From Gemmatimonadota bacterium (GTDB lineage Bacteria > Gemmatimonadota > Gemmatimonadetes > Longimicrobiales > Gaopeijiaceae), in the NCBI GenBank assembly GCA_022827345.1, contig JAJDTB010000055.1:1-54258 (forward strand): a stretch of 54,258 nt of DNA. Reading direction: 5' to 3'. The notes under the pieces are model-generated. The model worked only from the letters and a program-made list of their open reading frames with translations, ran no database searches and was not told the origin of the DNA. Of the stretch, positions 1 through 54,258 are shown one piece after another. Made by a program: the position numbers and the translations under genes. Within the stretch, counting starts at the first letter, position 1, and each line of letters begins with the position of its first letter.

Positions 1-1
1 G

Positions 2-139
2 CGCGTGAAGCGCTCCGTGCTGGCGTATTTCAAGGCACCGGGGAAGGGCTACCAGACGCGGATGAACCGCGTATTGGAGAGCTACGTCCGGCACCGGACG
101 GGGGAATCCGCCGACACGGGGAAGGGTGCGGGGCGCTGA
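2..139 (+). CDS. BrnA-type antitoxin, C-terminal end only
   Basis: The reading frame enters from the left edge and stops with TGA at 137-139, leaving about 45 residues. The segment around LAYFKAPGKGYQTRMNRVL matches the end of the BrnA antitoxin family (DUF4415), where a C-terminal ribbon-helix-helix carries a 'W/YFKAxGKGYQTRxNxVL' signature followed by a short basic tail. BrnA antitoxins neutralise the BrnT ribonuclease and repress their own operon. The partner brnT would lie upstream, outside the window. The last 14 residues (ESADTGKGAGR region) are low-complexity and not conserved. Seen: the motif. Inferred: the toxin partner. Confidence 0.75.
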   Translation, partial: RVKRSVLAYFKAPGKGYQTRMNRVLESYVRHRTGESADTGKGAGR

Positions 140-938
140 CACGGGTTCCCCGGTCGGTCCCTTCGCCTCGATGAACCGGAAGCCGGCTCCGCCGTCCCCA
201 TGGGGCGCTCGAATCTGAATCGCACGTGGCCGTTCCGGTCGTCCACCGCCACTCATGGCGGCACCCTTGGCCTTCCCGCGAGGGATCGTTGGTTCGGTAG
301 CGACCCGAAAGGGGTCGGGGGCAGGGGGTGCGCAAACCCACCTGCCCCCGAACCCGTAGCAGGCCCTCGGACTGCCGGGTCGCTAGCGTCACGGCCCGAA
401 CGCCCAGCACGCCACGGGCGAACGGGGCGGTGAGGCCGAAAAACGTTCCCGCGCCAGCGGATGGACGGGAACGCTGGTGCGCATCGCCGGGCGACCGAAG
501 TGCGCATCGACGCCCCGTGTCGTTTCCGCATTTCAGTACGGCTCCAAGTCGGGGCACTGGCTGCCGCCCAACCCGGCTCCGGCGAGTTGCACCTCTTCCG
601 GCGCTTGCCGCCGTGTCACGCCCGCCACTACGGGATGCCAGACCTGCTTCCAAGACGAAATCAGCGCTTCCCGGCTCGAAGGGCGGCGGAGAACTCAAGT
701 GTCTCCAAGGCTGGTCGGTCAACCCAGGCACACGATTCCAAAGCAAGTATTACGGTATCGGTGGCGATCGAGTTTCAATGGGTCGGCCGAGCGGCTTCCG
801 AGCCGGTCAGCCGCATCCGGGGTTCGGGAGAGCCGATGGCAATCGTGCACGACGGATCGTGCCGCGAGTTGTTAGATTGGCTTCTTGGGGGAGTCGTCCC
901 CGATGTCGACGACAACCACACCGAAAGGAGTCCATTCC
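140..938. other. Long non-coding stretch containing repeat copy A
   Basis: No convincing gene lies between the antitoxin tail and the lipoprotein at 939. Open frames on both strands here lack ribosome sites and protein-like composition. The stretch holds repeat copy A (191-570), with strong tandem hairpins, and a TAGATT promoter-like hexamer at 873-878 that probably serves the gene at 939. Confidence 0.5.
191..570. repeat. Dispersed structured repeat, copy A
   Basis: About 380 bases that align along their whole length with copy B (1768-2141), and in the distal part with copy C. Conserved blocks include GCCGTCCCCATGGGG at the start, GGCCTTCCCGC in the middle, and CCGTGTCG and GGGGCACTGG at the end. 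Copy A folds into tandem hairpins: CGACCC/GGGTCG (301-317), then TCGGGGGCAGG/CCTGCCCCCGA (315-351), then CGTTCCCG/CGGGAACG (443-472), and AAGTGCG/CGCATTT at 498-527. Its role is unknown. It could encode a structured RNA, be a non-autonomous mobile element, or be the eroded remains of a gene. Confidence 0.6.
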
Positions 939-1565
939 ATGATGCTCAGAGCGCACGGCGGGACGGGGCGGAGGGTTGGGTTGCGCGGACTGGTATTCTG
1001 CGGGCTCCTGCTCGTCGCCCTCGGTTGCGAGGACGGAACCACGGAGCCGGAAGTCGCGACCCTTACGATGGAAGAGGCCGTGGCGCTGTTCGATGGCATG
1101 AGGGCGATTCAACAGGACACCACCTCCGCGATCCTTCACGCTTCCGAGGACAGCACGGTGGTGGCTTGTCCCATCGGTGGACGGGTCCGGGTGACGGGAA
1201 GCGCTTCGGAATCGGTCGCGGGAGATACGCTTAGGCTGGAAACGGACTTCACCGCTGCCCCCGCGGGCTGCCAGTTCTCCCAGGGAGGGCACCATTTCAC
1301 CACCGATGGCGATCCCGGCGTCCGCGAGCAGACAGTCGTGGTTATCGTCGGGCTCTTCGAGCATGTCGGTGTCGAGGGCACGGTGGCTGGCAGCTTGGAT
1401 TGGCAACTCGACGGCAGGTCCGGCTCCTGCGGCATGGATCTAGAGCTGACGGCGGAGCCGGACCTTTCGGGCAACGAGCCGGGCGTTGCCGGAACGCTGT
1501 CCGGCACGTTGTGCGATCACGACGTGGAGCTTGAAATCGAGAGTGTCTCCGGGCCGGGCGGCTGA
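939..1565 (+). CDS. Exported lipoprotein of unknown function
   Basis: The start is the first of two consecutive ATG codons at 939, chosen because AAAGGAG lies nine bases upstream. It gives 208 residues. Residues 1-31 are a signal peptide: basic start, hydrophobic stretch LRGLVFCGLLLVALG, then the lipidation cysteine in ALGC-EDG. The mature part is acidic, rich in Gly, Thr and Ser, and contains four further cysteines (near ACPIG, AGCQF, GSCGM and TLCDH). These could form two disulphides in the periplasm. No domain family is recognised. It stands alone between two repeat copies, with a TAGATT hexamer at 873-878 as a possible -10 box. It could be a surface beta-sandwich protein, but this is only a guess from composition. 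Confidence 0.8.
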   Translation: MMLRAHGGTGRRVGLRGLVFCGLLLVALGCEDGTTEPEVATLTMEEAVALFDGMRAIQQDTTSAILHASEDSTVVACPIGGRVRVTGSASESVAGDTLRLETDFTAAPAGCQFSQGGHHFTTDGDPGVREQTVVVIVGLFEHVGVEGTVAGSLDWQLDGRSGSCGMDLELTAEPDLSGNEPGVAGTLSGTLCDHDVELEIESVSGPGG

Positions 1566-1616
1566 CCCTCGGCGTGGCATTCTCCTCTCGGCTTTGCAAG
1601 CAGCGTACTCCCTGGG

Positions 1617-1750
1617 GCCACACTCCATGTGTCCCCGGCGAGGCCGACGAGCGGCTCCGCCCCTTCGACCCCGGACAGGTCCGCGCTCCCGAAGGGGTTC
1701 GCGGATTGCAGGATGTCGCCCGGGTGAACGACGCACTCGCCTTGGTCGCC
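1617..1750 (+). pseudogene. Fragment related to the unknown gene at 26.6-26.9 kb
   Basis: In one frame this reads GEADERLRPFDPGQVRAP, closely similar to AEADEGLRPLDPQEVHAS in the minus-strand frame at 26638-26910. The DNA also matches (shared GGCCACACTC, GACGAG-GGCT-CGCCCC-TCGACCCC and TTCGCGGAT blocks). Homology starts slightly upstream and fades near 1750, just before repeat copy B. The two copies are therefore remnants or alleles of one dispersed gene of unknown function. Confidence 0.45.
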
Positions 1751-1767
1751 GGTGCCGGCGAGGGTCC

Positions 1768-2141
1768 GCCGTCCCCATGGGGTGCCCCGGTTCCGAATCG
1801 GAGGTGGCCGCTCCGGTCAATCCGTCCCGCTCATGGCGGCGCGCATGGCCTTCCCGCAAGGGATCCTGGTTCGGGAGCAACCCCGGAGGCGGTGGCGAGG
1901 GTGTGAAAACACACTCGCCGCTACGCCGCACCGAGCCTTCGGCGAGGGGGGTTGCTCCCGCCACGGCACCTGTCGCCGGTGCGCCATCGCGCACCCGGCG
2001 GCGGTGCCGCAAAACATTACCGTGCCTGCGGATAAGCGCTAGTTCCGGTGTGAGTCGCCGGAGGGTCGAAGTGTGAATCGCCCCCCCGCGTCGTTTTCAC
2101 ACCGCAGTGCGGCATCGTACAGGGCGCTGGCCGTCCGTTGG
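1768..2141. repeat. Dispersed structured repeat, copy B
   Basis: This is the full-length partner of copy A, with nearly constant spacing of blocks (offset 1577 at the left, 1571 at the right). Where A carries GTGCGCATCG twice (near 478 and 500), B carries GTGTGAGTCG and GTGTGAATCG at the same two places. The downstream pairing arm changes with it: CGCATTT in A, TTCACAC in B. That is the pattern expected if base pairing is conserved. The mid-element hairpin is GGCGAG...TGTG-AAAA-CACA...CTCGCC at 1894-1919. Function is unknown. Confidence 0.6.
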
Positions 2142-2318
2142 AGCGCTCCCGCGCGGCGGATTCTACGCCTCTGGCCCGCGTGGCCCAATACTCGTCGTCG
2201 GCAGTCCCGGCGATGGCCACCGCGCCCCGCTGGTCGTGGGCTTTGGGTGGTCGGGGCGGCTTGCGTGAGAGAGGCGGCTTTCTTGGCGGAGGCGGCGGCA
2301 CTCTCTGCCTCCATCCGG
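2142..2318. other. Intergenic stretch without a recognised gene
   Basis: The minus-strand frame through here (reading AIAGTADDEYWATRARG) is weakly protein-like but has no credible start and runs into repeat copy B. It may be the decayed end of the small minus-strand cassette to its right. No RNA gene or terminator with a T-tract was seen. Confidence 0.3.
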
Positions 2319-2480
2319 TCACCTGTTCACCCTCCTTCTCCTGGTCACCAGTGCTGCCACCCATGCCACGAGGAAGGCCGCTACCGCGAGCGGGAGAAAC
2401 ACCCGCCACGACCAGCCGGTGACCTCTGCGACGACGCCCCCGACAATGATGGCGATCACGCGCGCCAGATGCTTCGTCAT
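2319..2480 (-). CDS. Small two-helix membrane protein
   Basis: The product is 53 residues. After MTKHLA there is a first hydrophobic helix (VIAIIVGGVVAEV), a short WSW turn, a second helix (FLPLAVAAFLVAWVAALV), and a basic tail TRRRRVNR. This hairpin layout with a positively charged end is typical of small phage holin-like or toxin-like membrane peptides, but no family signature is visible. The ATG at 2480 overlaps the stop of the preceding frame (ATGA), so translation is probably coupled. It is the last gene of a compact minus-strand cassette (3447 to 2319). Holin function is inference from size, topology and context only. Confidence 0.5.
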   Translation of the reverse strand: MTKHLARVIAIIVGGVVAEVTGWSWRVFLPLAVAAFLVAWVAALVTRRRRVNR

Positions 2481-2668
2481 TGCTCTTCCAGGATCCGCTC
2501 GTTGTCTCGCTTCCAACGCTCCCTGCAAATCCGGCACCGTAGCCTGCCACCGGACCCCGGGCGCAGATGCTTCGGGTTGATGCGTTTGCCGGGCTTGCAG
2601 TCGTAGCTGGTGTGGTAAACCCGAGCTTTGTTCGGAGTGCCATGCCCACCACACGGGCTTCTGCCCCC
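2477..2668 (-). pseudogene. Small zinc-finger/HNH-like protein, 5' end lost
   Basis: The open frame encodes about 63 residues, with clustered Cys/His ligands: PCGGH near the start, then HTSYDCKPG, then RCRIC followed by a basic helix ERWKRDNERILEEQ. A C-x2-H ... C-x2-C arrangement with a basic tail resembles the zinc-binding segment of phage HNH or homing endonucleases. No ATG, GTG or TTG start exists in frame downstream of the stop at 2669-2671. An ATG one frame away at 2670-2672 (MRGQK...) suggests that a single indel broke the start. Its stop overlaps the start of the next gene as ATGA. The fold assignment is tentative. Confidence 0.4.
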
Positions 2669-2719
2669 TCATTGCCTGCCTCGCTTCGTCACGTCCTCCC
2701 CCTTGGTCAGCAGACCGGA

Positions 2720-2872
2720 TCACTCACCTTTCTCGTGAAAAGGTTGATGATCCGGCGCAGGATGCAGACGACCCCGGTTCCGCCGACGGCAAGCGCGAAG
2801 TCCACCCCGATCCCGCGCCACAAAGCAAGCCCCGGGCAGACCGCGATGGCGCCGAGCGCGAACGCTGTTCAT
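2720..2872 (-). pseudogene. Small membrane protein fragment
   Basis: The frame ending at 2720 reads TAFALGAIAVCPGLALW, then a second hydrophobic run GVDFALAVGGTGVVCILRRI, and ends with FTRKVSDPVC. Both runs look like membrane helices and the codons end mostly in G or C. Just upstream the frame is closed by a TGA at 2869-2871. The ATG at 2870-2872 is out of frame by one, so either translation starts internally (for example at a GTG) or the start was damaged. It sits between two other coupled small genes. Confidence 0.35.
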
Positions 2873-3447
2873 GGCCTGCTCCTCGTCGTCGAGATCGGCG
2901 CGCCCTGTAAGGCGATGTGCAAGAGCAGCGCATGCCGAAAGGCGTCCTGCGGACTGCGGTCGGTGCTGGACCCGTCGCCCTTCGGTCGCAGCCCTGGCCA
3001 GAGTTGGCCGGACAGCGTCCCCCCCGATTGCTTCCGGTGGAGCGGACCTGCCATCGGCACCTCGTCCGCCAGCCGATTCCAAAGCGCGACCAGTGAACGT
3101 GACGGTTCGGCATCCTCGCGCGGGACTCGCGCCCGCATCAGTCCCAGAACGATCCGGAGTTCTTCCGGCCCCACCAGCAACGCTTCCGCGATGTCTCGCT
3201 GGAAGGGATGCTCCACCACCTTTTTCGCCGCAGCGAGATCGCCGTCTGCCCATGCCCTCGAGATGCCGTCGATCGTCGCGGCGACGAGCATCCCTGCGTC
3301 CGTGCCGATCGTAGCGTTGAGGGTCTCGCAGACTGCGTCGTAGGCACTCTCGTAGCCCGCCAGTTCGACGAACGCCGGGACGCGCTGCTTCAGCGCCGGT
3401 ACCGGATCCGGTTTCAATTTCAGGCGCAACTGCTGTAACCAGTTCAT
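2869..3447 (-). CDS. Hypothetical alpha-helical protein
   Basis: The ATG at 3447 (MNWLQQLRLKLK) was preferred over an upstream TTG at 3483; a GAGGCGG lies nearby. The product is 192 residues, largely helical and charged, with segments such as AYDAVCETLNATIGTDAGMLV and AAKKVVEHPFQRDIAEALLVG. Near the end DAFRHALLLHIAL recalls the 'DAFRHA' segment of some uncharacterised bacterial families, but I cannot name one with confidence. There is no signal peptide. It is the first gene of the minus-strand cassette, and its stop overlaps an ATG (ATGA at 2872-2869). The length and codon use make it a likely real gene of unknown function. Confidence 0.55.
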   Translation of the reverse strand: MNWLQQLRLKLKPDPVPALKQRVPAFVELAGYESAYDAVCETLNATIGTDAGMLVAATIDGISRAWADGDLAAAKKVVEHPFQRDIAEALLVGPEELRIVLGLMRARVPREDAEPSRSLVALWNRLADEVPMAGPLHRKQSGGTLSGQLWPGLRPKGDGSSTDRSPQDAFRHALLLHIALQGAPISTTRSRP

Positions 3448-5087
3448 TCGTCCGCCTCGCAACGCCTCCGCAGAAGGACTCAAGAGCGCGAAGAACCGCT
3501 AGCCATGCTACAATACAGGCCGTTCCCGCAAGTCGCGAGACGCGCGTCAAGGTCAGCGTCAAGACCCGCTGTTCGGCACCGAGGCCTGCGGGTGATTCAA
3601 AGCTCTGCGCCGCCTTCATGATGTCGGCCGCATATCATCCAGCCGGGCAATGACCGTCGATCGTTTCCGCCTGACTCCCCACGTTCGCGACTCCCCTCGC
3701 CACCTCGAGCTACAGGCCGCCGACCGCAGCCGGGTCGACCGCCCCAGCCGCCGGTGCATCCGCGGCACCGGTTTCCTCAGGCGGTGCCACCGATTAGTGG
3801 GTAGTGGCACGCGCCGTTACGCCCAAGGTAGACCCGTGCTTTCGCCACCCTGTGGGCTGCTTGGAAGATCCTTCCACCAGAAAAGGTCATGCTCAGCGTA
3901 TGCGAGTTCCTTCGCAATCCGAACGTCTCTGGTCCTCGTCTGGTGACCTTGCCTCTAGACCGGGGCGCGAAGGAGGTGCGTCTTGCGGCGGGTACGCCTT
4001 CTTTGCCGCCGCAATCACGGCGAGTCCGTCTCGGGGATCACGGCCTTGGCGACGACTTCGAGTTGCTCGCGGGGTGCAGCCCGTCCGCTTGCCGGTGCGC
4101 ACGTCTGGAGCGCCCGGGGTGCGCATCGGCACCCCGTGTCGCTTTAGCGAGCGAATGCGGTCCTGATCCGGGGCACTGGAGGTACGCAAACCACTCCTGC
4201 GCGAGTTCGGACGGCGCCTTGCTCTCCGATTCACGTCCGTTCGGCATCCGCTCGGTTCGTTGATGGAGACCGCCACTCCGGCGACCCAGATCAGCCACCG
4301 GTCTGCCGGGGGTGGCGAAGCCGTGACTTGGAGTTGTCTTGGACGCTCACGATACCGTCGGACGGGCCGCTCTCTGTCGAAATCCCTTGGCTACTCTCGT
4401 GCCCCCTACAAGCGCTTCAAGAAGGGCACGCCGCCCGACGATCCGCCGCTGCGCCAGGAGTGCTCGATCAAGGGGTGCTGACGAATCCACCATCGCGACA
4501 CCTTCTGCGACCCCACTAGGCGCAGCACCGCGAGGTGGTGAAGGCGCTCAGTGAGACAAGACGCGAGGCTGGCGTGTCAGGCCGATTCGGTTTCCTTTTC
4601 CGGACCCCCTTGAGGAACTCCACCGGGCGGTGGCGGAAAGCGGGGAGCGACGGCGCATCGCACCTGTTAGTTTCATTCAGATTAGATGGCTTCGGATCGG
4701 GTCTTGGCGACGGACGCCCCCAAACCAGCAGGAGGAGATCGCCGGGATGCTCTGGAAACCACGATCCCTTTCGATGTTCCGGTCGTTACGGTAAGGCAAA
4801 GCCTGGCGGCGATCCGCAACTTTCGTGGACACTCCCGATAAGCGCACCAACATTCGCAGTTCCAGCGATCATGAGCTTCGGGAACCTCCCGGTTGCGACC
4901 GGCTTGGCAATCCGCCCCATCTGGATGCCGCCTCGGTTCGGTCGCCATTAGATTCGGTGGATCCACTTAAGGGCGGCAGCAGACCGATGGTGAGCGTTCG
5001 CGGAAGGGGGACCTGCTCTCCTCGACCCACACCTCGACGCTGCCGTACACAAGATCTTCAACCAACACAGAGACAAGGAGCACCGCC
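3448..5087. other. Accessory non-coding stretch with partial repeat copy C
   Basis: No frame here shows a start site, protein-like composition and codon bias together. The stretch contains repeat copy C (4091-4185), a short frame ending PLRQECSIKGC at 4391-4481 that might be a gene tail, and TTAGAT motifs near 4682 and 4948. The second (TAGATT at 4949-4954) is a candidate -10 box for the SDR gene at 5088. Confidence 0.4.
4091..4185. repeat. Dispersed structured repeat, partial copy C
   Basis: Matches the right part of copies A and B: two GGTGCGCA-type direct repeats (near 4093 and 4118), then CCCCGTGTCG, then GGGGCACTGG. Similarity with copy A continues weakly to about 4210 (CGAGTT, GGCGC). 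The left half, with the GGCCTTCCCGC block, is absent. Read on the minus strand in one frame, all three copies contain a 'T/ATRGxDxH' peptide, so an ancestral coding role cannot be excluded. Confidence 0.5.
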
Positions 5088-5906
5088 TTGGGCAAGATCA
5101 TACTCGTCACGGGAGCCTCGTCCGGCATGGGCCGGGAGGCCGCGATCCTCCTGGCCAGCGGGGGACATACCGTCTACGCCGGCGCACGCCGGGCGGAGCG
5201 CATGGACGACCTGTCCGCACACGGCATCACCCCGGTCGAGATGGATGTCTCGAAGGCTGAAGACAACGAGCGGGCCGTCCGCCGCGTCATCGACGCCGAG
5301 GGACGCATCGACGTTCTGATCAACAACGCTGGCTTCGGCCTCTACGGCACGGTCGAGGACATCCCGCTCGACGACGCGAGATACCAGTTCGAGGTCAACC
5401 TGTTCGGCCTCGCCCACCTTACCCAACTCGTCCTGCCGCACATGCGGGCGCAGGGCGGAGGCCGGATCGTCAACACCTCCTCGATGGGCGGCCGGATCTT
5501 CACGCCCTTCGGCGCTTGGTACCACGCGACGAAGCACGCGCTCGAAGGCTGGTCGGACTGCCTGCGCATCGAGACCGCGCCCTTCAACATCCAGGTCGTC
5601 CTCATCCAGCCGGGGCTCATCCAGACCGAGTTCGGCCACGTAGTGGGTGGGAGTCTTCAGAAGTACTACGCCGACAGCGCCTACAAGGCCGGGCTGGACC
5701 GCTTCTTTGCGATGGCGTCGGATCCGAAGGCCGCCAGCCGCGGCACGGACGCCAAGGTGCTCGCGAACGTGTTCGTCGAGGCGGCGACCGCAGCCCGGCC
5801 GCGAAGGCGGTACGTGAAGGGCGCGACGGCGCGTCCGCTGATGTTCATCCGCAAGTGGCTGGGCGACGGAATCTACGAGTCCGTGCTGCGCCGCACCTTC
5901 GGATGA
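5088..5906 (+). CDS. Short-chain dehydrogenase/reductase
   Basis: TTG start at 5088 with AAGGAG at 5075-5080. The product is 272 residues, normal for the classical SDR family. The dinucleotide motif TGASSGMG is at residues 8-15, and NNAG near 88 stabilises the Rossmann fold. Catalytic Ser is in NTSSMGG, and Tyr/Lys in WYHATKH. These enzymes are cytosolic NAD(P)-dependent alcohol/ketone oxidoreductases. The substrate cannot be read from the sequence. The C-terminal part after residue 185 is long and basic, like SDRs acting on large hydrophobic alcohols. No operon partner is evident. A short frame overlaps its stop as ATGA. A link to the sterol locus 15 kb away is possible but unsupported. Confidence 0.92.
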   Translation: MGKIILVTGASSGMGREAAILLASGGHTVYAGARRAERMDDLSAHGITPVEMDVSKAEDNERAVRRVIDAEGRIDVLINNAGFGLYGTVEDIPLDDARYQFEVNLFGLAHLTQLVLPHMRAQGGGRIVNTSSMGGRIFTPFGAWYHATKHALEGWSDCLRIETAPFNIQVVLIQPGLIQTEFGHVVGGSLQKYYADSAYKAGLDRFFAMASDPKAASRGTDAKVLANVFVEAATAARPRRRYVKGATARPLMFIRKWLGDGIYESVLRRTFG

Positions 5907-6109
5907 GGGACCGGCTTCGCCGTTGGCACGACGGATCGCTCTTCGGCCTCCGCTCCGTGGCCGACTTGCTGGACTGCGGTCACCGACGCGCCCGGATAAC
6001 CATTGACCAACTGATCGACTCGGGCCGAGCCGAAAAAAATCGACCGCTGGCGTCTACCGCCTTGGGAGCCGGGGACGCGACCTCGGGCGGGCTCTCAACG
6101 CGGATGTAA
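5903..6109 (+). CDS. Possible small coupled protein, unknown
   Basis: The ATG overlaps the SDR stop codon (ATGA at 5903-5906), which suggests translational coupling. The 68 residues include a basic, helix-prone middle (VADLLDCGHRRARITIDQLIDSG) that faintly resembles a helix-turn-helix, but no family is recognised. The C-terminal half is low-complexity. It could be a chance frame, and confidence rests mainly on the overlap. Confidence 0.25.
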   Translation: MRDRLRRWHDGSLFGLRSVADLLDCGHRRARITIDQLIDSGRAEKNRPLASTALGAGDATSGGLSTRM

Positions 6110-6212
6110 CCCCCCATCGGTCGCCAAGGAATCGCAGAGCCGAGGGACGTAAGGCTCACCTCGTCCTTGCCCCCGGTCCGATGGCGTGCTCGCGACCTCG
6201 CGAACTCGACGG

Positions 6213-6836
6213 TTAGCCGATTGGGAACACAAAGCCGCTCTGAATGTTCAGGTGCCGCGTCTTGGAGTCGTCGTCGTCGATCGGGGCGAGTCCGAGCGCG
6301 TAGATTGCGTCGAGTCCCAGACGGAGGCTGCCTGCGAGAGGAATCTCGACACCTCCGCCGAAGGCCAGCCCATAATCCCAGGTCTCGATGTCGAAGTCCG
6401 CGAAAGGCGGATCGACGCAGGGCGTGACCACGCTCAACCCTTCCAGAGTCCCCTCCACCTCGCACGAGAGTCGATAGGCCGCCCAGGGGCCAGCCATCAC
6501 GCCGACCGAAAACCCGCCGTCGCCCGACGTGCCCACCCTCGCCAAGGCCGAAAGTTGGATGTAGTCGAAGCTGAGCGTGATCTTGCCACCCTCGACGTTG
6601 CCGCTGCCGCCCTTCTGCGCGTACGCGCCGCCGAACCGCAGGCTCAGCACGCTGGCCAGGGGAACACCGAGGTCCATCCCCGCGACGATGCCGGAAACGG
6701 ATTCCTCCTCGACGCCCGCCTCTTCGATGGACACCGTACCGAAGCCGACTCCGCCTTTCAGACCAAGGGTGGTCTTCTGGGCGGTTGCCGGGGCTGCAAT
6801 CAGAACAAGACCTGCCAGTAAAACGAGTCTTCGCAT
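6213..6836 (-). CDS. Outer-membrane beta-barrel protein (porin family)
   Basis: Starts at ATG 6836 with GGAGAA upstream. The product is 207 residues. Residues 1-19 are a signal peptide ending AAPATAQ. The rest alternates short hydrophobic strands with acidic loops (TLGLKGGVGFG, SLRFGGAYAQKGG, FDYIQLSALARVG, LRLGLDAIYALGL), and it ends in an aromatic-rich strand, as in small OmpA/OmpX-like barrels (the PF13568-type 'outer membrane protein beta-barrel'). It lies downstream of TonB receptor 1 on the same strand, separated by a 9-bp hairpin and a TAGATT hexamer, so it may have its own promoter. A decayed paralogue is at 15469-15630. Confidence 0.85.
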   Translation of the reverse strand: MRRLVLLAGLVLIAAPATAQKTTLGLKGGVGFGTVSIEEAGVEEESVSGIVAGMDLGVPLASVLSLRFGGAYAQKGGSGNVEGGKITLSFDYIQLSALARVGTSGDGGFSVGVMAGPWAAYRLSCEVEGTLEGLSVVTPCVDPPFADFDIETWDYGLAFGGGVEIPLAGSLRLGLDAIYALGLAPIDDDDSKTRHLNIQSGFVFPIG

Positions 6837-6870
6837 GATGGACGTTCTCCATTGGGTTGGATAACGCGAC

Positions 6871-6895
6871 CGCGGAACCACAGCGCGGTTCCGCG
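6871..6895 (-). terminator. Intercistronic hairpin
   Basis: CGCGGAACC (6871-6879) pairs perfectly with GGTTCCGCG (6887-6895) around a 7-base loop. It lies in the leader of the barrel gene, after TonB receptor 1. There is no T-tract, so it could be a weak terminator, an mRNA stabiliser or a leader control element. Confidence 0.35.
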
Positions 6896-6905
6896 GGAGC
6901 GCCGT

Positions 6906-6911
6906 AATCTA
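6906..6911 (-). promoter_or_regulatory. Possible -10 box (TAGATT)
   Basis: TAGATT reads on the minus strand within GTTAGATTACGG, 70 bases before the barrel gene start. The same hexamer precedes the lipoprotein (873-878), the SDR (4949-4954) and TonB receptor 1 (10227-10232). No clear -35 was found, so this rests on recurrence only. Confidence 0.3.
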
Positions 6912-6937
6912 ACGTCTGGCCGACAGCCTCAGCCTCC

Positions 6938-9900
6938 TCAGTCCCCGGGCCGGTAGGTCACGGAGAGCTTGAGGCGCCTGCCCTTCGGGCTGTGGGTGAA
7001 GGCATCGTAGGACTGTTCCCAGTTGACCAGCGGCGGATCGGCGTCGAGCACGTTGATCACCGACAGCGCGACATCCGTCGTGCTCGACGTGCGCCGCAGC
7101 AGACTCAGGTCCCAGCCCACGAACCGGTCGATGTGCTCGAACTCGGTGTCGGGGAACACCTCGTTGGCGTACCCGGAGACGGTGTTCAGGTAGTTCACGA
7201 CGCTGTAGTCGCCCCAATGGTATCCGGCCGAGAAGCGGAGCTTCCACTGCGGCAGCGGGGGCGCGATCGGGTTGCCCCAGTTGAGCTGGCCCGCCGCGTC
7301 CTGCGCGGCAAAGACCTCGGCCCCGTTGAGTTCGAGTGCCTTGACGAAGAACTCCCGCGTGTAGGTGCCGTCGGCCCCCAGCGACAGGATGCCCTCCCCG
7401 GCCGGCAGGCGCGTGCTCGCGTGCAGGTCGATTCCTGACATCTGGATGCCCGGCCAGTTCACGTTCGTCACCCTGATCCGCTCGACGGCCGACACATGGC
7501 AGGTTCCCGTCCCCGGTCCGTCGGGACAGGTCACGAACTCCTGCACCGCGGCCCGGGAAGCTCCGCCCGCCGCGTACAGTCTGGTCACGCCCCCGAAGGG
7601 CACCTGGTCGATGACGTCGCGGAAGTCGTAGCTCCAGTAGTCGGCGGTGCCGCGAAAACGCGGAAGCTGCACGGTCAGTCCCACGTTGTAGGTGAACGCG
7701 CGCTCGGGCACGAGCCGGCTGTTGCCGAACGCGTCCACCGCCTTGTAGATGCCCGCCTCGGACACGTACTCGAGCCCGGTGCTGCGGTCCTCGTTGAGGT
7801 CGTCCACCGAGGGTGTGCGGAAGGTCGTCTGAAGCGAGGCGCGGAGCGCCAGCGGCTCGGCCAGCGCGACGCGCACCGCCAGCTTGGGATCGAAACTGCT
7901 CACCGAGCCGTGGAACTCGTAGTTGGCGGCGGCTTGGCCCTCCACCCTGCCGCCGAGTTGGAAGCGGCTCTCGGCGAAGAACCGGTTCACCATCTGGGCG
8001 TCGTGGTACTCGTAGTGCCCGGTGGTGAAGGTGAACGCTCCGGCCTTTTCGACACAGCTGCGGTCGCCCGGGACGGGACAGGGATTGATCGACAGGTCTC
8101 CCGGCTGGTTGGGGGTCGCGGAGACGCCGACCCTCCGGAACTGATACCCGACGGCGTAGTCGAGTCCCTCGGTGAGGGCTCCCTTCAGCATGGCGTCCGC
8201 GACGAACAGATCCGCCGAACTGTCCAGATTTACTTCTTCGTTGATCCAGTCGATCAGCTCCGCGCTGTTCTCCAGCCCAGGCATGTAGTCCGGGTTCGGC
8301 TGGTCCCGGTAGGCCGCGCCCGGCTGCGCCGAGAGCCGGTGCGCGTTGCTGAACGGGTTGTAGTACCGGCAGTCGCCCTGGCCCGCCACGGCGCCGTTCA
8401 GGGAACCGAGCGCCATCCCGGACGGGCTCGTCGGGTCGACCACCACGGTCACTCCGCAGTCCGGACCCCCGAAGCCGCGGAAGGCCAGGAACTTCCGGTA
8501 GGCGTATTCGGCCGGAAGGTTCGCGTTTCCAAAAGCCCGGGAATAGCTCGCGGACAACTCGATGGCCGCCCCGCCCAGTGACTCGATGCCACGCTCCATC
8601 GAGGCGGCGATCCGCTGGGTTCGGGATGCGCGCTCCAGCGTGCGTCCGGGTCCCGAGTTGCCGACGAGCCGCCCGTAGAAGTACCAGTCGTTCTCTAGGC
8701 AGGCCGCCTCGCTCGCGAAACCCGCACTCTGGCCGTAGGTCCCGCAGAACGCCCGCCTGCCCGGATTTCCGGGCTCGATCACCTGGGCTCCGTTGTACGG
8801 AGAGATCGGCGGATAGGACGGCGTGGTGAACCACTCGGGAATGGCCGCCTCGGCCCAAAGCGCCTCGACATGGTAGCTTGAACGGTCCCCCATGTCGCCG
8901 TTGACTTCGGCGAAAGCCCGGATCTGGCGGGACGCCTGGAGCAGATTGTCCCAGTGCTGGTAGCGGAAGCGGCAGGTCTCGCCCTCGCGATGCCCCCCGA
9001 AGTCCGTGCAGCGCGGGTCCACGAAGACGCCGCCCCAGCCTCCGAACTGCGCGTCCGATAGGGCCGCCGTGAACTCTTCGATCGTCTCGTCGCCGGTCAA
9101 CCTCGGGAACAGGAACGCACCGGGATTCCCCGTATAGGACCAAGCCCCGCCGCCCGATGTGAAGGGGCGGAGCGCCCAATCGCGGTCTTCGGGGTGCAAT
9201 TCCTGGCTGACCGTCGCCTCGGCGGAAAATACGGCGTGCGCGCCCTCGCCGAGCCGCCTGCCCCAAATCGCTCCCCCGTGCGTCTCCCCGGCCCCGGCGA
9301 AATACTCGTGCGAGCCCGACACCTCCAGCCCCTCGAAGTCGCTCCGGGTCAGAAAGTTGGCCACGCCGGCCACGGCGTCCGAGCCGTAGACTGCCGACGC
9401 ACCCTCCTTCACCACCTCGATGCGGTCCAGCGCGATCGACGGAAACGCGTTCACGTCCACGAACCTCCCTCCGGACAGCCGCGCGGGCAGATACACCTGC
9501 CGCCGCCCGTTGAGCAGCACGAGGGTGCGGGACGGCCCGATGCCCCTGAGGTTGACGCTGGCGACCGTCTCCGGAACTGCGGCGGGGGGCCGGGTATTGT
9601 ACCAGCCCTGGCGGTCTCCGAGGACCCCGGCACTCGATCCGAGGTTGCGAAAGAAGTCCACGGCCTGCGGAGAACCCTGCTCCGCCAGCGTTCTCCTGCT
9701 CGAAACGGACACTGCGTAGGGCAACTGCACGAGTGACTCCGAAAACGCCGTGCCCGTTACCACCAGCTCCGCGAGGCCCAGGACGGTCGTCGTCATCCTG
9801 AAATCGACGAACGAGGCCGAGTCCGCGGCTACGGTCACGTCCATCGACACCGTCGCAAAGCCCAGCCTGTCCGCACGGAGTTCGTGCGTGCCGACGGGAA

Positions 9901-10183
9901 CGCCCGGAAGGACGAACCGCCCGCTCCCGCTCGAAAGAACGCCGACCCCGAGCGCCGGCACGCTGATCTGCGCACCGGAGACCGGCGCGCCGGTCTCCGC
10001 GTCCGCCACCGTGCCCGTAATCGTGCCCGTCGCCTGTGCGGCAACCGGGGCCGCCGAGGCGAGTCCCGCTGCCATCACGGCCAACGCGACCATCGTTGCC
10101 CTCAAGCCTCTGCCCGAGAGACCGGCTTCATGAACGAGGCGGATCGCCGGATCGGCGGTTCGCACGGTTTCCTTGGTCTCCAT
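6938..10183 (-). CDS. TonB-dependent outer-membrane receptor 1
   Basis: ATG at 10183 with GGGAG upstream gives 1081 residues. After a signal peptide ending APVAAQA comes a carboxypeptidase-regulatory-like beta-sandwich (TGTITGTVADAETGAPVSGAQ, about residues 50-130). A TonB plug follows (ELVVTGTAFSES; VNLRGIGPSRTLVLLNGRR; FPSIALDRIEVVKEGASAVYGSDAVAGVANFLT), then a long barrel ending in a C-terminal strand LKLSVTYRPGD. Such receptors import large substrates through the outer membrane using TonB energy. The substrate is unknown. It is about as long as, and closely similar to, receptor 2 (27142-30336), including the loop cysteines. It is followed by the small barrel gene. Confidence 0.93.
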   Translation of the reverse strand: METKETVRTADPAIRLVHEAGLSGRGLRATMVALAVMAAGLASAAPVAAQATGTITGTVADAETGAPVSGAQISVPALGVGVLSSGSGRFVLPGVPVGTHELRADRLGFATVSMDVTVAADSASFVDFRMTTTVLGLAELVVTGTAFSESLVQLPYAVSVSSRRTLAEQGSPQAVDFFRNLGSSAGVLGDRQGWYNTRPPAAVPETVASVNLRGIGPSRTLVLLNGRRQVYLPARLSGGRFVDVNAFPSIALDRIEVVKEGASAVYGSDAVAGVANFLTRSDFEGLEVSGSHEYFAGAGETHGGAIWGRRLGEGAHAVFSAEATVSQELHPEDRDWALRPFTSGGGAWSYTGNPGAFLFPRLTGDETIEEFTAALSDAQFGGWGGVFVDPRCTDFGGHREGETCRFRYQHWDNLLQASRQIRAFAEVNGDMGDRSSYHVEALWAEAAIPEWFTTPSYPPISPYNGAQVIEPGNPGRRAFCGTYGQSAGFASEAACLENDWYFYGRLVGNSGPGRTLERASRTQRIAASMERGIESLGGAAIELSASYSRAFGNANLPAEYAYRKFLAFRGFGGPDCGVTVVVDPTSPSGMALGSLNGAVAGQGDCRYYNPFSNAHRLSAQPGAAYRDQPNPDYMPGLENSAELIDWINEEVNLDSSADLFVADAMLKGALTEGLDYAVGYQFRRVGVSATPNQPGDLSINPCPVPGDRSCVEKAGAFTFTTGHYEYHDAQMVNRFFAESRFQLGGRVEGQAAANYEFHGSVSSFDPKLAVRVALAEPLALRASLQTTFRTPSVDDLNEDRSTGLEYVSEAGIYKAVDAFGNSRLVPERAFTYNVGLTVQLPRFRGTADYWSYDFRDVIDQVPFGGVTRLYAAGGASRAAVQEFVTCPDGPGTGTCHVSAVERIRVTNVNWPGIQMSGIDLHASTRLPAGEGILSLGADGTYTREFFVKALELNGAEVFAAQDAAGQLNWGNPIAPPLPQWKLRFSAGYHWGDYSVVNYLNTVSGYANEVFPDTEFEHIDRFVGWDLSLLRRTSSTTDVALSVINVLDADPPLVNWEQSYDAFTHSPKGRRLKLSVTYRPGD

Positions 10184-10261
10184 GTCGGTCTCCCTTGGTC
10201 CGGGGAATGAGTTCAAGTTCCCATCCAATCTAATAGCACGGTCTCCAATCGGCTTGTCCAC

Positions 10262-10610
10262 AGCCTGGTCTGACGCAGCGATTCAGGAGCAGTTCGAGAG
10301 CCCATGCTTCCCGATACTCCGAGATTGATGGAAGAGTCAGGAAACTGCCAGGGGACCGGTCGGGGGCTCCGAATGAGCGTCGGCCAAGAGATGGCTCGCC
10401 CCCGTCGCTGGAGACCGCCTCATGGATACGGAGCAGTCCACCCCGTTCTTGTAGCTGGCTACCAAGGGGGGTGCCGCCGCCGAGGTGCCAAGCGTAGGCT
10501 GACGCCACAGCACTCCGCACGGCTTGGTGAACACGTTACCTCCGCGAACATCCGACGTGGTTGCACGGAATCCCGCTCATCGCGGAGACGCGGGGAAGCG
10601 CAGCAATGAG
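10262..10610. other. Divergent intergenic stretch without a gene
   Basis: This stretch separates TonB receptor 1 (minus) from the transglycosylase region (plus). A candidate promoter for the receptor lies at its left end (TATTAGATT on the minus strand at 10227-10235, with TGGACA near 10255-10260). Nothing else was recognised. Confidence 0.35.
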
Positions 10611-10736
10611 ATGGCGCTGCGGATGGAGGTGGCGCGTGCGCCGACGGACGAGCCGACCGACAAGCGAAGGTACGCGCTGCACGCCTTGTCGACGGGCTTC
10701 CGGGACCGCTCGCCCCGGCGCTGCGGAACAGCTTGA
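10611..10736 (+). CDS. Possible small protein, unknown
   Basis: A 41-residue frame starts MALRMEVARAPTDEPTDKRR and ends RDRSPRRCGTA. Codons end almost always in G or C, as in true genes here, but there is no clear ribosome site and no family match. It may be the tail of a decayed gene. It sits just before the box shared with the gene at 14504. Confidence 0.22.
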   Translation: MALRMEVARAPTDEPTDKRRYALHALSTGFRDRSPRRCGTA

Positions 10737-10760
10737 GGGGATTTTCCCGGCACGGCACAC

Positions 10761-10800
10761 ACGGAAATCTCCCGTCAAAAGTTGCGGGTTTTTCCTCTGG
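10761..10800 (+). promoter_or_regulatory. Shared upstream box, copy 1
   Basis: The box ACGGAAATCTCCCGTCAA followed by GTTGCGGGTTTTTCC closely matches the sequence at 14346-14382. Downstream bases also align (CCTCT ... CGCG ... CCGCAT or CCCCAT, then an AT-rich CATTATTGG that may hold a -10). It lies about 105 bases before the lytic transglycosylase start. It is probably an operator or activator site plus promoter; the nearby LuxR-type regulator is a candidate binder (inference). Confidence 0.45.
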
Positions 10801-10903
10801 GAGCGCCGATTCGCGTTGCCCCATTATTGGAGGCGACCGTCATGTCGCGTTCCGAAAAAACCGCTTGCGGGAGCACCGACCACGTCATCCGAGAGGGTTT
10901 CTC

Positions 10904-12118
10904 ATGGACAGGTTGCTGACTCGATTCGTCTTCGCCATCACCGCCGTGGTTCTGGCCATGATGCCTGTCAAGATGAACGTCCGGGACGCGGACTCCGTCC
11001 GCCAGAGCGCCGATCGCGTGCCGCAGACCGGGCGGATCTGCGGTGGATGGGCCGGTCGTTCCTGCAACACCCACATCGAGATCAGACCGCCATCGGCTGA
11101 CGACGGGGCAGTCGAGGAGGATGTCGCCCGGTGGCTGGAGCATTGGGGAACCGAGGGGCGGAGTCCGGTGCAGCGCGGCCTGAAGCGAATGGGCAGGTAC
11201 GAAGACTTCGTCGACGCCGAGCTGGCGGCGCGGGACCTGCCACATTCGCTCCGCTACCTCCCCCTCATCGAGGCCGACTATTACCACTTGGCTGTTTCAC
11301 CGGCGGGGGCGGCCGGGCTATGGCAACTGATGCCCGAGACCGCGCGGTGGCTTGGGCTCGAAGTCAACTCGCTCGTGGACCAGCGATTCGACGCGTACGC
11401 GGCCACCCAAGCCGCGCTGGACTATCTGGTTGCTCTGCATGACCGGTTCCAGTGCTGGTTTCTCACCTTGGCGGCCTACAATGCAGGGCCGACGCGGATC
11501 GAGCAGGCGATCCGGCGGTACGGTGGAGCCCGGTTCCACGACGACGCCTTGTTCGGGCATATCCGCGACCGGCTGCCCAAGGAGACCCGGGACTACATTC
11601 CCAAGTTCCTCGCGAGCGTTCGTCTGGCCGGCGACCTCTCGGTCATAGGGCGTGAGGCATCCGAAAAGGATCCGCCGGAGCTCTTCGACGTTGTCAGTGT
11701 CGAGGGAGCGGCGTCGGCGGATGTCCTCGCCGAAGCCGCAGGCATTACCGAAGACGAAATCAAGACCCTGAACCCACACCTCCGTATTGGCTTGGTCCCA
11801 GCGGGCAGGCCGACACGGTTGCGGGTCCCCATCGGCGCAGGCGACAGGTTTCTCGCCCGCCTCGCCGCAATCCCGCTTGAGGAGCGCTCCACGCTTCGCG
11901 AACACACCGTCGCCCCGGGGGAAACCCTGGTGCGCATTGCAGGACGGTACGGTGTTCCGCTGGAGGCTTTGCGCACGTTCAACCTAGACGTGGAGCCTCG
12001 GCGCATGCGGATCGGGACCGTTCTGATGATTCCCCGCGGCGCAGGGACGGTGGCCGGCCATTCCCGAATCGCGGCCAACCCATTCTCAACCCGGCTCGCA
12101 GAGACCCGAGCCCGTTGA
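10904..12118 (+). CDS. LysM-containing lytic murein transglycosylase (MltD-like)
   Basis: ATG at 10904 after GAGAGGG gives 404 residues. A membrane/signal helix lies at residues 8-22. The lytic transglycosylase domain spans about 95-250. It shows the catalytic Glu123 in PLIEADYY, the SPAGAAGLWQLMPETA block (132-147), and AYNAGP at 191-196. A degenerate LysM-like segment follows at about 270-335, and a clear LysM (HTVAPGETLVRIAGRYGVP ... NL ... IGTVLMIP) at 350-395. These enzymes cut peptidoglycan to 1,6-anhydro products in the periplasm. Four cysteines before residue 60 are unusual. It heads a plus-strand group with a kinase and regulator and shares an upstream box with the gene at 14504. A fragment of a paralogue is at 30808-30870. 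Confidence 0.9.
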   Translation: MDRLLTRFVFAITAVVLAMMPVKMNVRDADSVRQSADRVPQTGRICGGWAGRSCNTHIEIRPPSADDGAVEEDVARWLEHWGTEGRSPVQRGLKRMGRYEDFVDAELAARDLPHSLRYLPLIEADYYHLAVSPAGAAGLWQLMPETARWLGLEVNSLVDQRFDAYAATQAALDYLVALHDRFQCWFLTLAAYNAGPTRIEQAIRRYGGARFHDDALFGHIRDRLPKETRDYIPKFLASVRLAGDLSVIGREASEKDPPELFDVVSVEGAASADVLAEAAGITEDEIKTLNPHLRIGLVPAGRPTRLRVPIGAGDRFLARLAAIPLEERSTLREHTVAPGETLVRIAGRYGVPLEALRTFNLDVEPRRMRIGTVLMIPRGAGTVAGHSRIAANPFSTRLAETRAR

Positions 12119-12224
12119 AGGCCGCCGCCGCTTCCGCCTCTTCGGGTTTACACAAATCGCACTCCGCCCACCGGCTTTTTTCCGAGCACGATCTCAACGA
12201 GAACGACGAAAGGAAGGAATCTCC

Positions 12225-12467
12225 ATGAACAGAACGGTCCTCGTGTTCGATGCGATCACCACCAACGATGCGAGCCGCTCTGGCGGCAGCAGCGAGCCAA
12301 TGAGCCACATTTTGAGGCGCTTGGTTCCTTGGCCGCTCCGCCGCTCCGCCCGATGGCCTGAGCACATGATCGCTCGGTTGGCCAGGCACCGACGCTTCAT
12401 TCAGCGCCGTTCGGTGGCCTCGAACGCCGACCCTCTGGACCGGCTGAGGCGGGCCGGGTTGATCTGA
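12225..12467 (+). CDS. Small basic protein, unknown
   Basis: The ATG at 12225 has an excellent ribosome site (AAGGAAGG at 12209-12216). The 80 residues begin MNRTVLVFDAITTNDASRSGG and become Arg-rich (RRLVPWPLRRSARWPEHMIARLARHRR). No membrane helix or known motif is seen. It lies between the transglycosylase and the histidine kinase on the same strand, so it may be an accessory small protein of that group or a leader. Its existence rests on the ribosome site. Confidence 0.4.
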   Translation: MNRTVLVFDAITTNDASRSGGSSEPMSHILRRLVPWPLRRSARWPEHMIARLARHRRFIQRRSVASNADPLDRLRRAGLI

Positions 12468-12485
12468 TGAGAGTCCTGGTTCCCA

Positions 12486-13644
12486 TTGACAATCCCCGGC
12501 CGGGCGCATCTCGTGGGTGAGAGCGGGCCGGCAGGAAACACACGCCGCGATCTCGGCGACCCGGCCCGCCCGAACGCACGGACGGAGCCGGAAGTGCTCA
12601 AACAAAAGGACTACACCGCCGTGTTCGACGCTTCACCGGACGCGATGCTCGTCGTGGATGCGGACGGTGTGATCCGGGACCTCAACCGGCAGGCCGTCAC
12701 GATGTTCGGATGGAGCCGGGAGGAACTGGAGGGCACCGAAGTCGAACGACTGATTCCCGCCGCCAGCCGCGGTGAGCATCGTCGGCATCGCCGACGCTAC
12801 GGCGAGGCGCCGGAACCCCGCCCCATGGGCGAGGGTCTCGAACTCGAAGCTCTGCGCAAGGACGGCACGACGATCCCGGTCGAGATCAGCCTGAGCCCGT
12901 CGCAACTGTCGCCGGGCCGTGAACACGTGATCTGCGCGGTCCGCGACATCTCCCCTTGGAGGCGAATGCGGCGCCTGTCGGGCATGATGGTCGCGGCGGC
13001 GGAACAGGAACGGAAGCATCTTTCGCGCGAACTGCACGACGAGTTCCTCCAGAACCTCGTGGCGCTGAAGATCCGGGTGAAGCTCTTGGCCGACGAGAAG
13101 GACGACGGGGAACGGGAGAGTGCGCGGGCGCGGATCGCCGAAGACATTCGAGGCACGATCGTCGGGGTCAAGCGGATGATCCGGGGACTTCTGCCGCCGG
13201 AGCTGGACCACGGCGGGCTTTCCTCCGCCCTCGGCTCCGCCTTTCGCGACATCGAGGACGTGTACGGAATTCACGGTGCACGCCAGCATGGACCGGGTGG
13301 GCGGCGAGTTGGACGAGGCTGCCACGCTCGCGCTGTACCGGATCGTCCAGGAGGCGTTGGGCAACGCGGTGAGGCACGCGGGAGTAAGTGAGGCGACCGT
13401 CACATTCAAGTCGTCGAACGGGACGGTCACTGCCACCATCCGAGACGAGGGATGCGGGTTCGAGTTGCCCGACGCGGAACGACTGCCGGGCGATGGGTGC
13501 ATAGGCTTGGCCGGGATGCGGGAGAGAGCCGCACTCGTCGGAGGCACGGTCGTCGTGCAGACCTCACCGGGCAGGGGAACGACGGTCCAGGCCACCGTTC
13601 CCGTGCGGAGTGCGGGCGTACCGGGCGGATCGAAGAACCGCTGA
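12486..13644 (+). pseudogene. PAS-domain sensor histidine kinase (NarL class), frameshifted
   Basis: The first frame (TTG at 12486, or an internal GTG near 12594) encodes a PAS domain (YTAVFDASPDAMLVVDADG ... VICAVRDIS, about 42-155) and a HisKA_3 dimerisation domain with phospho-His in SRELHDEFLQNL. Near 13270 the frame changes: DIEDVYG should continue FTVHASMDRVGGELDEAAT, but one extra A in GGAATTC shifts it. The second frame carries the ATPase domain (ALYRIVQEALGNAVRHAG, then IRDEGCGF and GLAGMRERAALVGG) and stops at 13644, two bases before the regulator. Removing a single base restores about 385 residues. It could be a true mutation, a phase-variable site or an assembly error. The kinase would phosphorylate the regulator at 13647. 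Confidence 0.8.
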
Positions 13645-13646
13645 CG

Positions 13647-14297
13647 ATGGTGAGGGCGCTCCTCGTCGACGACCACGCGGTCGTGCGCGCCGGGCTCAAG
13701 GCATTGCTCGAAGCATCTGGAACTGCGGAGGTTGTTGGGGAGGCGTCGTCGGGGGAGGAGGCGGTGGCGAAGGCCCGAAGCTTGGCCCCGGACATCGTCG
13801 TCATGGATTTGGCGATGCCGGGCATGGACGGGATCCAAGCCACGCGGCGCATTGCCGCCCTCGGCACCGAAACGAAGGTTCTGGTTCTCACGGTCCACGA
13901 CGAGAACGAGTTCCTGCTGCCCGCCCTTGAAGCCGGCGCGGATGGTTTCCTGACCAAGTCGGCCGCCGACACCGATCTCATTGGAGCCGTCGAGGTGATT
14001 GTGCGCGGCCACTCCTATCTGCCGAGACGCGCAGCCGCACTCATCGCGCGTCAGAAGGCGCAGCAACGTGACGCGGACGGGAAGGCGGAGGCGCTCTCGG
14101 ACCGCGAGCGGACCGTGATCGAGTTGACCGCGCGGGGGTTCTCCGCTGCGGAGGCGGGCCGGGAGATGTGCCTCAGCCGTAAGACCGTCGAGGGCTACGT
14201 TGCCCGCGCCAAGTCGAAGCTGGGCCTCAAGGACCGGCGTGACATCGTGCGCTTCGCCCTGGAAAGCGGGCTCCTCCGGCCCGAAACGGAGCAGTAG
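13647..14297 (+). CDS. LuxR/NarL-family response regulator
   Basis: The ATG at 13647 lies two bases after the kinase stop. The product is 216 residues. The receiver domain (1-120) shows the acidic pair D8-D9, phospho-acceptor D54 in VVMDLAMPGMDG, a Thr in VLVLTVHDE and Lys in GFLTKSAAD. The C-terminal GerE helix-turn-helix (about 150-210) reads LSDRERTVIELTARGFS ... LSRKTVEGYVARAKSKLGL. It is a cytoplasmic transcription regulator paired with the upstream kinase. The shared boxes at 10761 and 14346 flank this pair and are plausible targets (inference). It is intact, although the kinase is frameshifted. Confidence 0.93.
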   Translation: MVRALLVDDHAVVRAGLKALLEASGTAEVVGEASSGEEAVAKARSLAPDIVVMDLAMPGMDGIQATRRIAALGTETKVLVLTVHDENEFLLPALEAGADGFLTKSAADTDLIGAVEVIVRGHSYLPRRAAALIARQKAQQRDADGKAEALSDRERTVIELTARGFSAAEAGREMCLSRKTVEGYVARAKSKLGLKDRRDIVRFALESGLLRPETEQ

Positions 14298-14345
14298 CGG
14301 GACACCCGCAATCCCGCTGGCTTTCCCCGGACCTTCCACGTCTTG

Positions 14346-14382
14346 ACGGGAAACTCCCCTCAAGACGGTTGCGGGTTTCTCC
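14346..14382 (+). promoter_or_regulatory. Shared upstream box, copy 2
   Basis: The box ACGGGAAACTCCCCTCAA followed by GTTGCGGGTTTCTCC matches copy 1 at 10761. It contains an imperfect dyad: CTTGACGGG (14342-14350) against CCCCTCAAG. It lies 120-160 bases before the gene at 14504, with an AT-rich GCATATTGATTG at about 14428 as a possible -10 region. Confidence 0.45.
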
Positions 14383-14503
14383 CCCCGCAATTCGCGGAAT
14401 TCTCCTCTCAAGGCCCGTAGGCGCGGTTCCGCATATTGATTGATCGTAGGGTGCTCCGAAGCGAATCGGGGGCGTGTAACCCAGAGGCAAGGAGTCGGGA
14501 ACC

Positions 14504-15445
14504 ATGCGGCAGGAGATCCCAAGCTACGAAGCCATCGTGGAAACTCTGCGTTGGGCCGCGCAAGGTTACACGATCAGTCCCGACGAGGCGGTCCGGCCCA
14601 TGCCTTGGCGGCGGATCCTTTATCATCTGTCCGTGCTCGGACGGGACGAGTTGCTGTGCATCGACCCGAGCGTCAACGGCACGGGGAGCGGTGTCGCTGT
14701 CAGACGGATCCCCGCGGATGGACGACCCGGCTCAGCGAATGGCCCACACGAGACTACTTGGGCGATGGACACCCGTGACGGGTCACGGTTGGTGGCGCAG
14801 TTCGCCCAGCGCATCGAGATGGCCGTCCGGAGCGGCGAGTACCGCTCGGCGACCTGCATGCGAAGGGAGTCGAGGATCTTCGCGGTGATGACCAGTGCCT
14901 CCGTACCCTTCGTACGGTCGAACGGAAACCGACCGCCGCCGCCCCGCGTTCGCGCCGGAACATCCCTCAAGGACGTGTACCGGATGACTCCTTCCCAGAG
15001 GCGAACTCGAAGGAAGGGGTACGCAGCGTACACGATCATGGCCGCTTCGTTGCTGCTTTCGCTCACGGCTCTGCTGTCCGCCGCGACCGGGCGGACCGAT
15101 AACCACCCGCTACCGTTGCCGGCGAACGCCATCGTGGGACACGTGCTGATCGGAGGACGGGGAGCCGACCGCGTAACCGTCGTCCTGGATGCCCGGATTG
15201 CAACCACCACGAGCCGAGGCGGCGCGTTCAGGTTCGATGACGTGGAAGCCGGCATCCACACCATCACCATCAGCGACTATCCGACGGATGCGCGCTTTGA
15301 CCGCACCTCCGCCACCGCGAGCATCGACATCGAAGGACGGGCGGCCACCGTCAACTTCTCCGGTTCCTACATCCGCAAATCTCGCATCACAAGACCGGCC
15401 CTGATGGCCGACGGCGGCGGCACCGGGAGGCACTCTACGCTGTGA
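14504..15445 (+). CDS. Membrane-anchored protein with carboxypeptidase-like domain
   Basis: ATG at 14504 after AAGGAG gives 313 residues. The N-terminal 165 residues are soluble, of no known family, with an amphipathic start (IPSYEAIVETLRWAAQGYTIS). One membrane helix follows (about 176-196, YTIMAASLLLSLTALLSAA). After it comes a beta-sandwich like the carboxypeptidase regulatory/Cna-B type (IVGHVLIGGRGADRVTVVLD ... GGAFRFDDVEAGIHTITISD, about 210-295). The layout (cytoplasmic domain, helix, periplasmic Ig-like domain) recalls an anti-sigma or sensor architecture, but no such motif is seen. It shares its upstream box with the transglycosylase, so the two are probably co-regulated. Confidence 0.65.
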   Translation: MRQEIPSYEAIVETLRWAAQGYTISPDEAVRPMPWRRILYHLSVLGRDELLCIDPSVNGTGSGVAVRRIPADGRPGSANGPHETTWAMDTRDGSRLVAQFAQRIEMAVRSGEYRSATCMRRESRIFAVMTSASVPFVRSNGNRPPPPRVRAGTSLKDVYRMTPSQRRTRRKGYAAYTIMAASLLLSLTALLSAATGRTDNHPLPLPANAIVGHVLIGGRGADRVTVVLDARIATTTSRGGAFRFDDVEAGIHTITISDYPTDARFDRTSATASIDIEGRAATVNFSGSYIRKSRITRPALMADGGGTGRHSTL

Positions 15446-15468
15446 CTTCGCGGGACGCTGGTGGTGCC

Positions 15469-15630
15469 GTGACGCTCAACATCGACTATTTCCAGTTCTC
15501 GGCATTGGCCCGGGTCGCGACTTCCGGCGACGGTCTCTTGCGAGCTTGAGGTTTACCCTCGAAGGGACGATCATCGTCGCGCCATGCTACGAACGGCCAT
15601 TCTCGGATTTCGACATCAAGGGCATAGAGT
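15469..15630 (+). pseudogene. Remnant of an outer-membrane barrel gene
   Basis: Two short frames match the intact barrel protein at 6213-6836. VTLNIDYFQFSALARVATSGDG corresponds to ITLSFDYIQLSALARVGTSGDG. After a deletion and frame change, TLEGTIIVAPCYERPFSDFDI corresponds to TLEGLSVVTPCVDPPFADFDI. No start or end remains. It is a decayed paralogue between two unrelated genes. Confidence 0.8.
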
Positions 15631-15716
15631 TTCCGGTCTTGACAATCCCGGCGACACTAACAACAGAAACTTAAACAACTATACGAACGTGAGAGTGCTG
15701 TCGCGCGGGGCGTCCC

Positions 15717-18700
15717 TCAACGCCTCCAAGCCTCTGGATCGGGGATCCCTCGACTGAAGAGCACAAGGTTAGCCGGTCCGGCGTCGGCGTCGGCGTCCAT
15801 CGCGGCGACCGCCACCCGGGCGTCTCGGAGAAAGCCGGTGACTTGTCCGGTGGTCCGGTCGCGCAGGATGGCCATGGGCCTGTCGTGGCCCGCGTCGAGG
15901 GTGAACGAACCGCCGGGTCCCGACAGGGTGATGCTGGCCAAGTCCTCGGCCCACGCAGCCGACGCGGGCACCGCGAAGGCAAAGCTCGAACCTCCGTCGC
16001 CGTCCTCCGCCCGGGGCATGGCGAAGCTCAGGGAAAAGAGTTGGTCGCCATCGCGCGAGCGCCCCGTGATCTGGTGGCTGCCGACCGTTTCGGGCATTGC
16101 GGGTGGAGCGCGGATCACGAACGCGGGTTCGAGGAACGGCACTGAAAGGGAGTCCACGCCGCCCCATATCAGGAGCGAGGTGACGGGCCGCGCGGCCGCC
16201 GCTGCGTCGAGCAGGCCCTCGCTTTGCAGCCGGTGGCGGAGCGCCTTGTCGAAACTGAAGTCGCTGACCCAGTAGGGCGAGCAGTAGGACATCAGGTCCT
16301 TGTACTCCGTCGGAGGGATCAGCCGCCCGCCCTCGCTGAAGTCATACCCCCAGATGCCGGGCGAGGCTTCGGCGTACGGATACGCGGGATCCACGCCCGC
16401 CGGTCTGCCGCACGGCGTATGAGAGAGCAGCATGTTGTGTCCGAACTCGTGCGCGATGACCGAGGAACTGGTGACCGAGTATGCGGTCCTCCGGCCTAGA
16501 TTGCCGATGCCCGCCGCACCCGAAAACTCTCCCGACAACAGGCCCATGTAGTATCCGCTTCCACCCTCGATGGCGCGGATCGCCTGGACCTGCCCGATGA
16601 GGTTGCCCGCTTCGTTGCTGGTGCTCACGACGGGAGCGTGGGCCGCAACCGTGAGATCTCCCACTGGGAGAAGCGTCCGCGTGGGACCGAGCATTGGGTG
16701 GCCCGTGGGATCGGCCTCCATGCCGGAGGTCAGTCCGATCACCGTGGAGTCCGGATTCGCCTCCCACAGGAAGGGGATGAAGGTGATGTCGAACAGCGGC
16801 ATCGCTCGCACCTCGACCTCAAGCCTTCCCGTTTCCGGGATCCGGCGCGTAACCTCCAAATCCGTATCGAGCGTACCCTCCGGGTCGATCTCGATCACGA
16901 GTTCAAGCCCCGGTTGGACGATCTCGGCGGGCACGGGCGCGTTGGCCGAACGCGCCAGCGACCCCTCGTCCACCTCGGTCGGGATCGGACCCGGCTTGTC
17001 GGAAATGTCCACCGAATGCACGAACGATCCGTTGAGGTAGAAGGCGGCGCGCACGGGCGGAATGCGCTCGGAGTTGGCGCGCGTCGCCGTCGGGAATACG
17101 CGCAGCAGAGCCTCCTCCCCGGCCACCAGAGCGATGGGTAGATCGAGGGACTGGGCCGCTTGCGTGAGATATGCCGGAGCGGGGTCGGAATCGCATCGCC
17201 GCACCCGCCGGATAAGCAGCGCGTTCAGCCAGGCGAGCAGCGCCTCTTCGGGAGGCGCGCACAGTCCCGTTCCGGTGGCGTGGAGATGGCTCAACTCGCC
17301 GAGATTCATGAGGCTGGCCGGCAGCGGCCCCGACATCTCCGCATTGTTCGTGACGGCAAGCGAACGCAGCCGCGCGAGATCACCGATCTCGGGGGGGAGG
17401 GGACCCGACAGGCGGTTGCCGCCCAGGAACAGTTCGGTCAGACCGGCGATTCGGGCCAGCTCCGGCGGGACGGGACCGGAAAGTTCGTTGTAGGAGAGGT
17501 TTAGGTACTCCAGCTTGGCGAAATCCCCGAGCGCAGCGGGAATCGACTCCGAGATGGCGTTGCCGGAGAGGTCCAGAACGCGCAACTCGGGAAGGTTGCC
17601 GAGCGCGGGGGGGAGGGGACCGGACAGCCCGTTGCCTTCAAGGTGAAGTTGTTGCAGGCCGGAGAGTTCGGCGAGTCGCGCCGGAATCGAACCATTCAGA
17701 ACGTTGTCGGCCAAATCCAGGTGCGTCAACGTCGCAATGTCGGCCAGCGCGTCGGGAATTCCGCCGGAGAGCTTGTTGCCGGACATATCCAGCTCTCGCA
17801 GCCGGGTGAGGTCGCCAAGCTCGGCAGGTATGGTGCCCGTTACCCTTATGCCGGCGAGGTCCAGAACCTCCAGATTGACGAGCCCCCCCAGTTCGGGCGG
17901 TATCGGTCCGCTTGAGAGATCGTTCCCGGAAAGGCTGAGCGAAACCAGCGCGCCGAGCCCGACGATGTCGGGCGGGAACGTGCCGACCAGGCCGTTGTGG
18001 GACAGGTCCAGCCCCACGACCCGCCCCTGGCCGTCGGCGTCGACGCCGTGCCATTCGCGCAGGGGGGCGTCGGTGAACCAGTTGCCGGTGTCGAACCACC
18101 GCTCTCCGCCCATGGCGTCGTAGAGCTTCCGCAGCACCTCGCGATCCGGCGTGGGCTCGCAGTCCATGCCCGTACCCTCGTGCACCTCCAAAGCGTCGAG
18201 CCAGCGGCGGATGAACGCCTCGGTCGGCACGCAGAGATCCGTTCCCGAGTACCGGAACTCCCTGAGTGCCGAGAGGCGCGGCATCGTGTGCGGGAGAAAC
18301 CCCGACAGGCCAGGATTGTCGCCGAGTCGAAGCGCCGTCAGTTGCCCGAGATCGCCCAGCCCAAGCGGTAGCTCTCCGGAGAGCCCGTTGCCGGCGAGAT
18401 CGATTCCGGTAACCCGGCCAAGCGAATCTTCCGCGGAAACCCCGTGCCACCGGTCCAACACGGGGACTTCGCCCTCGAACCAACCGGCCGAACTGGTCCA
18501 GCCGGGACCGCCCGCCGTCCGGTACAGCGAATCCAGCACCGCCAGGTCGGGCGCGTTGCAGTAGTCGTTGCCCCTGTGCACCTCGATCCCGGCGACCCAG
18601 TCGGCGAAGGCTGGGGTTCCGGGCATGCACAGACCCTCGTAGCTGTCCCATGCGAAATAGCTGAGCGGCAACCCGATGAGTTCCGGCGGGACGATCCCGA

Positions 18701-19835
18701 CGAGATCGGTATCGATGAGATCCAGATGCGTCAGCTTGGTGAGGTTGCCCAGCTCGGGCGGGATGGACCCGGAGAAGTTGTTCACCCAAAGCGCCAGGTT
18801 GGTCAGATTCTCGAGTTTGCCCAGCTCCGCTGGAATGGTGCCCGTGAGGCCGGTGCCGGCGAGTGCCAACTCTCTCAGGTTGGCCAGATTGCCGAGCTCG
18901 GGTGGGATGGGAGCGGGAAGCAGAGACCCATAATTGAAGTCGTAGATGGTCAGCTGCGTCAGATTGGCGAGATCGCCCAGTTCGGACGGAAGAAAGCCCG
19001 CCAGGTTGTTGTTGCTGAACCGGAGGCCGGTGACTCTTCCTTGAACATCGGTCTCCACCCCATGCCACTCGCCCAGCGGCCTGTCGCTCAGCCAGTTGGT
19101 GTTGTCGGTCCAGTTGTCGCCATCGGTGGCCTCGTACAGCGCGACGAGCACTTCGCGATCCGCGTCCTCGGAGCGCGACTGCACCCGCAGCGTGGCCTGT
19201 GCGCCGATGGATCCGGAAGTCGCCGTTACATGAGCCGTTCCGTTCCCCACGGCTGCCACGAGGCCGTTCGCGGAGACCTTGGCAACGTCGGGATCGGAGC
19301 TTGCCCATGTCACGTCGGCGGCGACGACGACGTTGCCCGCCGCGTCGTACACCGTCGCCGTGAGCGTGGCCGTGTCACCCAGCGCCGTAAGGGCCAGTTC
19401 GCTCGGTGAGACCACCGCCGAGGCCGGGACTTGATCGACCGTCGCCGTCGCGGAACCCGAGGCCGAGCCCGCAGTCGCCGTTACCAGTGCGGAGCCGTTT
19501 CCCACAGCTGCCACGAGCCCGTCCGCGGCGACGGTGGCAACGTCGGGATCGGAGCTTGCCCATGTCACCTCGGCGTCGGCGATGACGTTGCCCGCGGCGT
19601 CGTGCACCGTCGCCGTGAGCGTGACCGTGTCGCCCAGCGCCGTAAGGGTCAGTTCGCTCGGTGAGACCACCACCGAGGCCGGGGATAGCCGAGGATTCGG
19701 GGAATCGGTGGGTGAGGTTGAGCCGTCCGAGCATGCCCATAAGGCGACGACCGCCAGTAGCGCGGCACGCGTTCGTCTCCGGGAAGGCGTCGATCTGAGC
19801 GAGTGGGGATCGTGAGCGTCCATGCCTTCCAACAT
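15717..19835 (-). CDS. Giant LRR / Big-2 / metzincin lipoprotein
   Basis: The product is 1372 residues from ATG 19835; an internal ATG at 19823 is also possible. The signal peptide ends with a lipidation Cys35 (VVALWAC-SDGS). Two bacterial Ig-like (Big-2) domains follow, each built on VVSPSEL-LTALGDT-TLTAT and ending VTATxGS. From about 225 to 830 there are plant-type leucine-rich repeats (NLxxLxLxxNxLxGxIPxELGxL), in several blocks separated by 'DREVLxxLYxATxGxxWxxxxNWL' caps. The C-terminal part has a zinc-protease site HEFGHNMLLSH at 1129-1139 and a Met-turn DLMSYC near 1183, the metzincin pattern. It is predicted to be a surface-anchored protein-binding peptidase. A fragment of a relative is at 30480-30775. 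The substrate is unknown. Confidence 0.85.
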   Translation of the reverse strand: MLEGMDAHDPHSLRSTPSRRRTRAALLAVVALWACSDGSTSPTDSPNPRLSPASVVVSPSELTLTALGDTVTLTATVHDAAGNVIADAEVTWASSDPDVATVAADGLVAAVGNGSALVTATAGSASGSATATVDQVPASAVVSPSELALTALGDTATLTATVYDAAGNVVVAADVTWASSDPDVAKVSANGLVAAVGNGTAHVTATSGSIGAQATLRVQSRSEDADREVLVALYEATDGDNWTDNTNWLSDRPLGEWHGVETDVQGRVTGLRFSNNNLAGFLPSELGDLANLTQLTIYDFNYGSLLPAPIPPELGNLANLRELALAGTGLTGTIPAELGKLENLTNLALWVNNFSGSIPPELGNLTKLTHLDLIDTDLVGIVPPELIGLPLSYFAWDSYEGLCMPGTPAFADWVAGIEVHRGNDYCNAPDLAVLDSLYRTAGGPGWTSSAGWFEGEVPVLDRWHGVSAEDSLGRVTGIDLAGNGLSGELPLGLGDLGQLTALRLGDNPGLSGFLPHTMPRLSALREFRYSGTDLCVPTEAFIRRWLDALEVHEGTGMDCEPTPDREVLRKLYDAMGGERWFDTGNWFTDAPLREWHGVDADGQGRVVGLDLSHNGLVGTFPPDIVGLGALVSLSLSGNDLSSGPIPPELGGLVNLEVLDLAGIRVTGTIPAELGDLTRLRELDMSGNKLSGGIPDALADIATLTHLDLADNVLNGSIPARLAELSGLQQLHLEGNGLSGPLPPALGNLPELRVLDLSGNAISESIPAALGDFAKLEYLNLSYNELSGPVPPELARIAGLTELFLGGNRLSGPLPPEIGDLARLRSLAVTNNAEMSGPLPASLMNLGELSHLHATGTGLCAPPEEALLAWLNALLIRRVRRCDSDPAPAYLTQAAQSLDLPIALVAGEEALLRVFPTATRANSERIPPVRAAFYLNGSFVHSVDISDKPGPIPTEVDEGSLARSANAPVPAEIVQPGLELVIEIDPEGTLDTDLEVTRRIPETGRLEVEVRAMPLFDITFIPFLWEANPDSTVIGLTSGMEADPTGHPMLGPTRTLLPVGDLTVAAHAPVVSTSNEAGNLIGQVQAIRAIEGGSGYYMGLLSGEFSGAAGIGNLGRRTAYSVTSSSVIAHEFGHNMLLSHTPCGRPAGVDPAYPYAEASPGIWGYDFSEGGRLIPPTEYKDLMSYCSPYWVSDFSFDKALRHRLQSEGLLDAAAAARPVTSLLIWGGVDSLSVPFLEPAFVIRAPPAMPETVGSHQITGRSRDGDQLFSLSFAMPRAEDGDGGSSFAFAVPASAAWAEDLASITLSGPGGSFTLDAGHDRPMAILRDRTTGQVTGFLRDARVAVAAMDADADAGPANLVLFSRGIPDPEAWRR

Positions 19836-19956
19836 AAATTACGAACGCAACTGCCGCCCTGTCCCCTTGGACCCACCGGATATGAAAATCCCTTACACCT
19901 TCCAAAGCCAAACGCTCCCCGGAGGCCGGAGCACGGACTTTACGGATGGAGCACGT

Positions 19957-20200
19957 ATGAACGTAAGGCTGGTCGTCGAAGCGTTTCTCGCCTCGGTGCA
20001 GGACACGCTCGTGTAAGGCGAGGGCATCGAGATCCGGGGACTCGGCAGTTCAAGGTTCGGGATCGCAAGGCTCGCTTGGCCCGCAACCGCCGAAACGGGA
20101 AGCCGGTCGAGGTTCCGTCCCGCAAAGCGCCAGTCTTCCAGCCATCGATACTCTTTCGCAGCCGTTCGGACCGAGTATACCGGGGTCACCGCGCGCGGTG
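19957..20200 (+). pseudogene. HU/IHF-family DNA-binding protein, broken
   Basis: The first frame reads MNVRLVVEAFLASVQDTLV, then a TAA at 20014-20016, then continues GEGIEIRGLGS. A frame change then leads to FKVRDRKARLARNRRNGKPV, EVPSRKAPVFQPSILFRSR. Together these match the second helix, the GEGIEIRGFGSF turn, the DNA-binding arm RxARNPRTGxxVxVPxR and the C-terminal strand of HU/IHF proteins. The first helix, a stop and at least one frameshift separate it from function. It sits between the divergent/convergent ends of the LRR and sterol genes. Confidence 0.75.
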
Positions 20201-20203
20201 ACC
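20184..20203. terminator. Perfect 20-bp palindrome at a convergent end
   Basis: GGTCACCGCGCGCGGTGACC is a perfect palindrome 58 bases beyond the stop of the sterol fusion gene. It could act as a two-way terminator stem (no T-tract) or be a protein-binding site. Confidence 0.3.
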
Positions 20204-20260
20204 TTCCGGAAGTGGGGTGAGAAACCCAAGTCGCGGAGGTTAGGGTTAGAGGGAAGAGCC

Positions 20261-23200
20261 TCAAGTGCTCCCAAGCGATTCGGGCGAGGCAGATCCGGGC
20301 CGGGACCGGCGCCGCTGCTCGTAGAGACCGAGCGCGCGCAGGGGAAAGTAGTCTCGATACAGGGCGTACTCCAGCAGCGCCGTCCGGAAGAAGACCCCGG
20401 ACGCCTGCTGCCTGGGCCATGCGCCATCCGCGTCCTGGGTGTCGATCAGGAACCGGATGCCGCGTGAGATTGCGCTCCAGTTCGAATCGTCGGCGGTGAG
20501 GAGCGCGATCAGCGCCCACGCGGTCTGGATGACCTGGCTCTGCTCGTGCGGGACGTATCGGCCGATGGCGCACCCGCTGTGGTGTTCGCCCCACCCCCCG
20601 TCCGGTCGTTGACGGTCCAGCAGCCACCGGCACGCGAGACGCAGCGCCGGATCCCCGGGACGGGCACCGGCGGCGACGAGGCCCCGGACGCCGAACATCG
20701 TGCCGTAGATGAAATGGACGCCCCACGCACCACGCCAAGACCCATCGCTTGCTTGGCCCCGCCGAAGCCACGCTTCGGCCTTTGAGACGGCATTCGCAAT
20801 CTCTCCATTCGTCGAAGGTGCGAGGCGCTGCTGGCAGACAGCCAGCGCCGCGAGGCAAGACGCGGTGCATTCGACGTAGGAGCGCTCGGTCATCGAGTCG
20901 CCGAACATCTCTGCGGGATTCAGCCACTCCAGTCCGATCCTCGAACGCCGCGCCTCGTAGCTGCCGAACCCGCCGTCGCGGTTCTGGCCGCGCAGCATGA
21001 ACCCGGCCGCATCGCGGAGCATGGTCGCGTCGGCAGCGTCGGGATGCGCTTCGATGATCCCCATCAAGGCTTCGGCGGTGCAGTCGGTGACCGGCCACCC
21101 ATTCCACGCCCCGGGGAAGCACCAGCCTCCCTTCGGGTCGGTGCGATGCGCCGCGCGAAACCCGTCGAAGCTGACGCCGACCTGTTGCCCGCCCAGGTAG
21201 GATGTCCCTTGCCGAAGGGCGTCCCCGACGCCGTCAACATCCGCGACCGTTGCCAGTGCTTGCAGAGAGAGTCCGGTATCCCAGGAAGCGCTCCTCGCTC
21301 CGGTAACCCGCGCTCCATCCTCCTCGTCCTCCCAGATCCAGCCGCCCAGCTGCCTGAGTGCCCGGCGGCAGTCGGTGTCGTACGGATCATGCAGCCACAG
21401 GGCGAGGATGTTGATGAGACCGCTGACGGGCGAGATGCTCGCGTGGTCGGTGGTTCGCAGCTCCCACCTGATCGCCCGGAGGATCGCTTCCACGCATCGC
21501 GCTCGGAGACGCTTGCCGTGGAACCGTTCGACCAACCTCGCGAACTCGTATCCGGCCCGAAGCCACGGGCTGGGCCGGGCGCAAAGGTCCTCATCTCGCA
21601 ACCGGTTGCGGCACCCGGAGAAATCGATGTCTGCGAACGGCTCGGCAAACAGCTCCTCCCGCAACGAAGCGGTCAACGGCGTGACGGGCACCTGAAACCG
21701 CTGCGCGTAGACCGCGGCCATGGCCATGTAAATGAGCCGCGTGTGGCAGTACCAGTTGGCGGGATGCAGGGGGATTAGGCGCGGCAGGCTCCACAGTTCC
21801 GGCAGGATGGGGTTGACTCCGCGCCAGTCGTGGAGATTGAGGAGCGCCAGCCAGAATTTCCCCCAACTCGGGATACGGAGAACGTCCTCTTCCCGCAGGA
21901 ATCGTCGAGCCGACTCTATCAATGGGTCGTCCCGCTCAACCCCGAGAAGTCTCGCCGCCACATAGACCAGCGTCGAGACGAACAGGTGGGGAGCCGAGTG
22001 TTCGTGCAGACCCCAGGCACCCCCTTCGAGACGGGTCCGTTCGAAGGACCGCAGCACGCGGCGGCGGCGACCGGCGCTGAGCCGCCGTCCAAGGAGATGG
22101 TGCAGCAACACGTACTGCGCCGTGAGCATGGGACACCAGACCATCTCGCCTTCCCAAGCGCCGTCCTCCCCTTGGAGGTTCAGCAGGCGCGCACTCGCGC
22201 GGCTCAAGGCCAGTCCGGCGTCGCATGAAGCCACTTCGCCCGGGGGCGTCGGACGAGCGTTGCCCGGACCCGGCGGCATCGACGCCGGCAACGCGCGACC
22301 CAGGGAGTCCAGAATCCGCTCGTCCTCTGTTCCCCTCCTCCTTGCCCTACGCAGCAGCTCGACGCTGCGCAAGAGCCACCCGACGCGGACGGACAGCGCA
22401 TGAACGGTGTCGCGGGCACGCCGCCAGGCGGCTTGGTCGCAGGATCGCGGGATCTCCCGGGCGATCGCCCGGGCCAGCATCGCGCCTCCGGTGAGATTGA
22501 GACGGGCTGGCGATGTCTCTTCGCAGGCGAGTAGACGGATGGTCCGGTCGCGGAATGAGGAACTCGCCCGCCAACGCCGGTAGACGGCGCGTCTGACCGC
22601 AGCGGACTCGGACCGGTGATCGACGAAGACCTCGTAGAGCTCCATGGCGAGGAGTTCCGGCGTATGGGTCGCCCTGAACCGCTTGCGCTTGAAGTCGTCG
22701 AAGTCGCCAGCCTCGGCCAGCGTCAGCGCATCGCCGAAACCGAGTGTCATTCCCGACGCCGTCATGGGATGATGGTGCCCGGCCGCATCGCCGATGAGCA
22801 CGCGATGCGGGGTCCCGTACGTCACGCGCGGCCTGAGTTCATTGGCGGCCGTGTCGAACCTTCCCGCCCGAAGCGCCTCGAAGAAGCCGGGTCGGAGGTT
22901 CTCGGGAATCAGGTCGGCATAGGCATCCGAGAGGAAGCCGATCCGGTCCCGGGGGATCCACTGGTCCGGCGGAACGTCCACGATGATGCGGACACGTTGC
23001 TCTCCCAGTTGGTACATGAGAACTGGACCCGGCCCGCCGAGCACGACATACCCGTAACCCTCAAGCGGCAGGCTCGCTCCTCTCGTCGTGACTCCGACCA
23101 TCCGCGAGCAGGTTGTCCGGCCCGCCGATACGCCCAGCGACCGGCGCACGGTCGAGGCCCGGCCGTCGGCGCCCACGATCCGCCCCGCGGTCACGGACTC

Positions 23201-23638
23201 CTCGGCTCCGTCACGGACAAAGACGACCCTACCGTCCTCCACCGAACGTACGCGGGCACGGTGGATGAAGGCGACATCGGATTCGTTCTCGACCGCGTCA
23301 CGCAGGACCGAGACGATCGCCTCGTGCTCGCACGACAGTCCGTGAGATCCGTCCGCATAGGGAAGCACGATCGGCTCGGATCCGTCTTCCGGGAGAACTA
23401 CGAAGCCCCTGCCCGTTGTACTGCATGGCTGCGTCCCCAGCTCTATCCCCAACTCCCGAAGGATCCGCACGGCAGGCGGATGCAGCCACTCCCCCGCCAT
23501 TCGCCTCGAAGACCTCAGATTCGCTTCCAAGAGGGCGACGCGAGCGCCCCTCCGCCCGTGCGCGATGGCGCACAGACTGCCCACCGGACCCGCGCCCACG
23601 ACGACCACATCGTAGTCCTGCGAGCGGTTGGCGCTCAC
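20261..23638 (-). CDS. Squalene monooxygenase-oxidosqualene cyclase fusion
   Basis: A single 1125-residue frame starts at GTG 23638, in a GTGA overlap with the upstream stop. Residues 1-430 are an FAD monooxygenase of the squalene epoxidase type: GAGPVG at 15-20, RMAGEWLHP at 46-54, GADG at 156-159, PVLMYQ at 205-210, and the second FAD motif GDAAGHHHPMTASGMTLGF at 283-301. After an Arg/Pro-rich linker (430-470), residues 470-1110 align throughout with eukaryotic-type oxidosqualene cyclases. The acid motif is TDCTAE with Asp852, not the DxDD of hopene cyclases. There are several QW motifs, plus WYCHTRLIYMAM, YVECTA and GVFFRTALLEYALYRDYFPLRAL. Inferred reaction: squalene to 2,3-oxidosqualene (needs O2 and a reductase), then a lanosterol-like tetracycle, at the inner membrane. 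It is the central gene of the window. Confidence 0.93.
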   Translation of the reverse strand: MSANRSQDYDVVVVGAGPVGSLCAIAHGRRGARVALLEANLRSSRRMAGEWLHPPAVRILRELGIELGTQPCSTTGRGFVVLPEDGSEPIVLPYADGSHGLSCEHEAIVSVLRDAVENESDVAFIHRARVRSVEDGRVVFVRDGAEESVTAGRIVGADGRASTVRRSLGVSAGRTTCSRMVGVTTRGASLPLEGYGYVVLGGPGPVLMYQLGEQRVRIIVDVPPDQWIPRDRIGFLSDAYADLIPENLRPGFFEALRAGRFDTAANELRPRVTYGTPHRVLIGDAAGHHHPMTASGMTLGFGDALTLAEAGDFDDFKRKRFRATHTPELLAMELYEVFVDHRSESAAVRRAVYRRWRASSSFRDRTIRLLACEETSPARLNLTGGAMLARAIAREIPRSCDQAAWRRARDTVHALSVRVGWLLRSVELLRRARRRGTEDERILDSLGRALPASMPPGPGNARPTPPGEVASCDAGLALSRASARLLNLQGEDGAWEGEMVWCPMLTAQYVLLHHLLGRRLSAGRRRRVLRSFERTRLEGGAWGLHEHSAPHLFVSTLVYVAARLLGVERDDPLIESARRFLREEDVLRIPSWGKFWLALLNLHDWRGVNPILPELWSLPRLIPLHPANWYCHTRLIYMAMAAVYAQRFQVPVTPLTASLREELFAEPFADIDFSGCRNRLRDEDLCARPSPWLRAGYEFARLVERFHGKRLRARCVEAILRAIRWELRTTDHASISPVSGLINILALWLHDPYDTDCRRALRQLGGWIWEDEEDGARVTGARSASWDTGLSLQALATVADVDGVGDALRQGTSYLGGQQVGVSFDGFRAAHRTDPKGGWCFPGAWNGWPVTDCTAEALMGIIEAHPDAADATMLRDAAGFMLRGQNRDGGFGSYEARRSRIGLEWLNPAEMFGDSMTERSYVECTASCLAALAVCQQRLAPSTNGEIANAVSKAEAWLRRGQASDGSWRGAWGVHFIYGTMFGVRGLVAAGARPGDPALRLACRWLLDRQRPDGGWGEHHSGCAIGRYVPHEQSQVIQTAWALIALLTADDSNWSAISRGIRFLIDTQDADGAWPRQQASGVFFRTALLEYALYRDYFPLRALGLYEQRRRSRPGSASPESLGST

Positions 23639-23910
23639 CGGAAGACGCTCACGTCAGCGCGGCGTCGGTGGCAGACCAGGCACGGTGTCTCGGGACCCGG
23701 CCGCCAACTCCCGCAATCCGGGGCCGTGCCGCCGGCGAAGCCGGTTCGCTCGTTGTGATACCGCTTGTCCTCACGCACGGGAGCGGCGAACACCTCCGGT
23801 AGCCGGTGGACTACGGCGGGGGACACCATGAAGAGGGTGCCGACCGGAACCTTGTTGCCTGCGTATTCCATGGGCCAGAGCACCTTGCGGATCAGCGGCC
23901 AAGGGCTCGG
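23635..23910 (-). pseudogene. CYP51-like cytochrome P450, C-terminal remnant
   Basis: The frame has an ATG at 23883 but is open from about 23910, reading PLIRKVLWPMEYAGNKVPVG, then TLFMVSPAVVHRLPEVF, then EDKRYHN and FAGGTAPDCG. This matches the CYP51 (sterol 14-alpha-demethylase) stretch from the 'HPPLxxLMRKV' segment to the haem loop. In a working P450 the loop is FxxGxRxCxG; here the Cys is displaced by one residue, and the Pro-Glu-Arg-Phe region before it is shortened. The N-terminal 350 residues are missing. It ends in a GTGA overlap with the fusion gene. A 26-residue frame (MTESPQFEHRW..., 23892-23972) and a TTGACA (23998-24003) lie upstream and may be the leader and promoter of the locus. 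Confidence 0.7.
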
Positions 23911-24135
23911 ATCCTGAGGTCGATGTGCGTGTGAACCAGCCAGCGGTGCTCGAATTGAGGCGATTCGGTCATCCGTTGAGTCCAGTGCGTCCTAAGATGT
24001 CAACATGGACCGGCCTCGTTCAACTCTGCGGACGAGGCTGCATTTCCTGCCCGTGGCGACTCAATGCGAGTCGATGCCGGCCATCAGGAGCCGTCAGCGG
24101 TTAGGTCAAATCCCGGTTCGGCCCACGCGGCCGCT

Positions 24136-24387
24136 TTATCTCCAGCCGCCGCGAAACCTCACGCCGAAGGTCCCGGAGTCTTCGGTCAAGCACGTCACCT
24201 GCCCGCTCAGCCGCTCGACCTGCTTCTTCAAGGTTTCGCTCTGAGCGCTCTGCCGCTCGACACGCCGCTGCAAAGCCTCGACCTGCTCGTGCAAGCCAAC
24301 CTTCCGAAAGCCCCTAACAGCCCGGAGGGGTCCGCGTGCGCGACAAACGCGGCACTGTCCAACCCCCGCAACCGCTGCCGCTGACAA
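24136..24387 (-). CDS. Short coiled-coil protein, possibly a fragment
   Basis: From a TTG start the 83 residues include a clear heptad region, LHEQVEALQRRVERQ followed by TLKKQVERLSGQV, and a short tail. Such a region could be a trimeric or dimeric coiled coil. The N-terminal 30 residues (Cys/Arg/Gly-rich) look unlike a real start, so this may be the tail of a longer decayed gene. It lies between the PPOX gene and the sterol locus on the same strand. Function unknown. Confidence 0.35.
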   Translation of the reverse strand: MSAAAVAGVGQCRVCRARGPLRAVRGFRKVGLHEQVEALQRRVERQSAQSETLKKQVERLSGQVTCLTEDSGTFGVRFRGGWR

Positions 24388-24444
24388 CAGGATGCAGAAA
24401 GGCTTCGGCCGAACGTCCCGCAGCCTCCGCCATGATCGTCCCGA

Positions 24445-25056
24445 TCAATAGAGTTCGATCCGCGCGCTTTCCTCCTCGCCGGCGTCGATCTCTGCGGCGT
24501 CCGCGCCCGCAATCTGATCCGCCAGAACTTGCCCGTAGGTGGGATAGCACGAGCGTTCGACCCGGGCTGCCGGGTCCCAGAGCCGCGCCCGAATGAGCGC
24601 CTTGGCGCAGTGGAGGAATGCTTCTTCGACCGACACCTTGAGGACCGAGATCGGGGGCTTGGCCTTGATCGCGAGCACATCGAGCAGTTTCGGATCGGTC
24701 GAGATCTCCGCCCGACCGTTGATGCGAAGCGTTTCCGTGAAGCCCGGCACGAAGAATAGCAACCCCACATAGGGACGTTCGACGAGGTTCATCAACGTGT
24801 CCACTTGGCGGTTCCCCGGTCGGTCGGGCAGCAGAAGCGTCCGGTCGTCCAAAACGTGCGCCAACGAACCTGGCGGGTCGCCACGCGGGGAGGCGTCAGC
24901 CCGCCCGTCGGCCCGGGCGGAACTGATGACGTAGAACGGCGAGAGTGCGATGAACCTGCGGCAGTGGTCGTCCAGGCGATCCAGGACCTTGAGCCCGGCC
25001 CTCGGCGCAGGCGGACGGTAGACGGTGCGTAGTTCATCCAGTGTGTCAACAGCCAT
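24445..25056 (-). CDS. Pyridoxamine 5'-phosphate oxidase-family flavoprotein
   Basis: ATG at 25056 with GGGAGG upstream gives 203 residues. The order of motifs fits the FMN-binding split-barrel family, close to the MSMEG_1061-type group: HCRRFIALSPFYVISSA near 30-46, GDPPGSLAHVLDDRTLLLPDRPGN at about 56-79, then NLVERPYVGLLFFVPG and TLRINGRAEI, and a C-terminal segment with SVEEAFLHCAKALIRARLW. Relatives bind FMN or F420 and reduce or oxidise small molecules in the cytoplasm. The substrate is not predictable. It is the first complete gene upstream of the sterol locus on the same strand, but 0.8 kb of decayed sequence separates them, so an operon is doubtful. Confidence 0.88.
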   Translation of the reverse strand: MAVDTLDELRTVYRPPAPRAGLKVLDRLDDHCRRFIALSPFYVISSARADGRADASPRGDPPGSLAHVLDDRTLLLPDRPGNRQVDTLMNLVERPYVGLLFFVPGFTETLRINGRAEISTDPKLLDVLAIKAKPPISVLKVSVEEAFLHCAKALIRARLWDPAARVERSCYPTYGQVLADQIAGADAAEIDAGEEESARIELY

Positions 25057-25335
25057 TTTCGCCTCCCATGGGACTGAGCGATGCTGGTTCCTCAAGATAC
25101 ACGTGAGGGACGAACGGAAGCCACTTCGCTTGTCTGCGGCCCGGTGCTGGAAAGCCGGGAGGCGTCGCGGAGCTGGGAAACGGAAGCGGTGCGATTCGTG
25201 TTCGTCAACGAGCGTGGGAGACCGGTTGACGGTCGCCCGGAAGCTTGCCGGCCCTGCCGCGGTGGAGGCATCCTGTGAGGTGAGGACTCGCACATGCTTC
25301 CCGGTTTTCCCGGTTGACGGGAGGGAACGACGGGA
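25057..25335 (+). other. Intergenic stretch with a possible thioesterase scrap
   Basis: The frame around 25176-25236 reads ETEAVRFVFVNERGRPVDG, which resembles the core 'VRFVFVDxxGRP' strand of hot-dog acyl-CoA thioesterases, but no gene surrounds it. The rest holds nothing recognisable. Confidence 0.35.
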
Positions 25336-25985
25336 ATGCCAGACAACTTGCTCAGGCGAACGACTTACGGACTGCGCTGGACCGTGGCTGTCGGCGTCTT
25401 GGCTGGCTCGCCGGTTGTGGCGCAGGCGCAGGCGGAAGAGGTGGTGCGGGGGTTCCACCTTGGTCTGACGCTGCCTGCCGGTCGGCTCGGCGCCACGATG
25501 CGGAAGACGGTGGACAACACCGCCCCAACACGCGGGTGCCGGAGCCGAGGCGCGGCAGAGTGTTTCGGGACGAGGTCTCGGGAGACGGGTTCGCGTACGG
25601 CGTCGGCGCGGTAGGCGGATATCGCCTTCCACTCTCTGCCGGCCGCTGATTCCTTGAAGGCGAGGTGGACATCGAATGGCACGGCGGTGCAACCGAGGCT
25701 CAGTTTGCGGGAGCAGGAATCTCGGCCGAGCGCCGACAGCTTGGGGAAAGCTGGCCCGACCGATGGAGCCTGGCGAAGGAGACCAGTTACGGCGCGACGC
25801 TGAGGGTCGGCGGCGATCCGAGTGGATTGGATTCCCGGGGTCTGGCCGTCTACCTGCTGGCTGGCGTAAGCTTCGCAGGGCTGCGGTTCGCCAGCCAGTA
25901 CACCGGTTGCTTCTCTCCAGAACCGTGCGATGCCGACGAGTTCGAATCCGGCAGAAGCAACCGCGACCTCGACGCGCGTGCGAGA
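25336..25985 (+). pseudogene. Outer-membrane barrel protein, broken
   Basis: ATG at 25336 begins a signal peptide (TVAVGVLAGSPVVAQAQA) and the strand GFHLGLTLPAGRLG. Near 25540 the frame shifts to VPEPRRGRVFRDEVSGDGFAYGVGAVGGYRLPL. At 25647-25649 an in-frame TGA interrupts SAGR-FLEGEVDIEWHGG, probably a Trp codon (TGG to TGA). The frame then continues GLAVYLLAGVSFAGLRF and loses similarity to a barrel near 25985. Signal peptide, alternating strands and Gly-rich turns mark it as a secreted barrel. Two lesions and a missing end make it a pseudogene. Confidence 0.65.
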
Positions 25986-26421
25986 CGGACTGCTGCGAAA
26001 GCGCAAACCGCTTTGCAACAGCCGCAACCTGTAAAGGACGCTTCTGGAGAGGCTTGGCAGTTCGGGGCCGCTTACCGGGGCGCACGGACCTTTCGAGCGC
26101 CGATGCTGGTTCATGGATCGCTACGGATTCGTAGACCTATCAGATCCGCCAGAGGATCGTTCAGTACCGCTTTGTGGGCATCGCCGTTTTCCACAACTCA
26201 GCCGAGGGTTTCCACGCCGCTGTTGACAACAACACTCGTCCCTCATCGCCCATCGAGTCGACCGCCTGACTCTCTGCGCGCATCGTAGCCCCACGCCGGT
26301 AGCCTCCTCCCGACTTCTCCGCCGCCCGCCGGTACGCCCCCGCGCCGCTTGCGCGACGGGATCGCGCTACGGAAGTTGGTCGGGCTTGGCACCTTCCCGG
26401 CCACGATCATGAGGCCCGCCC
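25986..26421 (+). other. Decayed sequence before infA
   Basis: A frame at about 26140-26267 reads IRQRIVQYRFVGIAVFHNSA, EGFHAAVDNN and looks like the tail of an unidentified gene, without a start. The last 150 bases before infA are GC-rich and hold its promoter or leader, not recognised. Confidence 0.3.
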
Positions 26422-26637
26422 ATGGCAAGACAGGCGATCGAAATCGAAGGGATCGTCATCGAGGTCCTGCCCAACGCCACCTTCCGTGTCCGCTTGGAAA
26501 ACGGCCACGAGATCCACACGTACCTCTCCGGAAAGATGCGCCAAAACTACATCCGGGTGCTGGAGGGCGACCGCGTGAAATGCGAGATGTCTCCCTACGA
26601 TCTGTCGAAGGGCCGCATCACGTATCGGTACAAGTAG
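26422..26637 (+). CDS. infA: Translation initiation factor IF-1
   Basis: The product is 71 residues, the usual IF-1 length. It is a single S1/OB-fold domain: [26 protein letters not shown], then [19 protein letters not shown], and the terminal [14 protein letters not shown], which are signature IF-1 blocks. IF-1 binds the ribosomal A site with IF-2 and IF-3 during initiation and is essential, so this marks an intact core gene inside an otherwise eroded region. It is not linked here to the usual rpmJ/rpsM ribosomal cluster, which is common where infA is a stand-alone copy. Several bacteria carry a second infA, so this may not be the only one. Confidence 0.97.
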
Positions 26638-26910
26638 CTCGTAGGGCACGGCCCGGTCGTTCGGCCTGCGCTTGGTCGATGCGGACGTTTCTCTCTCAAG
26701 CATCCGAACCGGCGTCTTCCAGTTGCCGTCCGCGTGTTCGCGCTGCGCGAGTTGGTGCAGGTTGTTGTCCGAGCGCGCTCCCTGCCGGGTGCGCATGTGC
26801 TCGATGGCCAGATCCCCATCCGCGAACTCCACAGAAGCGTGGACCTCTTGGGGGTCGAGGGGGCGAAGCCCCTCGTCAGCCTCCGCCGGGAACGCACAGA
26901 GTGTGGCCAC
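26638..26910 (-). CDS. Unknown dispersed gene, probably truncated by infA
   Basis: From GTG 26910 the frame reads ATLCAFPAEADEGLRPLDPQ, EVHASVEFADGDLAIEHMRT, RQGARSDNNLHQLAQREHAD, GNWKTPVRMLERET and has strongly G/C-ending codons, unlike a shadow frame. Codon quality drops where it runs antisense into infA, so the true 3' end is probably lost. A related fragment lies at 1617-1750, and sequence just upstream of the GTG is also shared there. No family is recognised. The repeated occurrence suggests a mobile or duplicated gene. Confidence 0.4.
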
Positions 26911-26922
26911 ACGGGGTATGCC

Positions 26923-26953
26923 CTTGCTTACTTGCTTACTTGCTTACTTGCTT
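26923..26953. repeat. 8-bp tandem repeat, about four copies
   Basis: CTTGCTTA is repeated three times in full plus CTTGCTT. It lies between the unknown minus-strand gene and the IS110 stub. Such short tandem repeats can vary in copy number by slippage. Confidence 0.85.
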
Positions 26954-27009
26954 GATGTGCCAAGATGGTACGGAGCGATAGTCGACCATCTGAGGGAGGA
27001 GGCATCCAC

Positions 27010-27072
27010 ATGGAGGAGGTCAGCATCATCGGGATCGATCTGGCAAAGCGCAGCTTTCAGGTGCACGGGGCG
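27010..27072 (+). pseudogene. IS110-family transposase, first 21 codons only
   Basis: After GAGGGAGGAGG, the ATG at 27010 begins MEEVSIIGIDLAKRSFQVHG, the highly conserved RuvC-like N-terminus of IS110 transposases (first Asp of the DEDD site in GIDLAK). Homology ends at once, and the sequence then runs into the 3' side of TonB receptor 2. The bases from about 26955 to 27009 are probably the element's left end. IS110 elements encode a guide (bridge) RNA next to the transposase, but too little remains to judge this. Confidence 0.75.
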
Positions 27073-27141
27073 CCGTGGCCATCATGGCCCGCGTCCCGCG
27101 GGAAGCTGCTTCCCCCCGAGCCCCGTGGCCCCCGCCTCTCT

Positions 27142-30100
27142 TCAATGCCCCATCCGGTACGTCAGCGAGAGCTTGATCCGCCGACCCTTGGGGCTGTGCG
27201 TGAAGCCATCGTAGGATGCTTCCCACCTGACCAGTGGAGGATCGGCGTTCAGCGCGTTAAGTACGGACAGGCCCATGTCGAGCTTTCCGGACGTGCGCCT
27301 GAGCAGACTGACATCCCATGTCATCCAGCGGTCGATGTCCTCGTACCGGGTGCCCACAAAGGCCTCGTTGGTGTAGCCCGAGACCGCGTTGAGGTGGTTG
27401 ACCACGCTGTAGTCGCCCACATGGTATCCGGCGGAGAAACTCGATTTCCATTGGGGAAGCGGAGGGGCGATGGGATTGGCCCAGTTCAGCTTCCCCGCGG
27501 CGTCATGTGCCGCGAGCACCTCAACCCCGTCCACATCCAGCGCCCGGACGGTGAACTCCCTGCCGTAGGTGCCGTCCAGTTCGAGTGACATGATCGCCTC
27601 GCCGCGGGGGATGCGGGTGCTGGCGTGAAAATCGATGCCCGACATCCGGACGCCCGGCCAGTTGACGAAGCGCACCTCGATCCGCTCCACCGACTGGATG
27701 TCGCAGGTGCCGGTGCCCTTGCCGTCGGGACAGGTGACGAAACTCCTCACCGCCTCCCGCCGGCTTCCGCCCATGGCGTAGAGGCTGGCGATACCCTCGT
27801 AGGGCAGGACGTCGATGACGTTCTCGAAGTCGTAGTCCCAGTAGTCGACCGAAGCGCGGAAGCGCGGCAGTTGGAAGGTCGCGCCCACGTTGTAGGTGAA
27901 GGCCCGCTCGGGGACCAGATCCTTGTCGCCGTAGGTGTCGATCCCCTTGTAGACCCCGGCCGCGCTCAGATACTCCAACGCCGTGTTCAACTCTTCGTTG
28001 AGGTCGTCGACGGAAGGGGTCCGGAACGTGGTCTGGACCGATCCGCGCAGGGCGATCGGCTCGGCGAGCTCGACGCGGAGCGCGACCTTGGGGTCGAAGC
28101 TCCGGACCGAGCCGTGAAACTCGTAGTTGGCGGCGATCTGCCCGTGTATCCGGTGCCCGAGTTCAAGGCGGGACTCCGCAAACAACCGATGTACGGTCTG
28201 GGCGTCTTCGTAGGGGAAGAAGCCGCCAGTCAAGTGGAAGGGGCCGAACGGGTCCGGGCAGCCGTGGTCCCCCGGGACGGGGCACGGCGTTACCTCGAGG
28301 TTCCCGGGATCGTTGGGCTCGGCCCCCACACCCAGCCTGCGAAACTGGTAGCCGGCAGCGTATTCCGCCTGCTCCGACAGGGCGCCCTTCAGGAGCGCGT
28401 CCACGACGAACAGGTCGGCTTCGTTGTCCAGATTGACTTCGTCGTTGATCCAGTCGATCAGCTCCCGGGGGTTCTCCAGGCCCGGGGTGTAGTCGGGATT
28501 GGCCTGGTCGCGATAGCGCGCCCCCGGCTGCACCGAATGTTGATGGGCGGTGCTGAACGGGTTGTAGTACATGCAGTCGCCCTGCCCGGCCACCTTGCCG
28601 CCCAGGGGCCCCAGCGCCATGCCGGACGGGCTCGATCGGTCGACGACCACACCGACCCCGCAGTCCGGCCCTCCGAAGCCCCGGAACGCCAGGAACTTGC
28701 GGTGGAGGTACTCGCCGGGGAGGTTGGCGTTGCCCGTCGACCGGGAGAAGCTGGCGGCCAGTTCGAGGGCCGCCTCCCTTCCCCCGAAGGCTTCGAGTTC
28801 CCGTTCGATGGAGCCGGCGATCCGCCGGGTGCGCGAATCGCGGCGCAGCGTCCGCGGGGGACCGGAGTTGCCGACCATGCGGCCGAAGAAATACCAGTTG
28901 TTCTCCAAGCACGCCTCCGTGCCGGAGAACCCGGCACGATGTCCGTAGCTGCCGCAGAACACCTGCCGACCGGGATGCCCGGGCTCGATCAACTGGGTTC
29001 CATCGTAGAGCGAGATGGGCAGGTAGGAGGGTGTGGTGCGCCAGTTGGGCGTGCTGGCCTCCGCCCAGAGGGCTTCCAGATGGTAGCTGGTCCCGTCGCC
29101 GATACCGCCGTTCAATTCGGCGAAGGCCCGGACCTGGCGGGAAGCCTCGGCCAGGTTGTCGAAGGGCCCGTAGTCGAAGCGGCAGGTCTCGTCCGGTTCC
29201 AGGAAGCCACCGAACCCCTCGCACCGCGGATCGACGAAGACGCCTCCCCAGCCTCCGTAGTGCGCGTCGGTCAGGGCCGCAACGAACTCCTCGGCCGTCT
29301 CGTTCCCCGTCAGTCTGGGGAAGAGGAAGGCGCCTGGATTGCCGATGTACGACCACCCGCCACCGCCCGGAACGAACCCGCCCAGCGTCCAGTCCCGCTC
29401 TTCGACCGTGAGTTCCCGAGTGACGAACGCCTCGGCGGACACCACTGCGTGCGCACGCTCGCCCAACTCCGAGCCCCAGATGGCGCCGGCGTTCGTTTCT
29501 CCCGCTCCCGAGAAATACTCGTGGGAGCCGGAGATCTCGAAGCCCTCGAAGTCGCCGCGGGTCAGAAAGTTGACCACCCCCGTCACCGCGTCGGACCCGT
29601 AGACCGCCGACGCTCCCTCCTTGACCACCTCGATCCGGTCCAGGGCAATCGACGGAAAGGCGTTGACATCGACGAAACGGCCTCCGGCGAGGCGAAGCGG
29701 GATGTACACCTGGCGGCGTCCGTTCAGAAGCACGAGGGTCCGCGAAGCCCCCAGCCCCCGAAGATTGACGGACGCCACGGTCTCCGATACGAGGCCGGGC
29801 GGCCGCGCGCTGTACCATCCCTGGCGGGCACCGAGAATGCCGTGCATGGCGGTGAGGTTCCGGAAGAAGTCGAACGCCTGCGGCGAGCCCTGTTCGGCGA
29901 GCGTCCGGCGACCCGCGACCGAGACCGCGTAGGGGAGTTCGACGGGCGACTCCGCGAAGGCCGTGCCGGTCACCACCAGTTCGTGCAGGCGCAACGCCTC
30001 GGGCTCCATCCGCAGTTCGACGACGACGGCATCACCCGCGGTCACGGTCACGGACCGGGACAGGGTTTCGTACCCCAGCATCTCGACCTGAATCCGATGG

Positions 30101-30336
30101 GTGCCAGCAGGAACGTCGGCCATGACGAAGCGACCCCCCTCCCGCGACAGGACTAACCTTTCCAGCGCGGCCAGTTCGATGCGGGCGCCCCCCAACGGAC
30201 GGGACGTAGCGGCGTCGAGCACCGCGCCCGCAAGAGTACCGCTCTCCTGTGCAGCGAGATTCCCCGGAAGTGAGCCGCCAGCCAGAAGTCCAAAGACGAA
30301 AACGGCAGCGGCAAGAGAGTGGAGCCATCGTCGCAT
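27142..30336 (-). CDS. TonB-dependent outer-membrane receptor 2
   Basis: ATG at 30336 after GGAAGGG gives 1064 residues. The signal peptide ends LPGNLAAQES. The carboxypeptidase-like domain (TLAGAVLDAATSRPLGGARI ... HRIQVEMLGYETL) covers about 33-110. The plug has ELVVTGTAFAESPVELPYAV, NLRGLGASRTLVLLNGRRQV and ALDRIEVVKEGASAVYGSDA, and the barrel ends IKLSLTYRMGH. It is a close paralogue of receptor 1, sharing loop Cys pairs and whole sentences of the barrel. Differences concentrate in surface loops, for example the segment after GVGAEPNDPGNLE, so the two may import different ligands. An IS110 stub lies 70 bases beyond its 3' end, which suggests the copy arrived or was bordered by a transposition event. 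Confidence 0.93.
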   Translation of the reverse strand: MRRWLHSLAAAVFVFGLLAGGSLPGNLAAQESGTLAGAVLDAATSRPLGGARIELAALERLVLSREGGRFVMADVPAGTHRIQVEMLGYETLSRSVTVTAGDAVVVELRMEPEALRLHELVVTGTAFAESPVELPYAVSVAGRRTLAEQGSPQAFDFFRNLTAMHGILGARQGWYSARPPGLVSETVASVNLRGLGASRTLVLLNGRRQVYIPLRLAGGRFVDVNAFPSIALDRIEVVKEGASAVYGSDAVTGVVNFLTRGDFEGFEISGSHEYFSGAGETNAGAIWGSELGERAHAVVSAEAFVTRELTVEERDWTLGGFVPGGGGWSYIGNPGAFLFPRLTGNETAEEFVAALTDAHYGGWGGVFVDPRCEGFGGFLEPDETCRFDYGPFDNLAEASRQVRAFAELNGGIGDGTSYHLEALWAEASTPNWRTTPSYLPISLYDGTQLIEPGHPGRQVFCGSYGHRAGFSGTEACLENNWYFFGRMVGNSGPPRTLRRDSRTRRIAGSIERELEAFGGREAALELAASFSRSTGNANLPGEYLHRKFLAFRGFGGPDCGVGVVVDRSSPSGMALGPLGGKVAGQGDCMYYNPFSTAHQHSVQPGARYRDQANPDYTPGLENPRELIDWINDEVNLDNEADLFVVDALLKGALSEQAEYAAGYQFRRLGVGAEPNDPGNLEVTPCPVPGDHGCPDPFGPFHLTGGFFPYEDAQTVHRLFAESRLELGHRIHGQIAANYEFHGSVRSFDPKVALRVELAEPIALRGSVQTTFRTPSVDDLNEELNTALEYLSAAGVYKGIDTYGDKDLVPERAFTYNVGATFQLPRFRASVDYWDYDFENVIDVLPYEGIASLYAMGGSRREAVRSFVTCPDGKGTGTCDIQSVERIEVRFVNWPGVRMSGIDFHASTRIPRGEAIMSLELDGTYGREFTVRALDVDGVEVLAAHDAAGKLNWANPIAPPLPQWKSSFSAGYHVGDYSVVNHLNAVSGYTNEAFVGTRYEDIDRWMTWDVSLLRRTSGKLDMGLSVLNALNADPPLVRWEASYDGFTHSPKGRRIKLSLTYRMGH

Positions 30337-30479
30337 CGAGTCGCCCTTCCTTCAAGAGGTTGCGCGCGGCAGTCGGACGGCCCGAATGCGGCCCGTCCCG
30401 CGCGCGAAGCTGATGAGACGTACACCACTGAAACGACGATGCACCGAGGGACGAAGTCAATTCGTGGCTTACGCCGCTG

Positions 30480-30775
30480 ACGACGATGTCGGAGCCGGAA
30501 AGCGGCGAGTTCGCCCGGTCGTCCGAGGAGGACAGCAGTGCGGGCGGCGGATCGGTGAGCAAGCCGAGCACGTGCCCGTAGGTCGGATCGCGGACGATGA
30601 TGGCGGGTGCGTGGGTCTCTGGGTCCAAGGAGGCGACTCCGCCGGGTCCTTCGAGCGTGATGCGTTCGATGGCTCCGGCCCATCCCCCGGGCGCGGGAAT
30701 GGCGAAGACGAACGACGACGCACCATCCAGGTGCGCGGTCTCGGGCATGTCAAAGCCGATCGAGAACAACGTCAT
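30480..30775 (-). pseudogene. C-terminal fragment of the LRR/metzincin family
   Basis: MTLFSIGFDMPETAHLDG, then SSFVFAIPAPGGWAGAIERI, TLEGPGGVASLDPETHAPAI and IVRDPTYGHVLGLL match the last 110 residues of the giant lipoprotein at 15717-19835 (LFSLSFAMPRAEDGDGGSSF ... ITLSGPGGSFTLDAGHDRPM). Nothing upstream of this segment remains. It is a truncated duplicate. Confidence 0.75.
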
Positions 30776-30807
30776 AGCGACTGCGCTGGACGCCGACAGT
30801 GTGGCAG

Positions 30808-30870
30808 GTCGACGCGGTTGCGGGTCCCCATCGGCCCGGGCGACAGATCTGTCGCCCGCCTCGCCACGCC
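30808..30870 (+). pseudogene. Scrap of a LysM transglycosylase gene
   Basis: STRLRVPIGPGDRSVARLAT matches PTRLRVPIGAGDRFLARLAA in the transglycosylase at 10904-12118, also at the DNA level (CGGTTGCGGGTCCCCATCGG). Only about 20 codons remain. Confidence 0.7.
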
Positions 30871-30890
30871 CAGCCTCGATTCGGGAGTAG

Positions 30891-32016
30891 CTACGGATCC
30901 ACCTGCTGGTAGAATCTCTTCACGCCGTCAGCGATGGTCATGATGACCGCGCTCTTGGTCGGATGGCGAACTTCGTTGTAGTGTGAGATATATGTCGCCC
31001 CGGCATACCGTTCGGTAGCCAGCAATTCCCGCCGGACGGCATCCGCATCGAGACTGCCCGCCCGGGCGGCGGCCTCCAGAAACAGCCGGACCGCATCGTA
31101 GCTCACCGCGTCTCCGCCCGCGGGGTCGATCCCGTACCGCGTACGATAGGTATCGACGAATGCGCGTGCGGCCGGCTCGTCGGTGTCCGGCGAGAAGTGA
31201 GTGCTGAAGAAGCTGCCATCCACGGCGGCTTCCTCGTGTTCCAGCAGCGCCGGGTTGTCCCACACATCGGCCCCCAGGAACACCGTCGGCTCGCCATCGG
31301 CATCGCGTAGCGGCAGGGCGCGCGCCTGCGCGGTCAGGAGCGCAACTTCTTCGTCCGAGCCGGGAAGGAACAGCGCCGCCGGAGCCGAAGCCGCGATTTC
31401 CGTCAGTTGCATGGTGAAGTCCGTCTGGCCACGCTCGTAGGACTCATCGGCGACGATCGTCCCGCCCAAGCTACGGAAATGGGCGACGAAAAAGTCTCCG
31501 ATGCCCTCGCTGTACACGTTCCCCCGCTCGGTCAGGACGGCAGCCGTCGTCGTGCCGAGCATCTCGAACGCAAAATCGGCCATGACCCGTCCCTGAAACT
31601 GATCGGTGAATGCGGCCATGAAGACCAGGTCGCCCGCCGCAGTCACGCCCGGATTGGTGGCCGCCGTCGTGACCATCGGGACGCCGTGGCGTTGCGCGAC
31701 GGCCCCTACCATGATTGCGTGCGCCGAGCGGTTGGGTCCAATGAGGGCGACCACTTCGTCGCCGAGGATCATCGCTTCCGCCGTATCCACCGCTTCCGCC
31801 GCTTCCGCCAGTCAGTTCGACGGAACGGCCCAACAACCCGCCGCGCCCGTTGACCTCGTCCACCGCGATCATTGCACCGTTCGAGAAGGTGCGGACGCCC
31901 GAGACCAGAAAGCCGACCTTCACCGGGGTCTCCTCGTCAAGGGAGACCGGGGCGGTTCTGTCGTCACACGCGGCCAGGACGGTGGCCGCGACCAGGGCGG
32001 CTTGTAGTAGTCTCAT
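30891..32016 (-). pseudogene. Branched-chain amino-acid-type binding lipoprotein, frameshifted
   Basis: The first frame (ATG 32016) gives a lipoprotein signal with Cys17 (VLAAC-DDR), then TPVKVGFLVSGVRTFSNGAM and AVDEVNGRGGLLGRSVELT. At about 31800 it must switch frame to AEAAEAVDTAEAMILGDEVV, ALIGPNRSAHA, after which the periplasmic-binding fold (Peripla_BP_6) runs intact to QVDP at 30891. The joint lies in a run of GGCGGAAGC 9-mers, which in the first frame give a GGSGGS stretch. The length is not divisible by three, so a single frame change is needed. It would bind an amino acid or amide for an ABC importer, but no permease genes are nearby. Confidence 0.75.
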
Positions 32017-32547
32017 TTGACTGAAGCTCTTATCTCGCCGAGAGGTCGCTCGGCGGGCGCGCGCCGCCCGAGCAGGTTGGAAGCTGTCCGGTGCGAATCC
32101 ATCAAGCTCCCGGTGTTGCGGGGTCGTCCGCGCCGGGGACCTGTTGCCCGGAGTTTCCGGCACGGTTCGCGCCAACTCCTAAACGGTCGCCTGCCACTTC
32201 GGCGGAGTCAAACGCACGGTTCCCCCCAAACTACGCACTGGTTCAGGATGGATGCCCTCGCACTAGAACGTGACGACGGAATCCAGTGAGTGAGCAGACA
32301 AGAGCCGCACAGATCGGCGAGGGAATCAGCCATGAGTCGCCATGCCACACCCTTCGTTGCCCCGTGATTGACACTTACTTTTGATCCGCCCTTGTTCCCG
32401 CCGTTTGACGGCGATTCTCCCGCCGGTCGCGCAGGTTGGAAGCTGACATGGCCTAAAGGCAGGAAACGCAGATCGTGCAGTCCGGGTTAGACTTAGACGA
32501 TTTCCTGCTGGGATTTAGGCCTCAGGCAATCCGCCTACGCGACCGAC
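32017..32547. other. Intergenic stretch with a 15-bp direct repeat
   Basis: No gene was recognised. GCAGGTTGGAAGCTG occurs at 32072-32086 and again at 32431-32445. A GTGATTGACACTTAC at 32366-32380 contains a TTGACA-like -35. The stretch ends in the broken 5' side of the aminotransferase. Confidence 0.4.
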
Positions 32548-33546
32548 ATGGCCAAGGTCGAGCCGGACCTGCGGGCGCAGCTCGGGCGTGTCTTCGGGGC
32601 GGAAACCGAGGAGGTCGCGCTCACCCACAGCACGTCCGAGGGGATCTCGATCGTCGCGTGGAGTCTGAACTGGCAGCCGGGCGACGAGGTGATCATCTCC
32701 AACATCGAGCACCCCGCCAACGTCGTCCCGTGGTATGTGCTGCGTGACCGGTACGGGATCGTGATCCGGGAGATCGACCTCTCCAGCGGCACCCACTTGC
32801 TCGACGAAGTCCGGGCCCGGCTGTCCGCCCGCACGCGGATGGTCAGCATCAGCCATGTGTCGCGCAACAACGGGCGCGCCGTGCGGACCGACGAGTCGGC
32901 CGAACTGGGGCGTGTGCTCCGGGATCGCGGAATCCGCTACCACCTCGACGGCGCCCAGGGACCCGGATGCGTCATCACCGACTTCCGAGCGCTCGGCTGC
33001 GACTGCTACTCGACCTGCGGCCACAAGTGGCTCCTCGGGCCGAAAGGTACCGGCGCGCTTTTCGTCCGCCGCGAAGTGCTCGACGACGTGCAGTTGAGCT
33101 GGGCCGGCTCCCACAGCCACGCGACGATGGACTACGAGGGCAACTACACCCTGCTCCCGAGCGCCGCCCGCTACGAGTTCGGCACCCGCGCCCTGGCCGA
33201 CTTCGCCGGCTTCGGCCGCGCCGTGGCCTGGATGGAACAGATCGGCCTCGAGCGCGTCGAAGACCGCATCCAGTCGCTCGTTGACCACGCGATCGAAGCA
33301 GTGGACGCGACGAACGGGCTCGCAATGACCTCTCCCCGCACCCGCCCCGACCGCTCGGGCGTCTTCGTGCTCAAGCTGCCCGAGGGATGCGACGCCACCG
33401 CCCTCTACAACGACCTGCGCGACAACGCCGGCATCCTGGCCTCGCCGGTCCGCCAGCCCCGCGACTTCCGCCTGTCCATACACTTCTTCAACACCCGGGA
33501 CGAGATCGACGCCGCAATCGCAGCGATCAGCGAGCGGTGCACGTGA
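32548..33546 (+). CDS. Class V aminotransferase (cysteine desulphurase-like), 5'-truncated
   Basis: From ATG 32548 there are 332 residues; family members usually have 380-400. The frame is open a little further upstream (LRQSAYATDMAK), then stops, so the N-terminal 50-70 residues appear lost. The PLP pocket is present: ALTHSTSEGISIV (phosphate loop), HLDGAQGPG (Asp for the pyridine N), STCGHKWLLGPKGTG (Schiff-base Lys) and an Arg near RQPRDFRLSIHFFN. The best resemblance is to the isopenicillin-N-epimerase/EgtE-like branch of fold-type I enzymes. Activity without the N-terminal segment is doubtful. No biosynthetic neighbours are seen. Confidence 0.7.
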   Translation: MAKVEPDLRAQLGRVFGAETEEVALTHSTSEGISIVAWSLNWQPGDEVIISNIEHPANVVPWYVLRDRYGIVIREIDLSSGTHLLDEVRARLSARTRMVSISHVSRNNGRAVRTDESAELGRVLRDRGIRYHLDGAQGPGCVITDFRALGCDCYSTCGHKWLLGPKGTGALFVRREVLDDVQLSWAGSHSHATMDYEGNYTLLPSAARYEFGTRALADFAGFGRAVAWMEQIGLERVEDRIQSLVDHAIEAVDATNGLAMTSPRTRPDRSGVFVLKLPEGCDATALYNDLRDNAGILASPVRQPRDFRLSIHFFNTRDEIDAAIAAISERCT

Positions 33547-33925
33547 CACCCGTCCTTACCGGACCCCGTCTCGCCAGGTCAGTCCCGCCGAGGCGACGTT
33601 GAGTGGCCGCACTCGGGTTCATCCGGCAGCGGCCTGAGCGACAAAGAGGAAAAACGAAAGTCGGGCTTTTGATTTTCCCGGTTAAATCGTCGGACGAGGC
33701 GCGTTTTGCGGTTCCCGAGTCGCGTTCGAGTCCCTGGACGGCCTCGTCGTCATCGACAAGGTGCAGCACGGCGAAGGACCGTTCCGATTCGACGGGACGA
33801 GCCCGTGCGCCGACCGACTCGGTCCCGTAGGTTTCGCGGCGACACCGGCCGCCGTTCCCCGCAAGGGACCCCGCGCCCGCGTGAACACTCCCCACGCCAC
33901 CCAAACCGCCCGGACCGAAATCCCG
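33547..33925 (+). other. Intergenic stretch with a scrap of a DUF4143-type ATPase
   Basis: One frame at about 33700-33775 reads RVAFESLDGLVVIDKVQHGE, resembling the Walker B region 'LDGLVVIDEVQ' of AAA/DUF4143 proteins (an intact member is at 49071-50342). It is too short to be a gene. The remainder is the leader of the hydrolase at 33926. Confidence 0.35.
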
Positions 33926-35827
33926 ATGATCTTCCCCCGCCCCGGCACAAACCACCGCACCCGCACGCACGGCCCGCGCGCCGCCGCGGCCAACGCCGCC
34001 CTTCTCCCCCTCCTCACGCTTGCCGCGCTCGCGATCCCGGCCACCGCCCAGACCGGCCCCGTGATCGAGAACGGGCAGGCCCAGATCGTTCCCGCCTTTG
34101 CCGATTCGGCCACCTGGATCCGCCACGACCTGTGGGTCGAGACCGAGTTCGACACCGACGGCGACGGCCGGCCCGACCGCGTCCACGTCGACGTCACGCG
34201 CCAGGCCCAGACCGACAGCGAGGGGCTGCGGGTCCCCGTCGTCTACGAGACCAGCCCCTATTATTCCGGCGTCGCGGGCACCGACTGGGACCACTTCTGG
34301 GACCTGCGGCAGGAGGTCGGCGGCGATCCCCCGGCGCGCGACCCCTTCCCCGCCACCATCCGGCACATCGAGCGGCAGCCGGTCATCTCGCAGTCGCACA
34401 TCCGCACCTGGGTCCCGCGCGGCTTCGCGGTCATCCACTCGCAGTCGCCCGGCACCGGCCAGTCGCAGGGCTGCCCCACCGTCGGCGGCGCCAACGAATC
34501 GCTCGCGCCCAAGGCCGTCATCGACTGGCTGAACGGACGCGCCCGCGGCTTCACCACCGTCGACGGCGGCGAACAGGTCGAGGCCTACTGGGCCAACGGC
34601 AAGGTCGGCATGACCGGCACCTCCTACAACGGCACCCTGCCCCTGGCCGCCGCCACCACCGGCGTCGAGGGCCTCGAGGCGATCATCCCCGTCGCCCCCA
34701 ACACCTCCTACTACCACTACTACCGCTCGAACGGCCTCGTCCGCTCGCCCGGCGGCTACCCCGGCGAGGACATCGACGTCCTCTTCGACTTCATCTTCAG
34801 CGGCTACCCCGAGGTGCGCGACTACTGCATCGCCAGCGTGCGCGACGAGATGTACGCCGAACTCGACCGCACCACCGGCGACTACAACGACTTCTGGGCC
34901 GGCCGCGACTACCTCAACCACATCGACGGCGTCCGCGCGGCCACCCTGATGGCCCACGCCTTCAACGACTGGAACGTGATGCCCGAGCACAGCTACCGCA
35001 TCACCGAGGCTCTGAAGGCGCGCGGCGTCCCCGTCCAGATCTACTATCACCAGGGCGGCCACGGCGGTCCACCGCCCCTCGAAATGATGAACCGCTGGTT
35101 CACCCGCTACGTCCTGGGCGTCGAGAACGGCGTCGAGAACGACCCGCGCGCCTGGATCGTGCGCGAGGCCGACGACCGCCAGCAGCCCACTCCCTATCCC
35201 GACTATCCGCACCCCGAGACCGAGGGCGTTCCCCTGCACCCCACGGGCGACGGCAACTGGACCGGCACCCTTTCCCTCAACGCCGGCGACGCGGACGGCA
35301 CCGGCGGCATTGTGGACAATTTTGCTTTTGAGGGCGGCCAACTCGCCGCGGCGGAGTGGTCGAACCACCGGCTACTATATGCGACACCGGTGCTCCAGCA
35401 GGATGTCCACCTCTCGGGTGTGGCCACGGTGCGGGTGCGGGTGGCGTCCGATGCCGACGCGGCGAATCTGACCGTTTGGCTTGTGTCGCTGCCGTGGACG
35501 GAGAGCGATGACATCAACGACAATATCATTACGAAGGGGTGGGCGGATCCGACGAACGCGGGGGCGGAGGACATGGCGAGTCCGCGGGCGGGGGAGGCCC
35601 TCACGCCTGGCGAGTTCGTGGAGCTGGAGTTTGCGCTGCAGCCGGATGATCAGGTGATTCCGGCGGGGGCGCGGATCGGGTTGATGGTGTTCTCGAGTGA
35701 CAAGTATTTCACGGTGCATCCGGAGCCGGGGACGGAGCTGACGGTGGATTTGCGGGGGACGAGTGTGGAGTTGCCGGTGGTGGGGGGGATTGAGGTGATG
35801 AGGAGGGCGCTCAGGCCGGTTAGTTGA
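33926..35827 (+). CDS. CocE/PepX-type (S15) serine hydrolase, secreted
   Basis: The ATG at 33926 was chosen because it opens a signal peptide (MIFPRPGTN ... LLPLLTLAALAIPATAQ); longer starts only add low-complexity residues. The product is 633 residues, the usual length for Xaa-Pro dipeptidyl-peptidase/cocaine-esterase-like enzymes. The alpha/beta-hydrolase core has VPVVYETSPYYSG, the nucleophile in GMTGTSYNGTLPL, Asp in AHAFNDWNV and His in YHQGGHGG. A C-terminal jelly-roll (LSGVATVRVRVASD ... GARIGLMVFSSD) completes the S15 layout. It would cut X-Pro dipeptides or esters in the periplasm. Codons switch from mostly C-ending to mostly G-ending near 35350. The symporter gene follows after 15 bases. 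Confidence 0.9.
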   Translation: MIFPRPGTNHRTRTHGPRAAAANAALLPLLTLAALAIPATAQTGPVIENGQAQIVPAFADSATWIRHDLWVETEFDTDGDGRPDRVHVDVTRQAQTDSEGLRVPVVYETSPYYSGVAGTDWDHFWDLRQEVGGDPPARDPFPATIRHIERQPVISQSHIRTWVPRGFAVIHSQSPGTGQSQGCPTVGGANESLAPKAVIDWLNGRARGFTTVDGGEQVEAYWANGKVGMTGTSYNGTLPLAAATTGVEGLEAIIPVAPNTSYYHYYRSNGLVRSPGGYPGEDIDVLFDFIFSGYPEVRDYCIASVRDEMYAELDRTTGDYNDFWAGRDYLNHIDGVRAATLMAHAFNDWNVMPEHSYRITEALKARGVPVQIYYHQGGHGGPPPLEMMNRWFTRYVLGVENGVENDPRAWIVREADDRQQPTPYPDYPHPETEGVPLHPTGDGNWTGTLSLNAGDADGTGGIVDNFAFEGGQLAAAEWSNHRLLYATPVLQQDVHLSGVATVRVRVASDADAANLTVWLVSLPWTESDDINDNIITKGWADPTNAGAEDMASPRAGEALTPGEFVELEFALQPDDQVIPAGARIGLMVFSSDKYFTVHPEPGTELTVDLRGTSVELPVVGGIEVMRRALRPVS

Positions 35828-35842
35828 GGGGGGGGGCGCACC

Positions 35843-37063
35843 ATGAACACACGCGCCATCCTCATCGGTCTCGCCCTCGGCCTCGGCCTCGGAGTCGCCG
35901 CCTCGGCCACCGGATCCCCGTCACTCCTGCGGGCCGCCGAGGCCGTCGAACCGCTCGGCCAGATCTTCCTGCGCGCGATCCAGATGGTCGTCATCCCGCT
36001 GGTCGCAGCGGTCGTGTTCGTCGGCGTGGCCCGGATCGGCAACCTGCGCAGGCTCGGCCGGCTGGGGGGCCTGGCGGTCGGCTTCTTCTGGATCACGACA
36101 CTGCCGGCGATCCTGATCGGGATGGTCGTGATGACCTTCGCCCTCAACTTCACGGCATCCGTGCCACCGCCCACGAGCGGGGCCGAGATCGACGCCGCGA
36201 CTCCCGGCGTGGTGGACTTTCTCGTCAACCTCGTCCCGCGCAACCCGATCGAGGTCGCCGCCGACGGCACCCTGCTCCCCCTCATCATCTTCATCGTCCT
36301 CCTCGCAGCGGCCACGACGACGCTGCCCGCGGAGAAACGGCAGGTGCTCACATCCTTCGCCGAGACGCTCGGGGACGCGCTCATCAAGCTCATGACCTGG
36401 ATCCTGTGGACGGCGCCCGTCGGCGTCTTCGGCCTCGCGGCGCCGGTTGTCGCGCAGACCGGGATGGCGATGCTGCAGAACCTTGCCGTCTACATCGTCG
36501 CCGTCGTCGTCGGTCTCTTCCTTCTGAAGGGGCTCGTGCTGCTGCCGCTGGTCTGGGCATTTGGCGGCGTGGCGCCGGGGCGGTTCATTCGGGGCACCGC
36601 GGGCACCTACATGGTCGGCTTCACCACGACGACATCGGTGGGAACGCTGCCAATGATGCTGCAGGAGGCCGAGAAGCTGGGCCTGTCGAAGAGCACGTTC
36701 TCGCTGGTCCTGCCGCTGGCGGCGTCGATCAACCGTCCGGGCAGCGCGCTCTTCCAGAGCACGTCGCTGGTCTTTCTGGCCGCCATGTACGGGGTGCCGC
36801 TCGACGCGGGGCTGATCGCGGCGGCCGTGCTGGCGCTTTTCCTCGCTTCGATGACGGTCGCGCCGGTGCCCGGCTCCAGCATCATGTCGATGGTGCCGGC
36901 GCTCGACGTGGTGGGCGTGCCGCTGGCGGGGCTGGGCATTCTGCTGGGCATCGACCGCGTGCCGGACGTATTCCGGTCGGCCGCCAACGTCATCGGACAC
37001 ATGTCGGCCGCGACGACGGTGGATGGGGTGACGGGGCGGGGCGGGGGGCGGAATCGTCGGTGA
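35843..37063 (+). CDS. Dicarboxylate/amino acid:cation symporter (DAACS family)
   Basis: 406 residues from ATG 35843. There are about eight membrane helices plus the two re-entrant hairpins of the glutamate-transporter fold. HP1 is around residue 255 (GFTTTTSVGTLPMMLQ, where the usual Ser-rich tip is Thr-rich). NRPGSALFQSTSLVFLAAMYG replaces the classic NMDGTA segment of TM7. HP2 contains TVAPVPGSSIMSM. The altered NMDGT and HP1 motifs place it in a divergent branch, so the substrate may not be glutamate. It follows a secreted peptidase by 15 bases and is probably co-transcribed, which would fit uptake of released amino acids (inference). Confidence 0.88.
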   Translation: MNTRAILIGLALGLGLGVAASATGSPSLLRAAEAVEPLGQIFLRAIQMVVIPLVAAVVFVGVARIGNLRRLGRLGGLAVGFFWITTLPAILIGMVVMTFALNFTASVPPPTSGAEIDAATPGVVDFLVNLVPRNPIEVAADGTLLPLIIFIVLLAAATTTLPAEKRQVLTSFAETLGDALIKLMTWILWTAPVGVFGLAAPVVAQTGMAMLQNLAVYIVAVVVGLFLLKGLVLLPLVWAFGGVAPGRFIRGTAGTYMVGFTTTTSVGTLPMMLQEAEKLGLSKSTFSLVLPLAASINRPGSALFQSTSLVFLAAMYGVPLDAGLIAAAVLALFLASMTVAPVPGSSIMSMVPALDVVGVPLAGLGILLGIDRVPDVFRSAANVIGHMSAATTVDGVTGRGGGRNRR

Positions 37064-37150
37064 GCCAGCTGTCGGTGTCGACGAAGATCACCGGTCGCTT
37101 CGGTCGCCCTCCAATTCACTGAGCAACACGGGCGTCCTCTTCGGATCAAG
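37050..37150 (-). pseudogene. vapBC junction remnant
   Basis: On the minus strand the sequence reads TPVLLSELEGDRSDR then TGA, overlapped by a GTG (37091) that begins VIFVDTDSWLTDDS, a PIN-domain start. The same antitoxin tail and GTGA overlap occur at 53345-53390 (LLGELAGDRSDR / MIYIDTSVAL). Both genes are otherwise gone, and the toxin start runs into the 3' end of the symporter gene. Confidence 0.65.
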
Positions 37151-37333
37151 CTCACGGCGGCCTGGTTGCAGCGGTACACCCCGTTACTGCGGAGCTAAGG
37201 CAAATCAGTCCGATCCAGCCATTCCTTCGCCCGCGCCCCCTTGCAATCGTTCCCTGGCGACCACCGAGGGATCGACAAACCGGCAGCCACCGGACCTGTT
37301 CGTCCGCTCATCTCAAGCCAGGAAAGACAGGTC

Positions 37334-38344
37334 ATGCCGAAGCGGCCAGGACAGGCCACAAGCGCAAAACACGACGCATCCTACAAGGGCTTCTTCGCCC
37401 AAAGGCGCACCGTGACGGACACACTGCTTGGCGCCGCGCACGAGTTGGCCCGACACCTCGACTTCTCTACCCTCGAACGGCTCCCGGCCAGCTTCGTCAC
37501 CGAACACCTCGGCCAGCGCCACGCCGACATGGTGTGGCGAATCCAGACCACGAAAGCCCAGTGGCTGTATGTCCTGGTTCTACTCGAATTCCAGTCTACC
37601 ATCGACCGCCGCATGGCCCTGCGCATGACTGACTATACGATCCGCGTCCTGAGGGGTCTTAGCCGAGACGAGCTCGGTTCCCGTGGTGAGTATCCGGTGG
37701 TGCTCCCAATCGTGGTCTACAACGGGGAGCAACGCTGGACTGCCGCGAAGGACATCCGTGATCTGTTTGGGCCGGTGCCGCAGGAGTTGCTTGGATACAT
37801 GCCGCGCCATCGGTATCTTCTCATCAACGTGCAGGCGATTGATCCGTCGGCACTACCACGTGAAAACGTGCTCGCGATGATCGCGCGGATGGAGCAGGCC
37901 TCGACGCCTGCGGCGGTGCAGGAGTTGGTTGCTCCGTTGGCAGACTTGCTTCGGCAAATCAGCGAACCGGAGTTGGCAGAGACCTTTCGGGCCTGGATCA
38001 AGCTGGTGCTGCTGCGGCGATTCGGTTCGAAGGGCAGGGAGTTGACGCGCAAGCTCGAGAAAGAGGAGGAAGGACAGATGACGACATTGCTCGACCGGGC
38101 CCGCAAGTGGGGCGAAGAGCGCGATCAGTTGTGGCTGGAGAAGGGCATTGAGCGAGGACGGATCGAGGGGGAACGCGAGTTGGTCCATCGGATGGTCGCC
38201 CGGAGATTCGGTTCCCGTACCGCAGAGCAAGTCCTTGCGCGGCTCAACGACCTCTCCGACCCGGAAGACTTCGCCGACGTGGCAGACGCAGTCATCGAAT
38301 GCCAGACCGCTGCGGAATTCCTGGCGCGGGTCAAGGAAGCCTGA
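37334..38344 (+). CDS. Rpn/YhgA-type recombination-promoting nuclease
   Basis: The ATG at 37334 with AGGAAAG upstream was preferred over 37241. The product is 336 residues. The N-terminal PD-(D/E)XK core reads HDASYKGFFAQRRTVTDTLL, then HADMVWRIQ and VLVLLEFQSTIDRRMALRM, the Asp ... Glu-x-Gln catalytic pattern of PF04754 ('putative transposase, YhgA-like'). The middle has VVLPIVVYNGEQRW. The C-terminal half is helical and charged (RELTRKLEKEEEGQ, then ERGRIEGERELVHRMVARRFG), a tail typical of Rpn proteins. Family members are DNA endonucleases that promote RecA-independent recombination; some act in phage defence. It stands alone. Confidence 0.88.
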   Translation: MPKRPGQATSAKHDASYKGFFAQRRTVTDTLLGAAHELARHLDFSTLERLPASFVTEHLGQRHADMVWRIQTTKAQWLYVLVLLEFQSTIDRRMALRMTDYTIRVLRGLSRDELGSRGEYPVVLPIVVYNGEQRWTAAKDIRDLFGPVPQELLGYMPRHRYLLINVQAIDPSALPRENVLAMIARMEQASTPAAVQELVAPLADLLRQISEPELAETFRAWIKLVLLRRFGSKGRELTRKLEKEEEGQMTTLLDRARKWGEERDQLWLEKGIERGRIEGERELVHRMVARRFGSRTAEQVLARLNDLSDPEDFADVADAVIECQTAAEFLARVKEA

Positions 38345-38399
38345 GTGCCGAAAGACCAACACTCGATGACCGACGTGCGACGAGTCCGGTCTCGCCCCC

Positions 38400-40547
38400 C
38401 TACCGCCTCCCCTCCATCGTCACCACCTCGCCCCCCATGTAGCGGTCAAAGAAGTCGTCCGTCGCATCAAACGTGATCAGCCACCGCTCGTGCAGCAGGA
38501 AGTCGTGCACATCGTCCGGGAACACGATCAGCTCATGCGGCACGCCCTGCGCCCGCAGCAGCTGCACCAGCCCCACCGTCTGCGAAAACGCAACATTCCG
38601 GTCGTCGTCGCCATGAATCAGCAGCACCGGCGATGTCCAGTTCTCGACCTCCGCCACCGATGACGACTGGTACGACACCGACTCCGGGTCGATCGAGTTC
38701 CCCCACAGGTGCACGCCGGCGATGTCGACGCCCGCCGCGAACAGGTCCGAGTCGCGCGCCAGTCCCTGCGCCGTCAGAATCCCGCCGTACGACAGCCCCC
38801 AGAGCCCGATCCGGTCGGGATCCACGTCGCCCCGGTCGCGCAGGTACTCGCCGGCAGCCTTGATGTCGCGGTACTCGGTGTTGCCCCGTCCGCCCCGCCC
38901 GGGCGCATTGCGGAACTCGCGGCCGTACCCGATGCCGCTCCGGTAGTTCACCGACAGCACCACGTAGCCCTTGTTCGCGAAGTACTGGTTCATCGCATAG
39001 GCCATGTGATAGAAGTGCATGTAGTGGTAGCCGAGCAGCATCTGCCGCCGCGACCCGCCGTGAATGAAGATCATCGCCGGCCGCTTCTCGCCTGGCTGCA
39101 GATCGGGTGGCAGGAAGAGCTGGTTGTAGAACTCGAAGCCGTCCTCGGCCTCCAGGGTCACAGCATCGGGCACGACGTGAAGGTCGAGCGGGTAGCGGTC
39201 GGGAAGCTCCCGGATCGTCCTCGCCTCACCGCCGTCCGCAGGCACCACCGCCACGGTCAGCGGCTGGCTGGCGTCCGCGTACATCACCGCGACCTGACGC
39301 CCCGACGCCAGCGCCGCAGGGTAGGTCTCGATACCGTCGCCATCCGTCAACTGCCGCGCATCTCCCCCCGACGTCGGCACTCGCCACAGGTGGCGGCGGT
39401 CGATGTCCCCCGCGTTGGTGGCATAGAAGAGAGTGCGGCCATCCGGCGACAGGGAGATGTACTCCGCGATGCCGTCCCCTGGAGTAAGTTCGACGGGTGA
39501 GGTGGTCCCCCCCGACGCGGCGACCGAATAGTAGCGCCGCCACCCCTCCGGCTCGGCCTGGAAGATGATGTGGTCGCCCGCCCAGATCACCGAACGCACC
39601 TCGTTGTGGATCTCGTCGCCCGGCGCGTTGTGCCACACCTCGCGCGCCTCGCCCGTGCGCACGTCGCCCACCCAGATCGAGAAGTCATGGCCGCCCGCGA
39701 AGCGCGCCTCGGTCATCCCGTCGGGCAGGTCCTCCGGGCTCGCGTCGCCCAGGTCGGCGCGGGCCCCGAACGGCAGCCCCGGCCTGCGGATGAACGCGAC
39801 CTTCGTCCCGTCGGCCGACCACGTCGGGCTGGTGTCACGGTCCACCGCCGGTCCCAGATAGGTGATGCCCGGGTTGTCGGTGTCGTAGACGCCGATGAAG
39901 CTGTGATCCTCCCGGTCGCTCACGAAGGCGAGCTTGCGCGAGTCCGGGGACCAGACCGGACTGCCCTGGCTGCCGAAGACGCTGAAGAGCGGCCGCTCGG
40001 GCTCGACCGTTACCACACCCGGGTTGACGGGAGCGCGGTAGATCGCGCCGTCCTTCGCGTAGGCGACCCACTCGCCGTCCGGCGACAGCGCCACATTCCA
40101 GGCCTCGACGACCCGCCACGGCTCGCCGCCCGCCGTGCTCACCGCCCACACCGCGCGCTCGGCCCCGCGCGGGTCGCTGGCCGGGTTCGCAATCCAGCCG
40201 TCCCGGTTGGGGGTGTGGCCGCGCAGGAAGACCAGGGTGGACCCGTCGTCGGAGATGCGCAGGTTCGAGAGATCGTGCCCGTCGTCGTCCTCGTAGCGCG
40301 TGAGCCGCACGGGCGCGAACTCGGGCGCAGCTGCCATGTAGACGTTGCGCCGTCCCTCCTCGTACTCGATCCAGGCGATCCGGTCGGCGTCCTTCGCCGC
40401 GACGAGCTGGACGGGGTAGCCGGGGCTGAGGACGTCCTCGATCGAGAAGCGCTGGGCCTGCACGGGCGAGGCGGTGAGCGCGGCGAGGGCGAGGGTGGCC
40501 AGGGCGAACGGGACAAGTGCGGCGAACAAGACAGCGCGGCGCTTCAT
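38400..40547 (-). CDS. S9 family prolyl oligopeptidase/dipeptidyl-peptidase, secreted
   Basis: ATG at 40547 with GGAGAA upstream gives 715 residues. The signal peptide is residues 1-31 (ALATLALAALTASPVQAQ). A beta-propeller with WD40/TolB-like repeats follows, about 40-470 (WSPDSRKLAFVSDRED, WSADGTKVAFIRRPG, LSPDGRTLFYATN). The C-terminal alpha/beta-hydrolase holds the oxyanion block FIHGGSRRQML, nucleophile GLSYGG, Asp in LLIHGDDDRNV and His in DDVHDFLL. Such enzymes trim peptides in the periplasm, often after Pro. It is divergent from the vapBC-like pair and fits the set of exported peptidases in this window. Confidence 0.92.
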   Translation of the reverse strand: MKRRAVLFAALVPFALATLALAALTASPVQAQRFSIEDVLSPGYPVQLVAAKDADRIAWIEYEEGRRNVYMAAAPEFAPVRLTRYEDDDGHDLSNLRISDDGSTLVFLRGHTPNRDGWIANPASDPRGAERAVWAVSTAGGEPWRVVEAWNVALSPDGEWVAYAKDGAIYRAPVNPGVVTVEPERPLFSVFGSQGSPVWSPDSRKLAFVSDREDHSFIGVYDTDNPGITYLGPAVDRDTSPTWSADGTKVAFIRRPGLPFGARADLGDASPEDLPDGMTEARFAGGHDFSIWVGDVRTGEAREVWHNAPGDEIHNEVRSVIWAGDHIIFQAEPEGWRRYYSVAASGGTTSPVELTPGDGIAEYISLSPDGRTLFYATNAGDIDRRHLWRVPTSGGDARQLTDGDGIETYPAALASGRQVAVMYADASQPLTVAVVPADGGEARTIRELPDRYPLDLHVVPDAVTLEAEDGFEFYNQLFLPPDLQPGEKRPAMIFIHGGSRRQMLLGYHYMHFYHMAYAMNQYFANKGYVVLSVNYRSGIGYGREFRNAPGRGGRGNTEYRDIKAAGEYLRDRGDVDPDRIGLWGLSYGGILTAQGLARDSDLFAAGVDIAGVHLWGNSIDPESVSYQSSSVAEVENWTSPVLLIHGDDDRNVAFSQTVGLVQLLRAQGVPHELIVFPDDVHDFLLHERWLITFDATDDFFDRYMGGEVVTMEGRR

Positions 40548-40621
40548 GGGTGGTTCTCCGGCGTTCTGGCGATGCATGGGACTCCCGACACGATGCCACG
40601 CGGGGAACCTTGCGGGCAATC

Positions 40622-40640
40622 ATGAGTATGATATACTCAT
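40622..40640. promoter_or_regulatory. Palindromic operator upstream of vapBC
   Basis: ATGAGTATGATATACTCAT is a perfect inverted repeat (8 + 3 + 8). It contains a TATACT -10-like hexamer and lies three bases before the antitoxin ATG at 40644. An ATCATGAG half-site overlaps its right flank. Antitoxins of this type usually bind such sites to repress their own operon. Confidence 0.75.
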
Positions 40641-40643
40641 ATC

Positions 40644-41096
40644 ATGAGTAAGAGACTGCAGGTCGTGATGTCCGACGCCGACCTCGAGGAGGTCCGCGAC
40701 GCAGCCAGGCGCAACAACGTCACGGTATCCGCGTGGGTGCGCCGCACGTTGCGCGCCGCGGGGGAGCTTGATCGGCGCGGCGGGGCGGCCGCGGTGCGCG
40801 AAGCGCGCCCCAACTACTCCGCCATCAAACCGGAGTTCCTCCGCTACGTCACGATCGAAGTGAGGCTGCTGGAGGAGGACCTGGAAGCCGTGCGTCGGCG
40901 CTACAATCTGCGCGACTGGTCTTCGGCAGTGAAGGAGGCGGTCTTCAGGCAGTCGATCGTCCCGATGACCAAGGAGGAAGCGCTCGCGATGCGGGGCGTG
41001 GGGTGGGATGGAGATCTCGACGAACTACGGAATGAGCCCCCAATCGAGATGATCTACCCCGATGACCAGGTACTTGACCCAAGTGACACCGATTGA
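40644..41096 (+). CDS. VapB-like antitoxin with two DNA-binding-type segments
   Basis: The product is 150 residues, about twice the usual antitoxin length. Residues 1-42 (KRLQVVMSDADLEEVRDAAR, then VSAWVRRTLRAA) form a ribbon-helix-helix as in CopG/MetJ antitoxins. Residues 65-135 (YVTIEVRLLEEDLEAVRRRY, DWSSAVKEAVFRQSI, TKEEALAMRGVGWDGDLDEL) resemble a separate VapB antitoxin of the 'MAxRGxGWEGDLDxLR' type. It looks like a fusion of two antitoxins, with one half binding the operator and the other the toxin. The toxin gene follows after six bases, and the palindrome lies just before. The fusion reading is inference. Confidence 0.75.
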   Translation: MSKRLQVVMSDADLEEVRDAARRNNVTVSAWVRRTLRAAGELDRRGGAAAVREARPNYSAIKPEFLRYVTIEVRLLEEDLEAVRRRYNLRDWSSAVKEAVFRQSIVPMTKEEALAMRGVGWDGDLDELRNEPPIEMIYPDDQVLDPSDTD

Positions 41097-41102
41097 GTTA
41101 CG

Positions 41103-41546
41103 GTGATCGTTGACACATCGGCCTGGATCGAGTACACGCGGCGCACGGAAGGCCCGTTCGACCTCTTCGTAGACGCCGCGATCCGATCCGACCAACCCAT
41201 TGCCACGCCCGCTGCTGTTGTGATGGAGTTGCTGTCGGGTAGTCGCAGCGAAGCCGAGGCCGTGGAACTCCTGCAACTCCTGAACCGCTTCGAGATTCTG
41301 GAGCCCGATTCGCTCGGCGTATACCGGGAAGCCGCGCGCATCTACCGCGTCTGTCGCAGGGCCGGATTCACGATCCGCTCGATGATCGACTGTCTGGTCG
41401 CCGCAACCGCGGTGGACAAGGGCCGCCCCCTGCTGGCGCGCAACCGCGATTTCGACGTCATCGCGCGCCACACGCGCCTTGAGCTGGTCATCCCGCCGGA
41501 TCCGGGACCGCCGCAAAAGCCGCCGCGGGGGTGGTCCGGGGAGTAG
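41103..41546 (+). CDS. VapC-type PIN-domain toxin
   Basis: GTG start at 41103, six bases after the antitoxin. The product is 147 residues. The PIN acidic residues are all present: MIVDTSAWIEY (Asp4), VVMELLSG (Glu), SMIDCLVAATA (Asp) and ARNRDFD (final Asp). The fold is a Mg-dependent ribonuclease, usually cutting tRNA or rRNA when the antitoxin is degraded. The last 15 residues are Pro-rich and outside the domain. The pair appears intact, unlike the one at 53094-53620. Confidence 0.92.
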   Translation: MIVDTSAWIEYTRRTEGPFDLFVDAAIRSDQPIATPAAVVMELLSGSRSEAEAVELLQLLNRFEILEPDSLGVYREAARIYRVCRRAGFTIRSMIDCLVAATAVDKGRPLLARNRDFDVIARHTRLELVIPPDPGPPQKPPRGWSGE

Positions 41547-41616
41547 GCGCCCGGCCGCAGGGCCGTTCGAGCCGGCTCCCCCCTCCCGCGCGAAACAGGG
41601 ACTTCGTCGCCCGCCC

Positions 41617-43395
41617 CTACCCGAGCGGCGGACGGTGGTGATGCACCCCCAGCCGCTCCTCGAGCGCCCGGGCCAGCGCGAGGATCTTCCCCTCTTCGAA
41701 GAGTCGGCCATGAAAAGCCACATTGCGGGTGATCGTGTGCGGCTCTCCCTGCGGATCGTCGGGAACGGGGCCCGCGCTTCGGGTCGGACTCCGGTCCAGG
41801 CCGGCGCGCAGGGTGATCCCGGGGTGTCCGGTGTAGTTCATCGCCATCAGCAGCTCGAAGGAGCCGTAGGTCGGGGCGAAGAGGGCGTCCACGTCGCTGT
41901 AGATGCGGTGGAACTCGTGCATCAGGTGCCGGCGCAGGCGTTCGGCCTGCAGGTAGTCGACCGCGGACAGCATCCGCACCTGCCGCCAGGCGTTGGGCCA
42001 GCCCTCGGGAGGCAGCTGATCGTCGCGGCCGTCGAGGGTGAGCGCCTCGTAGATCGCGGCTGCTTCGGCGTAGAGGTTGGGGATGAGCGCCGCATAGGGG
42101 AACGGCGGCAGCTCCACCTCGACCAGTTCCACGCCGAGTTCGCGGAGCGCGTCGAGGGCGGCCAGGTGGGCGTCCGCGGCCGGGGCGGTGGCGCCGGTGA
42201 AGCCGACCTCGCGGAACCAGTCCGGTGAATGGCCCACGCGGATGGCGGCCGGGTCGAAGCGGGCGTCGTATTGGAATCCCATGGGGATGGAGGACGCCGA
42301 CGTGGGATCCGGGCCGTTGATCGCGGCCAGGACGGGGACCGCATCCTCGACGCGGCGGGTGAGGGGGCCGATCCGGTCGAGGCTCGGTGTCAGAGGCATG
42401 GCGCCCTGGGTCGGTACCCGGCCGAAGGTCGCGCGCAGGCCGACGACGCCGCACTGGTCGGCGGGGTTGAGGATCGAGCCCAGGCTGTCGGTCCCGATCG
42501 AGAACGAGCACAGCGCGGCGGCGGTCGCGGACCCCGGCCCGGCGCTGGAACCGCCCGCGTGCTCATCGGTGTTCCACGGGTTGCGGACCTTGCCGCCGTA
42601 CCAGCGGTAGCCGTTGGCGAGGCTGGCGGTGGCGAGCTTACCGAGGAGGACGGCGCCCGCGTCGCGGAGCATGGTGACGATGCGGGCGTCGCGGTCGGGA
42701 ACCTGGTCCCGGAAGGGGGTTGCGCCCCAGGTGGTGGGGATCCCGGCGGTGTCGAAGCAGTCCTTGATGCCGTAGGGGATGCCGTGCAGTTCGCCGCGGT
42801 ATGTGCCCGCCGCCAGCTCGCGGTCGGATTCGTCGGCCTGGCTCAGCGCGTGGTCGGCGGTGACGGTGATGTAGCAGTAGAGGTCGGGGGCGAGGCGCTC
42901 GATGCGCGACAGGTAGATCTCGGTGAGGCGGCGGCTGGTGATCTGGCCGGTGCGGATCCAGTGGGCCTGCTCGCGGACCCCGGCGTAGGCGATGTCGGCC
43001 TCGTCGTCCGGGAGAGGGGCGGGTCCGGCGCCGGACATCTCGAGGCGGTCTTCCTGCTCGGGGTAGGCGACGCCAGGCAGGCGGGGGTCGAAGGTGATGG
43101 CGGGCTGCAGGCTCAGCTCGCGCGGGACGTCGCGGAGCTGGAGAACCCCGGCGATCTGGCTGCCGATGGTCTGGACGAGTTGGTCCCGCTCCTCCGGGGT
43201 GTAGACGACGCCGTGGAGCTTCTCGGCCTCGGCGAGGGTTGCGGCGGTGATCTCGGCGGACGCGTTCGTCCCTGCTTCCGCGGGTGCCGCCGGCCCGTCG
43301 CCCGCGTCAGGTTGGCAGGCCAGCGTTCCTGCGGCCAGCGCGGCCGAGCCGGCAAGGAAGTCCCTGCGGGATGGAGTCGTTGGAGTGGCTCCCAT
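41617..43395 (-). CDS. Amidase-signature enzyme, Tat-exported lipoprotein
   Basis: ATG at 43395 with GAGGAGG upstream gives 592 residues. A twin-arginine signal (SRRDFLAG, Arg10-Arg11) runs to a lipidation Cys27 (GTLAC-QPD). The amidase signature follows: catalytic Lys in GIKDCFDT, the Gly/Ser stretch HAGGSSAGPGSATAAAL with the cis-Ser, and the nucleophile Ser in GTDSLGSILNPADQCGVVGL. Family enzymes hydrolyse carboxamides. Export as a folded lipoprotein suggests scavenging of amides from outside. The residue after the second Gly-Ser-Ser (Ala instead of Gly) is a small deviation. It is co-oriented with the exported ureohydrolase at 43478-44755, 82 bases apart. Confidence 0.9.
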   Translation of the reverse strand: MGATPTTPSRRDFLAGSAALAAGTLACQPDAGDGPAAPAEAGTNASAEITAATLAEAEKLHGVVYTPEERDQLVQTIGSQIAGVLQLRDVPRELSLQPAITFDPRLPGVAYPEQEDRLEMSGAGPAPLPDDEADIAYAGVREQAHWIRTGQITSRRLTEIYLSRIERLAPDLYCYITVTADHALSQADESDRELAAGTYRGELHGIPYGIKDCFDTAGIPTTWGATPFRDQVPDRDARIVTMLRDAGAVLLGKLATASLANGYRWYGGKVRNPWNTDEHAGGSSAGPGSATAAALCSFSIGTDSLGSILNPADQCGVVGLRATFGRVPTQGAMPLTPSLDRIGPLTRRVEDAVPVLAAINGPDPTSASSIPMGFQYDARFDPAAIRVGHSPDWFREVGFTGATAPAADAHLAALDALRELGVELVEVELPPFPYAALIPNLYAEAAAIYEALTLDGRDDQLPPEGWPNAWRQVRMLSAVDYLQAERLRRHLMHEFHRIYSDVDALFAPTYGSFELLMAMNYTGHPGITLRAGLDRSPTRSAGPVPDDPQGEPHTITRNVAFHGRLFEEGKILALARALEERLGVHHHRPPLG

Positions 43396-43477
43396 GTCTG
43401 CCTCCTCGGCCGTGCGGCCGTCGCCTGGGTCTGGCTTCACCTGCCAGTCGGTCGTCCTCCGCCGCGCTGCCTCTGCC

Positions 43478-44755
43478 CTACCTCCGCGCGTCGCGCCTCG
43501 TCAGCGGACTCAGGTAATCCCGGCTCCCGAGCCCCAGCTTCCGCATCGCGACCCCCGTCAGGCACTCGTCCACCACCTGCTTGGCGTTGAGCGTGGTCGT
43601 ATAGCCCGGGTCGACCAGCGGGTTGAGCTCGACCAGGTCGAAGCCCACCAGGTTGTTCTCGGAGCAGAGCCCGCGCAGGATCGGAAAGACCTCGCGGGGG
43701 GTGAGGCCGCCGGGCACGGGGGTGCCGGTGCCGGAGGTGTACGCCGGATCCATCACGTCGATGTCGAACGAGATGTGCAGGTACTCGGGCCCGTCGTTGG
43801 CCTCGTCGAGGACGCGCTGCATGACCGTGGCCCAGCCGTCGCGGTCGATCTCGGCCATTGTGTGGTAGCGGAACTCGTTCTCGCGCATCCACTCGAAGCC
43901 CTCCGGGCCGGGCCAGCTGCCCCGCAGCCCCACCTGGATGAAGTTGCGGCCGAGGATGTGGCCTTCGTCGACCAGGCGGCGAACCGGCTGGGCGTGCGAG
44001 ATCAGGTGGCCGCTGCGGGTGCCGCCGGCGTCGTAGTGCGCGTCGAAGTGGATGACGCCGACGTTCTCCTTGCCGTACACGTCGGCGAGGCCGGCCACAT
44101 TGGCGAACTCGATGGAGTGGTCGCCACCGATGATCACCGGAATCGCGCCGGTCTCGGCGATCTCGCGCACCATGCGGCGGATCGGCTCCATGCTGCGCTC
44201 GGTGCTGAGGTTGTCGATCGGCGCGTTGCCGTAATCGACCGCCGTGAGCTCGCGCCGCCAGCTGATCATCGTCTCCATGCTGCCGGTGCTGCGGCGCATC
44301 GCACGCAGCGCGGTGGGACCCTCGCCGGCGCCGCGGAAGCCGACACCCATGTCGACCGGCGCGCCCATGAAGGCCACCTCGACCTCGCCCGCGACCAGGT
44401 CCTCGATGGTGCGCGCGATCGGCAGCCCGAAGAAGCTCAGCACCGAACCGATCCGGATCGGGCCGGGTTCGCGGGGCGGGTCGTTCGAGATGTCGCGGTC
44501 GCGCCACACCTCGAGGTTCGGATCGTTCGGGTCGAGGCGGATGATCGCGGCTTCGGGGTCGGGGGCTTGCTGCTCGGTGGTGTCGGCGGCCGGGGCGGTG
44601 GTGTCGGTGGCTTCTCCGGCGTCGGCTTCGGCACCCGGCGGCGTATCGGCTCCGGAATCGGCGGGCGGGGTCTCGCAGGCCACGGCGAGAAGCCCCGCGA
44701 AGGCAGCAATCAGGAATCCAACGAGCGCATGCGTGAAGGGCAGATCGTCTTTCAT
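43478..44755 (-). CDS. Exported ureohydrolase lipoprotein (agmatinase/arginase family)
   Basis: The product is 425 residues. Residues 1-27 form a lipoprotein signal (FLIAAFAGLLAVAC, Cys27). An acidic Ala/Thr linker runs to about 68. The ureohydrolase fold then shows all Mn ligands: GGDHS at 210-214, DAHYD at 238-242 and SFDIDVMDP at 329-337, with His151-type loops retained around. The family hydrolyses a guanidino group to urea plus amine; the long form fits the agmatinase/guanidino-acid branch. Family members are normally cytosolic, so a lipoprotein export signal is unusual. It precedes the Tat amidase on the same strand and diverges from two amidohydrolases. The substrate is uncertain. Confidence 0.9.
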   Translation of the reverse strand: MKDDLPFTHALVGFLIAAFAGLLAVACETPPADSGADTPPGAEADAGEATDTTAPAADTTEQQAPDPEAAIIRLDPNDPNLEVWRDRDISNDPPREPGPIRIGSVLSFFGLPIARTIEDLVAGEVEVAFMGAPVDMGVGFRGAGEGPTALRAMRRSTGSMETMISWRRELTAVDYGNAPIDNLSTERSMEPIRRMVREIAETGAIPVIIGGDHSIEFANVAGLADVYGKENVGVIHFDAHYDAGGTRSGHLISHAQPVRRLVDEGHILGRNFIQVGLRGSWPGPEGFEWMRENEFRYHTMAEIDRDGWATVMQRVLDEANDGPEYLHISFDIDVMDPAYTSGTGTPVPGGLTPREVFPILRGLCSENNLVGFDLVELNPLVDPGYTTTLNAKQVVDECLTGVAMRKLGLGSRDYLSPLTRRDARR

Positions 44756-44944
44756 ATCGATGGTCCCCGAGCCCGGCGCTGGGCGGCTGGAAGACTGGTG
44801 TCCAAGGTCGGCCAGGCTGCGGGCAGTCTACGCTGCGGCCGGTTTGCCCGCCAGTTCACCGCAGCCTCATCTTGCCGGTTGGCCTTCGACGTGCCCCGAC
44901 GCAGGTCGATCGACCTCACTCTGTCCCCTATCCGGCTGATCCGC

Positions 44945-46363
44945 ATGGCGAAGAAACCACTCCTTCTTCTGTCCCTCGTCGCGGTGGCCGTCGCGCCACT
45001 CCTCACTTGCGACTCGGGTGACCAGCCGGCTCGACCGCCCACAGGCCAAGCCACCCTGGCCATCGAAGGCGTTTCGGTCGTCCCGATGGACACCGAGCGC
45101 GCTCTGCCCGACATGACCGTCCTGATCGGCGGCGGCCGGGTGCTGGCGATCCAGCCGTCCGGGGAGGCCGGTGAAGCCGCCATCCCCGACGGCGCCACCC
45201 GCGTCGACGGCCAGGGCCGCTTCCTGATCCCCGGCCTCAACGACATGCACGTCCACTTCCAGGAAGAGCAGGCGCTGGGCCGCTTCCTCGCCACCGGCGT
45301 GACCGGCATTCGCGTCCTCTGGGGCGGCCCCACCACCCTCGATTTCCGCGACCGCATCGCCCGGGGCGAACTTGCGGGGCCCGACATCCACACCGCGGGC
45401 ACGATCATCGAGGGCCTGCCGCCGCCCGAACTGGCCGCCGTCATCGACACCGCAGGCCGCGTCATCGTCCACGACTCGATCGACGGGGCCGCCGCCGTCC
45501 GCGAGCAGCACGCCGCCGGATACGACTTCATCAAGGTCTACAACAACGTCCCCGCCTCGGCCTACCGCGGCATCGTCGCCGAAGCCGCTGCGCTCGACAT
45601 TCCGGTCGCCGGTCACGTCCCCTTCGAGGTGGGCCTCGACGGCGCCCTCGCCGCCGGCCAGCACAGCATCGAGCACCTGCGCGGATACATCTGGCACCTC
45701 GTCCCCGAAGACGCGCCCCGGCAGCCCGGCGCCGACCTCCGCTCCCGCACCCTCGCCTGGGCCCACGGCGACCTCTCCCGCATCCAGGCCCTCGCCGAAC
45801 GCACGCGGGACGCCGGCGTGTGGAGCGTCCCGACCCTCTCCGTGCGCATGATCATGAAGCCGGACCGCCTCGTCGACGCGTACCTCGCCACCGAAGAAGC
45901 CTCCCACATGACCGACGCGATGCGCGCCTTCTACACCGAGCGCATGTCGATCCCCTGGATGAGCAACTTCGCCGCCGCCGACTTCGAGGCCGCGATGGAC
46001 GGGTTCGCGGTGGCCGATTCGCTGATCCGCGCGCTGGTGGGCGTGGGCGCCCCGGTGATGGCCGGCACCGACACCCCGCCGCTCGGCTTCGCTCTCCACC
46101 GGGAACTCGAGGAGCTTGTCGCGGCTGGCCTTTCGCCTTTTGAGGCGTTGCAGAGCGCCACGGTCCTCCCGGCACGCTTCCTCGAACGTGGCGATGGCGC
46201 CGGCATGGTGGCGGAGGGAAGTCCCGCCGACCTGGTGCTGCTGGAGGGCGATCCTCTGGCCGCCATCGGCAACACGCGGCGAATCGCGGGAGTCGTGCGG
46301 CGAGGCGAATGGCTCGACCGGGCGACCCTGGACACCATGCTACAGGAGGCCGCAGGACGATGA
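44945..46363 (+). CDS. Amidohydrolase lipoprotein 1
   Basis: ATG at 44945 gives 472 residues. The signal has Cys22 (VAPLLTC-DSG). The metal-dependent hydrolase fold follows: MHVHF (His102, His104), carbamylated-type Lys region FIKVYNN, AGHVPFEVG, SIEHLRGYI and final Asp in AGTDTPP. The ends ALQSATVLPARFLE and GSPADLVLLEGDPL are typical of the imidazolonepropionase/prolidase-like branch. It would hydrolyse cyclic amides or dipeptides such as X-Pro at the cell surface. Its stop overlaps the next start (ATGA), so the two amidohydrolases are coupled. The start region diverges from the ureohydrolase gene, sharing a 190-bp promoter space. Confidence 0.9.
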   Translation: MAKKPLLLLSLVAVAVAPLLTCDSGDQPARPPTGQATLAIEGVSVVPMDTERALPDMTVLIGGGRVLAIQPSGEAGEAAIPDGATRVDGQGRFLIPGLNDMHVHFQEEQALGRFLATGVTGIRVLWGGPTTLDFRDRIARGELAGPDIHTAGTIIEGLPPPELAAVIDTAGRVIVHDSIDGAAAVREQHAAGYDFIKVYNNVPASAYRGIVAEAAALDIPVAGHVPFEVGLDGALAAGQHSIEHLRGYIWHLVPEDAPRQPGADLRSRTLAWAHGDLSRIQALAERTRDAGVWSVPTLSVRMIMKPDRLVDAYLATEEASHMTDAMRAFYTERMSIPWMSNFAAADFEAAMDGFAVADSLIRALVGVGAPVMAGTDTPPLGFALHRELEELVAAGLSPFEALQSATVLPARFLERGDGAGMVAEGSPADLVLLEGDPLAAIGNTRRIAGVVRRGEWLDRATLDTMLQEAAGR

Positions 46364-47811
46364 CCACGCCGACACCCCGAGCAACTCCAGCCGCCATCCA
46401 CATCGACGCGACCCGCCTGCGGGCCACACAACGGGGCGCCCTACCCCACGCCGCCGTTCTTTCCGCGACCGCCGCCATCCTCCTCGCCGCGGCCTGCGCG
46501 CCCGCTCCCGCCGGCGACGAGGGACCGCCCGCCGCCGTGGCCGTGACCAACGCGACCATCATCGACGGCATGGGCGGGCCGCCGATCGCGGGCGGGGTGG
46601 TCGTTGCGGAAGGGGACCGGATCGTTGCCGTGGGGCCCGCCGCCGAGGTGGCCGTGCCCGACGGCGCCACGATCGTGGACGCCGCGGGTGGCGCGGTCAT
46701 GCCCGGCCTCGCCGACATGCACGTCCACATGGTGGGCGGCTGGGACGGCGTCAGCACCGAGATGCTCGGCTATCGCCGCTACCTGAACGCGCTGCTGCAC
46801 GCGGGCGTCACCACGGTCTTCGACGCCGGGAACGTGCTCCCGTTCATCCAGCAGATCCAGGCCGAGATCGAGGCGGGCCGGCTCCCCGGCCCCAGGGTGT
46901 ACATGGCGGGACCGCTCATCGACGGCCCCGTGCCGATATGGCCGCCCATCACCTACTTCACCTTCGAGGCTTCGGCCGTGTGGAGACATGCCACGCAACT
47001 GGCGGATGCCGGTGTCGACGCGCTCAAGGGCTACGCCGGGCTCGACGCGGAGATGGTCGACTCGCTGGTGCAGGCGGGCGCCGACGTCGGCCTGCCCGTG
47101 ATCGTGGACCTCGGCATGCGCGGCGACTACGCGGCCGCGGTCGAGGCGGGCGTCCTGGCGCATGCCCATGCGCCCTCCGGTCCCCTGAGCGACGACGAGA
47201 TCGCGGCCATGGTCGAGCACGGGACGGCATCGATCACGACGCTCGCCGTGCTGGAATCGTTCGCGCGGCGGCGGCTCGGCGACCTGGCCTTCCTCGAACA
47301 CCCGCTGATCGCGGCCACCACGCCGCCGTGGTTCCTCGACGCGCTGCGGGAACACGCCACCCGTTCGCTCTCGGACCAGGAGACGGAGCGCGCGGCCGCA
47401 ATCGAAGCGCTTCTCATGACCGCCATGACCAACGTGAAACGGCTGAGCGACGCCGGCGTGCTCGTTGTCGCGGGCACCGACGCGCCCTACCCCGGAGTAT
47501 TCCAGGGAGAGGGCATCCACCGCGAGCTGGAACTGCTCGTCGAGGCCGGCCTCACGCCGCTTCAGGCGATCACCGTCGCTACCCGCAACGCGGCCCGGCT
47601 CATGGACGCGAGCGACGAGTGGGGCGCGATCGCCCCCGGCCTGGCCGCGGACCTGCTGGTGGTGCGAGGCAATCCGGCGGAGGATATCGGGGCCACGCGC
47701 GACATCGTGGCCGTGATCCAGCACGGCGTCATCCTCGACCGCTCACAACTCGTGTTCAGCGCCCTGGACGACCTGGGGTTCCGGACGGTGGGATCGGTCG
47801 CGGCCAACTAA
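46360..47811 (+). CDS. Amidohydrolase lipoprotein 2
   Basis: The ATG overlaps the previous stop (ATGA), with CAGGAGG upstream. The product is 483 residues. The N-terminus is long before the hydrophobic segment (31-45) and lipidation Cys46 (ILLAAAC-APA), so an internal start is possible. The hydrolase motifs are MHVHMVGGW, DALKGYAGL (Lys), VIVDLGMRG in place of the usual His-bearing AHA segment, VLAHAHAPSGP, and GTDAPYPGVFQ. The end is ATRNAARLMD ... AADLLVVRGNP. It is a diverged paralogue of amidohydrolase 1 and is likely expressed with it. The altered second metal motif suggests a different metal count or substrate. Confidence 0.88.
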   Translation: MTTPTPRATPAAIHIDATRLRATQRGALPHAAVLSATAAILLAAACAPAPAGDEGPPAAVAVTNATIIDGMGGPPIAGGVVVAEGDRIVAVGPAAEVAVPDGATIVDAAGGAVMPGLADMHVHMVGGWDGVSTEMLGYRRYLNALLHAGVTTVFDAGNVLPFIQQIQAEIEAGRLPGPRVYMAGPLIDGPVPIWPPITYFTFEASAVWRHATQLADAGVDALKGYAGLDAEMVDSLVQAGADVGLPVIVDLGMRGDYAAAVEAGVLAHAHAPSGPLSDDEIAAMVEHGTASITTLAVLESFARRRLGDLAFLEHPLIAATTPPWFLDALREHATRSLSDQETERAAAIEALLMTAMTNVKRLSDAGVLVVAGTDAPYPGVFQGEGIHRELELLVEAGLTPLQAITVATRNAARLMDASDEWGAIAPGLAADLLVVRGNPAEDIGATRDIVAVIQHGVILDRSQLVFSALDDLGFRTVGSVAAN

Positions 47812-47824
47812 GGGAGTCTCCACT

Positions 47825-49054
47825 ATGAATCATCTCCTCCGCTTTCTCATCCTCCTCCTGCTCCTCGCCGGGTGCACTCCGGCCGGCTCGGACCCGGCGG
47901 GCGACCACGACGGCATCGTCAGAACCGCCCTCCACGATTTCCGGGTGGAAGAGGTGGCCGATGGCCTGGTGCGTCCGTTCGCGATGGCTTTCACGCCCGA
48001 GGGCGACCTCCTCGTAACCGAGCGTCCCGGCCGGCTCCGGATCATTCGCAACGGAGTTCTCCTGCCCGACTCCGTGGAGGGACTGCCGCCGATCCGGGCA
48101 CTCGGACGCGGCGCACGCTCCCTGAGCGGGTTCGAGCAGGCCGGACTGCGCGACGCAATCCTCCATCCGGACTTCACGGCGAACCGGCTCCTCTATCTCA
48201 GCTACGTGAAGCCGGGGGCGGATTCGCTGGGCACGATCGCCATCGCCCGGGGCCGCTTCGAGAACGACCGGCTGACCGATGTCGAGGAACTGTTCCACGC
48301 GGACGCCTTCGGGAACGGCACGGAGCGAAGCTCGATGTGGGGCGGACGCCTGGTCTTCGACCACGACGGCTATCTGTTCATGACCCTGGGCGACCGGCAG
48401 TGGCCTTCGGCGGGCGACCTGGAGGCCCACCCGGCCCAGGATCTGTCGAACCACAACGGCAGCACCATCCGCCTCCATGACGACGGCCGGATCCCCGCGG
48501 ACAACCCGTTCGTGGACCAGTCGGGGATCCACCCCGAGATCTGGACCTGGGGCCACCGCAATGCGCAGGGGATGGCGGTGCATCCGGAGACGGGAGACCT
48601 GTGGCAGAACGAGCACGGCCCCCAGGGCGGCGATGAACTCAACCTGATCGAGCCCGGCCGCAACTACGGCTGGCCCGTCGTGGGGTACGGCGTGAACTAC
48701 CGGACGGGTGCGCGCATCCACTCGGGGACGCTCATGGACGGCATGGAGGAGCCGACACACGTCTGGGTCCCGTCGATCGGAGTCTCCGGCATGCTCTTCT
48801 ACACCGGCAACGCGTTCCCGGAATGGCGCGGAGACATGCTCGTCGGCGGCCTCAGCGGGCAGCGCCTCGCCCGACTCGAGATGGAGGGGCGCGAAGTGAC
48901 GCACGAGGAGACCCTGCTGCAGGGGATCGGCCGCATCCGCGACGTGCGGCAGGGACCGGACGGCTTCATCTACGTCGCCATCGACGGAGAAGCGCGGGAT
49001 ATCGACGGCCCCGCGACGGGAATCGTGCGGCTGGTGCCGGCTGGGCGGCGGTAG
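47825..49054 (+). CDS. PQQ-dependent aldose sugar dehydrogenase-like lipoprotein
   Basis: ATG at 47825 after AGGGAG, 13 bases from the previous stop. The product is 409 residues. The lipoprotein signal ends LLLLLLAGC-TPA (Cys17). The soluble glucose dehydrogenase (GSDH/YliI) beta-propeller shows LVRPFAMAFTPEGDLLVTER, GLRDAILHPDF, LYLSYVKPG, GGRLVFDHDGYLFMTLGDR, QDLSNHNGSTIRLHDDGRIP, WTWGHRNAQGMAVHP, LWQNEHGPQGGDELNLIEPG and a final GFIYVAID. These carry the PQQ- and Ca-binding residues (His, Arg-Asn, Glu-His-Gly). It would oxidise sugars in the periplasm. It is the third gene of a likely operon with the amidohydrolases. Confidence 0.9.
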   Translation: MNHLLRFLILLLLLAGCTPAGSDPAGDHDGIVRTALHDFRVEEVADGLVRPFAMAFTPEGDLLVTERPGRLRIIRNGVLLPDSVEGLPPIRALGRGARSLSGFEQAGLRDAILHPDFTANRLLYLSYVKPGADSLGTIAIARGRFENDRLTDVEELFHADAFGNGTERSSMWGGRLVFDHDGYLFMTLGDRQWPSAGDLEAHPAQDLSNHNGSTIRLHDDGRIPADNPFVDQSGIHPEIWTWGHRNAQGMAVHPETGDLWQNEHGPQGGDELNLIEPGRNYGWPVVGYGVNYRTGARIHSGTLMDGMEEPTHVWVPSIGVSGMLFYTGNAFPEWRGDMLVGGLSGQRLARLEMEGREVTHEETLLQGIGRIRDVRQGPDGFIYVAIDGEARDIDGPATGIVRLVPAGRR

Positions 49055-49070
49055 TCAGGGCACAGGCGCG

Positions 49071-50342
49071 TCAGATGACCATGTGCCAGGGGACTGCAAG
49101 CACTCGGTCGGTGAGCCAGTAGGTCCTGCGGCCCGCGTAGGTCAGGATTCCCGCAGGAACTCGATCCCCATACTCGTCCATGAACGTCTGCAAGTGACGC
49201 GCATCCGAGACGCGAACGGTCCGGCTGCTCTTGACCTCCATGGGAATGAGTGCCTGGGGCGTTTCGATGACGAAATCGACTTCTGCACCCTTGCTGGTTC
49301 GCCAGAACAGGATGTTGGGTCGGCGTGACCTGGTCTCGCGCCATGCGAATAGATCACACGCGATGAGGTTCTCCAGATGCGCGCCGCCGGGGATGGTCTC
49401 CCCGGCCAGGTGCAACGCCAGACCCGGGTCGCACCAGTACAGCTTGGGACTCTTGACGAGTCGTTTGGTCCGGTTGACCGAGTATGCCTCGACGCGCAGC
49501 AACTGATAGGAGGTCTCCAGCAGATGCAGGTAGCGCTGGGCGGTCGTTGGAGGCAGCCCGGCGTCGCGCGCCAGGCTGGCCTGGTTCATGAGGCTGCCCA
49601 ATCGGTGCGAGACAGCGCGCACGAGCCTCTGGAAGCCGACCAGATTGTTGATGGCCGCCAGCTGCCGGAGGTCGCGCTCGAGATAGGTACGCAGATACGC
49701 TTCGAACCACGCTTCCCGATCTGAATGTGCGTCCAGCTGGAGGGCCGGAAACGGATACCCGCCCCTGACGACCAGCTCCTCCCACGACGAAGAGGTCACG
49801 GGAGCCGTGTCGGCGAGGGCCTCCAACCAGCGGCCGGGAGACTCATCCACCAGAATGTCCCAGGAGCCTGCGCAACCCTCACCCTCCGCCTCGCGCCGGG
49901 TCATGGGCCAGAGGGTGACGTAGACGGCCCGGCCCGCCAATGTGTCCGAAACGCCCCGCATCAGATCGAGGTTGGCGGATCCGGTCAGGAGAAAGCGACC
50001 GGGAATCCGCCGCGAATCGACGGCCCGCTTGATTGCGAGAAGGAGGTCCGGCGCTCGCTGAATTCCGTCCAACGTAAGGGGGAGGCCTGTCTTGTCGAAG
50101 TCGTCGGAAAAGTCCGATGAGAATGGGCCGGCGTTGATGAGTGCATCCGGCGCTCTGCGCGCCTGGTCAAGGACACCGTAGTCGTCGAGGGTAAGATAGG
50201 TGCGTGCGTCCCCCTCCAGCTCCCGGGCCAGCGTGCTCTTCCCCGTCTGCCTCGCCCCCGTAACGACCACTACAGGGAAGGTGGCCAGCCTCGCCCTCAG
50301 CGTGGGCTCGAGTGCACGGGGATGATAGCGGTACGTCGCCAT
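49071..50342 (-). CDS. DUF4143 AAA-type ATPase
   Basis: The product is 423 residues. Walker A TGARQTGKSTLA lies at residues 29-40. The Walker B region is altered to LPLTLDGIQRAPDLL (usual LVxIDExQ), so the acidic Glu is missing here. The sensor-like RFLLTGSANLDLMRG and GRAVYVTLWPMT follow. The C-terminal DUF4143 part has LRTYLERDLRQLAAINN and TTAQRYLHLLETSYQLLRV, and a nuclease-like LFWRTSKGAEVDFVIETPQA and IPMEVKSSRTV. The family (AAA_14/DUF4143) has no settled function and is often linked to mobile DNA or toxin-like systems. The changed Walker B may reduce activity. It has its own operator upstream. Confidence 0.9.
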   Translation of the reverse strand: MATYRYHPRALEPTLRARLATFPVVVVTGARQTGKSTLARELEGDARTYLTLDDYGVLDQARRAPDALINAGPFSSDFSDDFDKTGLPLTLDGIQRAPDLLLAIKRAVDSRRIPGRFLLTGSANLDLMRGVSDTLAGRAVYVTLWPMTRREAEGEGCAGSWDILVDESPGRWLEALADTAPVTSSSWEELVVRGGYPFPALQLDAHSDREAWFEAYLRTYLERDLRQLAAINNLVGFQRLVRAVSHRLGSLMNQASLARDAGLPPTTAQRYLHLLETSYQLLRVEAYSVNRTKRLVKSPKLYWCDPGLALHLAGETIPGGAHLENLIACDLFAWRETRSRRPNILFWRTSKGAEVDFVIETPQALIPMEVKSSRTVRVSDARHLQTFMDEYGDRVPAGILTYAGRRTYWLTDRVLAVPWHMVI

Positions 50343-50360
50343 AGCAAAACAACCATGTCA

Positions 50361-50390
50361 TGGGTGATAATCACCCACATTATGGGTGAT
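50361..50390. promoter_or_regulatory. Operator with palindrome plus third half-site
   Basis: TGGGTGATAATCACCCA (50361-50377) is a perfect inverted repeat (7 + 3 + 7), followed by a third TGGGTGAT at 50383-50390. It lies 19 bases upstream of the DUF4143 ATPase start and 145 upstream of the flavoprotein. AT-rich GATTAT/GATAAT in its centre could be the -10 box, so a bound protein would block transcription. Confidence 0.65.
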
Positions 50391-50534
50391 GTGTGCCATC
50401 TATGCAAGTTGGGCCTGCGGCCGGCACAAGCGGCCACCCCCAGGCCGGACGCGGCCAAGCATCCCGTGGGTTGCGGTATGGCCTTTAGGCCGGAGAAGTT
50501 TGCATCATCGCACGCCACCGGAACCGGAGAAGCC

Positions 50535-52580
50535 ATGTCCACCAGCGATGATCGCGATCTCGGCATGCACCGGGACATCGCCAGACGCGACTTCGTCAAC
50601 GGCGTCGGGGTGGCCCTCACGGGCTCCCTCCTCGCGCCGAAATGGCTGTCGGCCCTCGATGACCGGCCCTCCGGCAGCACGCTCTCTGCCCGAGCGCCCT
50701 CCGCCCGCGCGCAGGAGTACTATCCGCCCGCACGCACGGGGATGCGCGGGAGCCATTCGGGCTCCTTCGAGGTGGCCCACCGGCTCCGGGACGGGACCAC
50801 CTGGACCGACGCCGCCGACACGCGGGAGAGCTACGACCTCGTGGTGGTCGGCGGGGGACTGAGCGGACTCTCCGCCGCGTACTTCTTCCTCACCTCGGCC
50901 GGCCCCGGTGCGCGCGTCCTCGTTCTCGACAACCACGACGACTTCGGGGGCCACGCCAAGCGGAACGAGTTCACATCCGGGGGCCGCACGCTCCTCCTGA
51001 ACGGCGGGACGTCGAACCTGGAATCCGTGAACCACTACAGCACGGTCTCGCGGACGCTCCTCGCCGCCATCGGCCTGGACCTGGACAGGGCGGAGGCGGC
51101 GAGCGCGGGAAGCCGGCAGTTCTACCGTTCCCTGGGGCTCGGCAGCGCCACCTTCTTCGCGAAGGAAGTGTTCGGCGAGGATCGGCTGGTGATGGGGCGG
51201 CCGGGACGGAGCGCGGACATCGACTGGGCCGGCTGGCTCGCCCGGACGCCGCTGTCCGCGGACGCCCGCAAGGATATCGCGCGCCTCAACGACGCGGGCG
51301 CGAACCCCGACCATATGCCCGAAGTCTCGGACTGGGAGAAGAAGGAGCGGCTGGCCAGTATGAGCTACCGCGACTTCCTGCTTGATGTCGCGAAGGTGCA
51401 CCCCGACGTCATTCCCTTCTACGACGACGGCCCCAAGGGGCTCTTCTGCGTGGGCATCGACGCCTATCCCGCTCTCTACGCATGGGCCGAGGGCTATCCA
51501 GGGTTTCAGGGGATGAATCTCGAGCCGTTCTCCCCGGTGGGGCCCCTTACGCATATCGGAGGAGGCCAACACGGTCGGGAGAGAGAATGGGGAGGCGGGC
51601 CCACCATCGATCTCCCGGACGGGAACGCGACGCTGGCCCGGCTGCTGGTCCGGGCCATGATTCCCGACGCCCTTCCGGGGTCCACGCTCGAGGACTCGAT
51701 CACGTCACGCCTCGCGTACGACCGGCTGGACCGGGAGGGCTCCGATGCCCGGATCCGGCTCAACAGCACGGTGGTGTCCGCCCGCCACCTGGGCGATCCC
51801 GACTCTGCCCGCGAGGTCGAGATCACTTACGTGCGCGGCGGCAGGGCCGAGAGGGTCCGGACCGCTCATTGCGTGATGGCGTGCTACAACCGGGTCATTC
51901 CCTACCTCGTGCCGGAGATGCCCGAAGCGCAGCGGACGGCGCTCATGTACGGGGTCAAGATGCCGATCGTCTACACGAGCGTGCTCATCCGCAATTGGAC
52001 CGCCTTCACCAACCTGGGCATCTCCAGGGCCAGCTCTCCCGGCATGTACCACACCGGCGTCAACCTGGGCCGGTCGGTGCAGCTGGGCGATTACCGCCCT
52101 CCAAGGTCGCCCGACGAGCCGACGGTCCTGCACATGACACGCACGCCCTGCGCTCCTGGCAGGCCGAAGAAGGAGCAGCACCGCATCGGAAGGCAGGACC
52201 TGCTGGCCACGAGCTTCGAGACCTTCGAGCGCAAGATCAGGGATCAGCTCGGCCGCATGCTCGCCGGCGGCGGCTTCGACCCGGCCCGCGACATCGAGGC
52301 GATCACCGTGAATCGCTGGCCGCACGGCTACGCCTACAGCTACGACACCCTGAACGACCCCATCGAGTGGGCGCTCTTCGCCCCCGACGACCGGCCGTGC
52401 GTGATCGGCAGGCGCCGCTTCGGACGCATCTCGATCGCGAACTCCGATGCCGCCGCCACCCCGCACACGGACGCGGCCATCGACGAGGCGCACCGAGCGG
52501 CGCGGGAGCAGCTGGTGGTGCGAAGCCGGGCGCGGAGCGGGAACACCGGGGCTGGCGGGGTGCCGTTGGGGCAGGATTGA
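50535..52580 (+). CDS. Tat-exported FAD oxidoreductase, spermidine dehydrogenase-like
   Basis: The ATG at 50535 was preferred over upstream frames because a twin-arginine signal follows (IARRDFVNGVGVALTGSLLAP, Arg17-Arg18). The product is 681 residues. The FAD motif is DLVVVGGGLSGLSAAYF at about 101-117, with LVLDNHDDFGGHAKRN as the next FAD contact. The segments EPFSPVGPLTHIGG, VMACYNRVIPYLVPEMP, YTSVLIRNWTAFTNLG and NRWPHGYAYSYDTLND match the FAD/haem spermidine dehydrogenase (SpdH) type of flavoprotein. Export through Tat fits a periplasmic polyamine-oxidising role, and the exported ureohydrolase 6 kb away could supply an amine. Both points are inference. It stands alone on the plus strand. 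Confidence 0.8.
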   Translation: MSTSDDRDLGMHRDIARRDFVNGVGVALTGSLLAPKWLSALDDRPSGSTLSARAPSARAQEYYPPARTGMRGSHSGSFEVAHRLRDGTTWTDAADTRESYDLVVVGGGLSGLSAAYFFLTSAGPGARVLVLDNHDDFGGHAKRNEFTSGGRTLLLNGGTSNLESVNHYSTVSRTLLAAIGLDLDRAEAASAGSRQFYRSLGLGSATFFAKEVFGEDRLVMGRPGRSADIDWAGWLARTPLSADARKDIARLNDAGANPDHMPEVSDWEKKERLASMSYRDFLLDVAKVHPDVIPFYDDGPKGLFCVGIDAYPALYAWAEGYPGFQGMNLEPFSPVGPLTHIGGGQHGREREWGGGPTIDLPDGNATLARLLVRAMIPDALPGSTLEDSITSRLAYDRLDREGSDARIRLNSTVVSARHLGDPDSAREVEITYVRGGRAERVRTAHCVMACYNRVIPYLVPEMPEAQRTALMYGVKMPIVYTSVLIRNWTAFTNLGISRASSPGMYHTGVNLGRSVQLGDYRPPRSPDEPTVLHMTRTPCAPGRPKKEQHRIGRQDLLATSFETFERKIRDQLGRMLAGGGFDPARDIEAITVNRWPHGYAYSYDTLNDPIEWALFAPDDRPCVIGRRRFGRISIANSDAAATPHTDAAIDEAHRAAREQLVVRSRARSGNTGAGGVPLGQD

Positions 52581-52649
52581 TTCCGCGCGCCACCATGGTG
52601 TGGATCGCGGCCGTCCCGGAGTGGCGGAGTGCCGCTCCAAACGATGGAA

Positions 52650-52692
52650 TGGGCCTGGGTAGACTTGAACTACCGACCTCACGCTTATCAGC
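52650..52692 (-). tRNA. tRNA-Ile(GAU), 3' half only
   Basis: On the minus strand the sequence CTGATAAGCGTGAGGTCGGT, then AGTTCAAGTCTACCCAGGCCCA gives the anticodon loop with GAT, the 3' anticodon arm, the variable loop, the T arm (GTTCAAGTC) and the acceptor strand of a bacterial tRNA-Ile. The 5' half is replaced by unrelated sequence. tRNA 3' halves are typical integrase attachment remnants, so this probably marks the end of a past integration. It is not a functional tRNA. Confidence 0.75.
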
Positions 52693-53068
52693 CCCACCTC
52701 AGGTATCCCGAAATCAGAGCAAGAAGTCACGTAACTCCAAACAGGACTGCACGATCCCTCCTTCTTGCCCTTGCGGACGATCACAATCCATCGGCCCGAA
52801 AAGGCCGGAGATTTGCTAGCATTTTCGTGCCATTCGAGACCGGGCCGGATGGCCTCAGGTGGAGTTGCCCCGCTATGACGGACACTTTCCATTGGTGGGA
52901 GTCGCCGGTCGGCTCGGCGCCCTGTGTCACGGAGAAATTTCCGCCGCGTTGGCGTGAACCACAGTCGAAGAGGACACACCGTGCCCTCCAGAGAGGACCA
53001 TCCGGTCTCCCCGGATGCCGTCTTCGGCCATCTGAAGGAGCGTCAGCAAGACGCGCTTGACGATAGTG

Positions 53069-53080
53069 GCTACATGTAGC
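53069..53080. promoter_or_regulatory. Short palindrome upstream of the broken vapBC
   Basis: GCTACATGTAGC is a perfect 12-bp palindrome 13 bases before the antitoxin start, followed by further TAGC/GCTA half-sites. It is probably the autoregulatory operator. Confidence 0.5.
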
Positions 53081-53093
53081 TACGCTACCTGCC

Positions 53094-53387
53094 ATGCGAT
53101 CAATCGGAATCAGGGCGCTGAACAGCAAGCTCAGCGAGTTTGTGCGGCTGGCAGCCGGCGGCGAGACCGTGCTCGTCACGGATCGAGGCCGGGTCGTGGC
53201 CGAAATCGGTCCCCCGCAGGAGGCGAGGAGTCCCGTCCTAGCGGACGCGATGCTCGCCGACGCGGTGCGGAAGGGCTGGCTGACGCCCGCTCTCTCTCCC
53301 GGATCCGAGCCCCCCCGGGGCGGGCCTCCAGAGGCCGCGTTGTCCGTGTTGCTCGGTGAACTGGCGGGCGACCGAAGCGACCGGTGA
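53094..53387 (+). CDS. Phd/YefM-type antitoxin (VapB role)
   Basis: The product is 97 residues. The N-terminal MRSIGIRALNSKLSEFVRLA, GGETVLVTDRGRVVAEIGPP block is the Phd/YefM fold, which dimerises and binds operator DNA. The rest is a disordered tail (LSPGSEPPRGG ... LLGELAGDRSDR) that would wrap the toxin. Its stop overlaps the toxin GTG (GTGA at 53384-53387), giving coupled translation. The same tail and overlap occur in the remnant at 37050-37150, so this is a duplicated family here. Confidence 0.88.
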   Translation: MRSIGIRALNSKLSEFVRLAAGGETVLVTDRGRVVAEIGPPQEARSPVLADAMLADAVRKGWLTPALSPGSEPPRGGPPEAALSVLLGELAGDRSDR

Positions 53388-53620
53388 TCTACATCGACAC
53401 GTCGGTTGCTCTGGCCCATCTGTTCGCGGAGGACCGGCGGCCCCCAGCTTCGTTCTGGACCGAAACCCTCGTGTCGAGCCGTCTGCTTGAGTACGAGGTC
53501 TGGACGCGTCTGCACGCCCGGAAGGCAGGGCGAACATGGCCACTGTGGGGAGTGTCATCGTGCGGTCCTTTTCCTGAAACTGGTGCGGAGGGTCAGATCA
53601 AAAGAGCTGGTTGCGTGTAA
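53384..53620 (+). pseudogene. VapC-type PIN toxin, truncated
   Basis: GTG at 53384 begins MIYIDTSVALAHLFAEDRRP, SFWTETLVSSRLLEYEVWTR, with the first PIN Asp and the conserved Glu. After LHARKAG (about residue 48) similarity stops and the remaining 30 residues are unrelated. The last two acidic residues are absent, so the nuclease cannot form. The antitoxin upstream remains intact, as expected if toxin loss is tolerated. Confidence 0.75.
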
Positions 53621-53810
53621 TCGTTCCAACCAGGCATTGCGCTTCATATTCAGTCAGCGGAGGACCGATGGCCAGCCCTCGGGCCCGGCCGGCGGACCGG
53701 AACCGGGGCGTGAACGCCCGTCTGGCACCCCGGCCGCCGTAACGGTCTTGCGGAGATGGTGGGTAGAATCTTATGTTTGGACATTACTCAACACCATTTT
53801 GTCGACTTGG

Positions 53811-53826
53811 CTCCCGCGCGCGGGAG
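53811..53826. terminator. 16-bp palindrome before the last gene
   Basis: CTCCCGCGCGCGGGAG is a perfect palindrome lying 21 bases before the ATG at 53848. It could be a hairpin in the leader (without a T-tract) or a binding site. Confidence 0.3.
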
Positions 53827-53847
53827 TGCTCCTGGGAGGAAGCCCTA

Positions 53848-54258
53848 ATGCGGATGAGTCTCATCAATTCCAAAGTGCTGTCCGGGGTCCTGATCTGTTT
53901 CGGGCTCCTGTCCGTGGCCCAGCCCGTATCGGCACAGAGCGTCAGAATGCCCAGTACGCTCCGCTACGGCTCGGGCCTGCTCGACATTCCCGTCGCGTCC
54001 GTGCTGCCGCACATGACGATCGTGGGAACCTATTCCGGCTTCACGGCGTCGATTCCCGAGTTCGTAATCGTGGATCCGATGGGCAATTTCATCACCGTCG
54101 GCTCACCTTACGAGAAGTGGCTCTCCGACGGCTCCGTCGCCATCGGCCTCTTCGACCGGATGGAAGTCGGCGTGTCGCTGCAGCACCTCGCGGCGGCGGA
54201 GGACGGCGGCAACCTGATCGGCGGATTCGGGAGGATTTCACTGCTCCCCAGCTCGGTC
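53848..54258 (+). CDS. Outer-membrane/secreted protein, start of gene
   Basis: ATG at 53848 after GGGAGGAAG. The frame runs off the right edge after 137 residues. A signal peptide (SGVLICFGLLSVAQPVSAQS) is followed by beta-rich sequence: LRYGSGLLDIPVASVLPHMT, IVGTYSGFTASIPEF, WLSDGSVAIGLFDRMEVGVS, LIGGFGRISLLPS. The pattern 'SVAIGLFDRMEVGVSLQ' resembles strands of outer-membrane barrels of the YjbH or porin-like type. Assignment beyond 'secreted beta protein' is not justified from the part seen. Confidence 0.75.
   Translation, partial: MRMSLINSKVLSGVLICFGLLSVAQPVSAQSVRMPSTLRYGSGLLDIPVASVLPHMTIVGTYSGFTASIPEFVIVDPMGNFITVGSPYEKWLSDGSVAIGLFDRMEVGVSLQHLAAAEDGGNLIGGFGRISLLPSSV

Follow-up and report, generated by a model that had tools for sequence, protein, structure and literature searches.

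Introduction

Ureohydrolases are regarded as cytosolic enzymes, and guanidino nutrients are therefore presumed to be imported before their nitrogen is released. The stretch of Gemmatimonadota DNA analysed here (54,258 nucleotides, contig JAJDTB010000055.1; hereafter the window) encodes a ureohydrolase that appears to begin with a lipoprotein signal, raising the questions of whether the signal is genuine and what such an enzyme would do outside the cytoplasm. It is probable, in our judgement, that the protein represents a distinct family of exported ureohydrolases, and that this lipoprotein member acts outside the cytoplasm, splitting a guanidino compound into urea and an amine. For the window protein we infer its lipidation, disulfide, metal identity, activity and substrate from the evidence assembled below.

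Catalytic domain, metal site and fold

The gene and its catalytic elements are as follows.

43478..44755, reverse strand: exported ureohydrolase (predicted lipoprotein), 425 aa (ORF; PF00491 E=2.4e-74; AF2 pLDDT 82.6)
43538..44386, reverse strand: catalytic alpha/beta domain, residues 124-406 (Pfam, AF2 model, structure matches)
44114..44128, reverse strand: GGDHS metal motif with His213, residues 210-214 (sequence, alignment)
44030..44044, reverse strand: DAHYD metal motif with Asp238, His240 and Asp242, residues 238-242 (sequence, alignment)
43745..43771, reverse strand: SFDIDVMDP metal motif with Asp331 and Asp333, residues 329-337 (sequence, alignment)

In a profile search the Pfam Arginase family matches residues 126-398 with 250.8 bits against a cut-off of 22, and the alignment retains the six ligands H213, D238, H240, D242, D331 and D333 along with equivalents of the catalytic H254 and E376. 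An earlier sequence-only reading of this DNA had recognised a ureohydrolase with all of its metal-binding motifs, and the profile and alignment bear this out. The AlphaFold2 model, built with 50 aligned sequences, contains a helix at residues 8-25 and matches ureohydrolase structures with Z of 34-40 over about 270-315 residues. All the fold matches listed are ureohydrolases, metformin hydrolase, guanidinase and proclavaminate amidinohydrolase being tied for the top among them, while the nearest solved structures by sequence, among the PDB matches listed, are guanidine hydrolases and guanidinobutyrase. Assignment to a curated family was rejected in each case tried, as the scores lie under the curated cut-offs for agmatinase (TIGR01230, 141.6 bits against 174.3), arginase (TIGR01229, 128.7 against 227.6) and formimidoylglutamase (TIGR01227, 149.5 against 229.15).

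Export signal and cysteine pair

The N-terminus of the window protein reads MKDDLPFTHALVGFLIAAFAGLLAVAC-ETPP, with a hydrophobic stretch (LLAVAC) that closes at Cys27 and a following linker rich in Ala, Asp, Glu, Thr and Pro.

44678..44755, reverse strand: predicted lipoprotein signal peptide, residues 1-26, before Cys27 (sequence; homologue signals; alternative starts)
44546..44674, reverse strand: acidic low-complexity linker, residues 28-70 (sequence; pLDDT <50 at residues 32-63 of the AlphaFold model, indicating disorder)

The lipobox is acceptable rather than textbook, since its -3 residue is Ala and the n-region (K2, D3, D4) carries a net charge of -1, without the positive n-region of a lipoprotein; in the other Gemmatimonadota-type copies, L089 excepted, this charge ranges from 0 to +6.

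Scanning species genomes turned up 239 candidate stretches. Relatives are encoded by 176 of these; the best 80, representing 79 loci, were retained, and every one of the 79 loci was examined. The 5' end is readable at 74 of the 79, L057, L058, L059 and L101 being cut by a contig end and L047 being frameshifted. Among these best 80 of 176 relatives, one scorer assigned a signal-like N-terminus to 73 of the 74 readable loci, and the sole low scorer, L110, resembles a signal peptide by eye. Both the lipoprotein signal and the acidic linker had been proposed by the sequence-only reading, which had also suggested a survey of homologues as its check; the homologues, far from starting past the signal, carry one of their own. 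The 73 scored signals divide into 19 with a lipobox, 53 of peptidase-I type and one without a clear cleavage site (best 80 of 176 relatives), and five of the 53 (L038, L040, L043, L053, L079) end in Gly-Cys or Ala-Cys, outside the lipobox pattern. Consequently, the hydrophobic stretch ends in Cys in all 24 Gemmatimonadota-type copies within the best 80 of 176 relatives, 19 by pattern and five by eye, three of the 24 (L039, L041, L051) coming from bins titled Gammaproteobacteria. Hydrophobicity above 2.05 was found in 70 of 74 exported copies (best 80 of 176 relatives) as against none of 27 control ureohydrolases, a cut that was chosen afterwards with both sets already seen. The original cut of 1.8 is passed by 12 of the 27 controls, whose hydrophobic peak is at most 1.96; the hydrophobicity of their first catalytic strand accounts for this.

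Were the signal an annotation artefact, a true start downstream would leave an ordinary cytosolic agmatinase-like enzyme. GTG codons at residues 83, 105 and 127 could serve such a start, and the catalytic domain alone begins near residue 124. Up to residue 130 the reading frame offers no start codons other than ATG1, GTG25, GTG83, GTG105, GTG127 and ATG130, and the protein aligns with gammaproteobacterial homologues from about residue 66 onward; this region being alignable across phyla, initiation at 83 or beyond would remove conserved sequence, and on the reading frame a later start seems unlikely. With the homologues' signals (73 of 74 readable loci among the best 80 of 176 relatives) differing in sequence, and with an invariant cysteine pair, we find the artefact scarcely credible.

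The cysteine pair lies within the catalytic domain.

43664..43666, reverse strand: invariant Cys364, proposed disulfide partner (50/50 aligned exported copies)
43562..43564, reverse strand: invariant Cys398, proposed disulfide partner (50/50 aligned exported copies)

The alignment contains few cysteines besides these two, and none of the 15 cytosolic ureohydrolase rows has Cys at both columns or at either. In five PDB alignments, guanidinobutyrase has Cys at the first position of the pair, its alignment stopping before the second, and the remaining structures have no Cys at either. Judged by its conservation, the pair fits a disulfide formed outside the cytoplasm. Export is thus supported by homologue signals that vary in sequence and type with function kept, and by the invariant cysteines.

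The N-terminus might instead be an uncleaved anchor with the domain facing the cytoplasm, as some Pseudomonadales signals look equally anchor-like and cleavable and the n-region of the window copy is net negative. The Cys-ended signals of all 24 Gemmatimonadota-type copies (best 80 of 176 relatives), the conserved cysteine pair and a twin-arginine-type signal on the next gene argue against it, and make an anchor highly unlikely.

Phylogeny and distribution

In a tree of 65 rows, with a long-branch warning among the cytosolic rows, a single branch separates all exported rows, whether active or degenerate, from the rest (94/94; recovered in 96% of bootstrap trees). The Gemmatimonadota rows group at 100/100, beside Pseudohongiella-type rows within a gammaproteobacterial clade (98/90, then 99/96). 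This nesting, together with Cys-ended signals in the one group and peptidase-I-type signals in the other, suggests that the signal was replaced and export retained; the simplest reading would be transfer from Gammaproteobacteria followed by the exchange of a peptidase-I signal for a lipoprotein signal.

Named relatives among the best 80 of 176 are mostly Gemmatimonadota, two being from Candidatus Palauibacter bins. Within the window's genus 12 of 23 genomes have the exported gene, as do 24 of 121 in its family (best matches <1e-50 for both) and 29 of 395 genomes of a phylum sample (cut-off 1e-60). Of the genus copies, that of G029 is split in two frames and that of G031 carries a stop (a broken gene or an assembly error in each), and G014 holds a fragment only. 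Around the Pseudohongiella-like genome G124, 29 of 119 genomes of its family have the gene; in a class-wide sample around G124 only one of 369 does, G124 itself, the sample centre, and the exported family is accordingly rare.

Gene neighbourhood and urea use in the window's organism

Two neighbours of the ureohydrolase require description.

41617..43440, reverse strand: amidase-signature enzyme, twin-arginine/lipoprotein-like N-terminus (PF01425 E=1e-74; TAT_signal just below cut-off)
44945..46363, forward strand: amidohydrolase, lipoprotein-like N-terminus, divergent neighbour, functional link only putative (PF01979)

The amidase gene lies directly 3' on the same strand, starting at GTG 43440 or ATG 43395, and the spacing is about 40 bases with the GTG; the two genes likely form one transcript with the amidase second. 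The divergent side holds amidohydrolases with lipoprotein-like starts, so that the locus has the appearance of a compact group of genes for exported C-N hydrolases. That the amidase might trim the ureohydrolase's substrate as well is a guess. As a conserved functional partner it was rejected: an ortholog lies directly downstream in only seven of 79 loci (best 80 of 176 relatives), all close relatives, and it cannot therefore explain the ureohydrolase family.

Urease, UrtA and urea carboxylase are each found over curated cut-offs in none of the 23 genomes of the window's genus. Urea use by the host is not supported, as the weak matches to urease and urea carboxylase are far below cut-off with partial profile coverage. 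The amine is hence the likely prize in the window's organism. The sequence-only reading had an external guanidino compound turned into urea and amines, which appears right in kind given the active site and the relatives' clusters described below, with the correction that only the amine is likely to be used by this organism.

The window also holds several features of separate interest. A small gene pair at 40644-41546, the second gene encoding a PIN domain, resembles a toxin-antitoxin module, and in relatives the position of the PIN gene near the ureohydrolase gene is conserved. A single 1125-aa ORF at 20261-23638 joins FAD-dependent squalene epoxidase-like and squalene-hopene cyclase-like parts in an unusual fusion. 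A 1372-aa protein at 15717-19835 has bacterial Ig-like domains, leucine-rich repeats and a weak M66 peptidase match; a TonB receptor adjoins a periplasmic binding protein (Peripla_BP_6) at 27142-31790 on the reverse strand; and a YhgA-like putative transposase/nuclease (Transposase_31) lies at 37241-38344.

Gene clusters of the relatives

In a marine Pseudohongiella-like lineage, genes for a TonB receptor (recorded where the fetched stretch extends to it), exported ureohydrolases (three or four per cluster), PpiC, HupE, UrtA-E, UreD, UreC, UreE, UreF and UreG follow one another on one strand. Urt and urease genes are part of the cluster in seven genomes (G121, G122, G123, G124, G549, G555, G561), and the clusters of G574 and G589 extend to UrtA and then the contig end. 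At L122/L104, UrtA, UrtB, UrtC, UrtD, UrtE, UreC and UreG exceed curated cut-offs and UreD and UreF were identified by Pfam; the names in other genomes are based on tblastn to the L122/L104 genes. A gap of about 800 bases 5' of UreC would fit UreA and UreB. In G164 a urease follows a Urt set (L200), its link to the L108 copy being only putative. A complete active site, and relatives in which the genes of exported ureohydrolases stand ahead of those for a urea ABC transporter and urease, together support urea release outside the cytoplasm.

An exported enzyme cutting another C-N bond without releasing urea, as in a formimino compound, an amidine or a substituted guanidine, deserves consideration, since the window protein stays under cut-off in the curated agmatinase, arginase and formimidoylglutamase profiles and since its fold relative metformin hydrolase is reported, in the part of the paper available, to yield guanylurea and dimethylamine (PMC11399263). 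Given that relatives directly precede a urea transporter and urease in seven genomes, we regard this as fairly unlikely.

Other contexts vary. A TonB-like gene lies 5' of the ureohydrolase in 13 of 79 loci (best 80 of 176 relatives), Pfam-checked at four of them (L112, L062, L061, L108). PpiC and HupE genes lie 3' in four Gemmatimonadota loci (L052, L054, L055, L056; L052 Pfam-checked), whose genomes are without urease where tested (G137-G139); both are also near L092 by Pfam, and HupE near L106 and L083 has no Pfam confirmation. Woeseia-type loci have hydantoinase/oxoprolinase, S58 peptidase and sodium:solute symporter genes adjoining the ureohydrolase. Three of these enzymes (L084, L086, L090) bear an N-terminal extension of about 100 residues. 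Urease was found in eight of the 45 genomes tested that have an exported copy, a test covering 45 of the 79 loci, and urea use is on this count not the family's general purpose.

TonB receptors usually serve larger ligands. The TonB-like genes beside 13 of 79 loci (four checked; best 80 of 176 relatives), with the S58 peptidase and sodium symporter of the Woeseia-type loci, would suit an exported peptidyl arginase acting on arginine side chains of peptides or proteins. The known peptide arginase, OspR, acts in the cytosol and, going by the part of its source available, is a RiPP maturase; we hold this alternative to be quite improbable, and retain a guanidino compound split into urea and amine as the preferred reading.

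Active and degenerate copies

The searched contexts hold 37 ureohydrolase stretches, namely 18 active-type copies that retain the six ligands, His254 and Glu376, 18 degenerate copies, and one C-terminal fragment with active-type residues. All 18 degenerate copies have Asp254, Ser333 and Asp376, with Gly or Ser at position 238, and both cysteines are retained in all 36 active and degenerate copies. Nearly all carry signal-like N-termini, the exceptions being one degenerate copy cut 5' by the stretch and two low-scoring active ones; the start chosen for the degenerate copy at L199 is doubtful. Six degenerate copies are well conserved in mutual alignment and so are not apparently decaying genes. 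As degenerate copies nest in the exported family (100/99 in the tree), the pairing of active and degenerate copies seems to have arisen independently of that in metformin hydrolase, and the conserved inactive partners would be a second case of paired active and degenerate ureohydrolases.

At L122, L124 and L192-L204, degenerate copies (Asp254, Ser333, Asp376) adjoin active ones, and some of the degenerate copies have a lipobox-type signal where their active partners have a peptidase-I-type one.

Proposed route and its significance

In the preferred reading the signal-bearing protein would cross the inner membrane by Sec and be lipidated at Cys27, the acidic linker tethering the enzyme at the membrane, where a dinuclear-metal site would hydrolyse a guanidino compound to urea and an amine outside the cytoplasm. 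The Pseudohongiella-like route would lead from a TonB receptor to an exported ureohydrolase (active with degenerate partner), and onward through urea to UrtABCDE and urease. The window's organism, having no such cluster and an exported amidase alongside, would take up the amine and probably leave the urea outside.

A fuller scheme, to which we give about an even chance, envisages a marine route of TonB import, a disulfide-bonded heteromeric (active plus inactive) periplasmic ureohydrolase and UrtABCDE/urease, HupE and PpiC assisting extracytoplasmic metal loading and folding, with the Gemmatimonadota lipoprotein as a transferred stand-alone enzyme whose amine is kept and whose urea is left to neighbours. 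An exported family would shift the site at which guanidino nitrogen is freed and offers a possible path for urea as a public good in marine and sponge-associated communities, and the relatives' gene clusters are testable systems for the substrate of exported ureohydrolases.

Comparison with known systems

The genome carries three PF00491 genes, located respectively on C75, C64 and C30, and neither of the other two lies beside the exported one. Agmatinase L003 and arginase L002 share PF00491 with the exported enzyme and differ from it in exceeding their own curated cut-offs and in having neither signal nor cysteine pair, neither being scored as exported. Guanidinobutyrase and guanidinopropionase (3NIO, 3NIP) and proclavaminate amidinohydrolase (1GQ6) have the fold, metal site and TGTP motif in common with it at 28-31% identity, and are not known to carry a signal.

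Guanidine hydrolase GdmH, a cytosolic enzyme, provides the top PDB sequence matches listed (7ESR, 7OI1; 9FEK; E about 1e-40) and has the same metal ligands. Its specificity residues are Thr97 and Trp305 in Synechocystis numbering, according to the available part of PMC11410670. The window enzyme was rejected as a GdmH, for the PDB alignment places Gly139 and Thr345 at these positions, the correspondence of Thr97 to Gly139 assuming a two-residue chain offset.

The open-access PMC literature yielded no periplasmic or exported ureohydrolase, nor a Urt/urease cluster of one; an agmatinase of Streptomyces vesicles is tabulated with no signal predicted, to the extent that the table is legible (PMC4476819), and none of the terms sought occurs in a paper on Palauibacterales (PMC10469786).

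Metformin hydrolase / dimethylguanidine hydrolase (MefH, MetCaCb, DmgH; 8RYI, 8X3G, 8SNF) has the same fold, with Z of 39.5-39.8. In the portion of PMC11399263 available, the Aminobacter enzyme is encoded by active and degenerate subunit genes that have a HupE homologue and genes for urea transport in their vicinity, metal is present in the alpha subunits only, the degenerate beta subunit is nevertheless needed, and activation requires the nickel chaperones HypA/HypB. Active and degenerate genes, HupE and urea transport genes are, to that extent, shared by the Pseudohongiella-like clusters, whereas the signals, cysteine pair and TonB receptor set the exported relatives apart; the term "signal peptide" is nowhere in the text of that paper. 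The window gene was not accepted as such an alpha/beta pair, there being no degenerate partner beside it, and the pairing occurs in the Pseudohongiella-like relatives.

Overall, the fold and chemistry are already known, and what appears from the sequences to be new, as far as found, is the location, the cysteine pair, the switching of signals, the exported active/degenerate pairs and the association with Urt and urease.
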